This document shows positions 1-64,000 of a stretch of 64,000 nucleotides of DNA, piece after piece. The DNA comes from Ulota crispa (lineage: Eukaryota > Streptophyta > Bryopsida > Orthotrichales > Orthotrichaceae): contig OY987251.1 of assembly GCA_963920765.1 (NCBI GenBank), positions 8,187,219-8,251,218 of the forward strand, in the 5' to 3' direction. Position 1 is the first letter of the stretch, and each line of letters starts with the position of its first letter. Below the pieces are notes generated by a model. It worked only from the letters and a program-made list of their open reading frames with translations. It ran no database searches and was not told the origin of the DNA. A program made the position numbers and the translations under genes.

Positions 1-250
1 TTTTTTGTTAAGGTTTTTTTGTTGACTCCTCTTTGTGTTGAGGTTCTTTTTTGAATACTTTTAGTGTTTTTTTTTTTTTTTTGTTAAGGTTTCTTTGCAT
101 CTCTTTTTACTGCTTTTAGTGTTTTTTATTTGTTAAGGTTTTTTTGCATCTCTTTTGACTGCTTTTGGTTGTGGTCTTTGAATATTTTTACTGTTTTTTT
201 TGTTGTTGGAGATTTTTTTGCATATTTTTTTTACTGTTTGTTTTGGTTGA
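1..250. repeat. T-rich degenerate tandem repeat
   Basis: The first 250 bases are very T-rich and repeat a unit of roughly 45–70 bases built from TGTTAAGGTTT, TGCATCTCTTT and ACTGCTTTTAGTG. Three diverged copies are visible, starting near 6, 82 and 130. Open frames here are by-products of the low complexity. Confidence 0.6.
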
Positions 251-898
251 GGTTTTCGGGAGTGAGAGTGGATCTGTTGCGACTGTCGATCGAAGGGCGT
301 GGCATCGGCATTTCGTTCTGAGTGCATCATCTGCGGAGATGTAATGGCAACAACGGATTGAAAATTCTTCTAATGTGCAAAAGGAAAAAGTAGGTTATCA
401 TGCTATATAGCCAAAAGTAGCCAAAAGTAAAAAGAGTAGGCCATGCCAATTTCACAAAAAAAATTCAAAAAATGCAAAAAAACTTCACAATGAAAAACAG
501 CAAATCTTTGCAAGGGAAAAGAAAGGGAATTGATAAGGTAGAAATACCATAAATGGTTAAAATAAGCCACTTTAGCTTGTAAGATATGAGGAATTTCTTG
601 AGAAATTAAGCTCAATTTGTGGAAGAACAAGGATAAGGAAGAGTGAAAAAAAAAAAAAAAAAAAAAGAATTACTCAAGAATGAATATTTTATGCAGTGTA
701 AATGCAGATTTAGGCTTTGGATTGATTCTTGTTTCATAGGTGCACCTTAAACAGCTACCTCTAGAACCTTGTTCCAAAACAAGTTTGAACCAATCAAATG
801 TGAAGAAATAGCATCTTCTCAATATATTTCAAAATCTTTTTCAGATCCAGCTATTGTTGATTTCAGAACAGTCTACTTCTCCAAGTAGAGGTGAGTAA
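251..898. other. Intergenic, no gene seen
   Basis: AT-rich sequence with a poly-A tract near 642–666. I see no protein similarity, splice-bounded exon or RNA gene here. Confidence 0.5.
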
Positions 899-1263
899 CT
901 AGGGGGGGGGGTAAATATTAAATATTTATCATCAACAAGTTGAATTTGGAAATTTTGAATGGATTTAGAAATCTTGATTTAGTCTAGAACCACAAAGAGA
1001 AAGTTACAAATGAACAATGTCTAGTGAAAAGCTTAACTAGGGAGTAAATTATTACTTTTACCCTTGTTTAGAAGAAAAGCTAAGACTTTCCACTAGACAT
1101 TGTTTAATTGAAACCTCCTTTCTGATTTTAGACTAAATCAAAGTCTCTAAATCTAAATCTAAATTCAAATTTTACAAACTTGATTTGTTGATGATAAATA
1201 TCTAAATCTTTACCCCCTTGGTGTGCATATATCAAACCCCAAGTGTGACACATACCAATTCCC
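899..1263. mobile_element. Foldback MITE, family F, copy 1 (left end truncated)
   Basis: The two halves are reverse complements over most of their length. The left arm carries AAATTTTGAATGGATTTAG and TTTAGTCTAGAACCA, and the right arm carries the complements. The right end finishes in CATACCAATTCCC, as in the other copies at 5937, 13288 and 14385. The matching outer left end is missing, so this copy is truncated. It is non-coding. Confidence 0.8.
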
Positions 1264-2815
1264 AAAAGAAATAGTTCTTATAGGGAAAAAGAAAGGCTTT
1301 GCAAGGAAAAAGAATCAATCTTTGTAAAGATAATGAAGTAATCTTGACTGAGTTTACTTGATTTGGCAAGGATTGTTCATTTGGGGCGTTTCTATAGACA
1401 TCAAAGATCTTACTAATGGATTTGGAAGTAGAATTACTTGTTTATTTCAACAAAGAAAATTAGTAGACAAATTTTCAACTAATTAAAAGGCTCTTTTTGT
1501 ATAGATATAATGCATGCCATCATTTATGTAGATATTATGCTTATTGTAAAAGGAAATATTATTTGGCCAAGATTGTCAGTTATGCCAAAATTGCTCCTTA
1601 GAGCATTTTAATTGATGCAAGAACATGTCAATCACACCACAAATCTTATTCTTTGATTTAGAGGATATGTATTGGTCATTTGTTTGGTTCATGAGTGGAA
1701 TTTGTTGTATTCACTTTCAACCAATTAAAAATGTTGCTATGTTCAAAGGCAAACGCTTTTCATCATTTATGGAGGCTTGTTACAAATTGTAAAGAAAAAT
1801 TTGGTTTTGTCAAGATTGTTGATTTTGTTAGGAATTGCTGATGTAGAGGAGCAAAGAAAATTTGAAGGTGGATCCAATTCACGTGGGCAAATAAAATCCA
1901 ACTTCTATCAATTCAATCCAACACCTTTTGTGACCTCCCATTCCACATAATAAGAGTAATAAAAAATAGATGAAAGGATAAAATAGTCAAACTAAAACCT
2001 TGGTGTGCAAATGCAAAAAATCATATTATTTGCAATTATCAATTTGTAAAAAGATACAATTGTCCTTGTGATTTTTTTCCTAGTTGGTTTTAACAATTCC
2101 AAAGTTTTGAGAATTCTTGGAACCCATTTTTTGATATGGCATAAAGCATCAACTTTTAAATTTTTGCAAAATCATGTTTAAAAAATGTTTAGGGAGAAAA
2201 AGTAAATAGATTTTTCCTCTTTTCTTGGTATGAAGTTTTCCCCCAATAAGTTTTAGCCTCTATTTTTCTTGTCATTGTTGTAATTTAAAGTATAGCATAA
2301 TTACATTTGGATAACATCATTTTTGCATTCAACAATGCACTTTTGACACTAAAACAAATGTCATTTCAGCATTGCTTTGATGCTAAACTACATGAACAAA
2401 AAACCTACAAGAATGATGAAACCACAACAAAACTAGTTTATTTGTAATTTTAAGTTAATATAACATATTTCATTTCAGTTAATTGAACAACTCAAAACCC
2501 TCTGAAGCTACTAATAATTTGGGTATGATGTAGATTTACTCCCATAAAAGAACTATAGTTGCTCATCATTACTTACTCTAATTTTACCCAATATTTTGCT
2601 TTATTTTGATTTGAACTTGGTTTTCTCATTTTACTTGATCTGAAAGGTTCTAGTATAAGTTATAAAATACTACTGCATCTCCAAATGTCAACATCATGCA
2701 GTGATACGTTTATCCAAATCTTTTACTTAAGAGACCCTCCTTTTGCTCAAACAACCACGACTTCCTCATTTCTTGTAGTGACAAAGTCAAACTCAGAGGG
2801 TCCCATTCACTAACA
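1264..2815. other. Intergenic AT-rich stretch, nothing recognised
   Basis: No open frame of interest, no inverted repeat and no RNA signal that I could support over this 1.5 kb. Confidence 0.5.
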
Positions 2816-3000
2816 GGGGTTTCAGATATTTCAAAAAAATGGTGAACAAATGGTTGTGAACAAGTTATTGTTCATCAATGAATATATTGTCACAATCTTA
2901 GGAGGTCATCATGGCTCGTTCACGGAGTGATTTGATCGGGTTATTCACCAATTTCATTCACGTGAACAAAATTGGTGGTGAATGGCATATTTGAAACCCC
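2816..3000. mobile_element. Small TIR element, family G
   Basis: This 185-bp element starts GGGGTTTCAGATATTTC and ends CATATTTGAAACCCC. Its subterminal GTGAACAA and TTCACCAATTTCATTCACG motifs recur at the ends of the 3.7-kb element at 11830–15570, so the two are related. I see no clear target-site duplication. Confidence 0.6.
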
Positions 3001-3506
3001 CTCATGCATTAAAGTGGACCAATCTCTTGACATGTAACATTAAAATGAATTGATTATAATTAAAACAATAGAAAAACTCTTACTGTTCATTAGTTTGCAC
3101 ACATGTCACATACGCAATACAGTGGTGCTTGGTTAGCATCAACCTTTGTAATAGCAACAGTTGGATAAGATCAAAGACCCACTCCCTATTTGTCCAAAGC
3201 ATGTATTATGAGCTTGGTTAAGGTCAAGTGCTTGCATATGGTCAATGTTTTCTTTTCATCAATGCCCATTTTGACTCAATAGTTAGAAAGGAGTTTGGGT
3301 AGTGTACCAAAAGCATGGGTGGAAAATCACCTCCAAAATTACAACCATTAAAACTAGAGAAAGTAATGCAAATGAAGTGTTTGTTTATGATCAATGCTTG
3401 GATAAGATCAACACTTTTTCCTAACCCAAAATATTGACACTAACCAAACACCACTATATATTGCCTAGACTTTGTATAGCATCTAGGGAATAGAAGGCTA
3501 CATTTC

Positions 3507-4782
3507 TCATCTGATAGCATACTGGTTGCACTTCCTCTCAAGCTCATTCCGATCAGCTCCAACAATTCTATCAATCTCCTGCCCATCTCTGATGAACAAG
3601 AAAGTAGGCATGGATACAACCCCATACTCAGCTGCAACATCCTGCATATTTCCATATGTGGCTAAATTTAACAAAACTTACACCAACTTGCCTTATAATT
3701 CCCAAAAAAAAAAGGTTAAAAAGGATGGTGTTCAGTTTGAAGCTCTAGGATATTCAGCAGCATTTATAGTCAATCAAGCTTATCAGAAAAATCACATTTG
3801 GGATCACTTTCCAGTATTTGTGCAACATATTGCAGCAGGCCAATGCTGGAGTGAGAATCACATGCAATAACTAACTATATCTAGACCGTTCAAAGTTTAG
3901 AAATAAGAATCTGATCTTTTATTTTGGGAAGATTTCATGGTACCCCTTAAGTTTGCAATATTCTCATAGATAGATACCCCTGCTTTTTCAGGAACATCAC
4001 AAATATCCTTGTACCAAAAATTTAGGCATTTGTTTTGTTGTGCATGCCACTTTCCCTTCTTCCTTTGTATGCACACATAACAACAAAGATTTAGTGTGTC
4101 CATAAAGGGAGAAGGAAGTGACATGCATATCAAAACAAATGCCTAAATTCTTGGTCCGAGGGTATTTGTGATATTTCTAAAAAGGCAGGAATATCTATGA
4201 AAATATTGCAAACTTAACCCCTAAAGGACCATTGTCCCTAAAGGGACAAATGGGATTTTGGGCAAGTACCTACGGCCTCAATTTTTGTCCTAATTTTTTG
4301 AAATTTTTTTTGAAGATAGGAAAACACATTAGCTTTTGGGGAATATAATTTTTATTCCAATTGATGCTAGAAAGCAAAAGTTATGCCCAAATAAGCACAA
4401 ACTTGGGGACTAGGGGCAGCAAAATAAAATCTTATAAAATCTTGAATAAAAGATTATTTATTTTTTCTTATAGATTATATCTTTATTTACATTTGAAGTT
4501 TTGATTCATTCCATTTGGACTAGTTATGAGAAAGCTATGGACAATCTTGTTTTTTGGGCAACTCAAGCATCTTTTTGAAAAAATAACTTATAAACTTCAT
4601 TTTTGAATGTAGGTTTAACATTTTTTCCAAAAAATTGTTGGAGAGGGTGAAGTTTGCTTTCTAGAACAATCTCACCATTGGGATTATTGCGTTTCAATTC
4701 CAATGCATAGTTATTAGCAATTTAAGTTTTTGTTCAATTTCATACTTCTTCTACCTAATGTTTTTTTAAAGAATGAAAATTA

Positions 4783-4826
<44 letters not shown>

Positions 4827-6805
4827 ATTCCCAAGATTCCCAACTCAACTTCCCACCATGCAAAATTAGAATTCCAAACTCTGTGGTGCAAAATTTTAAG
4901 TTAAAAATATCCAAAGTTAAAAAATCTAATCAAGCAAGGTGCAAAAAAAGTTTTTTTATTTTTTATTTTTTATTTATTTTTATTTATTTTTACACTTTAA
5001 ATGAATATATCTTCCAATCTGTGAGGTCAAAGTTCTTGAGTTTTGTATGACACATTCTTATAGTAGTCTAACACAAGATCCTACGGTTAGATATGCAAAA
5101 AGACCAATTTGCAAACATTTTTACTTTTTGCCATAGAGGTGGCAGTTTTGAGTGTCTTTTAACAAAATAGAGGCCATGGTCCTTTAGGAGTTAAGGAGTA
5201 TTCATGAAATTTTCCCTTCTATTTTTTAGAAAATATATACAAAACATCAAGAGATCTCCCAATGTTTTGCTTATGTATCTGAAGGTATGTTTTTGTTTTG
5301 CAAAGATTTTCAATGCTTTATATAGACTAAAATTAAATGAAAAATCCAAAAAAGTCCAGAGTTATATGAATAATATAGATTTACATAAATGTGGGATTCA
5401 GACTCACGTAGAGAATGAGTCAAATACAAGAGATAAATCTGATTACTCTTGAAAGAAATTCAGTACAAAACTCGTTTGCGGTAACTTAATTACCGGTACT
5501 TCGTCAATGTCCACCTTAGCGAACATCAGCTGTTGCCCAATTTTCTTGCTCAGATCCACAAAGACGGGAGCCATTATTTTGCAAGGCCCGCACCAGGTTG
5601 CAAAAAAATCTACAACTATCTGCAAAAACAACCATTTGAAAAGTGAGGAACTTCAAAGCAGCCAGCATATCTCTACAGAAATCCTCAACAGAAGCATCAA
5701 ACCAACCAAGCCTGTACTCAAACTGCATCAAAGAAAAACACAAACTCAAATGATCATGCCACATTTATCTAAATTTGGACTGTTCATGTAATGATGTAAT
5801 CTTAGACTTTCTATGATTTTCAATTAGTTTTGAACCTCAAAACGTTGAGAGATCTTCTAATATTTTCTCTAAACATCAACAAGTAAAATGTTGGGAGATC
5901 TTCCACTATTTTGCATACATTTCCAATATAAATAAAGAGAATTGATATGGGCGAACCCGGGGTTTGATATATGCACACCCCATGTGAGGTAAATTTTATA
6001 TTTTAACCATTAAAAAGCTGAATTTGAAAATTTTGAATTCAGATTTGGAATTAGAGACCTTGATTTAGTCTAGAACCATAAAGGAGGTTACAATTGAACA
6101 ACACCCAATGAAAAAACTTAGTTTTTTTTATAAACAAAAGTAAAAGTAATAATTTGCTCTCGAGCTAAGCTTATTCATTGGGTATTGTTCAATTGTAACC
6201 TCCTTTATGGTTCTAGACCAAATCAAGGTCTTTAAGTCCAAATCTGAATTCAAAATTTTCAAATTCAGCTTTTTGATGGTAAAAAATTAAATTTACCCCT
6301 GAGGAGTGTGCATATATAAAATCTAGGGTGTGTCCATATCAATTCCCTAATTAAATTATTATTATTAACACAATATTTATTAAAGTGGGAAAATGCAATT
6401 CCCAAGTTACACTTCATTTAAATCCAAAAATGTCACCTTAAACCAAGTTTGAAGGTACCAAATCCAGTCTGAATCACTAAGAATTTTTCTCTCGCAAATT
6501 CCTCCTCTCAGATGAGGGCACACACACATGTACCCAAAAAAATGCTGAACTCGGTTCAAAGTGATCACCTTAAACTTTCAGAAGTCCCAAATTTGACCAA
6601 AGTTCCCACTTTAATGAATATCGTGTTTACTATTCCTGGACCTTGGACTACCCAGATTTAATTAAATATGACAATCCAAGCTTTTTTCGAATATATGGAC
6701 TTACAGTTTTCCTGGTAGCCTTGGCCTCATTAACCTTGGTTTCCCATGTCAAGTTGCTGTCTATCACATGAACGCCACCATGACTCCCAGTCACCCCTAA
6801 AGCGT
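3507..6805 (-). CDS. h-type thioredoxin, three 3' exons (first exon not located)
   Basis: This encodes a small dithiol-disulphide oxidoreductase of the plant thioredoxin h group, likely cytosolic or membrane-associated. Exons on the minus strand are 6705–6805, 5494–5619 and 3507–3641, all with GT–AG borders and joining in phase 0. The active site WCGPC follows VVDFFAT at the start of the middle exon. The last exon carries the cis-proline motif SMPTFLFI and ends YAIR-stop. Intron positions (before the active-site strand, and after KVDIDEVP) match those I recall for plant Trx h genes. Exon 6705–6805 begins in phase 1 with no in-frame ATG, so at least one upstream exon is missing. It may lie beyond 6.8 kb or may be lost. 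The second intron holds nested MITEs (3926–5217). The coding exons have no internal stop, so the gene may be functional. Confidence 0.85.
3926..5217. mobile_element. MULE-type MITE, family M, copy a, split by a TTAA element
   Basis: Starts GGGAAGATTTCATGG and ends ATGAAATTTTCCC near 5216. Interior motifs (TGCATGCCACTTCCC-like arms, AAATTTAGGCA) match the other family M copies. A second element (4218–5190) is inserted near its right end. The flanks are T-rich, so the expected 9–10 bp duplication is only approximate here. Confidence 0.75.
4218..5190. mobile_element. 973-bp TIR element flanked by TTAA
   Basis: The ends are CCCCTAAAGGACCATTG and CCATGGTCCTTTAGGAG, inverted repeats of about 15 bp. 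TTAA is present immediately outside both ends (4214–4217 and 5191–5194). TTAA duplication is typical of piggyBac-like elements, and a Tourist-type TTA duplication is the alternative. There is no coding capacity. The interior contains a poly-T run (about 4785–4822) and other low-complexity T/A tracts near 4950–4990. It is nested in family M copy a, inside a thioredoxin intron. Confidence 0.7.
5937..6347. mobile_element. Foldback MITE, family F, copy 2
   Basis: A 411-bp near-perfect foldback with ends GAGAATTGATATGG and CCATATCAATTCCCT. Both arms carry GTTACAATTGAACAA and its complement. It lies in the intron between two thioredoxin exons and is non-coding. Confidence 0.85.
6365..6629 (-). mobile_element. 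MITE family H, copy 1
   Basis: About 265 bp with inverted ends TAACACAATATTTATTAAAG and TTTAATGAATATCGTGTTTA. In reverse complement its interior matches the element at 62554–62816 over most of its length (for example CCGAGTTCAGCATTTTTTT and CTGAGAGGAGGAATTTGCGAG). It lies just downstream of the thioredoxin exon at 6705. Confidence 0.75.
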
Positions 6806-7549
6806 CTGCGATGAGGTTACAAAAACACCATTAAGCTACTTACTGACCAATATGATCTAAGGTATTTCCTAGAATTGACCATTTCGATTAACCATACTGC
6901 AGTAGACATAATTAAGATGAGTTGTTAAATAAATGACTTAATCATCGAGATATGACTAAAACTGGGCAAAATCTAATTCTTTACATGACCTTCTAATAAT
7001 TGCTACCAAAACATGACTTCCGGAACTTTACAAGCCAGCTAACAAGCACTTGAATCAAAAATACTATTATTTGCAAGCTTTAACCAAGTGCCTAATTGAG
7101 AGACATGAGCCAAGACAATTTCAAGATTCCTTAAGAACAGTCGTCAAATAGTCGTCAGATTTGCAAGGCAAAGTTACAATCTACAGCCAAATTGACCCAT
7201 ATATCACCTAAAATATCATCCAAAGGTCATATAGATTCCACTTGTATGACACAAGCAACCTTTGTTTCAGACAAATTTTTGCTAGAATCTTATCTTGATT
7301 TATATGAACCACCTTATCACAAATAGATTTGGTGTGAAAAAATGGAAGTATTTGCCGAAACTCCTCTCAAAGTACCATCAAGTTTGTTAATATGTTACTA
7401 GAAGTTACTAAAAATAGCTGGATTTTGGGATGAACGAGCACAAAGGATGATTCCATCCACTTTTTCCTGGTGCGTGTTGATTTTTTAATTAAAGACAAAA
7501 AAAAATCTATGGACAAGAATAAAGAAAGGTAAGATGTAAATTAGATTGA

Positions 7550-8728
7550 CTAAGTAACTTTGGGCTGCTCTCCAAAAACAATAATAGCTTCACTGACATA
7601 AACGCAAGCACGTAACAAGCTGACAAGTGCATCTAAAACCTGATCATCCCAGAAAATCAGAAGTAAGGTAGCAGCATCCATAAGCGTTGTGTTCCCATGG
7701 GCGTCACCTGACAGTGGTAGGGCTAATTTATAAAAAAGCAAATGGTTGTGGGTGAGTGAGTGATGGTTATGTGTGATGAAGTGATGGTTGTGGGTAACTA
7801 GCATGAGGTTTTGAATACCCATTTTATTATTTAAGAACCAACAAGCCTTGTGATTAGCATCTCTTACACGTGGTTCTTACAATTTCAGTGATTTTGGACT
7901 TTGAAAAATCTTAGTGAACAAATGTTTGCAATTGGAACCTTGAAATTGATGCCAATATTTTTGGTTTCCATTTCCTAACTTGCAGTAACTTTTTCAAAGT
8001 TAGGAAATTGTTTTACCTACTCCAAAACCCTTATTTCCATGCTTATGGGTGCACCTACCTTACAGAGCTGACATTATCCGTGCTCTAGTATACAGAATTA
8101 AAAAGCATACGCTTGTGCACATTTGTTGAAAGGGAATTGATACATGTACCACCTCTTCTTGACTATTCTACCACACCGTACTATATATAGTCAATATCTA
8201 CAATATTAAAATAGGTGTGGATCATAAGGAAAACATCACTAATTTGAAAATACAACTTGACATAAAAGATGGAATTTTATTTTATACTTTTCAGCTCTTA
8301 ATTCCGCTCATAGTATTAGTTTAAATTTTTTGAATTAAACTAAACCTAGTTTAAATTTTTTAGTTCATACTATGAGAAGGATGCCATCTGTTGGATATGT
8401 AAAATAAGAATCTACATGGTGGGACTCACTACATAAAAAATACTACAGTCCAGTGGAAAAGGCACTAACTCGTACTGCTGTCAAACAAGGTATGCACGTT
8501 GTTTGTACGAGGTGCCGCACTTCCTTGAACTCCAGGCCCTCTGTTCTCTTGGAGTCTTCCATAATTGTCATGTGCATCTACCTGTAGTGCCATTCCTTGT
8601 AATGGCAGCTCAAGAAAATCAATTCCTTCAAAAAGTGAACATTCATAAGGAGCACCACAACTAAGCTTATACATGACGTCGATTGCACCAACCCTTTCAG
8701 AAATATGATAAACATACTCAAGCCAGTT
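7550..8728 (-). CDS. Unrecognised protein-like exons (minus strand)
   Basis: There are two exon-like frames. One spans 8582–8728: AG acceptor, 49 codons, then GTAGAT donor or read-through to 8465. It encodes a stretch including FEGIDFLELPLQGMALQ. The other runs from an AG acceptor at 7707 to a stop at 7550 and includes LLLIFWDDQVLDALVSLLRA, which looks helical and repeat-like. The composition is protein-like with clean splice borders, but I do not recognise the family and cannot show that the two exons belong together. They could be remnants of one gene on the same strand as thioredoxin. Confidence 0.35.
8132..8240. mobile_element. Possible deletion derivative of foldback MITE family F
   Basis: Starts GGGAATTGATACATGTACCA, very close to the left end of copy 3 at 13288, and ends near AATAGGTGTGG. 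The central arms are absent. A separate short palindrome built on CTCATAGTAT and ATACTATGAG follows at about 8305–8376. Confidence 0.4.
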
Positions 8729-8968
8729 CTACACGACCTTCTCTAAAATAACATTCTGGAGTATCTGGAGCACTTGTCATTGCTGTAACACCCTTGTCAA
8801 CCCATTCAAATCGAGTTTTAATCAAAGTTTTAGGGTTTCAAGTAATCAAATTAAAGAGGTAAAGAGTGTGGTACAGGCAACCTGCTGTGCAGACCTAATG
8901 CACTATGGGGTATTGAAGACGACTTAGTGATATTTGAAGTGAAAAGGACCATAGAGTATTTGTAGAAA

Positions 8969-9279
8969 GGGAAAATTTCATGGATACCCCTGAAGTTTGC
9001 GATATTTGCATATATACCCCTGCTTTTCCCGTAAATTGCACAAATACCATTGCAGGCATTTATTTGTTGTGCTTGTACTTCCTTCATGACCAATGTTCAA
9101 GAAAGGAATGTAATGAAACCAAAAAGAAGCAACATGCGCACAAAGGAAGAAGTGAAGTGGTAAGTACAACAAAACAAACACTTGAAAATTTTGGTTCAAA
9201 AGTATTTGTGTAATTTCTGAAAAAGCAGAAGTATCTATGTAAATATGGCAAATCTCAAGGATATCTATGAAATTTGTCC
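8969..9279. mobile_element. MULE-type MITE, family M, copy b
   Basis: Starts GGGAAAATTTCATGGATACC and ends in a diverged ATGAAATTTGTCC. The flanks TTGTAGAAA (8960–8968) and AAGTAGAAA (9280–9288) look like a 9-bp target-site duplication with two mismatches. The short open frames inside are artefacts of the repeat. Confidence 0.8.
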
Positions 9280-9427
9280 AAGTAGAAACCACAAGTCAAT
9301 GCAATCAACCCATGTGAGACCCCTTGATTGTCAAATTTTTATTGAACATTAAGTAAGGAAGGTCTACACGGCCTATCCAACGTTTATAAGATAAATTATC
9401 AAAATTGACATGTTTGAATTGACTAAA

Positions 9428-9482
9428 TGTGTCCAAAATAACAAAAAAAAAAAAAAAAAAGTCTACAATGACAAAAAAAAAA
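9428..9482. repeat. Poly-A-rich low-complexity tract
   Basis: Two A-runs separated by GTCTACAATGAC. They give lysine- or phenylalanine-rich frames with no meaning. Confidence 0.6.
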
Positions 9483-9789
9483 TGTCCAAATCTAGAGAAA
9501 ATGTCCAAATTGACACTGTTCCCTAATAGTTAACCTTATCACAAGTCCTACATGTTCTACTCCGTGAATCTGTGATAGTGAAGACCTTCAAACCAAAGTC
9601 AGGATTGGAGACCTTCAAAATATCAGACTTGGAGCTAAGAAACCCTCGAATATGCAAGATGCAGGTTTTTCCTCCTCCGAGTCCTTAATAGTATTCATTA
9701 ACTCCATCAACATACCTAAAAACAGAGCCAAGAATTCTATACAATTGTAAAGAAAACAAAAAGCTGTTGATAGATAACTGAAGACTTAC

Positions 9790-9893
9790 TGAGAACATGG
9801 TTTTGATAAAAGACACCACGAAGTCGAGCAGTTCAACAATCTTGTCACATATGAAGCTCATTCTCCAGGGTGAACGTTCCCTTCGCACATCTC
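9790..9893 (-). CDS. Selenoprotein K/SelG-like exon
   Basis: A 104-bp minus-strand exon with an AG acceptor (after ...CCATTAG) and a GTAAGT donor. It is read from phase 1 and encodes 34 residues including RERSPWRMSFICDK and FVVSFIKTMFS. The RSPWR motif followed by a single hydrophobic membrane segment is the hallmark of the small ER-membrane SelK/SelG family, which works with the ERAD machinery. The flanking exons (N-terminal start and glycine-rich tail) were not found, so this may be an orphan exon or a decayed copy. Only the short motif supports the call. Confidence 0.4.
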
Positions 9894-9980
9894 CTAATGG
9901 CATTGCCACTGGGTAAAATACATTTAACAACAACAATTAGACGCGTAAATTAATAAAGCACAAGCTTTATCAAGCATAAT

Positions 9981-10098
9981 TAAACGTGAATTTGGATCAA
10001 TGTGAAGTTGTATGTTATATATGGAGTGTATGTGGACATTGCATTGGTATAGATGCACGTCATATATAAAGTACAATTCCACATTAATTCACGTTTTA
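9981..10098. mobile_element. Short foldback element
   Basis: The left arm TAAACGTGAAT plus TATATATGG pairs with TCATATATAAA plus ATTCACGTTTTA. The same arm sequence (ATGGAGTGTAT with GGATCAAT nearby) occurs at about 11769–11815 and, inverted, at about 15584–15618. Confidence 0.5.
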
Positions 10099-10102
10099 TG
10101 GA

Positions 10103-11263
10103 GTCAAAGCACACCAAGCACTCCGCCCTGATTAATAAATTCTTAATCCAAATTTAAAATGAAAGTAGAATTTCCATTTAATAGGGAATTCCTTTCAGTA
10201 AGCGATAAACGCAACTACAAAGGAGAGGATCAATAGATTGGTGGAATTATGAAATTAAAGCCATCAGCAAAAAACTTACAATGATATGCAGATATGCAGC
10301 TTTGTTGGCAAGGCAACCGGACTTTCTCTTGACTCGCGATCTTCATCACATATGCATCTGTATGAAAATATTTTGGATGAAGTGGCCTTAGCTTTTTTTT
10401 CTAACCAAAAAATGGTTGAGTAGCAAGGATGGGTAAGCTTACATGTTTTTTACAGATGTAAAGTTGGATGCTTTCAACCTTTCATCAAAACTAAATCTGA
10501 TGATGGTTTTGTGAGAAATTAGAATATTGCACCAGTAGGGTGAGGCAACATCAAGTAGAACCTTGAAAATTGGGCTCCTACTCCCAAACCTGTGTATAAA
10601 AGTTGGCTAAATATTTACATTTTTTCAAAAAACACTATAGAACAATTAGCCACGGAATAGCAAAAAAAGCGATAATTAGCACAAAATAATTTCAGTGCTG
10701 TACATTGCTGTCAATACCTAACTGAATTGCATCGTTTCTGACATAGACATAACCATTTCCGAACATCTTGACTCGATTCCAAGAGTATATACTAAGCAAG
10801 TTCTTATGTCCAACGATATATTTAGTGGAATGGTGAGATCTGACTATAGAAATAGTGGAACTCCTAACGAGGTTTTTGCATATTTCCAAGCAGCGTAGAT
10901 TGAACCAAAGAACGTATTGAGGATTGCGCTATTGAAGATATAAAAAGGGACGTAGAAGATTGTTATTTTTTTCATTTTTTGAGGTAGAGACACTTGCGAT
11001 CTGAAGTTTGTTACAATTTTCGTTATCGAGAAGACATAAGTTACCTGCTTCTAATTGAAATACTGAAACGCATTCAGCCAGGACTGAGTAAACTTATTCT
11101 CGATTGAAGACCATCGACAATCCTCTCGTACAAAACTGACTACAGCGAGGTGTTTCACTCATGAGAAAAACCTTTCCTGGATGGATGAATAGAAATGGAT
11201 GAACATGAATGGATGAATACTGCTGGATGAATGAAACATGGGCAGCCACAGTAGCCAAGTACC
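10103..11263. other. Intergenic, only weak exon-like frames
   Basis: Minus-strand frames at 10692–10889 and 10280–10357 have plausible splice edges but no recognisable domain. A short GGATGAAT-type repeat occurs at about 11190–11235. Nothing here can be called a gene. Confidence 0.4.
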
Positions 11264-11587
11264 GGGGCGGTTCAGACTGCGTCCCACATCCCATGTGACG
11301 AAGTCCCACTGGAGTGTGAAATTCCATCTTTCTAGGTACAGAAGATGGGAGAAGATGGGAAAAGATGGGTCTACCAAAATGCTTGACTCAATCTTGAAGT
11401 GAAGTCCCATTTTTTTTGGTGTCAAAACTTGGGAAAGTGCTACCATGTAGGCTCCATGTATGCAAGTGGGATGTGGGACTTGGAAAATAGTGTGAAATGC
11501 AAAGTCCCATCTTTTGCCTCTCTGCCAATCAAATTCTCAAATTTCATCAAATTTCAATGGGACTTGGGACATAGTCTGAATCGCCCC
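11264..11587. mobile_element. 324-bp TIR element
   Basis: Ends GGGGCGGTTCAGACTGCGTC and the complement of GACATAGTCTGAATCGCCCC form about 25-bp inverted termini. The next segment (CCCACATCCCA against TGGGACTTGGGAC) is also inverted. It is non-coding, with no clear target duplication. It may be hAT- or Harbinger-like, but I cannot assign a superfamily. Confidence 0.6.
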
Positions 11588-12030
11588 TTATTTTTATTTA
11601 TTTTTGTGTTATCCTTAATGCACATGGGCAAATGAATTGTTGCCAATTTTGATAGGACTCCTTATTAACCCTAGTGGTAGGCTTGTCTAACATTAACAAA
11701 AAAATACACGTTTTGACTAGTCCGTTTGGTCTTCATGTGATTGGTTTACCTGATATTTGGAAGATGAAAGGAGAATTAGATCAATAAGGAGTTGCATGTT
11801 ATATGGAGTGTATCTAGACCAATACAATAGGGGGTTTCAAATATCTAAAAAAAACGGTGAAAAAATGGTTGTGAACAAGTTTCTTTAGTAGAAAACTCCG
11901 TCCAAAACAACAGAAAACCAACAGTTTCTTGTTGTTTTGGGCACTTGCCCACGCTAATTGACTAATTTTACAAAATTCTGTAAAAAACTAAATATGTTCT
12001 ATTGATTTGGATACCATTATCTAAATCAAC

Positions 12031-12420
12031 AAAAATTTTGGAATCTTTGTGAATCTTTTGGGAATCTTTAAGAATCTTTAAGAATCTTTTGGGAATCATT
12101 GAAAATATTTTCAGGATTTTTAAGAATGTTTAAGAATCTTTTCAAGATTTTAGAATTTGTGAGAATATTTGAGAACATTTGAGAATTTTTGAGAATCTTC
12201 TTGGAATCTTTGAAAATCTTTTAGGAATCTTTGAGAATCTTTTAAGAATCTTTTTGGAAATTTTAAAAATCTTTGAGAATCTTTGAGAATTTTCAAGAAC
12301 CTTTTTAGAATCTTTGAGAATCTTTTAAAATCTTTATGAAATTTGTTAAAATACTTCAAAATATATGTAGAAATAGAATCTTTTAGACTAAATTAGAGTC
12401 CTTTAGGAATCTTTTTGTAA
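12031..12420. repeat. GAATCTTT-type minisatellite
   Basis: About 390 bases of imperfect 9–12-bp repeats of AGAATCTTTGA, AGAATCTTTTA and similar. The minus strand is open as a KDSQRFLKDFQRF-like repeat, which I take to be a by-product of the repeat, not a gene. Confidence 0.75.
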
Positions 12421-13287
12421 TTCATCAAAATACTTTGATATGTTTTTAATAAAAAAATTATTACAATAGTTTAGGTTTGTTTTTGAAATCTTTCTAGAAT
12501 CTTTTTGGACCTCATTAAAATGTTTTGAAGTTTTAAAAAATAAAAGAAGTTTTCAAAAAAAATAGAATCTTTTAGAAGTTTGAGTGTACATTGACTGGTT
12601 TTATTTTCTTTACTTTTCACAATTTGGTTAGATTTAAAATTAGCAGCCTTTAAAGTCAATAAAAACATGACCATAATAACAAAAAAATCAACAGTTTTCT
12701 GTTGATCTGGATACTTTTGGACACAACTTCACTAATTCAACAAAATTTTATATAAAAAGTACATCATTTTGTTGTTTTAAATACCACAATTTCTTTACAA
12801 ACAAATACAAAAGATGCTCCTCAATTCTTTGAAAAAATCACATATGTTCTTGAAGGATTAAAAGTACCAAAAATATCTTTCCTTTTTGTATAAATATCAA
12901 CAATGCTTCTAATATATTGGGAAAATATTAAAAATGCTCCTCAACTATTTTAAATTATTAATATCTTTGTGTTATATGATAACCAAGTGTATAGTTTAAT
13001 GCAAACTCTTACAAGAAACCAAAGGTAATTTTTACATTTCAAATAACACAAGGATATATCTAACATTTCAAAATAGAAGAGCATTTTTATTATTTTTCCA
13101 AATAATAGGAGTATAATTGATATTCCTACAAAAAATAAAGAACATTTTTTATGTTTCAAATATTTTTGGCGTGAACTTGATATTTTGAAAGACTTAAAGG
13201 ATATTTTTAGTATTTTTCCTTTTATTACTAACCAAATGAATTAAAAAAAAACAATCTTATAAAATATTTTTATAAGCTTTAAAAGAT

Positions 13288-13700
13288 GGGAATTGACATG
13301 TGTACCACACCCTTCCAATTACTATACCACATCACGGGATAAATTTTAGATTTCTACCATCAAAAAGCTGAATTTGAAAATTTTGAATTCAAATTTGGAC
13401 TTAGAGACCATGGTATTGTCTAGAATCATAAAAAAAGTTGCAGTTCAACAATATCCAATGAAAAAGTTTAGTTAGGGAAAAAATTGTTACTTTTACTTTT
13501 GTTTGTAGTAAAAGATAAGCTCTTTCATTGGGTGTTGTTGATTTGCAACTTTTTTTATGGTCCTAGACAATATCATGGTCTCTAAGTCCAAATTTGAATT
13601 TGAAATTCTCAAACTCAAATTTTTGAAGGTAGAAATCTAAAATTTACCTCGGGGGTGTGGTATAGTAGTTCAAAGGGTGTGGTTCACATATTAATGCCCT
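13288..13700. mobile_element. Foldback MITE, family F, copy 3
   Basis: A 413-bp foldback, starting GGGAATTGACATGTGTACC and ending CACATATTAATGCCCT. Internal arms such as AAATTTTGAATTCAAATTTG and their complements match copies 1, 2 and 4. Confidence 0.85.
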
Positions 13701-14204
13701 TAAAAAAATATCCAAAACTATTCAAAAGTCTATAGAATTTTGATTTTATAATTGCAAGGTTTTAATTCCGTAACTTTTCACGATTTCATGTTATTTAGAA
13801 CTATCAAACTATGGAGGCTATTTTAACAGAATAAGGTTATTTTTACAAAAAAACTAGCACTAAATAACAAGTATTAATGAATCCAACCTTTGCTTGCAGC
13901 AATCCTTTTGAGATTTGTGAATTCCAATAAAAATTTATAAACAAAATAAAAAAGATGGAAATAAATAAATTTTTTTAAAATTTCTAAACACCTTCTCTGA
14001 TTTTAGCTCATAACTTTTGATAAAAAGATTGAAATCCAAAAAAATTGTTGGAGGTGAAAGCAAAATACATTTACCAACTTTTTTTAGTTATAAGTTTTTT
14101 GAAAAAAAATCTTTTAATGGGCCAAAATAGCCTCCAAAGTCTACTGGCTTACTAAAAACATAAACATTTAATGTACAAATACAATCATGATTCTATTGTG
14201 CACA

Positions 14205-14370
14205 TGTGTAAGTGCATGTGTGTTAGTGGTTGTGAATGATATAGAAATCTTGTGGTTTGTGAACTTGGTGGTGAGGGGTTCGAACCTCACTACCGGCAGC
14301 TGCTGGACGTTGTGGGTAGCGGCTTGGCCCCTAAAAAAAATTTGATTTTTAAAAAAAAGAAAAGAAAATT
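14205..14370 (+). mobile_element. tRNA-derived SINE-like unit
   Basis: A pol III A-box-like TGTGTTAGTGG (14219–14229) is followed 48 bases later by a perfect B box GGTTCGAACC (14277–14286), then a short unrelated body and an A-rich tail (from about 14332). The spacing fits an internal pol III promoter. The sequence cannot fold into a full cloverleaf with an acceptor stem, so it is a tRNA-derived retroposon candidate rather than a tRNA gene. Its exact ends are uncertain. Confidence 0.5.
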
Positions 14371-14384
14371 CTATGAAAAAAATA

Positions 14385-14799
14385 GGGAATTGATATGTGC
14401 ATACTAGGAGGTTGATATTTATACACCACCCTTAGAGATAAATTGTGGATTTTTACCATCAAAAATCTGAATTTAAGAATTTTGAATTTAAATTTGGATT
14501 TAGAGACCATGGTTTACTCTAGAACCATTAAAAAAAGTTGTAATTAAATAAGACTTAGTGAAAAATCTTAGTTAGTGGAAAAAGTTTTATTTTAGCTTTT
14601 GTTTGTAAAAAAGATAAACTTTTTTTTTGGTTGTTATTCAATTGCAAACTTTTTTATGGTTCTAGAGTAAACCATGGTCTCTAAATCCAAATCTGAATTC
14701 AAAATTCTCAAATTCAGATTTTTGATGGTAAAAATCTACAATTTACCTCCTAGGGAGGTGTGCAAATATCAACCTCCCGGTGTGCACATATCAATTCTC
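14385..14799. mobile_element. Foldback MITE, family F, copy 4
   Basis: Starts GGGAATTGATATGTGCATAC and ends GTGCACATATCAATTCTC. The arms are inverted over about 190 bases each. It lies immediately downstream of the SINE-like unit. Confidence 0.85.
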
Positions 14800-15620
14800 A
14801 AAAAATAACGTTTAAATTAAACAAATATAGTATTGAATAACATAAAATAAGTGAAAATTAACAAAAAATCAACAAAAAATCAACATACTCTTGTTGAAAA
14901 GTACCCAAAACAACTTGACCAAATCAACAAAAAAAATCAACAGTTCTTGGTTGAAATTCTGTTGATTTTGTGCTAAAATTTCTACTAATGTTTTCATTCA
15001 CTGGTGAATATGAAGTCACAAAAGTGAACAAGCCATGAGGACCTCCAAAAGGTCCTCAAGGCTTGTTCATAAGTGAATGACTTGAAGCCTCTTTCTCCTT
15101 GCCTCTCCAGCTAGCTCCGCTTGTGTTCATGTCGCTCTTGTGCCTGTTTCTATTGTTGCCCGCCTCTTGGCTCTAGCTCTGCGCCTTTGACTCTCGCTCC
15201 GCGCCTTTGGCTCTTGCTAAGTGCTTCTAGATAGTTTGGATGCAGAGTTGATTGCTAAGTTAAGGTCATTCAAAGAATCGCAATGTGCAAGAAACGATAG
15301 TGGTGGAGCTGAAGAGATCTTGATTAGAAGCGGACGATTGTGGAGCCGAAGGTTTCCAAATTAGAAGCAATGATGGTCTAGTTCAATGGATTCAAACTAG
15401 CTTACGGAATTGGTGATTGTGAGCAAAGCTGAAAGGGTGGTAAGTAGTTCATTATAATTCAAATATTTGAATGGGTGAATGTGAGGACATGAACGGTGGC
15501 TTGACTAACTTGTTCACCAATTTCATTCACGTGAATAAAATTGGTGGTGAACAGCATATCTAAAACCCCCTAATGTTTAAATACACTCCATATATGATAT
15601 GCAGCTTCATATTGATCCAA

Positions 15621-15929
15621 GGGAAAATTTTATGGATATCCTTGAAGTTCGCCATATTTTCATAGATACCCTTGCTTTTTAAGAAATTTCACATACTCTT
15701 GGACTAAAATTTTCAGTTGTTTGTTTTGTTGTGCATGCCACTTCCCTTCTTCCTTGGTGCACATATGTAACAAGAAAGAAGTAGTGTGCACACAAAGGAG
15801 GAAGGACATGACATGCATAACAAAACAAAAGCCTAATTTTTGGTCCAAGGGTATTTGTGATATTTCTGAAAAAAGCAAGGGTATCTATGAAAATACTGCA
15901 AACTTCAAGGGTATCCATGAAATTTTCCC
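15621..15929. mobile_element. MULE-type MITE, family M, copy c
   Basis: Starts GGGAAAATTTTATGGATATC and ends TATCCATGAAATTTTCCC. The flanks TTGATCCAA (15612–15620) and TTGATCTAA (15930–15938) form a 9-bp duplication with one mismatch, as expected for Mutator-like insertion. Confidence 0.85.
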
Positions 15930-17229
15930 TTGATCTAAATAGACATTCAATCCACCTTAAGGTAGGAGCATCCCTAAACATTAATGTCTCCACAACCGTC
16001 ACCTCTAAAGTCTTGGAAATCTGTAGAAGTAAATAGATGTAATTACAAGAATGTACAATATATGAACATATATAATAAGCTTAGTTTTATTAGTTGGGTA
16101 GTTGGGTGTCTAGAATAGAATAATATCTCTATTAGTTGGGTAGTTGGGTGTTGTTCCAAGAAGATTAAGTGGTGGTTATGTGGCGGTTGTTCTTATTTCT
16201 ATGGTTATGTGGCAGTTATGGTTGTCCTTGGGGATGGGGTATACACGGGAATAGGAGGTGGTCACCTAGAGAAGGAGGCGAAGCATGTAGGTAGGCATAG
16301 TACAGGTAAGCTCATTGTAACGGAAAGGAGAAGAATCTTGAAGAAGGTGATTATGAGGAAGGTCATGTTAATTTTTTTGCAAGGACCCCCTCCCATGATG
16401 GCCCTCCGCTGGAACAGTGGGTACAAGGGTCCACTAGTATGAACATGAAACCTTAGTGTTGATTATGGGTACAATGGCAATTTGCTCTTTAAAAATTCAC
16501 AACTTATTCTCACAATATCCAAATAATACATTCAAAAGTACAAACTAATCATTTTTCTATTGCTAACAGGATCCTATTTTTTGCTAGATGTTTATTAATA
16601 GTCATGAAGTTCAAAACCTTTAAACTAACGCTTATGGGTGCTCCTACCTTAGGGCCAGCTTCCATTGAGGGGTCGGAGGTACAGGCTTTGGCTGTGTAAA
16701 ACTTGACCAACAGGCTTGGAGCACCTGGACCTTTGACTGGAGGTTGCTTTTTAAAATATACACCGTTTGAGAATTTTAAAATTTTTTGTTCCTCTGCCCC
16801 GGTCAGGCCGGACGTCCAGTCCCTCAATGGAAACTTAGCCGAGGCTCGGTTCCAGAAGCTATCGATACTCGCGTTCCATTGTCACCTTTCGCATCTTGTC
16901 AAATCTCTCCCGAATAATCCCTCGCCACCTGAAGATTCTCCATCGCCACCACAGTCAAGCCTACCTTTCCAACAGTTTTTCATATGAAAAATCGCCTGCT
17001 ACTCTCGCTGTTCAAATCCCCGTCACCGCCCTGAACAAAAACTTCATTGCAACAATCCCTAATTCAAGCAATCCAACCTCGCTGCGCAACAATCACAAGC
17101 AGTTGAGCACAGTCGATGTACCGTGCGGTTGATCCGCCATCGCCACATTGCCGAGGGTCGGGTTACACGGTGAAGAATCAATAAAAAATGTGTGTGATAT
17201 GATTTCGAGTAGCACCTTTACGGTAGCAA
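15930..17229. other. Intergenic, no gene recognised
   Basis: Holds a short direct repeat of TAGTTGGGTAGTTGGGTG at about 16090–16150. Otherwise I see no supported gene. GC content rises from about 16.6 kb towards the next gene. Confidence 0.5.
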
Positions 17230-18530
17230 GCACCCAGATGCAAGCATGGAGACGACAGCAGTGGCATCGAGCTTCGCAACGCCGTTCATGTACCCGCTCA
17301 ACCGGTGCAAGATAAGGCCATGAGAATGTCGTCAGAAAAGTGGAATGTATCTTGTCAATCAATTAAGCAGTTGCTCATTCATCATTGTCACTTTGACGAA
17401 TTTGAACTATGTGGATACAGAAGAAAACTGATACATGGAATATGTGATGTGAATTGGAGCAACAGTATTGGAGTAACTGCATAGTGACCTAATTTTAGGG
17501 GCAGTTTAGGGTTGGACACCCGCTCCATCGATGCAAGATAAGCCACCTGCAAAGCCATGATAATGTCACTGTGAAAGTGGAATGTACCTTGTCAATCAAT
17601 TGAGCAGTTGCTCCATTGTCATCTTCACTTTGTAGACATTGGCCAACGTGCTGACTTGGATGTGGAAGAAAACTGATACATGGAACATGTGTGATGTGAA
17701 TTGGAGCAACAGCATTGTGACCTAATTTCAGGGGCGGCATCAAGTTGGACGCACACTGATGCAAGCATGGGGACGACGGCAATGGCAAAGCCGCCCATGT
17801 ACCCTCTCTACCGGTGCAAGATAGTCCATGAGAAGCGTCACCTGCAAGGTCATGATAATGTTGCCGGGAAAGTGGAATGTACCTTGTCAATCAATTGAGC
17901 ATTTGCACATTCGTCATTGTCACGTTGCCGAATTCGGACTATAGCCTCACTTGGGCGAGGAAGAACACTAATACATGGAACATGTGTGATGTAAATCGGA
18001 GCAACAGCATTATGACCTAACTTCAAAGGGCGCGGCATCAAATTGGATGCACACAGATGCAAGCATGGGGACGACAGCACTGGCATCAAGCTCCGCAGAG
18101 CCGTCCATGTATTTGCTCCATCAATGCAAGGTAAGGCCATGATAATGTCACCGTCTTGAATGCAAAAGAAAACTGGTACATGGAACGTGTGTGATGTGAA
18201 TCGGAGCAACAGCATAGTGACCTAATTTCAGGGGCAGTTTAGGGTTGGACACCCGCTCCATCGATGCAAAATAGGCCACCTGCAAGGCCATGAGAATGTC
18301 ACCGTGAAAGTGGCACGTACCTTGTCAATCAATTGAGCAGTTGCTCATTCATCATCTTCATGTTGGCACATTTGAACTACGCGCTCACTTGGACGAGGAA
18401 GAAAACTAATACATGGAACGTGTGTGATGTGAATCGGAGCAACAGCATTGGAGCAACAGCGTTGGAGCAGCACCATTGGAGCCACAGCACAGTGACCTAA
18501 TTTCAGGGGCGGTTTAGGGTTGCACACACA
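17230..18530 (+). repeat. Tandem truncated copies of the 5' end of the downstream gene
   Basis: About five units of 220–300 bases repeat the promoter-proximal and start region of the gene at 18542. Each carries parts of GATGCAAGCATGGGGACGAC, CCGGTGCAAGATA-like and GTACCTTGTCAATCAATTGAG segments. The best copies start at ATG near 17248 and 17769 and read MGTTAMAKPPMYPLYRCK-like peptides that stop after about 40 residues, just past the degraded RHG motif. Others lack the start. They look like serial partial duplications of exon 1 and upstream sequence, not functional genes. Confidence 0.75.
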
Positions 18531-18541
18531 CAGATGCAGGA

Positions 18542-19615
18542 ATGGGGACAACAGCAGTGGCATCGAGCTTCGCGGAGCCAACGATGTACCCGCTCCACCG
18601 ATGCAAGATAATCCACGTAGTCCGCCACGGGCAAGGCTACCACAACGAAGCCGGGAACGTCGACCTAAAGAACTACGAGTCCTGGGACTTCGTGGACGCG
18701 AGCCTAACCGAGCTCGGATGGCAACAAGCGGAGGCACTCCACGAGCATCTCATAAGCACGCACATCCGGAACCACGTGGAGCTCGTGGTGGTATCACCAC
18801 TCCTCCGCACACTCCAAACCGCAGTCGGAGTCTGGGGAGGCGGCGCCTTTCTGGACGGAGAGCCACCACACTCCGCCTTAATGAAAGGCGGCGTGGGACA
18901 GTACCAACACGCGGCAGTCTCCTCCGCCGGCGCTCCACCATTCATCGCCAACGAGTGGTGCCGCGAGCAGAACGGAGTGCACCCCTGCGACAAACGATCC
19001 ACCATCAGCTCCTACAAAACGAGTTTCCCTGCCGTGGATTTCACGCAAGTCGAAACAGATGAAGACACGTGGTGGAACCTTACCAATCGGGAAACTCCGG
19101 ACGAGATCTGGACTCGAGCTAGGGTTTTCTTGAAGTGGATCCTCGACAGATCCGAGCGACGGATTGGCGTGGTGTCGCACAGCAGCTTTTTATACTTTTT
19201 CGTGCATCTTTTTGGTGAGGATTGCTCTGATCCCGTGCGGAAAGAGATGCAAACTGGTTTCCGTAACTGCGAAATGCGGAGTTTCGTGATTTGTGATCGG
19301 CGAGCGACTGCGATGCCGTCCGGTATGAACACGGATTTCCGAGGTGGTTTGTTCTTTAACAATCAGAGAAAGATTGAAGAGACGGAGAAGAGTAAGAGTG
19401 ATGGGAAGAAGAAACAGGTTGCGTGCTCTTCGGTGCAAGATCAGTTTGATGCTGAGGCGTGGTTCGAAGTTCCGCATCCGGGTGACCTTCCCACTGCTCC
19501 TCCTCCGCAGCAGGTGCCGAGTAAACCGCCGAGGAAGCCGCGGCGGAAGAAATCTGGCAATCCTTCTCGCAAATCGTCTCGTAAATCGAACTCCGACGAG
19601 TCTGACGACAATTAG
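18542..19615 (+). CDS. Phosphoglycerate mutase-like protein (histidine phosphatase superfamily)
   Basis: A single-exon 357-residue protein of the plant phosphoglycerate-mutase-like group. The catalytic phospho-acceptor motif RHGQGYHN is at residues 28–35 (His29), the conserved SPLLRTLQTA at 85–94, and the second catalytic histidine in GVVSHSSF (His213). The family's usual domain ends near residue 270. The C-terminal 85 residues are a low-complexity, Lys/Arg/Pro/Ser-rich tail (PRKPRRKKSG, then an acidic end), possibly nuclear-targeting. The substrate is unknown: superfamily members are phosphatases or mutases on phospho-esters, and this group has not been shown to be a glycolytic mutase. I chose the ATG at 18542 because tandem upstream copies preserve the same start context. 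The gene is much more GC-rich than its surroundings. Confidence 0.9.
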   Translation: MGTTAVASSFAEPTMYPLHRCKIIHVVRHGQGYHNEAGNVDLKNYESWDFVDASLTELGWQQAEALHEHLISTHIRNHVELVVVSPLLRTLQTAVGVWGGGAFLDGEPPHSALMKGGVGQYQHAAVSSAGAPPFIANEWCREQNGVHPCDKRSTISSYKTSFPAVDFTQVETDEDTWWNLTNRETPDEIWTRARVFLKWILDRSERRIGVVSHSSFLYFFVHLFGEDCSDPVRKEMQTGFRNCEMRSFVICDRRATAMPSGMNTDFRGGLFFNNQRKIEETEKSKSDGKKKQVACSSVQDQFDAEAWFEVPHPGDLPTAPPPQQVPSKPPRKPRRKKSGNPSRKSSRKSNSDESDDN

Positions 19616-19707
19616 GTCTAGACTCTTTGCTCTTTTGCTTCTCTCGGTTGTGTTTGAACTCCTGTTGATCATCACCGTTTTACCTTCACTCCACTGTAGT
19701 TAAGAAT

Positions 19708-20377
19708 TCTCATGACATCAAACTTATGTTTCTTCTTGCTATTGTTTCACAAATCTGTATAAAAACATGCTCATCAGTGAAGTTGTAGATGTCTACTTCC
19801 TCATGACATCAAATCTATCTTGCTCTTGCTGTTGATTCACAAATCTGTATAACAAAATGCTCATCAGTGTAGCTGACAATTATTCTAAGCAAAGGCAGAT
19901 TCCTTCCTCATGACATTAAACCTATGTTTCTTCTTGCGTATAAAAACATGCTCATCAGTGAGGTTGGAGCTGTTTACTTACACAGCAAAGGCGCATTCCT
20001 TCCTTATGACATCAAACCTATTTTCCTTCTTGCTGTTGTTTCACAAGTCTGTATAAAAAAATGCTCATCAGTGAGGTTGTAGCTGTCTACTACGTACAAT
20101 TATTCTTAGCAAGGCAGATTCCTTCCTCATGACATCAAATCTATGTTTCTTTGTGCTGTTTTTTCACAAATCTGTATAAAGAAATGCTGATCAGTGAGGT
20201 TGTAGCTGTTTACGTACAGTACAATTATTCTAAGCAAGGCAGATTCCTTCCTTGTGACATCAAACCCTCTTTCTCTTGCTGTTGTGTCACAAGTCTGTAT
20301 AAAAACATGCTCAGCAGTGAGGTTGTAGCTGTTTACGTACAATTATTAAGCAAAGTGCATTCAGTTTCGCCTGGTCA
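19708..20377. repeat. Six ~90–127-bp tandem repeats 3' of the PGM-like gene
   Basis: Units begin CTCATGACATCAAA at about 19710, 19800, 19908, 20004, 20126 and 20251. Each contains TCACAAATCTGTATAAAAAC, ATGCTCATCAGTGAGGTTG and GCAAGGCAGATTCCTTC. They start about 90 bases after the stop codon, so they may be in the 3' UTR. Confidence 0.85.
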
Positions 20378-20818
20378 TAAAGAATTTTCACAAACTAATC
20401 GAATGTTTCTACACTGATTGACAAATTTTTGTACGTAGCTCCTATTCCTAGGCTTCTTAATATATGATACTCGTTCTTCTTTAAGGAGATCGATGAACTG
20501 CATAATGTTGTATAAACCTGTGCTGCAGCTTCAATAAATCTCCAGCTCCGATGTAGAAATGGAGTGTCACTCCTTCACCTTGAGATTTACAAGCGTTGCA
20601 TGTTATGACGTACAACAGGAGAATTGTCCACAACGGCAAGCTATGCACGAAGGATATCGTCATATAATGCAAACTTCGATACGTTTGTCCACGGAGACTT
20701 CGGAAATGAGCCCATCGTCACCATAGCTTTTGAGTTCAGCTTCTTTCGGCATTCTCGTGGCGCCACTCAAACAAACACCTTACTGACAAGCTTACTTTGC
20801 AAACGGGGTTTTAATAGA
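20378..20818. other. Intergenic, nothing recognised
   Basis: A short open frame at 20624–20863 has no recognisable domain and runs into the adjacent MITE. Confidence 0.4.
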
Positions 20819-20863
20819 GGGAAATTTTCATGGATACCCCTGAAGTTTGCAATATTTACATAG

Positions 20864-21360
20864 AAGGTATGACCACCCATTCCCAACTAGGGATCCAAAC
20901 CCAACACTACGCAAAAACAGGCATTTTATGACTCTAGTTTATGATTGTCATGAGTCATTTAGAATTATGGATGACTCACAACAGTCATAAAATGCCCGTT
21001 TTCTTGTAGTGCAACTTCTAGGGTGTGCTATTTTCAACTAGCCTATTTCCAAGCCTTGGAATGCGTATTTTTTCCCTTTTCAAGACTAAAACTAATGAGG
21101 TCATGACATGTGTTTCAAAAGAAAGTAGGAAGTAGTGAGCAAGAAGTATTTTGGCTATGATTGGGATTAGGTGTGTATGGGTTCAAAACACTTTATGCAT
21201 TTCAAAATTTGTATAAAACTCACCTTAGAGTGAAAAACTCCAAAAAAATTTGTATTGCAATATTTTGTATGAAGCCACCAAAGAAAAATTTGCACATCAT
21301 TGTTGCTCTAATGTGATGTCTTGCAAGGGCTTAAATGATTGAAATTGGTGGTCCTACCTT
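20864..21360. mobile_element. 497-bp TIR element inside MITE copy d
   Basis: Ends AAGGTATGACCACC and GGTGGTCCTACCTT are 14-bp inverted repeats with one mismatch. Removing it restores a continuous family M sequence. It is non-coding, its superfamily is unclear, and it is itself interrupted by a CACTA MITE. Confidence 0.7.
20905..21011. mobile_element. 107-bp CACTA MITE
   Basis: Starts CACTACGCAAAAACAGGCAT and ends in the complement, AAAATGCCCGTTTTCTTGTAGTG (last 11 bases TTCTTGTAGTG). The inverted repeats extend about 30 bases (TTTATGACT against AGTCATAAA). The 3-bp duplication CAA flanks both sides (20902–20904 and 21012–21014), as expected for En/Spm insertion. Confidence 0.9.
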
Positions 21361-21635
21361 ACCCCTACTTTTTTAGAAATTACACAAATACCCTAGGACC
21401 ATAACTTTCAGGTATTGGTTTGTTGTGCTCGTACTTCTTTCATGACCAATGTTGGAGAAAGGAATGTAATGAAACAAAAAAGAAGCAACATGCACACAAA
21501 GGAAGAACAGAAGTGACATGTACAATAAAACAAAGGTCTAAATTTTTTGGTCCAAGGGTATTTGTGTAATTTATGAAAAAATAGGGATATTTGTGTAAAT
21601 ATTGCAAATTCCTAGGGTATCCAAGAAATTTTCCC

Positions 21636-22058
21636 TTTTAATAGAAGCAAACCTATCATCGTCGCGTGCATTGGAAATTAGCTATGGTGAATAGCATTTG
21701 TTTACTTTGGGAAATTTGGACTCCAAATGTTTTTGTGATTTTTGCAAACAAATGTCAAAACACCATTTCTAGTCTTCAATTCTGTTGTTTTCCAACACAC
21801 TTCCTTGCATGATTCCATAAGTCCTTTGTTATTGCAAGTCTCTACTTTTGATGCAACGTGGAAGTTGACCCTTAGAACACACTTCCATATTAGCCTTAGG
21901 TTTACAAAAGTACAAAAACAATAAATAATTTCACATTATGAACTCGTTTGTTGTTTTTGAATTCTACAATTTTGGGCCCACCTAAAATGCAAGATGAAAT
22001 TTCTCCCTTGATTGTTTAAGGAACCAACATTATATCTTGTAATGTTCTTGTTCATTAA
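21636..22058. other. Intergenic, nothing recognised
   Basis: AT-rich sequence with short open frames only. Confidence 0.45.
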
Positions 22059-22143
22059 CCCTTAAGCCTTGGGGGGTCACCGTGGATACACGGCCCCCTG
22101 AATATGAGTGGGGACGATTTTTGTCCCTGTGGTCCTTTAGGGG
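22059..22143. mobile_element. 85-bp TTAA-flanked MITE
   Basis: TTAA precedes (22055–22058) and follows (22144–22147) an 85-bp unit whose right end, GGTCCTTTAGGGG, matches the terminus of the 973-bp element at 4218–5190. The left end is CCCTTAAGCC. It probably belongs to the same family. Confidence 0.6.
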
Positions 22144-23597
22144 TTAAGTTCATGTTAGATTCAAGTTTCAAGGCAAATGTATTATGAGATCATTAATTAG
22201 TTAAAAGGGGTGAGAATTGATAACCTTTTTTCTCTTGTAAACTTTCCAATCAATAAAAAGTAACATATGTAAGTGTTGTAGATTTATGTAGACACATTTA
22301 CATTTTGTTTTATTAATTGTTCACCAATTCAGCTCCCTAGCCCATGGCTTGGAAGCAATCTAGTCAAACATAACAACTACAAAAATCAATGACGCTAGCG
22401 TGCAAGCCCCAAGCGGCAAGCTTGCAAGCCTCAAGGGTGAAATCCATGAGCGAGGAGCCTTGATCCAAGATTTCTTTGAAAGACACAACATTCTTTAGTA
22501 ATTTTTGGATTTTTTTAGCTTCAATAATGAATTCATTATCCAAAAAAAGGTTAGGTACCTTTTCTCGCGGTTTTAGAGTAAGACCTAAGATCGTGTAAGA
22601 TCCAAGATTGAAGGTAAAAAAATTCAAGAGTGGAGGAATGAGGAGTTAGGTCAAGGTACGTAATTCATTTAGAGGTCTATAATGTCAAGAAATATTTAAG
22701 GGGTATTGTAGCCTTGTAAAAGATTTAATCCATGGGTTGAAGAACTGAAACTGATATCTGCAACAATAAAACAATCTAGAAATTAGGGTTGATAGGTTCA
22801 GTTTTGTTTGGGAATTTCAATATGCTCTTATAAAACAGAGATACATAAAACCAACTTGAGGTTTAGGGCATGTATGGCAACTTCAAAGACTAAGGTATTC
22901 CCCTGTATGTACAAGCAAATACTCTAGACAAACATAGAGCTAGACAACCATTCAAACATGTAATGAATAACAAAATCCCATATGGGGTTTAGGATTTATG
23001 TTCAAAGTGAACAAAGATGCCATAGTGTGTTTCACATGTTTTAGCCATGGATCCTAGTTTTTGTCATGCTGAAAAGAAAGAGAATGGATCCTAACAAGAA
23101 CTTATGAATATTGTAATCAAATTTCGTATATATTTCCCTACCTTAGTGCAATAGGAGATTCTACAAAACTTAATAAATCACTTTCACTTAAACAAACCGA
23201 AATGAAATGCTCATAACCAAAGGTTTAGGGTCATCTATTTTGTCATCCTGATGATCCTTGCTTGTATGAGTAGAATCTTAATCTTTGAGAAGCTAAAGGT
23301 AGGGGCATGTATGAACTTGTCCTTTTGAAGGTCCATCTTGCAAATGTAGCAAAAAAGATAATACGGGTGTTTGCAACTGACATATTGCGAACGACCTCCA
23401 ATGGCAGAAGCTACCATGTTCACAAAATCAGGGCAATTACATGCTGGAAAATTTCCAAGTGTTATCTTTTAGACATTTTTTTGATGCTTTGAGCCGGTTT
23501 CAATTGTGACAATTGCACCTAAGCCTGGGAAGGGCAACAACGTCACTCCTTGTACCTTCCTGCATACATTTGCAGCACTTTCCTACTTATTACGTTG
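22144..23597. other. Intergenic, nothing recognised
   Basis: No supported gene. Part of this may be the 3' terminal region of the transposon whose transposase starts at 27425, but I found no inverted terminus. Confidence 0.4.
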
Positions 23598-26500
23598 CTA
23601 AGGTGTAGAAACATTGGTCATACGGCGCACTGAGCAACTGCGCCTCTTGGTTGGAAAAGTGTCTGGGTTGGAAGGCGGCACTTCATTATAGGGTATGCAT
23701 TCAAAGTTAGTTGAGATGCCAAATAATTGACAAGGAGATAAGGTTGGTTGTTCTTGTAAACAAAATCCCGCATGTTGCAGCAAGATTGACTCTTCCCGTG
23801 AGAGGCTTGTACTTGATACAATTGGCCAAACCTCAGGAACCACCGGCCAATCAATGACCCAACTCTGTTTAGTGCCTTTAACATAGCGCTAAATGTCGTC
23901 AGCGCAAAACCAAAATTGTGTCATAACTTCATTGCAAGAATGGAAATCAACTTTTCTCCCATAGTAAGTTGGAGCAAGAGTACCCTTGGATCTTCTTGAT
24001 ATTTTAGCAATGCACTTGAAGTTTGTACTATACTGCTGTGAGTGGCACTTCACATTTGACTTAGGCTTAAATCTAGCAATGTGCCACTTGGAGGTGTTGC
24101 AGTTACTTTCGTGAGGCATTGTTACGTAGGACAAACCATGAACATTTGGCAAAGCATTTGGTCCTCCTTGAACATCAATAGTTGCTATAGTTGACCTTCT
24201 TTTCATTTGTGGTTCAGAGAAATTAACCTTGTTAGGGCGATGGGAGTCTCCCTCATCTCCAATTGGAGTATTTGGTTTTCTCTTGGAACTACCAAAAACC
24301 TCTTCACCTTTTAAATGGGGAATGCGGCTCCCAAGATTCTCAGCTCGTGGCAAAGTGTTTAGGGCCTTTGCAATTTTTTTAGGATCATTGCTTCTCATAG
24401 CAGCCCTGAGCCTCTATTCAGATGTTGATGGACTAGATCCAGGAGCTTGACCATGTAAGTACGCCTTGAATTTTGTCATCTGCTACCATGCTCTTATGCT
24501 GTTGTTGCATGTTGCTTCAAACAATATTTTTCCCGCGATTTCCCAATATTTGGAGCCACTTATTGTGTACTGTCTCTGATAAATTGCAGGTAGGCAATTC
24601 TGCCAACTCATCCAAATTCACATTCAATAGAGAAACACAATGACAAATGGAATCAATAATCACACATTTGTAGACGTATGCATATAACCTGTAATAATTG
24701 AAGGCTACTGAAGCACAGCCCTTAGGACCCATAAATTCTAAAGAATGACCCTAGATAGAAAAGCTTCAGCAAACATTCAGAAAATGTTACAAGTCTACAT
24801 TGACCATGGAGCACAATTGTCGATGACGGTGCTCCAGGCGAGAAGGGTACTCAAACAAAAATGACAGTGTTTGGTTCCAAAACATGACCCAACGGAGAAA
24901 GTTTTCACAAACAATCGAGAACATTATGCAAGTCCAACTTGGCCTTTCAGCACAATCGTGGGCGATGGTGCTATAGGTGCAAGGCTTGACTGCTAGAACT
25001 TCTAAAATATTTCACAAAGTCTAACTACAGAGAAAAAAATGGAAGAAGCAATAAAGGTACTCTTTGACTCAATAGTGGTTCAAATGTTCTATGTATTCAT
25101 TATGACACCCTGAAATTCATGTGTACCACCAGTAATATACCTTCACTAAGGCACATTATTCATTCTAAATTGATGAATAACAACAACAAGAATTGAAAAC
25201 TTCTAAAATATAGCAAATACCAAAAAGAGAAACCATTCAAACATGAACTCAACATTCATACTTACCATTTGCAAAGGTCCTCCACATTGCCAATATCGGA
25301 AGTGCCAGAATGCTAGCCAATGACTAAGATGGCATAAAGCATCTTCTCAAGCAGCTCCGGAAGATAACCACCATGAACAAATAGCCAGGTAACGTGTGTC
25401 TACATCAACCATAGTCTTGGAGTCCTTATACTGCTTGCATAACATCATATGCTACTGTTGAAAAGCCTTTTTGATGTATTTCTGTGTGTGTTTGAACATG
25501 GAGGTGCTCCCTTGAAGAAAGCAAGCCCGTTCCCTATTATGCATGATTTTGTCAAAGTTTCCATATCCAAAAACTATATGCACAGATTTCCAATTAGCCA
25601 TGGCACTGTCTGCCATGAAACCCTTGAAGTTGGGATTATCAATTCCAAATCTAGCCATCACTACACACAAAGACCTCCAAGACTGCACTTGAATTTTGGT
25701 ATTTTTAGACTGCTTATCGCAAGTTGCCATAGTCATGACCTTCTTATAGCTTGAATCATATACATGACAGGCCATTGTTGTCCAATCTTGCAGTCGTTTG
25801 ACATGGTCGAACATCATCCAAGACAACTGCAAATCACCGCCAACTTGCATCATTTTAACCAAATCAACTCTGCTACCTGGTCCCTCTGTTAAGATCTTAA
25901 AGAATTACACCTTCTCTATTCCTTGACCTGGAAAGACACTATTGTGTATAAACTCAAACAACGACAATCGCTTCATGGTCATAATATTATTGATAACACC
26001 TCCCTGGTTATTGGATCTTAGGGATGATATGAAATTTCAAATGTTGGGACTGCTAAGGTACTGGAATCTATCCATGATTTTGTTCCGGCCAGCTGCATCA
26101 AGCATAAACTTCTCCCCATGGCCACTATGGTATAAATGTGTAGCAAGGAACTGTTCACTTGCTGCCAACGTAATAGCAGAAGTGGTTGCTCTAGGGATTC
26201 TAGCTACTTTGGTTGAAATAAGATTATAAATTTCTTTTGCAAAATCCCTATACAACCCTTTAGCCACAAGGTGGATGTGGTGTCTTAGATGTATAGCTGC
26301 CATAGTCATTTTGCTGCTTGCACTATAAACATAGTAAATCCGAGCATCGCATAACTTCATACACGTGGGAGACTACTTGCAGATCTTGCATACTATAGTG
26401 CAGTCTTTTGGTGGTACTATTCTAGATTCAAAAGCAAATGATGTGCTCTTGGTCCACTCTGTTTCGTTACAATGGGTAGCTCTCACCAAATAGTTACAAT

Positions 26501-27425
26501 CTTGGTTGTCACATGCAAGATGTTCAACACAAATTGCTTTATGGGATTTCATATTGTTCACGTTGTGAGTATTGGTAGTGACTAACTTACACCAAAAGTG
26601 ACCATTGTAACATTTTTCCATCCCTTCTAAATTACCTGTAGCAAAAACAAAAGCACCAGAACAGCATGGGGGGAGTCCAAAGATTACATCCCCATCATAT
26701 GTTGGAGGAAGGTAATCCACGCACTGGTGTGATATAGTAGAATAATCCAAAGAAGAAAGCTCATTCCTACTTTGGTGCATGCCCGATAAATTTTTTAGGC
26801 AGTCTAATATACTCAATTCATGACTTGGAGAATGATATAGCAAAGGGCATGAACTCTCAAAGCCTATTAAACTATTTGGCACATTCATCTGATGAAAATG
26901 AGCCGTACATGGACGGACATTTTGTGTCGAGGATGGTGTCACTAGAATTTGAACATCATTGTCAAGAGCCTCTTCCTCTAATTCACTCAACAACTCCACA
27001 ATGAGAAACAATTTCTCTACTTTCATGGATATCCGGAGGAGCACAGTAGGTATAGTTTCCTCCATTGAATTAATTGGAACAGCGGCAGGTGAAAGCAGAA
27101 GGTTTGGCATGTCTACACTAGAGACACTAGAATGTAAATGTGGTTTTTGAGTGGATACCAAGGGATTCACAAAGGAAAGCTCGTAAACTTGAAATGACCC
27201 AGCATACAAATTCCAAAACTCACTGGCATTGTCTACTGATTTCAAAATCGGAATGCATTGAACAACAATTCCATCCTTTGATCGACTCTCCTCTTCAACA
27301 TATATTGACAATTCACAAAACCAAAATTGAATGTGCAAAAGATGATTTGACACTTGAGCGTGACCTTTACTATCTAATGGTACTACTAAAGGCACTTTGT
27401 GTCCATCTGCATGAATAGAAGCCAT
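23598..27425 (-). pseudogene. Transposase pseudogene, probable Mutator-like with GCM/WRKY-type zinc domain
   Basis: This is a minus-strand coding remnant in blocks: 26373–27425, 26037–26360, 25452–25862 (continuing to about 25290), 23889–24398 and 23598–23843. The first block ends with a Cys/His-rich segment, NTHNVNNMKSHKAICVEHLA then CDNQDC, NETEW and CKIC, resembling the zinc domain of GCM1/WRKY-type transposases. The next blocks read CDARIYYV, GFMADSAMANW and RERAC, then SWWLSSGAA and LAFWHFRYW, a DDE-transposase-like core. An in-frame TAG (26373–26375) cuts the zinc domain and another (25452–25454) cuts the core, with further stops and gaps after. The copy is therefore dead. The GCM and MULE assignments are inferred from motif spacing; I am fairly sure it is a transposase. 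Confidence 0.6.
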
Positions 27426-29052
27426 GGCAACACGAGAGCAACTCCAAATTTTTCTATAGAATAAGCATCCCCTGCACAGACACTCCTAGCTTCATTGAAA
27501 ATGCTAAGACGTAAAGTGGATATTTCAAAAGAGGTCAGCTGGAATAAAAAGAGAGCTATACAAAAAAGGGCTTCATATCTAAGTACTTGGCAGCAATGTC
27601 ATTACATGTGCGGCATGTACAATCCTTGAGGAAATACAATGTATTATTTTGTAATCCAAGTACATACAGTAACTTATCAGGTAGTGGCGGTTTACTAGAT
27701 ATTTATGCAAGCTGCAGAGCTATTGTATTAGAATAATATCAGGATTACTGCGGGGTATGATTTCATTAAAATCTACACCGTATCTTAAAAAGCCATTGTC
27801 AATAATTGGAAATCACATTTAAAAAGACCAAGAAGGCACATCCCTTCTTTAGAATGCCACAACATAATTTAACTAGTAGGTCTAAATGTTCTTGGAAATT
27901 TATAAAATGATCAAAACCAACATAGCTTCAATATTAGTTAGGATTATTAGAGTCGTGAGATATACAATAGCAAGTATGTTCAATTGAGCATTGAACAAAG
28001 TTTACTATGAAATGAAAGCGTAGTGGTCATAAAGAATACCCAAAATTGCCGTCTTGTTTATGGCAATGTCAGAAACGCCAAACATGTAGTGGGCCTTCTA
28101 GAAATGGTGGTAGTCTTGAATGGAGACCTGGTCATTAATTATACGAGGGCTTTTCCTTGCAAATGAATGTAATCACATATTGTTTGTCATGTAAAACCGC
28201 CAATCCTGAATATGGAGGATCAACTACACAACATAGCAGTTGGATGAATTTTGGTGGATGCATTTCCAGTCAGGGTTAACTATGTCACACCAATCCAAAG
28301 GAGCCAAATTGATTAAAATAATGAAGTAGCCAAAATAACAAAACCGTGGGCAATAAACACCTAACGAACTTAGCTCTAGTGAATGTTCATCCAAGCCATC
28401 CATTAAACGGGAATCAATTCATTTCAAAGACATCCAAAAATCAGACAAGTGAAATGCATAAACTAGGAGAGTCCAAATCGTGGAGGAGGTTAGAGTATGC
28501 TACAATTGTGCTTGCAAATTTGCTCTAGAGAATGAAGAGACGCATAAAACTTTTGTCACAGATATTGAGAACTTGTGATGGAGTATAGAAAGTTCTTTCA
28601 TTTGAGGAACCAAAGGCTAGAAGGGACATTGCAATTGAAGTTGGAGGACTAACAATCACTAGTCAATCGCAGAGCGACAACTGCCTTACCTCAATCTCCT
28701 CTGGTTTAGGCAACAAACAGCAAACTTTGCAGGTACGGTTTGTTTCATGTTTACTTCCATGTAGACTAAAATGATTTTTTTCTACGTGCAATTCTTGCCA
28801 TACTTTGATTTCTCAATGATTGCCTATAGACATTATAGTACTTCAATTTGTGCTGTATTTAAATATGCAACAGAGCTGACGTCAGTGCAACAAGGATTTT
28901 GAAATATTTGTATTCCTATTATGCTAATTATAGTTGAAAGACAATAGACACATGCCCAACCAATTACTTAGATAGTTGTCATGTCCGAGTAGAGTTTGCA
29001 GAACAAATTTTGTATTGTAATGCCTCTATTCTATTTCCAGCAAATGCCAAAA
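27426..29052. other. Intergenic, nothing recognised
   Basis: AT-rich. It may include the 5' end of the transposon at 23.6–27.4 kb, but no terminus is visible. Confidence 0.4.
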
Positions 29053-29385
29053 TCAAGCCGTGGATAAAGTAAGGCATCTTTGAAGTTTGTAGATGGCGCT
29101 TGAAAGACAAAAAAAAAAACCCAATTTGAGAAACTTAAGTGCATAAACAGCAACTTCAAACCTTGAGTAACTATTTCTAAGTGATTGAATGAACAATTTA
29201 TCTGCAACCAAAGTTGCAGATAATCGATTCTTGACATTGACAATTCTATAATGCAGTTGCGTCCATAAGGAAATGTGAGGGTTTAGGTGGTCATATGCAG
29301 AGCTAAGTCCAAAAATAGAGCGTATCGCTGGCGAATCTTGTGGTTGTACTTTGAAGGGGTTGCTGAAGTTCTGAAGTCGCCTCAA
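29053..29385 (-). pseudogene. Possible hAT dimerisation-domain remnant
   Basis: A 110-codon minus-strand frame contains LWTQLHYRIVNVKNRLSATL followed by DKLFIQSLRN. This vaguely fits the W–(x)n–K-NRL–KL-F pattern of the hAT transposase C-terminus. There are no other domains or termini. It is weak and could be chance. Confidence 0.2.
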
Positions 29386-31605
29386 ATGACAGAGAATGTA
29401 GGGTTTTGAAATATTACCTTGACTAAGTCTGTCTCAAATGATAGCAATATAACCCGCGGCACCAACTTGTAGAAATGTTACCGGTAGCCACCTCACCCAT
29501 TTCTAACCTCTGAAACCCTCAATTCATAGTACCATGCGTTTTGTCTCCATGCGGCTGCGTGAAAAGCGTTTGTCAAGATTGTCTGGCCATCACAGCTGCG
29601 CACCTCCGTCATTGTTGCCCGTGCCTTGTCGTGAAGACGATTCATCTCCAAAGGTTTTTGTATTGCCAAGACACCGTCGATGTTGGAGGCTCCATCACCA
29701 AAGAGGAGGTGATGTTACGGTCATGGAGAATTGAAGGGCGATATTGTGGTGAGTACTACATTTGTTCAGCAATCCTAATGTCCACCCTCAGTCCCTTGGT
29801 ATGCAGATTTGTTACGGGTTTTTGTAGCACGGTGTTGCGGACCAGACATATTTGAAATGTTTTATCATGTTACAATTGAACTTCATTTTCAAAGCTAGCC
29901 AAGGAGTGGTCAAAATTGCAGTTTTGTGTTGCGGATTGCGTGCAAGGTGTTGGGGAGTCTTGGTTGGTGCTCCTTATAAGCTATGAAGTGCTTGGGCGCC
30001 GGAATGATGTTGTGTAGAGACTGCAAAGTGCCCTTACGCAACGCAAAGTGACAATAAGTTCCGATTCGAGCATCGGAGGGGCTTTGAACTTCCAGCAAGC
30101 CCAAGTCACGTCACTACAAAAACATTATGCAATGCAAAATGCCTGCAAGTCCGTGTGCCCGTGCAGTGCCTGCGCGCCTGAGTTTCAGCGTGTGGTGGCT
30201 GCAAGGTGTCAAATACCGCCACAATGTGCTTGGCAATCCGGGTTTCTGTACATACTGGCTACGGATCTCCAATACACTTTGCAAAGTGATTGCAAATCTG
30301 GGATTGTGCACCAGTGTGCTTGTGAATGGACAAGCCTAGTCGCCTTTCGGCTCAAAGTGCATGCAAGCCTAGATTGCGCCTTGGCCTATGTCCAAGCTTT
30401 GACACTCGCCGCGTCGTTTTCCATAGAATTGATTCACGGGTGCTTATGAGTGACAATATGCATTGCGGGGCGGATTTTAGTTTCCATGATTGCCGCAGAC
30501 TATTTCTAAGTGTCAAAACCAGTGGTGATATGGTAGTGAGTTTTGGTCACGTTGCTAAGTACCTGCAAGTCTAGGCTCATGTGTCCATGTGCCCCCATCT
30601 GTTGATACATGCCTTGGTTTAGTTTGAAGTGTCTGTACGAGCCGCAGAGAGCATGCAACCATGGATTTATGTCTTTAGTTTCTAATTATTGATGCTGCTG
30701 GTTGGAGGGGTATGGGCTTTGTTGATTGCTAATACATTGTGTGATTTGTGACTGAATGCTGAAAGCTGATGTACTCGTATATGTTACTCAACTGATTGTA
30801 CTTGTATTAAGTTCAGCTCTCCCGTTCCAGTGACGTTCTTTTGCATTATAAAGGATCAATTGCAAGCAGCTGATATGACTACCACATATAGATCAAAGAA
30901 GTAGGCAATATCAAGGACTGAGTCAGAAGAAGAGAGACTGCGTCAACAACCTTCAAAACTACCACGCAATGCTGTAAGTTAGATTGACATTCCCTTGCAT
31001 TGTGAACAATGCAAATTTGAAATTTGATTGCCAATTACAGTCTAAAACAATTCTAGACATATCGCTACATTTGAAATATGAACAAGAATTGAGTACAATT
31101 TCATACAATGAAGTATTAAATGGACAAAGTAAGACCATTGAGTTGCAGTGGTTGAAATTCAAATCTATCATCTACGTAGAGCAAGCAAGATGAATGACAA
31201 TGATTTGAGAACATGAGAATCTGCTGTGTAGTGTACGTAGTCTGAGAATTATTCATAGCCATTAAGTTCAAGAATCTCTCTCAAATGGTTAAGTGCATAC
31301 TCACAATATTTAAACCAATGATTGCAAGGGTTGGCCCTCCATGCTTTGACCTCCATGGCAGAAGACGACCAAACATCACTATTGACTGACAGAGACATGC
31401 AAACTCCATTGGAGTTTCTCCTAAGCTTGAGAGCATTGAATTACCTCCATCAATGCAAAACAAAGCAACATGGAGGAAGTAAGACATTGCATTTAGATAC
31501 TACTATGACAAATTGAGTAGATTTTTTGGCAAAATGGCGTAGCCCACAAAGCTTGATGTTTGGATCTAGCTGTATGTTCAAAACGTTGTCTCAAGTATTT
31601 TGTAA
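29386..31605. other. Intergenic or upstream region, no gene called
   Basis: Moderately GC-rich around 29.5–30.6 kb, with several overlapping frames and recurring GCAAAGTG/TGCAAG words but no recognisable protein. It could hold upstream exons of the gene that begins near 31606. Confidence 0.35.
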
Positions 31606-32586
31606 ATGTGTATGCAAGCACCACTAGTTTTTCTAGGCAAACCCGCGCAGAGTTCCATGAACCTACTGACCATTGATTATAGTACCCAACCTAGTTTTGG
31701 TGGAGGCGGTGATGACCGGATGTTCGAGGAGGAAAAGGAAGATGAAGAAGTAGCACAGCTTCTTGAGCACAATTTGAGGAGGTTGCAAAAGGTGATGCAA
31801 TCGCTACTATTTCAGGTTTGCGTATGAAACCAGAGGCTCTATATCGGCTCAGGGTGCCACTCATCCAACTTGTACCCATGCCTATGGTGAGGCCAACACT
31901 CTCATGCGACCTGGTGAAGCTGGAACATGAATTTGCCCACGGCTATTGTGACAGAGCAGCCATGTTCTACCTGTCCACAACAAATGAAGCAAGAGAGTCA
32001 GTTGAGTTCAATGAATAGGAAATGAGTGCATGGGGACAACTTTGGCAGGACGAGAACAACGCATTCCTCCAATCAATTGCCAGCCATCCAAAGCTAGCTC
32101 ATTTGAAAACCCAGAAGCTATTTGTCTGCAATGGTAACTACAGGAGCATATCATGGATGAACCACATTGACACCCACCACTCACTGGATCCTACCTGGCG
32201 TATCTCAGTCAACTCCATTCTACTGGAAACAAAAGGGCGCAACAAGGTTGTGATGCAAATTATGCATGACATTAACAAGTAAGTGACATATCTTTCTACT
32301 ATAGCTCTTCTGTAAATATTACTTTATTCCTGCAATGATGATATGGGTAATGGTTGTTTTCTAATGAAAGTGGTTGATACGATTGCTTTCCAAGCAGAAG
32401 AAAGACTCACACATTAAGACAAATCTCGTGCACACTCTATATTAAGTCCAAACATATGGGTTGTTACCCATTGAGAAATTCAAGGAGCTCCTTCGACCTG
32501 GTGAGCTCAAACGGTGTACTAAAACATCTACGCGCAAAACTTGGTATACTACACCGGCAGAAGTTTTAACATCATTTATCTTTTGG
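31606..32586 (+). pseudogene. ParB/Srx-like 5' part of a ParB–methyltransferase-type gene
   Basis: Protein-coding blocks on the plus strand: 31606–31775 (acidic, ...YSTQPSFGGGGDDRMFEEE), then after a one-base frame change 31780–32278 (RMKPEALYRLRVPLI, later KLFVCNGNYRSISWMNHI and a hydrophilic stretch ending MHDIN), then about 32405–32586 ending at a GTAGGT donor. The LFVCNGNYRSISW segment resembles the DGNHRxxA loop of ParB/sulfiredoxin-fold domains, where Asp and His are normally present; here they are Asn and Tyr. In-frame stops at 32016–32018 and 32443–32445, plus the frameshift, show decay. It is co-oriented with the methyltransferase-like part at 49354–52773, of which I think it is the 5' half. 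Its function, if it had one, would be DNA binding and base modification. This is inference from motifs. Confidence 0.5.
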
Positions 32587-32712
32587 GTAGGTATCTTACC
32601 TTTTTATATCTAATTCACTGTGAAAAGAAAGTGTAAACAATGCTAGCATGTATTTGACCTTGCCAGCAGAGGTAATGCATACTTGTAGTTTATGGAAAGA
32701 GATACGGTTGTG

Positions 32713-32772
32713 GATGTTGCACCCACCACAAGTACTGTTTGCGGCAACGGTGCTCATGGTGAGTGTAGCATC
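32713..32772. repeat. Left-most palindrome of the array (separated by the CACTA insertion)
   Basis: A 60-bp imperfect palindrome: GATGTTGCACCCACCACAAG pairs with CATGGTGAGTGTAGCATC around a core carrying GCAACGGTGCT. It is the mirror-image partner of the palindrome at 46892–46951, on the other side of the transposon. Confidence 0.85.
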
Positions 32773-32844
32773 CACGGCTAATTTGCAATTTGGAACTTTG
32801 TGTGACATTGTGAAATGTAGGCATGTTCATTTGGTGGCACAGAT

Positions 32845-33900
32845 CACTAGTACAAAAACAGCTTTTTTCAATTGCATTTTGCCAACTACAATATAACTAA
32901 GTTGTGAAACCACTACAAAACAACTGCAAATCACATGACAACTCACAAAAGCAGTTATACAACAAAGGGAGAACTTTAACAACAACCCAATTGTATTGTA
33001 GTTGTATACACAACTACAAAAAACATCAATGCAACTATTGAGGATAGAAAATTTTGTCATCATCAATTTACAATTTAGCCATGGATGCTTTCTGTTCATA
33101 TGGACTCCAGTAACCATTTAAGTACCACCACAGTTGTTTTTTAGTGGTTTAAGCAGTTGCTGTACTACTAAAAAATAACTCCATTGCAACTATTGCAGTT
33201 GTTTTTACGAGTGTGTTTTTTATCTGCTCCATTAACATTTGAGGCTGCCCTTTTTTGGGCAGCTAGTTATGTTCAAATACTTTTGTTTGGGTCTTAGTGT
33301 GAATGCATATTGGAGTTGCTATTGTATGGGAGTTGCAAGCTAGTTGTTGCTGGGATTAGGTGTTACTACAAATCAACAGAAAAACAATTGCACTTGCTAC
33401 ATATTTATTTTTAATTTATTCTTGAATTTCCATCATTACACTTGTTCCTTGGGATCCCTTGTCAAGCCTTAGAGACTATCAAGTGTAGAAATTAGTTTCA
33501 AATTTCACTGTGTGAATAGGGCCATTTTTTTATAGTTGAAACGCAATTGCATTATAGTTGTTTTTGGGTTGGGAACAACTGCTATACAACTATTTCTTGA
33601 CTCAAAAACGACTCACTCCTCCTTTTCTTTCCACACAATTTGTTTCTTTCAGACCTCATATATGGTTTCCTTCTTTCACTCTCCCATTTTACTTCATCTG
33701 CTGCTACTATCCCTCATAGTCTTGCTATCAACTCATTTAGCTATTGCAGTTGTGCTGTAGTTGAGTAGTGGTTGATTAGTAGTTGACTGTAGTCAGCCTT
33801 GAGTCGTTAGTGGGTTTAATGTTTTGGTTGTTTTATAGTTGCATGCTAGTTACTTCTATTGAATAAATAACTAATTACCTACTGCATATCATTTGTTTAT
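32845..33900. repeat. Left subterminal repeat region of the CACTA element
   Basis: Dense short repeats in both orientations of ACAACTACAA, CAACTGCAA, AGTTGTTTT and GTAGTTGT. In En/Spm elements such subterminal motifs are TnpA binding sites. No gene is present here. Confidence 0.8.
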
Positions 33901-34155
33901 GAAAGCAAGTCAAGGAAACAACTTCACTGTCCAATGTTTTAGACTCATCTAGGGGGGTACTCCAAAGTTACTAGAAAAAAGTTTAGGGGTTCATAATTTG
34001 CAATGCAAACACCTTTCTTTGAAATGGTAATCTGTTGCATTGTCACACATTTTTCATAATAGACCTGTCTATCTCAAAAATAAAACTAATACTTAGCCCG
34101 TGCTAGTTCATTCTACTTTGCTGATAATTCTAGAGCGTCCACTAATAAAAGTACT

Positions 34156-37100
34156 CTAGGTTGCTTTGGAAATTGCTGAGGTGTGACCAACCCACTCGGC
34201 TCCGCAGTGGTGGTGATGAAAGCATTTGATGTATTCACCACTTCCCTCTTGGCGCGGAGCTTCTTTTTGCAATATAACTTTCCACCTTGGTTTGTTGTGA
34301 GCGTCTAAAAAAAATACCTGCGTAGCTTGGCTTGGAAAAATAAAAGGGTCCTCCATCTTAGGCAGCTTGTGAAAAAAGTTCACAAGGAGGAAACCGGCCG
34401 CATCCATGATGTAGGTGGTGTTCCCTTTGCCGTCATCTCTCTTCACCCACTCACATTGGAGTAGGATCACTAGCATTTGAAGGCAACCATAATCCAACTT
34501 GAAGATATCCTTCAACACCCCCACATAATTCAGTGTCAAATCATGAAGCCTTGCATTGGGTAAGTGGAATACTGATACAACCCCATTGTCAAATGTCTGC
34601 AAGGTCGCCGTTGACGCATCCTCCTCTCGGTAATGGTTTCCAAAAGCCTTCAGCTTTGAATAACGGGTGGCTCTTTGCAAGGGCTTCTTTGACAACATCA
34701 AGTGATCCATGTGATCTATATTTGTCACATCCACAACAATCTCTTCCATGACCCGTTCCTCCCACTCTTCAAAACACGCTACGCTTGAATTTCCAACCTC
34801 TCTTGCTCCCATTCCTTGCAAGCACAAAGCCAAAATGGTCAGGTGTACTCTGCACATTAGTTCACTAATACTTTACAACACAATTCCCAAATTACTTCAA
34901 GGCAGTACTGTTGTACAAGTGCTCTAAGTCACCCCTTAGTCATTGTCTAGTGGAATTTCAGTTGGATCCAAGTTGAAGAATTCTAGCAGTCATTGATACA
35001 ACTTGTATGCTACTAGATTTGCTATACTGTCCACTCCCTTTACCAACTAGTAATATAGTTGTGTTTTAATTAATAGTGGTTCACATAGACGTTGTAGTTG
35101 TACATACAATTGGTCTACAACGAAGCGTGAAGTATCTACTTCTGGGTTTATATGTTGGGTACTCTAGTTGTCTTGTAGTTGGGAAGCAGTAGTTCCATCA
35201 CTATGAACTACATAAACTTGCTTCTATAAGCACAATGCTACTGTTCATAATGCACTTGGATGATTAGCTTAATATTCTTTGACTTGTTCCACTCGTTCAA
35301 CATGTTTAGAGTTGAGGGCATACACTTACAACAATAGCGGTTGCATGACTGCCATGTTCTTCAAAACATAGCGATGTGTTGTATTGCAAAGTTCCTAGCT
35401 CATGAGGTAGGGTTTACCTAAACCCTCTAGAACCTCCTCTGCATCTCCATACTCCTAATCTGCGTCCCATACCCTCCGCTGCACAACCTCAAATCTCTAG
35501 ATGTACTTTGTAATAAATCTAATGCACTTGTCCTTCAAGTAGCCCTCTGCCATCAACGCCTCCAGTCTTGCCATGTTGCGTACATGGCCCTTGAGTGTCT
35601 TCATGTAACGCTCCATTGGATACATCCACCTTGTTGCCATAGGGCCACACAAGTCCAATTCCTCCACAAGATGATATGACAAGTGCGTCATTACATCAAA
35701 AAAGGACGGGGGGAATTCCATCTCCAAGATAGCCATGCTCTCCGTAACATCTAATTGCAGTGATGGGAACTGCAAAAAGTCATACACACTTATGCAGATA
35801 CGTCTATACACTTTGCACATCCTTGTGACGGCCATCCTTGGGCCGTCTTGCAACAGCCCTCTAAGAGTAAGAGGCATGATTTGTTGCATAAGAACGTGGT
35901 AATTGTGAGATTTCAGTCCTCCAATCTTCTTACCTCTGATGTGTCTTCCCAAATTTGAAGAATGCCCACTAGGTGTCTTCAAGCCTTCAATTGTGCTTGC
36001 AAAGATATTGAACTCTCCATTGGTTAGCATGTATAGTGCCATAGGTTTTATCATCTTTCCTTTGCACCTTGGGTTTTGGGTCAGCCATAGGTGAGGCCTG
36101 ATATTCCCCCTCTCAAATCACTCCTAACCTTCACTGTATCCTTCTTCCCTGTAATTGTCTTCAAAAAATTCTTTGCAATGTTCATCTCACGTTGCATTAG
36201 ATCCAATGTGTAACGGATCAGCAGGTCCTGCATTCAATGAAATTGCAACTGTTGTCATTACACTGGAAATCATAAAAGGACACAAGGATTTAGGGTTTTA
36301 ACATAGGATTCAGTACTTAGCACTAAAAAACTACTACATTGCTATGCCACATTGACTTTACAGTTGCACTGTAGTTGTTTCGTCATCATCTCAGTGAACA
36401 ATCTACTAACTTACTATTTAACTATTGAATCTTATTAATCACTGAAAGTCACAACTGCCAAACAACTACTTAACAACTACTTAACGACTACTTTTTGTTT
36501 TTCAATTGAAAATGCCATTGCAATCTTACTAGCGCCTCTGCACTACTTTGAACAGATGCTCTGAGTATTATTTAGGATACTGAAGTGACTTCTTGGACGT
36601 TTAGGGTTTTTTTATGGGTTGAAACATTGAAATTCAGGGTTGTTTAGAAATCAAAGCCTAACCTTCCAATAAGGGAGCTTATTCAATATTGAAGTCCTCT
36701 TCACGCCATGCACCTAAGAAAGGTTGCCCTCTCTACTTCTAGAGGCTTTCCATACCCTATACTCCTCCGCGAGTCACAATTGCTCCATGGTGGTAACTCA
36801 AACAGGCATTTGTCAATCCTCCATGTGTCCATCAAACCAGTCATTTATATTTGATCTCCATAAGCCGTGGTATGATGGTAGCCATCTCCAAGTATCGCCA
36901 TATACATGCTTTGCCAACTCTATCAAATACTCTACTCCTACTACTGACCCACAAATTACGCACGTAGCATAGCCCTGGTGAGCAAACCCACCAACCGTAC
37001 CGTACCTTGAATAATCGTAAATCGTCCAAAATAATATCGCACGCAAACTAAAATCTCAGCGTCTGACTTCCTCTGCCACATTATATGCGCAAACACCTCT

Positions 37101-38285
37101 CCACAGCTACATCAGCTCCTCTACCAATAGCTCCATGTAATCATCAAACACCTTTGAGGTCACTGTTTATTTACCGGGTATCAATAATGCAAGAAAGACA
37201 ATGAATTTCTTTGTGCTAAGCCATGGAGTAAGGTTATAGTTTAATAATGTAACTGGCCATATTGACCACATTGACCTTGTGTGCTGAAATGGATTCACTC
37301 CATCAGCAACAAGAGCAAAGTGAATGTTGCGCACGTTTGCACAAAAAGTGGAGTCCACTACTGTGTGGAAATGTCTCCACGCCTTTGAGTCACACGGATG
37401 TCGGACAAGATTGTCTTTGCCGTCTCTGTTGCTTTGGTTCTCATTGTGCCACCTCACTAACTTAGAGATGATTGGGCTGCAAAACTTGCGCTGCACTTTG
37501 GATATCAAGGGAAAGTGTCGCAACACCTTCACCGGATAGATCTTCCGTACTTGGTCTCGAAACTTGGGTGCACCACACTTGAAGCACTATACTGCCTCTG
37601 CATACTCCTCACAAAATAAAACGCAGCCACTCCCACAAGCGTGGATAGACTTGTAAGAAAACCCCAACTTACTTGTGAGGGTCTTAGCAATGTAGTAATT
37701 GTATGGCAAAGTGTTCTTCGTGGGAAGGAGGTGCCTTTGCAGCAGGGTGAACAAGTCATCTGCAAAATTATTGCTCGCTCCATGAACAGTATAAATATTC
37801 ATGAGGAAAATAGTTGCAGTAAGCTTTGTATATCTCAAACCTGCGTACAGCGGTCTAATGACATTCTTTAGATCCCTGGCCGGAAACGTGTCATCAACAT
37901 TGACATCTCGATTGTTGTCACAGACTGTCTTGCCATCCTCTGATAAGGTGCGGTTCATGTCTCCGCTGGTATGAATGTCGTCACCTAAACCAAATGCCTC
38001 TGCCGTTTCTTCTCTCACACGTTCCTCAACATGCCGTTAAACCATGGCCTTAGAATATGCGTCATTGACCATACCCCATGAATCAACCGTAGCATCAACT
38101 TTGCCCTCCGTTACTATAGCTTGTTTGTCCAAAACCTCCTCCCAATCATTTTCGAATGCGTCACGTTCATCTAGCCCCCTCCAAACTCTGAACTCCGGTA
38201 CTCTCCCATGATCATTCAAGTGTTTTTTTATTGTTCTCATATGGCACCTCCTTGTCCCTCTACACATATAACATAGACAATGCAA
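34156..38285 (-). pseudogene. TNP2-type CACTA transposase (TnpD-like), decayed
   Basis: Minus-strand blocks follow the usual TNP2 order. The N-terminal Cys-rich part (CYMCRGTRRCHMRTIKKHL, 38037–38285) comes first. Then come TATIFLMNIYTVHG and LGFSYKSIHACGSGCVLFCE (37587–38018) and CFKCG, RHFPLISKVQRKF and FALVADGVNPF (37167–37586). Next are RAILFWTIYDYSRYGTVGG and HQGYATCVICG (about 36813–37060), a DUF4218-like domain with LMQQIMPLTLRGLL, EFPPSFFD and RWMYPMERYMKTLKGHVRN (35497–36054), and a DUF4216-like end with FKLDYG and SQATQVFFLD (34156–34857). In-frame stops at 38037–38039, 37587–37589 and 37167–37169 and further breaks near 36.2–36.7 kb mean it cannot be translated through. It would have cut and pasted the element by recognising its ends. 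Confidence 0.9.
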
Positions 38286-40004
38286 TTAGGTTGTGTTGAA
38301 GAACGTTGCTCTTTTAACTTCTCTTGACCATAGCCTCTCATCCTTAAAGCATATCATACAAGCATTAGAAATAGGCAATTTGTGCACATCCATCTTCTAT
38401 CTACACTTAGGAAGACATCAAAAGTTAATTATTCATTGCTAAACCAACACTTAGACTGTTGTTGATTTAGAACCTCAAAATATAATTACAGTTTCACTGT
38501 AGAACAACTCAAATGTTACTATAATATGACTCTAGATTATAAACCAGTGATTCATGACTAACATACAACTAGTTTTCAACAAGTGGAAGTAAAACAATAG
38601 TTCTGACCATTGCCTTTCGACTCTACAACTTGGTCGTTCTTACACAGAAGGTCTTAAAAATAAAAATCCTTTCTTTCCTATTCCTTCACCATTTCTATCC
38701 AATTTTGGACAAAATGTAACAATATACATTTGGGTAATTGACCCTGAATTGCTGAACTTCCAACAATTGTGCCCATCTCTTAGCTAAAATTGCATCTTCA
38801 TCGTTGCTTGTGTCTAATGCGGGGTCCAATATCAAAATGTTGCATTGCATTCAACTTGACAATGGAAAATAACTACAAGAATGGAGAATAAGGTAAGAGT
38901 ACTAACAAATTCTTCTATGATGTAAGAGTAGCTGTAATTGCATTTGTATTAGTGCCTTTGCAAGTTCAGAGAGAGGGATTGTAAGCTTCCTCTTATATGA
39001 GGACTGCCACCAACCTGCAGTTGTACAGTACAATTGCATATTGACAATAAACAACTCCAAGGTCACTACAGTTCAATTGAAAGCACAACTAATCCAATAA
39101 TAACTACAAAACAATTGCTATTCAACTCATACGATAAAAAAAGTAGTTTAAACGACTATAGTTCAACTCAAACTCATAATCGTTTGTGCACCAAAAATAT
39201 TTGAAGCAACTTACCTGCCTCTGCTGTCTTCTCTCCGCCTCCTAGCATTTTTGCACGCATAGAGATAGCTGAAATTTGGGTACCTTCCATACCCTACTCC
39301 AACTCCTCCAATGTTGTTGCTACCTCACCATCTTCATCTGCACTCTAATTCAAATTTGTGTGAACAGTAGGATCCAATTTGTGATCCTAGAATTGCAAGC
39401 AATTTGGCAATGGAAACTCACAATTTCAATGAGGAAGGTGAGAAGAGTACTTACAAAATGCTTAAGAATGCAAGAGTTGCTGAATTGGCATTTGCATTGG
39501 GTCCAATGCTAGGTGCAAGTTAGGAATTGTAAGTTTCCCTCCTTCATTTTTTGAATATTCGACACTGTTGCAAGCGACGCCGCCATGTTGCTATGAAGCA
39601 TTAAATGCTTCAATAAGTAGCGACATCAGTCATTTTTGACTTGCCAAGTTGTTTTTGAGTTGTTTTTGGTTACTGAGTTCTTTCTAAGTTGTTCCTTAGT
39701 AAATTTGTAGTTGTTCTTTACAGTTACATAGTAGTTCTAGTGCAATTGTTTTGGTCGAATTCTACTCCTCCTAATCCGAAAAGCGTAAGTGAACTCTTCA
39801 TCTTCTCAACTCTTTTGCAAGAAATTGGGTTTGGGGTATTGCTCTGTTTTTCATTGGCTTCAGGGTTTTTCATGCAGGCGTTTAGCACTGAGGCATAGGG
39901 GAGGGTCCCGCCCTGCTCTTAGAAGCGCACAGAAAGGGGGATTGCCTACAGGGAAGAGCTGTTGTCTGTAGATGGGATGCGGTGACCATGCGGTTGGAGC
40001 GGTG
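38286..40004. other. Spacer between the two CACTA genes, with a diverged duplication
   Basis: No gene. A segment at about 38870–39005 resembles one at about 39405–39540 (both contain a GTAAGAGTAC-like word, AATTGCATTTG/GGCATTTGCATT and GGATTGTAAGCTTCC-like words), a ~140-bp diverged direct repeat. Many CAACTACA-type short repeats occur. The 5' end of the TNP2 gene and its promoter must lie in this interval. Confidence 0.5.
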
Positions 40005-40145
40005 CAAGGAGGGAGCGAAGCATCGGGAGTGGGCGGAGCGGCGGTAGTGGGCAGAGTGCCAGGAGGGAGCGGAGCATCTAGAGTGGGCTAAGCGGCAATT
40101 GGCAAAGTGCTAAGAGGGAGCCGAGCATCGGGAGTGGCAAGAGGG
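40005..40145. repeat. GC-rich ~52-bp minisatellite, about 2.7 copies
   Basis: Units start AGGGAGCGAAGCATCGGG, AGGGAGCGGAGCATCTAG and AGGGAGCCGAGCATCGGG, each followed by AGTGGGC-rich sequence. It stands out as a GC-rich block in an AT-rich element. Its position upstream of the plus-strand gene could make it a regulatory region. Confidence 0.75.
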
Positions 40146-40469
40146 AATTGTTGCGCCATGCCGCAGCAGGAGCGTGTCACGGTCGCTATGAACTCCGCAA
40201 CCAAGAGTACCAAATCGCTATACAACTTAGACCTAGTTTCTAAAAGTACCCTCCGTTGTAGAATTCTTACTCTAGCAACACCCTACGTGATCAACGATTG
40301 ATAGTGAATTTTGGTATCCTGCAAATGATTTAGAGTTTACGACTCTAGGAATTTGTGTACTATAGGGATTGGTTAATTTGCTTATGGAGCTGTCCTACAA
40401 CCGCAAGTAGCAGCTTGATCAAGCCAAAGTGATGCTGAAATTTTTTAAGAACTATTTGGATTGGATTGG

Positions 40470-42360
40470 ACAAGTTTTGCTTGCTTTTTCTAATTGCAGC
40501 CTTTGCTAGTTGAGGGCCCGGAGGCAGGGCACCTTGCGTAATCAATGCTCAATTCTCTCAAATTATCAAATTTTTTTAGTTCTAGATTAGCCTGCTTACT
40601 TTGTTTGATGGCAACCTCGGTCAATGAAGGGCAAGGAGGTAAGGGCACCCCATGTGATCAAGCCAAGGGTGCTGGTGTCAATGCTGTCAATTGTTTAGTC
40701 TTGTTATTTGTACAGAAGTTTGCTTGCTTGTTTGATCGAAGACTCTCCTTATTGCAGGGTTCAGGGGGGGGCACTCGCGTGATCAACATTTCAATTCTCT
40801 CCTTTTTTTTATATTTTGTTATGTGTACACAAGTCTACTTGCCTTGTTTGATTGCACCCTCGCCTGGTGAGAGGTCCAGAGGGGCACCATGCATGATCAA
40901 CATCTCAATTTTGTCAATTTTTTTTAAGTGCACAAAAGTCTGCTTGCCTTGTTTGATTGCAGCCTCGCTCAATTATAGGTCCGGAGGGGTCAATCCCGTG
41001 ATGAACATCTCAATTCCTTTTTAAATTTTTTTTTATTATGTGTACAGAAGTTTGCTTGCCTTGTTTGATTGCAGCCTTGCTCAATGAGGGTTCTAGAGGG
41101 GCACTTGCCTTATCAACATCTCAATTCTGTCAATTTTTATTTTTATTTTTTAAGTGCACAAAAGTCCGCTTGCCGTGTTTGCTTGCAGCCTTGCTTGTTT
41201 ACAGGTCTGGAGGGGTCAATCTTGTGATGAATTTCTCAATTTTGTGCAATTTTTTTTAAGTACACAAAAGTTTGCTTGCTTGTTTGATTGCAGCCTTGCT
41301 CGATGAGGGGTCCCAAGGGGCACTCGCCTGATCAACATCTCAATTTTGTCATTTTTGTTTATTTCTTAAGTACACAGAAGTCTGCCAGCCTTGTTTGATT
41401 GCAGCCTTGCTCGTTGAGGGGGTTAGGGGGGGGAGCTCTCTCGTGATGAACGATTGAATTGTCTTGGTTTTTTTTATTTGTTATTTGTATACAAGTGTGC
41501 TAGCCTTGCTTGTTTGATCAGAGACTCTCCTTGTTGCGGGGTTCACGAGGGGGACTTGCGTGATCAACATCTCATTTTTTTTATATATTTTGTTATGTGT
41601 ACAAAAGTCTGCTTGCTTTTTCTAATCGCACCCTCGCTTAATGAGGGGTCTAGAGGGGCACCATGCATGATCAACATCTCAATTTTGTCAGTTTTTTATA
41701 TTTTTTAAGTACACAAACGTTTGCTTGCCGTGTTTGATCGCAGCCTTGCTCATTTACAGGTTCAGAGGGATTAGTCCCGTGATGAACATCTCAATTCTAT
41801 CAAATTTTTTTTTAGTGCACAAAAGTCTGCTTACTTGTTTGATTGCAGCCTGTGCTTGTTGAGGGGGTTAGAGGGGGGCTCTCTTGTGATGAACATCTAA
41901 ATTGTCTTGTTTTTTTGCTTTGTTATTTGTACACAAGTCTGCTTGCTTGTTTGATCGCAACCTTTGCTTGTTGAGGGATTTAGAGGGGGCACTCATGTGA
42001 TCAACATCTAAATTCTCTCTTTTCTTTTCTTTTGTTATGTGTACACAAAACTGCTTGCCTTTCCTAATCGCACCCTTGCTCGATGACGGGTCCAAAGGGG
42101 GCAGTCCCGTGATCAACATCTTGATCCTTTCAATTTTTTTTTTCTTTTGTTATGTGTACACAATCTCCTTGCTTATTACACCCCAGCCTGTGCTTGTTGA
42201 GGGGTTTGGAGGCAAGGCACCCCATGTGATCAAGCTAGGGGTGCTCATGTCAATTATCTCAATTTTTTTATTTTGTTGTGTGTAGACATGCTTTTCCTGA
42301 TTGCAGCCTTGCTCGACAAGCGAGCCTCAAAGCATGAGCACCCCTCGTGATGAACCATTG
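40470..42360 (+). repeat. ~110-bp tandem minisatellite, about 17 copies
   Basis: Each unit carries CACAAAAGTCTGCTTGCC, TTGTTTGATTGCAGCC, a GAGGGGTC(C/T)(A/G)GAGGGG segment, then GTGATCAACATCTCAATT and a T-rich stretch. Unit starts occur about every 100–130 bases between 40490 and 42288. The T-rich stretch followed by TTGCAGCC looks like a repeated splice-acceptor context. The open frames with repeated CLPCLIA peptides are by-products of the repeat. Confidence 0.9.
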
Positions 42361-42449
42361 GTGCTGCCACAATTCATGTGTCTCTCTTAGAAATTGCTTC
42401 TTGGAACATCTGTGTTGTTGGCTGATATTTTTGTTACCATTGTGTAGGG

Positions 42450-45400
42450 ATGCAAGATACACCAGAGGGCAACGAAGTGGCCACCGAGGACGAGTTCAAC
42501 TTGGACAATGAGGAGGAGGAAGAGGAGGGGTTGCCCATGCAGTCACTTGGGACGTTGAAGTTGGCAGAACGTTGGCAAAGGTTGATAGATCGGAATGTCT
42601 CCAATGTTCATGCAAGTGGTGCAATTGAACACCAAAAGGGGCTGGGGGGGTCCTCTAGAACAATCAACGCCCTTGATGACATGGAGCTGGTACCAAAACG
42701 CAAGAGAAGATGTGTATCAGATGCCGCGTTGTATGGCAACCGCCTCATGGGGGAGAAATCCTATTGCATTATGCTTCTCAAGGGTGGGGAGATAGACACA
42801 CGAAGCCAGGGCAAATCAGACTGGGACATGGTGATGCGGACACATGCGCCGCGCACTTTGGACGTGAGCCGCATGATGTGGAAGGACCAGAAGAAGGAGA
42901 GCGTGGACAGGCTTTGGTCTATCATGAACTCTGAGTTCTACTTTGATGGTTTTCCACTCAATGACGTGGGTTCAAGAGGGCAATGTTGCGTTTCTTGAAG
43001 GGCTTCAGGTCCTCCCTAAAGACCTTATTCAAGAAAGACAAGTTGCAGTGTCCTCGCACTATAGAGCCTCCTGAGTGGGAGCTCCTTCTCACCTATTGGA
43101 GGGCAAAGGAAACTCATCTAAAGGCTAAGAAAATGACCAACGCAAGGAAGCTTGTGAAAATGTGTCCAAAGTGGGATGCAAGGGGCTCTCATCAGAGAGT
43201 TGCCTGGTGAGTTGAGCATACCTTTAAGTCCAAAGATTGTGTACTTTATGCACTTTTTTAAATTCTTTACTAACTTGTTGTGTTTCACTATAGAAGCATA
43301 AACAAGCAACGAAGAATACCATGGGAGGCCCAAAGATCTCTGGTGCTAGTGAGTAGCTAGAGTCGGTAAGTTGCAAGTTTTTGGTAAGTTTCAATGCTAG
43401 GTTAGAGGTAGTTAGTGTTGTGGCATTGTGTTTAGGTGTTTGGATGTTTTTGTGTTGCATTTTAGGGTGAATTGGAGTGATGCACAAGGGCTAATTTTTC
43501 CAATGTAGTGTTTGGTATAAGTTTTTGGAGTTCTTAATTGTTTAGTGGTTGTGGTTTGAATGAATTTGATGAATTAGTTTAAGTGTTGGTTGTATTCTTG
43601 TTTGCAAGTTTTTGGTGAGTTTCAATGCTAGGTTAGAGGTAATTAGTGTTATGGCATTGTGTTTAGGTGTTTGGGTGTTTTTGTGTTGCATTTTAGGGTG
43701 ACTTGGAGTGATGCACAATGGCTGACTTTTGCAATGTAGTGTGTGGTATTAGTTTTTGGACTTCTTAATTGCTTAGTGGTTGTGGTTTGAATGAATTTGA
43801 TGAAATGATGTAATTAGTTTAGGTGTTGGTTGTAATGTTGTTTGTTTTTATGCTTGATTGCAAGTTTTTGGCAAGTTTCAAAGGTAGGTTAGGGGTAACT
43901 AGTTTCATGGCAATGTGGCTGAGTGTTTGAATGTTTTTGAGTTGCATTTTAGGGTGAATTGGGGTGATGCACAAGGGCTGACTTTTGCAATCAAGTGTTT
44001 TGTATGGGGCTGATGAAGTTTTGTGGTTGAATGCCTTACATGTTAACTGTGAATGGTGCAACTTGTGTAGGGAATGTCAGAGTAGGTGTCTACTTGGCAG
44101 GTGGTTGCAGATAAAAGACAGGATGGCTTTGAAGCAGCTCTTGCACAAATTTTGAAGGCCATAGCAGCAAACACTACCAGCATTGTGGAGTTAAAGGCAT
44201 TGATGACATCCTCTACTAGTTCTGTGGTCCCGATCATTTTCGGCATGGTAGGTGCAAGCTTGACTAATGCGGGAGTTCATGTGGTTGAGATTCCCATGCA
44301 AGCACAAGGTGACAAAGACCCTTATGATTTTCCACAGAAGCCCCCTTCAAAAACCACCCAAAGAGGCATTGGCGCTGTGACTCAAAAGAGGGGCAAGGAA
44401 GCTGTAGTGGAGGAGGCCCCCATTGTTGTCCCTACTATGGTTAGTGCAACTTCTGGCCTTTGAAAATCTGAGGCTGAATGATGTGCTTGTGTATGCTTGT
44501 AGTGGTTGTTTAGTTTTGATAAATCCACCCCTAGTTGGCCACTGTTGCATTGTAGTAGTTAATTGATAGCTAGTTGTATATGGTGAGTTTGAGTTCTTTT
44601 TGAGTTGAACCTGTGTTGAGTTTGAGTGGCTTTTGTTGGCAAGAGTTGTTCTACAGTAGATTTGTGATTGCCATTGCAGTGGTGTTTGGATTGAACTTGT
44701 GTTGAGTTTGAGTAGTTTATTAGTTGGGATTGTAGTTGACAGTAGTAGTTTTGCGGTAGTTTCTTTATTGCCATTTCAGTTGTATTTCAATTGAACTTAA
44801 GTAGTTTAGTATGCTGACGATGGTAAGTTTGGATTGTGCATCAAGAGTATTTAGAAAATGTTATTGATGTACACTTAACTAGTGGTTTGTAACTGCTGAT
44901 TGTATCCATAAATGGAGGATGGAGAGACCCTGATACAACAAAGGAAGAGTTCAAGTACTGTTGCAGCGACCACCTCCACTGCAGTCAAGGTGAGAAATAG
45001 AACGCAAAGGTGTATATAGTTGAGTTTTAGAGAGTACTGCAAAATGCAATGTGAACCTGTTTTGACCAAGTTTTTTTTTGTACAGGTGAAGGAAAAGGAG
45101 GCAAAAAAGAAGGCACTAGCTACAACTCCCAAAAAGGGTGCTAAACCTTTGGCAAAGGTAAGCCTTGCCCTAAATCATAATAGTAGTGATGAAATTAAAT
45201 GTTCTCCACTCCACTGACCTTCTGTCATTGTTTATTTCAGGTATCTGTGGGAGAGAGGATTTGGCTTCTAAACCCCGCTGATGCAGACATGAAGGTAGCA
45301 GTAGGAATTGTCAGTGCTGTTGCAGGTGGACTCACTCACTCTTGCAATATAGAGGAAGGTTGGTGCAAGGTGGACATTGCTGAGGTCCTTGCGCCAAATG

Positions 45401-45504
45401 TAGAACTCATGCGTCCCAACAGCATGGATGATCAAGTTTACATTCATGATGCTATGAAGACTAGCACTAATTGGGAGGTTAGACATGTCCTGACAGGAGC
45501 TTAA
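42450..45504 (+). pseudogene. Ptta/En/Spm second gene of the CACTA element (TnpA-like)
   Basis: Plus-strand blocks: 42450–42975 (acidic EEEEEEG start, later RTHAPRTLDVSRM and DGFPLNDVGSRG), 42976–43210 (MLRFLKGFRSSLK, WELLLTYWRAKETHLK, ending in a GTGAG-type donor), 44080–44440 (a coiled-coil-like helix), and 44915–45504 (a Lys-rich linker, then VGERIWLLNPADADMKVAVG and a short beta-rich end). The W...YW(R/K) block matches the plant Ptta/En/Spm transposase family. The end resembles the domain that often follows it. A one-base frame change near 42973 splits the family block, and the third block has no clean start. The product in intact elements binds subterminal repeats and assists TNP2. I rate family membership high but intactness low. 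Confidence 0.75.
43370..44040. repeat. ~245-bp tandem repeat, three copies, in an intron of the second CACTA gene
   Basis: Copies start GCAAGTTTTTGGTAAGTTTC, GCAAGTTTTTGGTGAGTTTC and GCAAGTTTTTGGCAAGTTTC at about 43372, 43609 and 43860. All include GTGTTTAGGTGTTTG-like and GCATTTTAGGGTGA segments. Confidence 0.85.
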
Positions 45505-45689
45505 GGACACACCATTTGATTTACAATACCTAGGCTCTAATTATGTAAAGGTAGGGAAAGGTAGGATGCAAACATAGCGCAATCCTCTCTTGTAATAAGT
45601 GTTTTTCTCCCCTCCTGTACAATCCCTACTCTAATATGTTGTTGATTCCCTAACGTGCTACTGATGCACAACTTCTTCACCACCCTTGT

Positions 45690-46816
45690 GCGGCTACCTT
45701 AGGACCTCTTGGCAATTGCATATGAACTGAATTTTGAATGTGAGAAGGCTTAATTGTGTTTGAATGACAACTCTGTGGCAACTGTAGCGCAACTCAACTA
45801 TATGGCAGGTGCACCTCCAATACAACTCAACTGCAACTTCTTTGCAAGTGAAATCCAATTCTATTGCAACTACAGTACAACTGAACCCTAAACAAACAAC
45901 TCCATTGCAACTAAGGTGCAATTTTTTTGTAACTAAAGCTCAACTTTAGTGCAACTAAAGTACAACTCGATTGCAACTAAAGTGCTACTATAATGCAACT
46001 TGGATGCAACTGTATTTTGATAGAGGTTCAACAAAATGTGAACTGAATGCCACTAGGGTGACTTTTAGTGCTGACTAGGATACAACAGCGTTGCAATTGG
46101 TTAATGGTATGAAACCGCTGACATGCAACTAATTTGCAACTGAAAAGCATGATAGGGGAAATTCAAGTACAACTAAAGTACAACTTTAACTCTGAAGCTA
46201 CACTATATTGCAGTTGTGCTGTACTACCCAAAAAGAGTGAAGAGTCCCAGTTGTCGTAAAATTGACTATAAATCAACTGCATAACGACTAAAGATCAACT
46301 AGTGTAAAAGTGGTCTGAGTTATAAGTGAGCTTTTTCTACTAAAAAAATATAAACAACTGCAAAGCAACTACTTTACAACTAATTTACAACTAATTTACA
46401 ACTGCTTTACAACTGCAAGGGACACGTGTCATTGTGGATTATCAATTTCACATTTCATGAAATGGCCTAAAACTGACCAGAACCTCTAAAAATATGAAAA
46501 GTGGCACCTGCTCATTTGTGTGTTAGATGTGCTTTAATGGAAACATAGGGATTAGAGAGAAAGATGTCTTCTAACAAAGAAGAAAGAAGTAGAGGAGGCA
46601 GGTTTTTCCCAAAATTTAGGGTGGGCAATGGATGAAAAGGTGGCAATTGTTTTTGAGTAAATGGCAAATGTGACAAGTTCACTATTACTAGCATGCAACT
46701 ATGGTCAATTGAAGAACAACTGCAGCCCATCTAGTTGTACGTGAGTAGTTTCAAGCCATAAACAACTAAAATGTAGTCGTTAAGTGTAGTCGTTTTTTCC
46801 CCATTTTGTACTAGTG
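45690..46816. repeat. Right subterminal repeat region of the CACTA element
   Basis: Dozens of short direct and inverted words such as GCAACTAAAGTACAACT, ACAACTCGATTGCAACT and TTTACAACTAATTTACAACT. This mirrors the left subterminal region. No gene is present. Confidence 0.85.
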
Positions 46817-48982
46817 GATGCGTGCGCCACCAAATGAGCGTGCTTGCATTTCACAATGTCACACAAAGTTCCAAATTGTAGACTAGCCGCGGATGCTACA
46901 CTCACCACAAGAATTGTTGCTGCAGACGGTACTTGTGGTGGCACACCTATCAGTGGCAGGAAGCCAATGCATTTTGGTCAAGCATGCAATGCGTAATGAT
47001 AATTCAAAATTCCTTCATGTAAAGAGCGGTTGCTTAAAGCACCACAAGCAACATTGCTGGCGATGTTGCTCGTGGTGCTTTAAGCAATCGCTCTCCAAAT
47101 ATGCATGAGGATAGACATGAGGGACATTGACACAAAGAGGCAGGGATGGGCGTGCCAACGGAAGCACCGTCGCCAGCAACGGTGCTTTTGTTGGCACGCC
47201 AATGCCTACCTCCTCTTGAATGCATTACAATCAAAGTAGTCATTTATTGAAGTCCTGTTGCACATAATAGCGGTTGCTTAAAGCACAACAATCACAATTG
47301 CCAGCAACGGTGATTGTTGTGCTTTAAGCAACTGCTACTATGTACAACATGATTGCAATTTGTTACAAGCTTAATAGACATGCATTCGCGTCCTCTTGTG
47401 GATGGGTATGCCACAGGAAGCACCGTCGCTGCTAACGGTGCTCCTGGTGGCATATCCATCCGTGGCAAGACTCGAATGCATGTCCATCAAGCATGCAATG
47501 CTTAATGGTATTTTAAGATGCCCTCACATAGGGAGCGGTTGCTTAGAGCACCACAAACAACGTTGCTAGCGATGTTGCTTATGGTGCTTTAAACAACCAC
47601 TTCCTGAATATGCATGAGGATAGCCATGAGTGTAATGCATGCACAAAGAGGCAAGGATGGGCGTGCCAAGAGAAGCATTGTCACCGGCGATGGTGCTTCC
47701 ATTGACACGCCCATCCCTGCCTCCTTGTGCGTGCATTTTAATCAAACTAGTCTAAACTTGCAATCTTGTTGCACATAGTAGCGGTTGCTCAAAGCACAAC
47801 AATCACCATCGCCGGCAACAGTGATTGTTGTGCTTTAAGCAACCGCTACTATGTGCATTAGGATTGCAATCTTTAACATTGTGGAATGCTGGCTTTTGAG
47901 TCCTGCCATGGATGGATATGCCACCAGGAGCACCGTCACTGCTAACAGTGCTTCCGGTGGCATACCCATCCGTGGCAAGATGCAAATGCATTTCATAAAG
48001 GAAGCGGTTGCTTAAAGCACCACAAGCAACGTCGCTGTCGACGATTCTTGTGGTGCTTTAAGCAACCGCTCTTTGAATATGCATGAGGATTGCCACAAGT
48101 GACATTGACACAAAGAGGCAGGGATGGGCGTGCCAACGGAGGCACCATTGCTGGCGACGGTGCTTCCATTGGCACGCCCTTCCTTGCCTTTTGATGAATG
48201 CATTGCAATTGAAATAGTCATGACTTATAATAGTATTAGCAATAGCAATGGTTATTTAAAGCACAACGAACATTGCCGTTGGCGACTGTGCCAGTCTTGC
48301 TTTAAGCAACCATTGTTATGTGCAATAGGGTTGCAATCACTAACAATGATAACATGCTGGCCATTAGAACATGGCACGAAGGGGCATGCCAGTGGGAGTG
48401 CTGTCATCGCCGACAGTGCTCTTGATGGCATGCCCATCCATGCCATGTTCTCAAGGCTAGTATGTTTTTATTGTTGTTGATTTTTCATATTGTCAGATAT
48501 AGTTGCCGTTGCTAAAAGCACCATGAGCACCGTCACCGGTGATGGTGCTAATGGTGCTTTAAGCAATGGCAACTATATCTGACAATATCATAAATCATGG
48601 CACGCCTTTTGGAAATGAACTTGAGCGCTAACATGCATTATTGTGTTTTGCATGCCTTCAAAAGTACCAATGCCGGCCTCGTTGCTTCCGATGGCTTGCT
48701 TGTTGGTGCCATGTGCCAGCAAGGTGGTTTTTTGGCTCACACATTGTAATCTTGTTGCAAATGTTAGCAGTAGTATGCTTGTGGTATTTGAAGCAACTTT
48801 TAGTGCTCTTGATAAACCTAAAATCCTCTGTTGCTTAATGACCTTAAAATAGCACAAGGGCTGCCTCACAAGGTGGTTTTATTTGAGATTAAGGTCATAT
48901 GATTTTCATAATGTTGCCGTTGCTTAAAGTACTACAAGGATGGTCGCCGGCAACGGTGCTTGCGGTGCTTTAAGCAACAGCA
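46817..48982. repeat. Array of about 15 alternating imperfect palindromes
   Basis: Palindromes of 60–102 bp lie at about 46892–46951, 47024–47092, 47143–47210, 47262–47343, 47399–47462, 47533–47601, 47655–47716, 47771–47856, 47905–47976, 48002–48071, 48116–48190, 48242–48319, 48367–48450, 48487–48588 and 48914–48982. Two classes alternate. Class A has outer arms AGCGGTTGCTTAAAGCAC and a CAACAATCACC- or CACAAGCAAC-type inner arm. Class B has outer arms GGATGGGCGTGCC or GGATGGGTATGCC with an inner GAAGCACCGTCGC. Four palindromes make a ~470–510-bp higher-order unit, repeated about three times. The spacers are also conserved (for example ATATGCATGAGGAT and CAAAGAGGCAGG). No protein frame explains them, and each could form a strong hairpin in RNA or single-stranded DNA. 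Confidence 0.9.
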
Positions 48983-49353
48983 AGTATGTGCCAAATGAAC
49001 TGGATGTAGTTAGTGTGTATTTGTGATGCCTTCTTATGGTTGCTCTGACATTTGTGCCAGTCTGCCTTCACGATTTTGTGTATTCTGACACTCATTAGAT
49101 TCACTTTTTTGTATTTTGTCCGATGCTAGTCAGACTATGAGTGTCACCTCCAATGATGGTCCTGGTTGTGTGTTAGGCTAGCGATGTTCTTTCAAATTGA
49201 CCTTTATTTCTAGAATCTTGAAATTTATTATGCTATCCCTCAAATTATATGCGGGTTTGTGCGTTGTTTCCTTGTAAATTTGTTTTTTATTTGACATGTC
49301 AGTCATTTATTTTGGGGGACTGAAGTAGACGTCATTTTAATAGTTTTGTACAG
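48983..49353. other. Spacer between palindrome array and next exons
   Basis: No repeat or gene recognised. It ends in a good pyrimidine-TTTGTACAG acceptor at 49353. Confidence 0.5.
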
Positions 49354-52300
49354 ATGGAATCATCGTCTGTGAGTTGTTATATGTTGATCTTGTTTACTAT
49401 TTTTTTTGGACTCCTTCAATAAGACATGTCTGCGGCTGCGGATCATGCCTTGCGGAAATATATGGAGGCCGCAACTATAGAAGACAAAACAACTAAACAA
49501 ATCGCAAATGCAATGCGCAAAGGTGCAAAGGAGAAGGAAAAACTGCTCCTTTTAAAGATGTCAAAACTCTTGTCTGTGGCCAACCCCGAGAATGGCAAAT
49601 CATTTCTAGCAAAGGTATGTTTCTATCAATGGACCTCAATTTCTTTATATTCTTTCCTTTTTTTTTGGTTTGTATTGACTAGGTTTATGATCATAGGTTG
49701 AAACACATTACAGCTCCAACAACACAATGGAGATGAGTTTAGAGAAACTTCAAATTGTATTGACATGTTCCACTTCTATCTATCACAAGATTAAATTTTT
49801 GAAGTTGTGGAATTCATCTCTCCCCTCTTGTGAAGCCAGGCGATTCCCTCCTCGCCCCGTGGTTGATGATCTACTTAAAGGGTTTTTGAGAAAGTGTGTT
49901 TGGTATGCAAGGGTAATGACAAAGCTTCCTGTTTATATTGATTTTCTCATCTTCATTTATTGCCTTTATGGTTTGTGCAACCTTTGCTTGAGATATCTTT
50001 TCAAGAACGTTTGCTTAATAGCTTTGTTCTAATTTGTCTGCAGATCAAAGATGCTGCTGTGGCCTTTTTTGACAATGTGGTAAAGAAAGACAACGTTTGT
50101 GTTGATATGTCAATACCTCTGGAGGTTGAGACTCTTCTGGAGTATATTGAAGGCTGGTGACGCAAAATATGAGACTAGGGTTTCCTGTGTTACCTTTGAG
50201 GAGCAAACAATTTTAAGAGGACTGAGAGCTTCAGCAACTTTGAGGGCTCCAAGGAGGCAATTTGTAGGGTCCTCTTTTGGTATAGATGCTAAATCCTAAT
50301 TGTTGGTGCTACTTCATTCAATTACTCACACATTGGGCTTCAAGGAATGTCAAATTTGGTTGGTTCATTTTTTTAGCTGCTTTTGTCAATTGCTTAAGTT
50401 TAATTTATCAACAGCTCTCCAGCAACTATACTGGGCTTATATGTTAATGGTGTTTGCTTTATGTGCTCTTAGCATTGTGGCAACATGATTATAGTGGTCA
50501 TTGTATTGACACAAGTTTATTTTGAGTTTGTGTTTTTGGTTGCTTTTCTATTTTTGTATTTCAGGTACATCAAGCATGAACTCCTTGGGAAAAACGCTAT
50601 CACTTGTGACTTTCTACCTCCCTTTTTGAGCACTTGGCTAGACCGTACCTCCTCTGATTGTATGTTTACTGCAACTCAGCTAAAGACATACACCACGGCT
50701 CAGTTAGATAGTGGGGCTTGGTTTTTAGACACTCCTTTAGAGTTTACTCACCCTCTAGAGACGGCTTTGCGCAAATCATTAGAGGAGGTAGGGGCAATTG
50801 ATTTGGTGGTACCTCAGTTTGCTAGGTTGGATGACAAAGCAAAGGCCAAGGCTATTGAAAAGCGAGCAATTGCTGACACTAAAAAGCAATTCAAGGAAGT
50901 TAACGTCATCAAGCTGAAGGTAGCCAAAGAGGTGGAGAGGAAGAAGACAGCTGCTAAGCATGCTGCCAAGAAAGAGAAGGGGCCGAAAACTCGGGGAAAG
51001 GCTGTTGTAGCCATGGACCTCCCCCTTCTTGCAGCATCTCCTGGAACCATTATGGGAGCTCGCTCCCAAAATGTTTGCAAGCGGAAGAGCACTTTGATTG
51101 AGCTTACTGATGAAAAAGACAACATCCTCCTAGGCACAAATGTCATACCTACAGATTCTATTGCTAATGCAAATGTGCAGGAGATGATCCTGAACATGTC
51201 AATGTGCGACTTGGTGGACAATATGGACCTGGACGGCCCAAACAACTTCACGGATGTCTTGGACTTCCTACAAAAGGTATTTTTGCTTTTTGATTTTAGG
51301 GATATCTATAGTCTTTGCTCTTCTTTATTTTGTTATATTTCTTGCAATATGTGGCAGTTCTCAGCCTTGCCATTTTGCATTTGCAAGTCGCTGAGGTGAA
51401 AGAACGGCACTTAGCAGGAAAGTTGGACGCTGATGCTGTTGTGGACCTTATTTTGGTAGATTGCCCAGAGAATCTGCTAGTCCCAATGATCTCTACCTTT
51501 GCAACAGATATTCCTACGTGGAATTTGGACAAAGATCATGAACTTTTGAATGCAGCATTTGCCTTTGCCAAAAACATGTGCATGATGATGGTGCAATGGT
51601 AGTTGTGCATTTATTCAACATGACATCCAAGTCTTGTATTGCAAGACTTTGCAAAATTCTATGCTATGGCAGTGAAGAAAGAGTGGCAAGCAGTGAACAA
51701 TCTGCATTTGACGTCTGCTATTAACACCTCCATAATTGTAAGTATATTTTTTGGCAATCCCTTGTATTGAAGTTTTTGTTTTGTCAGAAGTAGGTCCACA
51801 TTCAAATTACGATAAAACTTTGTTGTATTGCAGACGCAGAAACTCAGGGTTACTTTGTTGGTGAAAAACTTGGGGCCAAGCAAAGAGTCTAAGTTTATTT
51901 TCCACTACACGGAGGCAATGGCGTCACTGGGTGGTGAAGTTGGGTGAGGTTATGTGCTTTTAAATGTTGTTGATTTGCACAATTTGGCGGTTCATGGCTC
52001 CAACCCTTAGAGAGGACCTCGGGAGAAGGGAGGTTGCTTTTATCAGCGACTTATTGAAGGCACTATAGTTCATGAGGATGTGATAGTTGACTATACTGCA
52101 TCCACTGGTTAGTATCCATTTTATTCCTCTAATTCATTGTGCTCATTTTTTGTCAATGTAATTCTTGTATATCATGCTGCTTGTTTCTCTTTCCAGGAGC
52201 GTCCATTGCAGCTTGCTGTAGTAGTGGACGTAGTATGCTTGCGCTAGAGGCAGATGAGGCTTTATTTGAGGCTATACTCAAGCCAATGATCCAGCCTTCA

Positions 52301-52773
52301 CATGCTGCTCCTTGTGCTGTTGAGCCTCCCCCGCAGATTTTGATATCTGAGGATCTAGATGCTATAGTAATTGTTCCAATGGAGTTTGTCCGCAAAACTA
52401 AACCTAGTAAATAAATGTTTGTTGTATCTTCATTCCCTATTCAATGTTCATTTTTATTTTTCCTCCTTTATTGTTTCTTATCATGTGTTTCTTATGTTTT
52501 TTTAAGCAAAAAGAAATGAGGTGAGGAAAGAGATGTAGAAGTAAATCCATTTCTGATGTTTGGATTAGCCCACATAAGACATATTTCTATTGGTCTTATG
52601 CTCAGAAGATGGGAAATGCGTTTGAGAGATTTGATACAAAGAAGAAAGCTTTGAAAGCTCCTAAGTACTCTAATGATGTCTTAGAGTTTATGGATGTGAT
52701 GGCAGCTGAAGGACATACGGTTCCTTTGGATCATATTTCTATTGACTCCACTACTAAGTCTAGTGATACTTAG
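49354..52773 (+). pseudogene. DNA N4/N6-methyltransferase-like gene (3' part of the ParB–MTase-type gene)
   Basis: Likely exons: 49354–49372, 49424–49614, 49697–49912, 50044–50156, 50565–51276, about 51366–51738, 51839–51945, about 52016–52110, 52198–52411 and perhaps 52520–52773. The first five join in frame with GT–AG borders. They encode helical segments (PRPVVDDLLKGFLRKCVWYA; VCVDMSIPLEVETLLEYIEG) and a Lys/Arg-rich coil (KKTAAKHAAKKEKGPKTRG). Then comes VVDLILVDCPEN, at the place of the DPPY catalytic motif, and near the end DVIVDYTASTGASIAACC followed by SSGRSMLALEADEALFEAIL, like AdoMet motif I (D-F-GSGTT–AA–GR–E-D). This IV-before-I order is that of beta-class enzymes. In-frame TAG at 51600–51602, a nearby TGA, and a junction near 51276 that does not hold frame indicate decay. 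The methyltransferase call is from motifs only. Confidence 0.5.
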
Positions 52774-54338
52774 CATTTCAAATTTTTCATATGTTTAGTG
52801 GGGTTCTCTATGTTTTTGGATTTACGCATTGTCTAGAATTTTGTATGTTTCTGTTTCATTTTATGAGCATAGTATCTTCTTGTTTTTTTTTCTTTTACTC
52901 CCATGTTCTTTGAATCTGTTTGTTACATATGGATGCATGTTTATATTGAGCTCTCATTTTTTACACATTTTTTTCTAAACTCTTTTGGTAAATCATCTTC
53001 AGTATTACTCTCCCTTAAAATCACCCTAAATCCACAATCATAGGTTTCCTCTCCATTTGAATTCACTATAAATCCACAATCATAGGTTCTTGCTTATCAT
53101 TTTTGAGGTAAAAAGTTCTCGCTCACAAGCTCACAGGCTTGCCTGCTAGCAACCCTGCTACAAAAATCTGGTTGAATCAAATAATGAAAGTAGAAAACAT
53201 AAAAGCTTAGGTAGCATGCTCAATGACAATATAGCAATATTGAGCTTTTCTATAAACATGCTTTGTTTTCACTTCGTTTCTCCTTGTTGAAAATGAATAT
53301 ATTGAATAACAAGTACAACATGAAAAATAGGTGAAATTTCTAATAACAAATCATTTTCAAATTTTGAATTATAAACACTTTGTGGTAATTACGAGTGTGT
53401 CATGTTTTGTCTATTTATACCGTCTACATGAGTACCACGCGTTTTGTCTTGTATCTTGTACATTTAGTTTCTAGTGAATATATTGTGTTTGTGGTTTATG
53501 GTGTTTATGTCTTTGACTTTGTTAAGTTTTTGTGAGTTTCTTTTGGTTAGATCTACAATCACATTCCATGTTCAAGAAAATAATATATTTTATTGTTTTG
53601 AAGTTGCCTAGGAATTTTTGCAAAAAACTTATCTCTCTATTTAATTAATTAGAAAAAATCAATATATGCTCAATAATGCTATGTTAAAATATCCAAATCC
53701 AAAATATCAATATTGCATGTTTTGCAAGGTTTGCATGCAAAATTTGATTGATCACATGTTTACACTCTGGAACATGTTGTGAGAATCCACAAATGTTTGA
53801 CATCAACAAAATGTAAAAATGAAGAAGTTTGAAACATATGCATTTACAAGATTTTGAATATTCATAAAGCATTTGAACTTACTCAATCTTCTAACTGAAA
53901 TGCTTTGAATGGACGAATTAACTTTTAGATGCACCTTGGTATGCAAAAGTATTTTAATGAAATATGTACAAAATAGTAAAGATTCTTGGAATGTAAGTGG
54001 AATGTGCAAGTACGCACACTATATGAACCATGTAAGAATCAAAATTTCAAAGTGTAACTACTAGTTTTCACTAGGTACATTTGAAAATGTGACCAAAATG
54101 TGACTTTACAATGAAGCAAAGCAAAATTAAGCAACGTTTAGCTAGCCAATGCACATTTTGGCAACAAAATTCATCCATTAGACAAATACACAAAATTTAG
54201 TTAGCTAGGTGATTGACATCAAATGTATGCCATAATGTTGTACTACCATCAGAGATTTTCTCAATTTGAGATTTTAGATCTATAAAAGAGAAGTTCACTC
54301 ATCCCAGGTAGCCATAAAAATTTCCCTTGTTTTAAAAT
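52774..54338. other. Intergenic AT-rich, nothing recognised
   Basis: Contains a short direct repeat of AAATCCACAATCATAGGTT (about 53030 and 53075). No gene is supported. Confidence 0.5.
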
Positions 54339-54668
54339 GGGAAAATTTCATGGATATCCCTAAGGTTTGCAATAATTTCCTAGATACCTTTGGTTTTTCA
54401 GAAATTTCACAAATACTCTTGGAACAAAATTTTCAAGCGTTTTTTTTTTTGTTGTGTATGCCACTTCCCTTCTCCCTTTGTGCACACCCTAACAAGAGCA
54501 CTACTTCTTTCTTGTTAGTGGGTGCACAAAGGGAGAAAGGAAGCAGTATACATAACAAAAAAACTCTTGAAATTTTTGATCCAAGAATATTTGTGAAATT
54601 TCTGAAAAAGCAAGAGAGTATCTATGAAAATATGACAAACTTCAAGAATATCCATAAAAAATTCCTTA
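54339..54668. mobile_element. MULE-type MITE, family M, copy e
   Basis: Starts GGGAAAATTTCATGGATATC and ends ATATCCATAAAAAATTCCTTA. The perfect 10-bp flanking duplication GTTTTAAAAT is at 54329–54338 and 54669–54678. Internal inverted arms meet around 54500 (CACAAAGGGAGAA and its complement). Confidence 0.9.
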
Positions 54669-54811
54669 GTTTTAAAATACAACCGGTTTTATACAACACA
54701 TTTGTTTTAGACAACACCAACATCTGAGGCCCAATTAGATCTCTTAAAATTTGGAAGGACTGCTTATAACTGGGTCTCAACTGTCGATCTCGCCTAAATA
54801 ATGTACGTTGG

Positions 54812-55010
54812 TTTTATTACCTTTTTTACCGATCACAACACACTAATAATGGTAAACTAGAAATAAGTTTACACTACAAACTTATTTGTTGTTTCTAAGT
54901 TTCCCAGTCCTGGGCCACTAGGTAAGCTTGACTGGTCTTTATCCGGTAGTTTCAAAAACCCAACCGGTTTTATTATATTTTTTACCGGTCACAATACACT
55001 AACTGCCGGT
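54812..55010. promoter_or_regulatory. Direct repeat upstream of the uL1m gene
   Basis: GGTTTTATTACCTTTTTTAC followed by CACAACACACTAA (54812–54848) recurs as GGTTTTATTATATTTTTTAC and CACAATACACTAA (about 54967–55003). The second copy lies about 240 bases before the start codon, so it may be part of the promoter. No TATA box is evident. CT-rich sequence (CTTCTTCTTCTTC) occurs near 55165. Confidence 0.4.
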
Positions 55011-55247
55011 ACTCCGAACACAAGCATCACCTGACAAGCTCCATAAACCCTAAATCCCGATCGTCTCCATTTTCCACAGTCTCCACTCCTCCTCGCTTCG
55101 CTCTCGCTCATGGCTCATCGCCATCGCCATTCCCGACCTTTCCTTCTCACACAACGCTTGCATTCTTCTTCTTCTTCTGCTTACTAGATTCTCTCATCTT
55201 CACATCACACGAGCTTGACATCACACGAGAGAGAGAGAGTTTGCAAA

Positions 55248-58200
55248 ATGGCTCTCCGTCTGGCATTACGCCGGATCTCCTCCCTTAACTTCGCCTCTTC
55301 CTCTCGAGCTTCCTCTCCTCTTGCCTCCTTTTTCAGCTCCGATGCTACTACGTCCGACTCCTCCGACCCTGCACCGGGATTCTCCCCTGCCAACATTTCA
55401 ACCTTAGATGACGTAATGGTGTCGGCGTCCATAATTGAAACAGGCGACGTACTTGTTGCGAAGCCTCGCGTTGCAAACCTGCCGGACGACTTGTCGCCTG
55501 AGGCTCTTGCGGCTGTGAACACTGTTCCGGTGATTCCTGAAAAGATCAAGCTGGTTATTCCCTTTCCTAAGTTGGCTAAGGTGGAGAAGAGCTCACGCCA
55601 GGAGCCGCAGCTGATCGCCGATGCAATTCGTTTAGTTAAGGTAACGATGCCTTTTCTTTTCTTTCTGTGATTCAATTTCTTTCCCTGTCGTGAAAATCTT
55701 ACGTTGCATCGTATTACACTCGTCAGAATTCAGGAACCTTTTTTGCTTTCTTTCGTATGCTTGGCTTTAAAGATACTCTTATCCTTTTCCAATCGTATTG
55801 AATTTGTTTGAATTTAGGTAGTAAGATATAATTTTTTGACGATCATTCATTAGACGAGTATCTTGGTGAAGGTGATGCTTTCTCCTTGCTGTCGTGTATC
55901 TGTAATTCGATTTCATCCCTTGAACTGTGCATTTTCTATTTCTCGTGACAATATGACTTTGCATCAAGCACCGGACTCATAATTGTTAACCTGATCGAAT
56001 TCAGAAACCTTTTTTTTCTTCTTCCTATCCTTGGCTTTAAAGTACTCTTATCCTTTTGCTTCTCCAATGGCATTGAGATTATTTGAATTTAGGTAGTAAG
56101 ATATAATTTTTGAACGATCATTCATTAGACGAGTATCTTGGTGAAGGTGATGCTTTCTCCTTGCTGTCGTGTGTCTGTAATTTGATTTCATCCCTTGAAG
56201 TGTGCAGTTTCTGTTTCTCGTGACAATTTGACATTGCATGAAGCACCGTACTTATAAGTGCTAACCTGAACGAATTCTGAAACCGAGTTCTTATCGAAGA
56301 TGCTGTGATGTTTTTTGTTAGTTTCATGCTGGCTAACACGCATTGAGTTTGTTTGGATGTAGGTGATTAGGCGTAAAGAATTGAACGACCTGTATATATT
56401 TTTTATTCTGTGTTGTATTTTTATTTTAGAGGATTTGAGAGACGAGTATCTGGGAAAGGTTTGCTAGTGTCGAGTTTAAATGCATAGTTTCCTTTTGTTT
56501 GCAGGCCAATGCGAAAGCCAAGTTTATCGAGACCGTTGAAGCTCATGTTCGTCTTGGTGTTGATCCCAAAAGAAGTGACCAGGTACCTGCTCTTGGCTTG
56601 CTTCATCTTTAAATCACTAATTTCAGAGTTTTGTTATTCTTGCTTCTGTAGATGAGATTGTTCATTATTCGGTGTAGTCACAGGGTTGCTTATGTGTAGT
56701 TTTCATGTTCATTTTAGGGTTAGAGAAATTATGGAGGCTTGGTTATTCAAACTCTAACCCCTAAACTGTACACTACCACACTTTCTCAAAATTTACTGGC
56801 CTTTGAACTCTTTACATGCTTGCGATAGACCTGGCATGCAGATAAAGCCGCCGACCTAGTAATTTCAGGTTTTAGTTTCATATTTAATGCCAATAAAGGT
56901 TTTTATTTTTCTGGATAGGTTTTCGCTGAGAAATCAACTCACATGAAGAGATATGCAGGTGGTCCGTGGAGCCGCAACTCTTCCTAATGGGAGTGGCAAG
57001 GTGTGTGATTCTCTTTTGTGGATCTTTTTATTGTAGTTTTTCTTAAGAGTGTCGGAATTGTTTTTTATTCGATGTTGCCATAAGTAAATCGCTATGACAA
57101 TGGTTGTGATCTTTGGAATAGATACGTATTGGTTTTAAGGACGTGATTCTCCTGCTGGTTCGTTAATGCGAACACAATTAATCCTCAGGTGGTGAGAGTC
57201 GCTGTATTTGCTGAAGGAAATGAAGCCCAGGAGGCTCTTGCTGCTGGTGCAGATGTAGTTGGTGCAGACGATCTTGTGGATCAAATCAAGGAGAGTAAGT
57301 TACAGTTCTTTTCCTTCATTTTATTCGCTATCCGTTTGGGCCTGTGAAATGATTTTGGTTAGTCCTATGAAGGTTGGAAATGTTGCCGTGAGTAAATGTG
57401 TGATCTGGTATTTTTTTTCAGATTCATGTATCCACTATAAATGAGCTGACAGGTAGACAATAAGGCCTAGAATTTCATTGTGAAATAGACGTTAGTCGAG
57501 GAAATTTTCTTGAGTGATTACTGAATGCTGGGCTGATGCAGCAATTTTTTGTTTTAGATAATACTGTTGGATCTAATTCTGGTCCAACTGAAAGTAACTT
57601 ATGTTTCCTTACCTTAAGATATGAAAGGCGTTCTTCATTTATTATTGAGTCTAGAGCATTACATTTGTCTGGCTAATGAATTTTTGAGGGATGATCCATC
57701 TTCTCGTGATGCAGGTGGCGGGAAGTTGAACTTCGATAAATGCATAGCAACTCCATCTTTTATGCCCCGACTAGGAAAGGTGATAACCTGAATGGTTCTT
57801 TTCAATTTTCCTGTTTTTGATTTCAAAGTTGGGATCGTCTTCTGCTTTCTTTCACTACTCACAGTTCTCTTAATTTTGCGTATAATTCCAAACTCATCTG
57901 TGCTGTTGTCTATGATTCTGCAGGTGGCACGTATTTTGGGACCTCGAGGACTCATGCCTAACCCTAAAGTGCGTCCTCTCTCTCTCTTCCTTGCCTTTCT
58001 CATCCCATTTACACTCTTCTTGTTACTTTGATGTTCATCATCGCTTATTTTTTACGCTAACCTCATTCTTCAGGTGGGCACTGTGACTAATCAAGTTGCT
58101 GAGGCCGTTAGAGCTGCGAAGCAAGGTCGGGTAGATTTCCGAGCCGATAAGTCTGGCATCGTTCACGTTGGTCTTGGGAAAGTATGTGCCTTACGGAAAT

Positions 58201-58931
58201 CTATTCATTGCTTTGCATTACGAACCACTGCCTTCTTGAAAGTCGATGCCAAGGTTTACTTTTTTTAGAATTTGTATATCAGTGATGCTATTGCTTGGTT
58301 CTTTTCCTCGTACAAGCTGAAGATATTATTGTTATGGTCTGCTGATTGTCTTTCTGTGTCGCAGGTTAATTTCAGTGATGAAGCTTTATTGCAAAACATA
58401 TCTGCTTTCGTTGGAGCACTCTTAGGAGCTAAGCCTATTGGACTGAAAAAAAGTGAGCTCACATTTTCTTTAGGCAATGATGGTGTAGAAGGACGTAGTT
58501 TAGTTGTAGCCAAGGTTCACCTTTAGTGCAGTTGTAACCGCGAATTTTCTTTACTGTCTCCTTGTTGTAGTGCTCTTGTAATCTGACTCCATGATTTGCT
58601 GATTACTGCAGCTTCTCGATATGCTGGTTACCTTAATGGTTTCACCCTTACTTCTACGGTTAGTGTTCTTCCACTGTTTGTACTGGTATATTACCCCAGC
58701 AATCAAGTGTTATCTGCTTGTTTGATGAAAAGCTGTGAAAATTGGAGCTGTTTTTAACAACTGCAGTAGGGACCAATATCGTGCGAAGTGATGGTTTCCA
58801 TTTGAAATTTATTCCTGATGACCTACGTTTGAACTTTTCTATTGCAGATGGGGAAGGGTGTACCCGTTACCATCAACTCTGTTGCGCAAGCAGCTGATAG
58901 CTACATGAAAACAGCCGGAGTTTCATCATAG
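55248..58931 (+). CDS. Mitochondrial large-subunit ribosomal protein uL1m
   Basis: Ten exons: 55248–55640, 56505–56582, 56959–57000, 57189–57294, 57715–57779, 57924–57968, 58074–58181, 58365–58452, 58612–58658 and 58848–58931. All have GT–AG borders, phases agree, and the product is 351 residues. It binds 23S-type rRNA and forms the L1 stalk of the ribosome. The L1 domain runs from about residue 132 ([16 protein letters not shown]), through [10 protein letters not shown] and [12 protein letters not shown] (MPNPK at 239–243), to KTSRYAGY and [13 protein letters not shown]. The N-terminus [15 protein letters not shown] is Arg-rich, without acids, and amphipathic, as in mitochondrial presequences. 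The KKTSRYAGY and MGKG features fit the plant mitochondrial rather than plastid L1. The first ATG at 55248 follows a GAGA-rich leader. The gene looks intact. Confidence 0.93.
55725..56275. repeat. ~270-bp tandem duplication in intron 1 of uL1m
   Basis: Segments 55725–55995 and 55996–56275 are about 85–90% alike by eye. Both carry ATTTGAATTTAGGTAGTAAG, CATTCATTAGACGAGTATC and TTTCTCGTGACAAT-like stretches. A third partial echo (GACGAGTATCTGGG, 56440) lies at the end of the intron. Confidence 0.8.
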
Positions 58932-59216
58932 GAGGGATTGCTGGGCAGATCCGTTGGTTTTAGAGGAAATTAACACACTTCCAAACCTAGCCTGTTCTTT
59001 ACTCGGTACCTTCTAGCCTGCCCTTTGTTTGCTACTCTGTAGCTTGAGCTTAATTGCTAGAATTTGGTAGCATCCTAGTGTAAAAAAAACTTAGTTCCAG
59101 TTTTCTGTAGTTTGCGCGTTCTCATGCCTCGGGCTTTGGTGCTTCAAAGATAACCACAACTAGTTTTATCGATAGATTCTTGAAATGCATTGAGGGGTAA
59201 TTTTTATGGACTAGAA

Positions 59217-59222
59217 AATAAA
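59217..59222 (+). terminator. Candidate polyadenylation signal of the uL1m gene
   Basis: AATAAA 286 bases after the stop codon, followed by T/G-rich sequence. It is the only canonical hexamer I noticed in the 3' flank. Plant signals are loose, so this is tentative. Confidence 0.35.
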
Positions 59223-59855
59223 GTGAAGTTCTCGATGCGTACTGTTCCACATTTGTATTCTTGTTCCTTGTCATGTGAAGGTTTTCATTTGATACCCATA
59301 CCCGTTTCCTAAGCTAACCTGTATCGTATGTACAGCGGTATTCAAAATCTACTTGGAGATCTACTTTGCACTTGCAGTTTTGAGAACCTAGGTTTGTACG
59401 TTCTACTTACTTGGGAACAAAAAAAATTTTAATGTGTTGTCTGAAAGGAAAGTTTTTAGCAGCTGAGTTATGGCGTCCCTCCAAACCCCGCATCCCGCAT
59501 CTCGTACGCCATTCATGCGCCTGTTCACGTTCAAGGGTGTCACACTTCAGATTCACGGCGGTATTTTACTGCTAAATCCTCGATCCATTCTGCATGTGCT
59601 CTTCGTGCATCTTTCGCAACAGTGTTATGACTTTTCGTGTATGCTCTGCCAGGGATTGTGTCATGGGAAGGCATGAAGATGTATACAATCAATTTCTATA
59701 AACGAGTTGGCGATGCATCACAAGCTGTTTGCTATAAGGAAGTCGATGGCAAATGATTCAGCGGTTCCCACATTCCGTGTATGAACTCTCGACTCCTGTA
59801 TTGATTTTGAATGTGGTTGACACTCATGATGTGGTAGACCTGGAGGGGCTTGGAC
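59223..59855. other. Spacer and probable 5' leader of the NDA gene
   Basis: No other gene supported. A short ORF at 59470–59676 lies upstream on the same strand and has no recognisable domain. It could be an upstream ORF in the leader. Confidence 0.4.
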
Positions 59856-62800
59856 ATGTATCGCAACTCCAAAGTGGCGGCTAATTACATCCGTCAAATA
59901 GGAAGGTCCGCATTGCAGCCTAGCCATGGCTCTGCAGTTGCAGGGTTTGCAAGATCCACATTGCCTAATGCGACACATTCAGGTTCTGGTCTCTTCCTCT
60001 GGCATCCGAAGTACTCAGCTAAGAACATGGATCCATATAACGTGAATGGGATTCGGCATTTTCAAGTTAACAGTGATTTACAAGCAGCTGGAACTCCTGA
60101 GAAGGCACCGGTGCTGAGCAGCACAGGAACTCCTTTGCTGCCTCCTACTCGTGGAAGGCAAAAGCCGCGTGTGGTGATATTGGGTACAGGGTGGGGGGCA
60201 TGCCGGTTGCTCAAGGACATCAACACCTTGGTGTACGACGTTGTGTGCGTGTCCCCACGCAACCACATGGTTTTCACGCCCTTGTTAGCGTCCACATGTG
60301 TTGGCACGTTGGAGTTTCGCTCTGTTGCGGAGCCTGTTCGCAAGATCCAACCTGCCCTGTCGCTGTCTCCTGACTCCTTCTATTTGCCTGCCCGATGCAC
60401 GGGCATTGACCCCGATAAGCATGAGGTTTGTTAATTCCCCTTGCCGAATGCGCTTTGTTAGCACATACGGTGTTGTACATTCTGAATGTTTTATCATTCT
60501 ACATTGTATGTGCTGGCTGAAATGCAAATCGATTGATTTCCTTTAAGAGTGGCAAAATGTTATGGTGCATGACGCTTATAAACAGCAACTCCCGAATTTG
60601 AGCGACCAGTCTACTGCTCCGTCAAAAAAAACTTATAAAAAATCCAAGACCACTAGGATGAAGCGTGGGTTTTGTTTTTCTTGCTGGTGGAATTGCCTTT
60701 AAGCTAATGGATATATGTATTTGTGCTTTAGTATTTCTTGCAACGGCAATAGTTGTTGGTTATTGTCATGCACTATATGAGCAATCAATTTACTTTGATG
60801 TCAGACTTCTTTTGATTCACCTCTTCCAAACAGTTATGCCAAACTCCTCTTTGATTCGAGTGTCAGGTGCATTGTATAACAGTCCTTGACGACATGGCTA
60901 CTGGAAAGACGGGAGCTGAATTTACAGTGGCTTATGACAAGTTGGTGATTGCGACTGGAGCTGAGGCATCTACTTTTGGTATTAAGGGAGTCACCGAATA
61001 TGCACTATTCTTGCGGGACGTGAAAAATGCCAGGGATATTCGCACCAAATTGCTTCTGAATCTCATGCTCTGCGAAATTCCTGGTATGGTATGCAATCTC
61101 ATTCTCTTTGGTGTTTGTTTGTACAGTAATCAATGTGATGAATCTAGTTTGCTCGTCTGTTGATTCAATCGTTTGTTGACATTGAATGACATGGAGGATG
61201 TGATAGTTTACATTCAGGTACGACGGCAGAAGAAAAGCAGAGACTCTCACATATTGTTGTCGTCGGCGGGGGACCGACGGGAGTGGAATTCAGCGGCGAA
61301 CTCAGCGATTTCATCCGGGGTGATGTGCACCGCAATTTTGGCCACGTGAAAAGCTTCATTCGCGTCACTCTCGTTGAGGTTTTTAATCCAGGCCTTCATT
61401 TGAATTCTGTTCCATTTTGGATAGGCCATTTCATAGATCTAGAAGCAGGTGATCATTGTGGACCTTATTTCTGATTTAAGTTAAGTGCAACTCCCCACCA
61501 GATTTCCAATCAACTGCACTACATATGGAAACCTGATTTGTCAATCAATCCCGTCATTTGCAGGCTAATGAACTCCTGGCATCTTTCGATGTGCGGCTCC
61601 GAGAATATGCTACTAATCACCTCATTGCGGTATGCATGGTCTTCTACTTACATAATCAGACTTTCATGCACTTTTTGTTATGTCATATTTTTCCTCGATT
61701 TCTCAAATTTTCTGATACTCGACTCATGCTAAGATTCGTCCCACTGATATGCGCTCAAGGCAGGGATGACTGATCGAGACGTTTGAAACCATCATCTCAA
61801 ATGCGGTGTGCTGGATGGAGATACAGAATTAGTTTCTATATGATTGCATACATTAATTCTCTCCAAAGCAGTGTTTAACAGCATTTTTTTCCATGGTTGC
61901 ATCGACTTCACTACTGAATAGCTCACTTCCCGCGCTGCACAGAGAGAGCTCAGGAATGTGTTTTTTCACAGAGCGGGGTTGACCTTGTGCGAGGCATTGT
62001 GAAGGAGGTGCAACCGAAGAAACTAGTACTCACTGATGGAACAGAGTTGGCCTACGGACTTCTGGTTTGGTCCACCGGCGTTGGAGCGTCAACGTTTGTG
62101 AAGGGTTTGAAGTTTCCCAAATCTCCAGGTGGAAGGTACAGAACTATTTTTTACTCACCGTTTTATTCCATGATGATGTGCTGTCCCACGCCTCTACGTA
62201 AACCGTCCTTTACACATAAATGTTTCACTCTGTGCCTCCTATAAGGACTGAAATTCTTCTAGCATCAAGTTCACACCCGAGCACTGTGGTTCCATATTTA
62301 GTCATCCTAGTAGAATTTTTTTCTGTGATGAATGAATGCATCCGAAGGGTCATATCTTCGTTGTAATGGTGCTTCTTGCTTCCTGAAGGATTGGTATCGA
62401 CCTACATTTGAGGGTGCCAACGCTGCCAGACGTATACGCCATTGGTGATTGTGCTGGTTATCTTGAGGACACAAAAAGACCTGTTCTTCCTGCACTAGCC
62501 CAGGTGTGTGAGCACTTCTCCTCTGTCCAGATTGCATATGTTTTGTCTTAGATCACCATATTCAATATATTGGGAAAAAGGGTATAATTTGGGACTTTCA
62601 GACTCGCTTTCAAAAGTTTGAGATGATCTCCTCAAACCGAGCTCAGCATTTTTTTTGTACACGTGTCCTCACCTGAGAGGAGGGATTTGCGAGGGAAAAA
62701 ATCTTAGTGGCTCAGAATGAATCTGATACCTTCAAATCTAACTTTTTGGGTTTGAGGGGGAGTACAAGTTGGGACACCTCTTTTTCCCAATTTATTGAAT

Positions 62801-63794
62801 ATGGTGTTTTAGCTAGTATCTGCTACAAGGGGTTCCAATGTAGACTTAACAGTTTATGTGGAAAGGAAGCTCCATTCTAAAGACAGAATCAAAGGAGGAA
62901 GAATAAATACACAGCAGGAATCGAGAGGTGAAAATGGGTAGTTAAGCGTGAGAAGTAGGAATATTCTGAATTGGTGTGTATGATTCAGTAGTCCAATCGG
63001 TATTCAATTGTAGCAACCTTAAAGCTGGCTAAAGGTATCTAATCGCGACCTTTACCTAGAAGCAACTACTATAGGTTCTGGCGTAAAATGTGCAAGGTCT
63101 GAACACCCATAGGTTCATTTGGGGTACTACTAAAACCAACTTGTAAAGGCATCATTTATTCAGACCTTATCCAAACTTTACATGGATAGATACATTGGAA
63201 TTTTCTTTCACTTGTCAATAATGCCTATAAAAAAATGTAGGTGTTATAATGATACGAACCATGCTCGGATGGTTACTTGGACAATTGATGTGCAGGTTGC
63301 AGAGAGACAAGGGAAGTACTTAGCCAAGGCTTTCAATAGCCTTGAGCCTGCGAGAGGCCGCGCCAGTAAGGCCATTGAAAAGCTTCCGCCTACCGAGGAG
63401 CCCTTTGTGTACAAACACTTGGGCAGCATGGCCACAATAGGACGCTACAAGGCCTTGGTAGATTTACGCGAGAACAAGGTCTGAGAAACGATCTTTTACT
63501 GTTGAAAAACATATATGGATACAATGCGAGCTAGCTAATTAGTTGAAGTTTTTTGTGGGTTCGCATCCTTCTAACTGATTCCAGCAGTTTGAGTTTTCGC
63601 TTTGACAGTGGAGGCTTGTTTTTTTGGATTGCTTTGTGCAGGATTCGAGGGGCATCTCGATCACAGGTTTCATCAGTTGGTTGATTTGGCGATCAGCATA
63701 CCTCACGCGGGTCATGAGTTGGCGCAACCGGTTGTATGTGATGGTTAATTGGGCCATCACTCTTGTTTTTGGTCGTGATGACTCCAGGTTTTAG
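59856..63794 (+). CDS. Internal alternative (type II) NAD(P)H dehydrogenase, NDA-type
   Basis: Eight exons: 59856–60425, 60867–61083, 61218–61378, 61564–61629, 61972–62135, 62389–62503, 63296–63478 and 63642–63794. All splice borders are GT–AG, frames agree throughout, and the product is 542 residues. It oxidises matrix NAD(P)H and passes electrons to ubiquinone without proton pumping, at the inner mitochondrial membrane. The FAD-binding motif [13 protein letters not shown] is near residues 106–118. [20 protein letters not shown] follows, then the NADH-binding [15 protein letters not shown] (GGGPTG 279–284), [26 protein letters not shown] and the C-terminal membrane-anchoring [13 protein letters not shown]. 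There is no EF-hand insertion, so it is NDA rather than NDB type. The first ATG is 59856. A presequence rich in Arg, Ser and Ala, with little acid, precedes the domain. The gene appears intact. Confidence 0.95.
62554..62816 (+). mobile_element. MITE family H, copy 2, in an NDA intron
   Basis: A 263-bp element with ends CACCATATTCAATATATTGG and CCAATTTATTGAATATGGTG, inverted repeats of about 26 bp. The interior matches the reverse complement of 6365–6629. It sits in the 792-bp sixth intron and leaves the splice sites untouched. Confidence 0.8.
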
Positions 63795-64000
63795 CAAAAG
63801 GATAGGATTCTTGTTGCTTCTTTGTGCTCCTGTATAATATTAGTTTGAATTACGTCTCTTTCACTGATTTAAAACTTGACTGCTAATTCATCGTAGCCTT
63901 GGGGAAGTCGCTGGGAGAAGAGGCTGGAGCTTTCATGATACCTCCCAGTTCATTCTTGCTGTGCTGTGATTGTGCTTGCGAGTCGGATAGGGTAAAAAAT
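63795..64000. other. 3' flank of the NDA gene
   Basis: GTATAATATTAG near 63832 is a possible poly(A) context. Nothing else is recognised before the window ends. Confidence 0.4.

What the first reader, a model, noticed from the sequence alone, without database searches (positions are those of the whole stretch)
46817..48982. Higher-order array of about fifteen alternating hairpin-forming palindromes
Seen: two classes of 60–100-bp imperfect palindromes alternate, four per ~500-bp unit, with conserved spacers and recurring CACCGTCGC/GCAACGGTG-like cores. One (48487–48588) is nearly perfect over 102 bp. Mispairs are often matched by compensating changes in the other arm (CAAC with GTTG, CCAC with GTGG). 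This is not a standard MITE tandem, satellite or CRISPR pattern. Possible roles are hairpin small-RNA precursors, protein-binding palindromes, or a rolling amplification of a foldback element.
Basis: seen in the sequence. Interest (0 to 1): 0.85.

Follow-up and report, generated by a model that had tools for sequence, protein, structure and literature searches.

The report
Palindrome arrays inside a transposon intron
The fifteen-odd hairpin-like repeats fill an intron of an old jumping gene, and the other copies examined carry arrays of the same design but different spelling in the same intron, which suggests fast-changing landing sites for a protein.

Summary
About 15 palindromes (67-90% paired) alternate in two classes over 46.8-49.0 kb with a ~510-bp four-unit period; one more lies at 32.7 kb, cut off by a later 14-kb CACTA transposon (32845-46816, target duplication GAT). 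The array is not a free-standing locus: it fills a phase-0 intron of a gene in a multicopy mobile element; a later exon looks methyltransferase-like by eye. All 11 further element copies that I chose by exons alone have palindromes in this intron, with different sequences; three more copies were found through their palindromes. Over 14 introns the units share a two-box half-site (GCGGnTG ... AGCACCnTYGCC, then its mirror image); other positions differ between families but stay symmetric. G.T and A.C mispairs are equally common (139, 150): no sign of selection on RNA stems. Symmetric changes separate unit subclasses; later changes look random. Best reading: arrays of dyad DNA sites for a dimeric, probably element-encoded protein, renewed by tandem amplification, resembling the VANC target repeats of Arabidopsis VANDAL elements. 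The anatomy is well supported; protein binding is inferred. This copy is decayed.

The parts
46820..48991 (+). Main part of the palindrome array: about 15 units, two classes, four-unit period of about 510 bp
48478..48597 (+). Best single palindrome, 54 of 60 arm positions paired
32710..32775 (+). Unit of the same array left of the CACTA insertion (24 of 33 paired)
32845..46816 (-). CACTA transposon inserted in the array; ORFs on the minus strand match DUF4216, DUF4218 and Transposase_21
32842..32844 (.). Left target-site duplication GAT (right one at 46817-46819)
32587..49419 (+). Inferred phase-0 intron of the element gene that holds the array (about 2.86 kb without the CACTA); acceptor lost in this copy
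   Evidence: no transcript data
32019..32279 (+). Element exon L (112 matches in the genome)
32386..32586 (+). Element exon E2, ending FIFW before GTAGGT (84 matches in the genome for an E2 probe)
49429..49614 (+). Element exon R (52 matches in the genome)
50473..51396 (+). Open frame holding a later exon of the same gene (65 matches in the genome for a relative's exon)
51381..51599 (+). Exon with methyltransferase-like motif (LILVDCPEN), by eye only
   Evidence: no profile support
53137..53155 (+). Conserved right-end motif of the element, GCTTGCCTGCTAGCAACCC (111 genome hits, control 3)
23892..27485 (-). Pieces of the divergent upstream gene A, probable RNase H-type transposase

Best explanation
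The array is the content of one intron of an accessory gene in a multicopy DNA transposon, probably of DDE/RNase H type and perhaps Mutator-like. SHOWN by sequence: the 14 introns tested have palindromes above all shuffles; families share two boxes per half-site, GCGGnTG some 26-32 bp and AGCACC some 6-12 bp from the axis; symmetry is kept although other positions and the spacers differ between families; units multiply by tandem duplication; this copy is a relic. INFERRED: each palindrome is a double-stranded DNA site for a dimeric, two-box-reading protein, most likely encoded by the element, and the array gathers that protein on the element, for instance to keep it expressed and unsilenced, as VANC proteins do through fast-diverging tandem repeats in introns and other non-coding parts of VANDAL elements. 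New specificities would be fixed by amplifying a new symmetric unit.
For: Palindromes in the same intron in 11 of 11 copies chosen by exons alone and above 15 of 15 shuffles in 14 of 14 introns. Conserved intron borders: GT at the expected donor in 11 of 14, AG at the acceptor in 11 of 15. Shared boxes with several positions above 1 bit, falling to near 0 outside. Pairing uneven along the arm, 0.95-0.97 at k 4, 8, 10, 27 and 28 but 0.47 at k 3. G.T 139 vs A.C 150 mispairs, so symmetry is not that of an RNA stem under selection. Palindromes concentrate in the intron, 0 comparable axes in 12 kb and 4.9 kb of other element DNA. VANC21 target repeats lie in introns of VANC21 and VANB21 and diverge between copies (PMC5735166, passages).
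Against: No binding, methylation or expression data. Palindromes are no better conserved than spacers among the C1, C5 and C6 copies. L087 shows no within-unit excess, B and C units neither. Most units were found by their pairing, so the cross-family double-change count (108 vs 27 in shuffles) shows symmetry, not compensatory events. No reader protein is identified; Pfam gave nothing for the array-bearing gene. The element is not shown to be Mutator-like.
Confidence: 0.5

Rival explanations
1. The palindromes act as RNA: hairpins in the element's pre-mRNA that feed Dicer, occupy silencing enzymes, or steer splicing of the intron.
For: They lie in an inferred intron in sense orientation and fold very strongly, z -4.9 to -15.2 in six of six tested. 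Arrays of hairpins as small-RNA genes are known in Drosophila (hpRNA loci; search listing only).
Against: No excess of G.T over A.C mispairs on the sense strand (139 vs 150 in 58 units; 20 vs 21 in the class-A units). Boxes are conserved at fixed distances, also at k 2 near the axis, where a hairpin would have its loop. No Rfam match at gathering thresholds.
Confidence: 0.22
2. No function: palindromic units arise, symmetrise and multiply by replication and repair (hairpin-templated conversion, slippage), a satellite tolerated in a transposon intron.
For: Four-unit tandem duplications; palindromes diverge as fast as spacers among C1, C5, C6; arms change together between subclasses but hardly within them, as expected if symmetry is made at unit birth and then lost.
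Against: Presence in the same intron in 11 of 11 copies chosen by exons, and boxes shared between families whose spacers no longer align, are hard to explain without constraint or a common ancestral array; the latter is not excluded.
Confidence: 0.22
3. Nested foldback elements or MITEs inserted one after another.
For: The window holds several foldback elements of about 270-420 bp.
Against: The array's arms are not dispersed: up to 1 mismatch, 9 of 9 genome hits lie here; a 587-bp array query matched 12 places here and 3 short ones on C6. Spacing is regular.
Confidence: 0.04

Closest known systems
VANC target repeats of VANDAL (Mutator-like) transposons of Arabidopsis (PMC5735166, passages read; PMC10398659, abstract and outline)
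   Same: Tandem repeats in introns and other non-coding parts of a transposon's own genes, differing widely between related copies, in an element with a transposase gene and accessory genes
   Different: VANC motifs are 8-9-base words (YAGTATTAY, AGTTGTCC/AGTTGTAC) and the paper does not use the word palindrome; here units are about 70-bp palindromes of two boxes spaced about 107-200 bp apart, in a gene with methyltransferase-like motifs; no VANC relative has been shown
Subterminal repeats of CACTA and other DNA transposons (recalled)
   Same: Clusters of short repeats in both orientations as protein sites
   Different: Internal, in an intron; the element that has CACTA ends in this window is a different, later insertion
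Drosophila hpRNA loci (search listing only)
   Same: Several long hairpins in a row
Higher-order satellites (recalled)
   Same: Diverged monomers in a multi-unit period
   Different: Short, confined to an element intron, and each monomer is itself a palindrome

Membership tests
VANDAL/VANC system | Tandem target repeats in non-coding parts (introns) of the element, diverging between copies | tested here: met
VANDAL/VANC system | Mutator-type (MURA-like) transposase gene | tested here: inconclusive
VANDAL/VANC system | No terminal inverted repeats | tested here: inconclusive
   Right end found, no inverted partner in the window; left end not located
VANDAL/VANC system | VANC-type anti-silencing protein | not tested
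   No VANC sequence was compared; Pfam gave no family for the array-bearing gene
VANDAL/VANC system | Protein binds the repeats and removes DNA methylation | not testable with these tools
   CpG o/e higher in intron than exon side in 14 of 14 copies, but the boxes contain CpG
hpRNA / microRNA cluster | Selection for RNA pairing (G.U tolerated) | tested here: not met
   139 G.T vs 150 A.C mispairs
hpRNA / microRNA cluster | Small RNAs made from the hairpins | not testable with these tools
   no reads available
MITE / foldback element tandem | Dispersed copies in the genome | tested here: not met
   arm and core hits only at element loci of this family
DNA amino-methyltransferase (array-bearing gene) | Recognisable methyltransferase domain | tested here: inconclusive
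   motifs by eye, altered DPPY (DCPEN, DIPEG); no Pfam or solved-structure match; model pLDDT 48

The most novel reading that the evidence does not exclude
A plant-type DNA transposon lineage carries, in one fixed intron, a self-recognition array of two-box palindromes read by its own protein, possibly the methyltransferase-like product of the very gene that hosts the intron, with an altered catalytic motif. Array and protein would co-evolve so fast that each element family has its own code: a counterpart of VANC anti-silencing, evolved independently and built on dyad sites.
Probability: 0.2. Interest if true: 0.85.

Novelty: new variant of a known kind. Interest (0 to 1): 0.68.

Why it matters
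A non-coding structure that keeps its place and design while its letters turn over points to a co-evolving reader. If there is no reader, it is a clear case of palindromes that spread and become symmetric without selection.

Tried and rejected
Rfam scan of the window: no match at gathering thresholds. tRNA scan: none. Plasmid BLAST: no match. First thought that the array is the subterminal region of the CACTA element: rejected, since its ends and target duplication exclude the array; its right end carries 11-bp CAACTAAAGTG-type repeats. Inverted left terminus of the array-bearing element: not found. Protein search with a middle exon: 140 candidates, none at E up to 1. Solved-structure searches of gene A and the methyltransferase-like exon: weak, unrelated rows only. 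Foldseek for gene A: nothing at E 0.001 or better; VIA-align listed mainly integrases and transposases, with a few unrelated enzymes among them, below the level that would prove kinship. Paper searches for palindromic repeats in transposon introns found nothing to the point in the held open-licence library. The C1:29629 array lies upstream of a weak E2 match (E 7.9e-4) whose frame does not read like the same exon: counted as doubtful. My first arm shuffle of class-A units was misplaced by one base and redone; its B and C figures stand. Half-site positions are shifted by one against (position p there is k = p+1). Host: plant-like eukaryote, 275 Mb in 157 contigs; I suspect a moss from recall only; a paper search did not settle it.

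Full report
OBSERVATION. The sequence at 46.8-49.0 kb is as described. Fourteen clear palindromes and a weak one follow each other with axes mostly 116-129 bp apart. Class A units (GCGGTTGCTTAAAGCAC...) alternate with class B and C units (GGATGGGCGTGCCAACGG..., GGATGGGTATGCCAC...), four per 509-511 bp with one shorter step of 467-469. The best axis score in the intron, CACTA removed, is 61.6 against at most 13.0 in 15 dinucleotide shuffles. Six tested units fold at -39 to -81 kcal/mol, z -4.9 to -15.2. Only 2 axes of score 15 or more occur in the other 61.4 kb of the window.

CACTA INSERTION. Three of its ORFs match DUF4216, DUF4218 and Transposase_21. Sequence left of it, from 32723, is the reverse complement of 46820-46941 at 85%. 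With the flanks joined, the insertion point is the symmetry axis of a spacer palindrome (76 of 88 paired), and one more unit lies to the left, axis 32742.5.

WHERE THE ARRAY LIES. The core GCACCACNAGCAACGTYGCNGGCRACGTTGC with up to 3 mismatches hits the genome 30 times, all at four loci on C1, C5, C6 and here on C10; the reversed control gave 0. Around all four lie the same two coding pieces in the same order and orientation: exon L upstream and exon R downstream (for C1 by the alignment). Exon L has 112 matches in the genome, R 52, an E2 probe 84 and a later exon 65, a good part of them with stop codons: a multicopy, largely decayed mobile element. A right-end motif, GCTTGCYTGCTAGCAACCC, has 111 hits against 3 for its control. 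The left end was not found.

IT IS AN INTRON, by sequence. In the 14 copies where E2 is held, GT stands at the expected donor (after FIFW or its like) in 11, ten of them resembling GTRAGT or GTATGT. In the 15 copies with R, AG stands at the acceptor before CAA GAA GTA TCT GCT in 11; the other four have AA there. Both borders are in phase 0. The window copy has lost its acceptor and has a stop codon in the next codon, so it is a relic. No transcript data were available.

EVERY COPY EXAMINED HAS PALINDROMES THERE. Eleven copies were chosen by exons alone: C6:1655561, the best L match after the window, and ten of the more than twenty L-R pairs a few kb apart. All eleven have palindromes in this intron, one to about seven units, with quite different sequences. 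With the window, C6a and C1 (found through palindromes) the best axis beats all 15 shuffles in 14 of 14 introns, the weakest being L085, 14.0 against 7.8. C5 also carries arrays, rearranged, with two copies 1473 bp apart. Spacing is about 107, 117, 128 or 200 bp by family. Outside the intron, held element DNA shows 0 axes of score 15 in 12 kb and in 4.9 kb, and 1 in 5.1 kb.

COMMON DESIGN. With 14 arrays weighted equally, the half-site reads roughly GCGGnTG ... AGCACCnTYGCC towards the axis; eight positions exceed 1 bit and information falls to near 0 beyond the palindrome. Pairing is uneven along the arm: 0.95-0.97 at k 4, 8, 10, 27 and 28, but 0.47 at k 3 and 0.59 and 0.66 at k 12 and 13 (58 units). 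Positions with little shared information (k 17, 20, 22, 23, 25) still pair at 0.83-0.93. One unit for each of 11 families gives 108 double-change cells against 27 with sd 9 in shuffles, 0 of 5000 reaching it. These units were chosen by pairing, so this says that each family's unit is symmetric in its own letters; it does not count compensatory events. A genome scan with AGCACCTTYGCCGGCRAAGGTGCT, up to 3 mismatches, found 75 sites, control 0. Of 16 clusters among the roughly 50 sites listed, 12 lie within 7 kb of an element marker, 1 is doubtful and 3 have none in my lists, which were themselves cut (with 33, 35, 52, 53, 92, 95). One of the 12, C5:6574779, was fetched: array, last exon and right end are there, the middle is missing.

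COMPENSATION. For the eight class-A units, chosen by direct-repeat similarity, arms match at 0.816 within units and 0.738 with arms shuffled (P 0.0003); shuffled only within subclasses 0.792 (P 0.083). Three B and three C units show no excess. In arrays with units found by pairing, P is 0.001 (C6b), 0.003 (C10 class A), 0.004 (C6a), 0.03 and 0.04 (L081, L082), 0.17 (C1), 0.22 (C10 class B) and 1.0 (L087, both classes). I read this as symmetric change at the birth of a unit type, amplification, then neutral decay. In agreement, palindromes are no better conserved than spacers among C1, C5 and C6 (five comparisons, 0.755-0.824 against 0.786-0.842), which is also a result against present function in those copies.

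DNA OR RNA. In sense orientation G.T mispairs (139) do not exceed A.C mispairs (150); other mispairs number 85. Selection on an RNA stem should favour the former. CpG o/e is higher in the intron than on the exon side in 14 of 14 copies, once by 0.01 only; the boxes contain CpG, so this is weak.

MECHANISM. The most economical reading is an array of dyad DNA sites for a dimeric protein that reads two boxes, carried in an intron so that it travels with the element. VANC21 targets in Arabidopsis VANDAL elements behave alike: tandem repeats in the introns of VANC21 and VANB21, changing quickly between related copies and bound by an element-encoded anti-silencing protein (PMC5735166, passages; PMC10398659, abstract and outline). 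What differs is the palindromic, regularly spaced two-box unit and the kind of gene. Binding, reader and effect are inferred. A self-symmetrising satellite without function and a role as RNA remain open.

LIMITS. One genome; no expression, methylation or small-RNA data; most units picked by pairing; the element's left end and class unsettled; paper library limited to open licences.

Noticed in passing
32842-46819: A 14-kb CACTA transposon with 3-bp target duplication GAT inserted at the symmetry axis of a palindrome in the array.
   Followed up: yes
L017:3728-3937 (C6:14864727-14864936): An exon of a voltage-gated chloride channel gene (Pfam PF00654, E 1.2e-15) sits between palindromes of the C6 array: a captured gene fragment.
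   Followed up: partly
25455-25904 (minus strand): Piece of gene A: a family with 280 database relatives at E up to 1 and no Pfam name, modelled as RNase H-like.
   Followed up: partly
51381-52413: Exons with methyltransferase-like motifs whose catalytic letters are altered; ten relatives of unknown function in the protein database.
   Followed up: partly
5936-6348, 13288-13699, 14387-14797; 3947-4217, 15618-15932, 54330-54677: Two families of foldback elements (about 412 bp and 270-350 bp), each copy matching its own reverse complement.
   Followed up: no
L093 (C1:29629300-29632900): Another array of the same design with two unit classes, in front of a reading frame that does not look like the E2 exon.
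   Followed up: partly
C5:22715544-22720532: The C5 array occurs in two near-identical copies 1473 bp apart within a larger inverted repeat of 85% identity.
   Followed up: no
40768-42143 and 43371-44005: Two tandem arrays (units of about 112/219 bp and 231 bp) inside the CACTA element.
   Followed up: no
12037-12335: Degenerate 10-bp tandem repeat TTTGAGAATC, about 29 copies.
   Followed up: no
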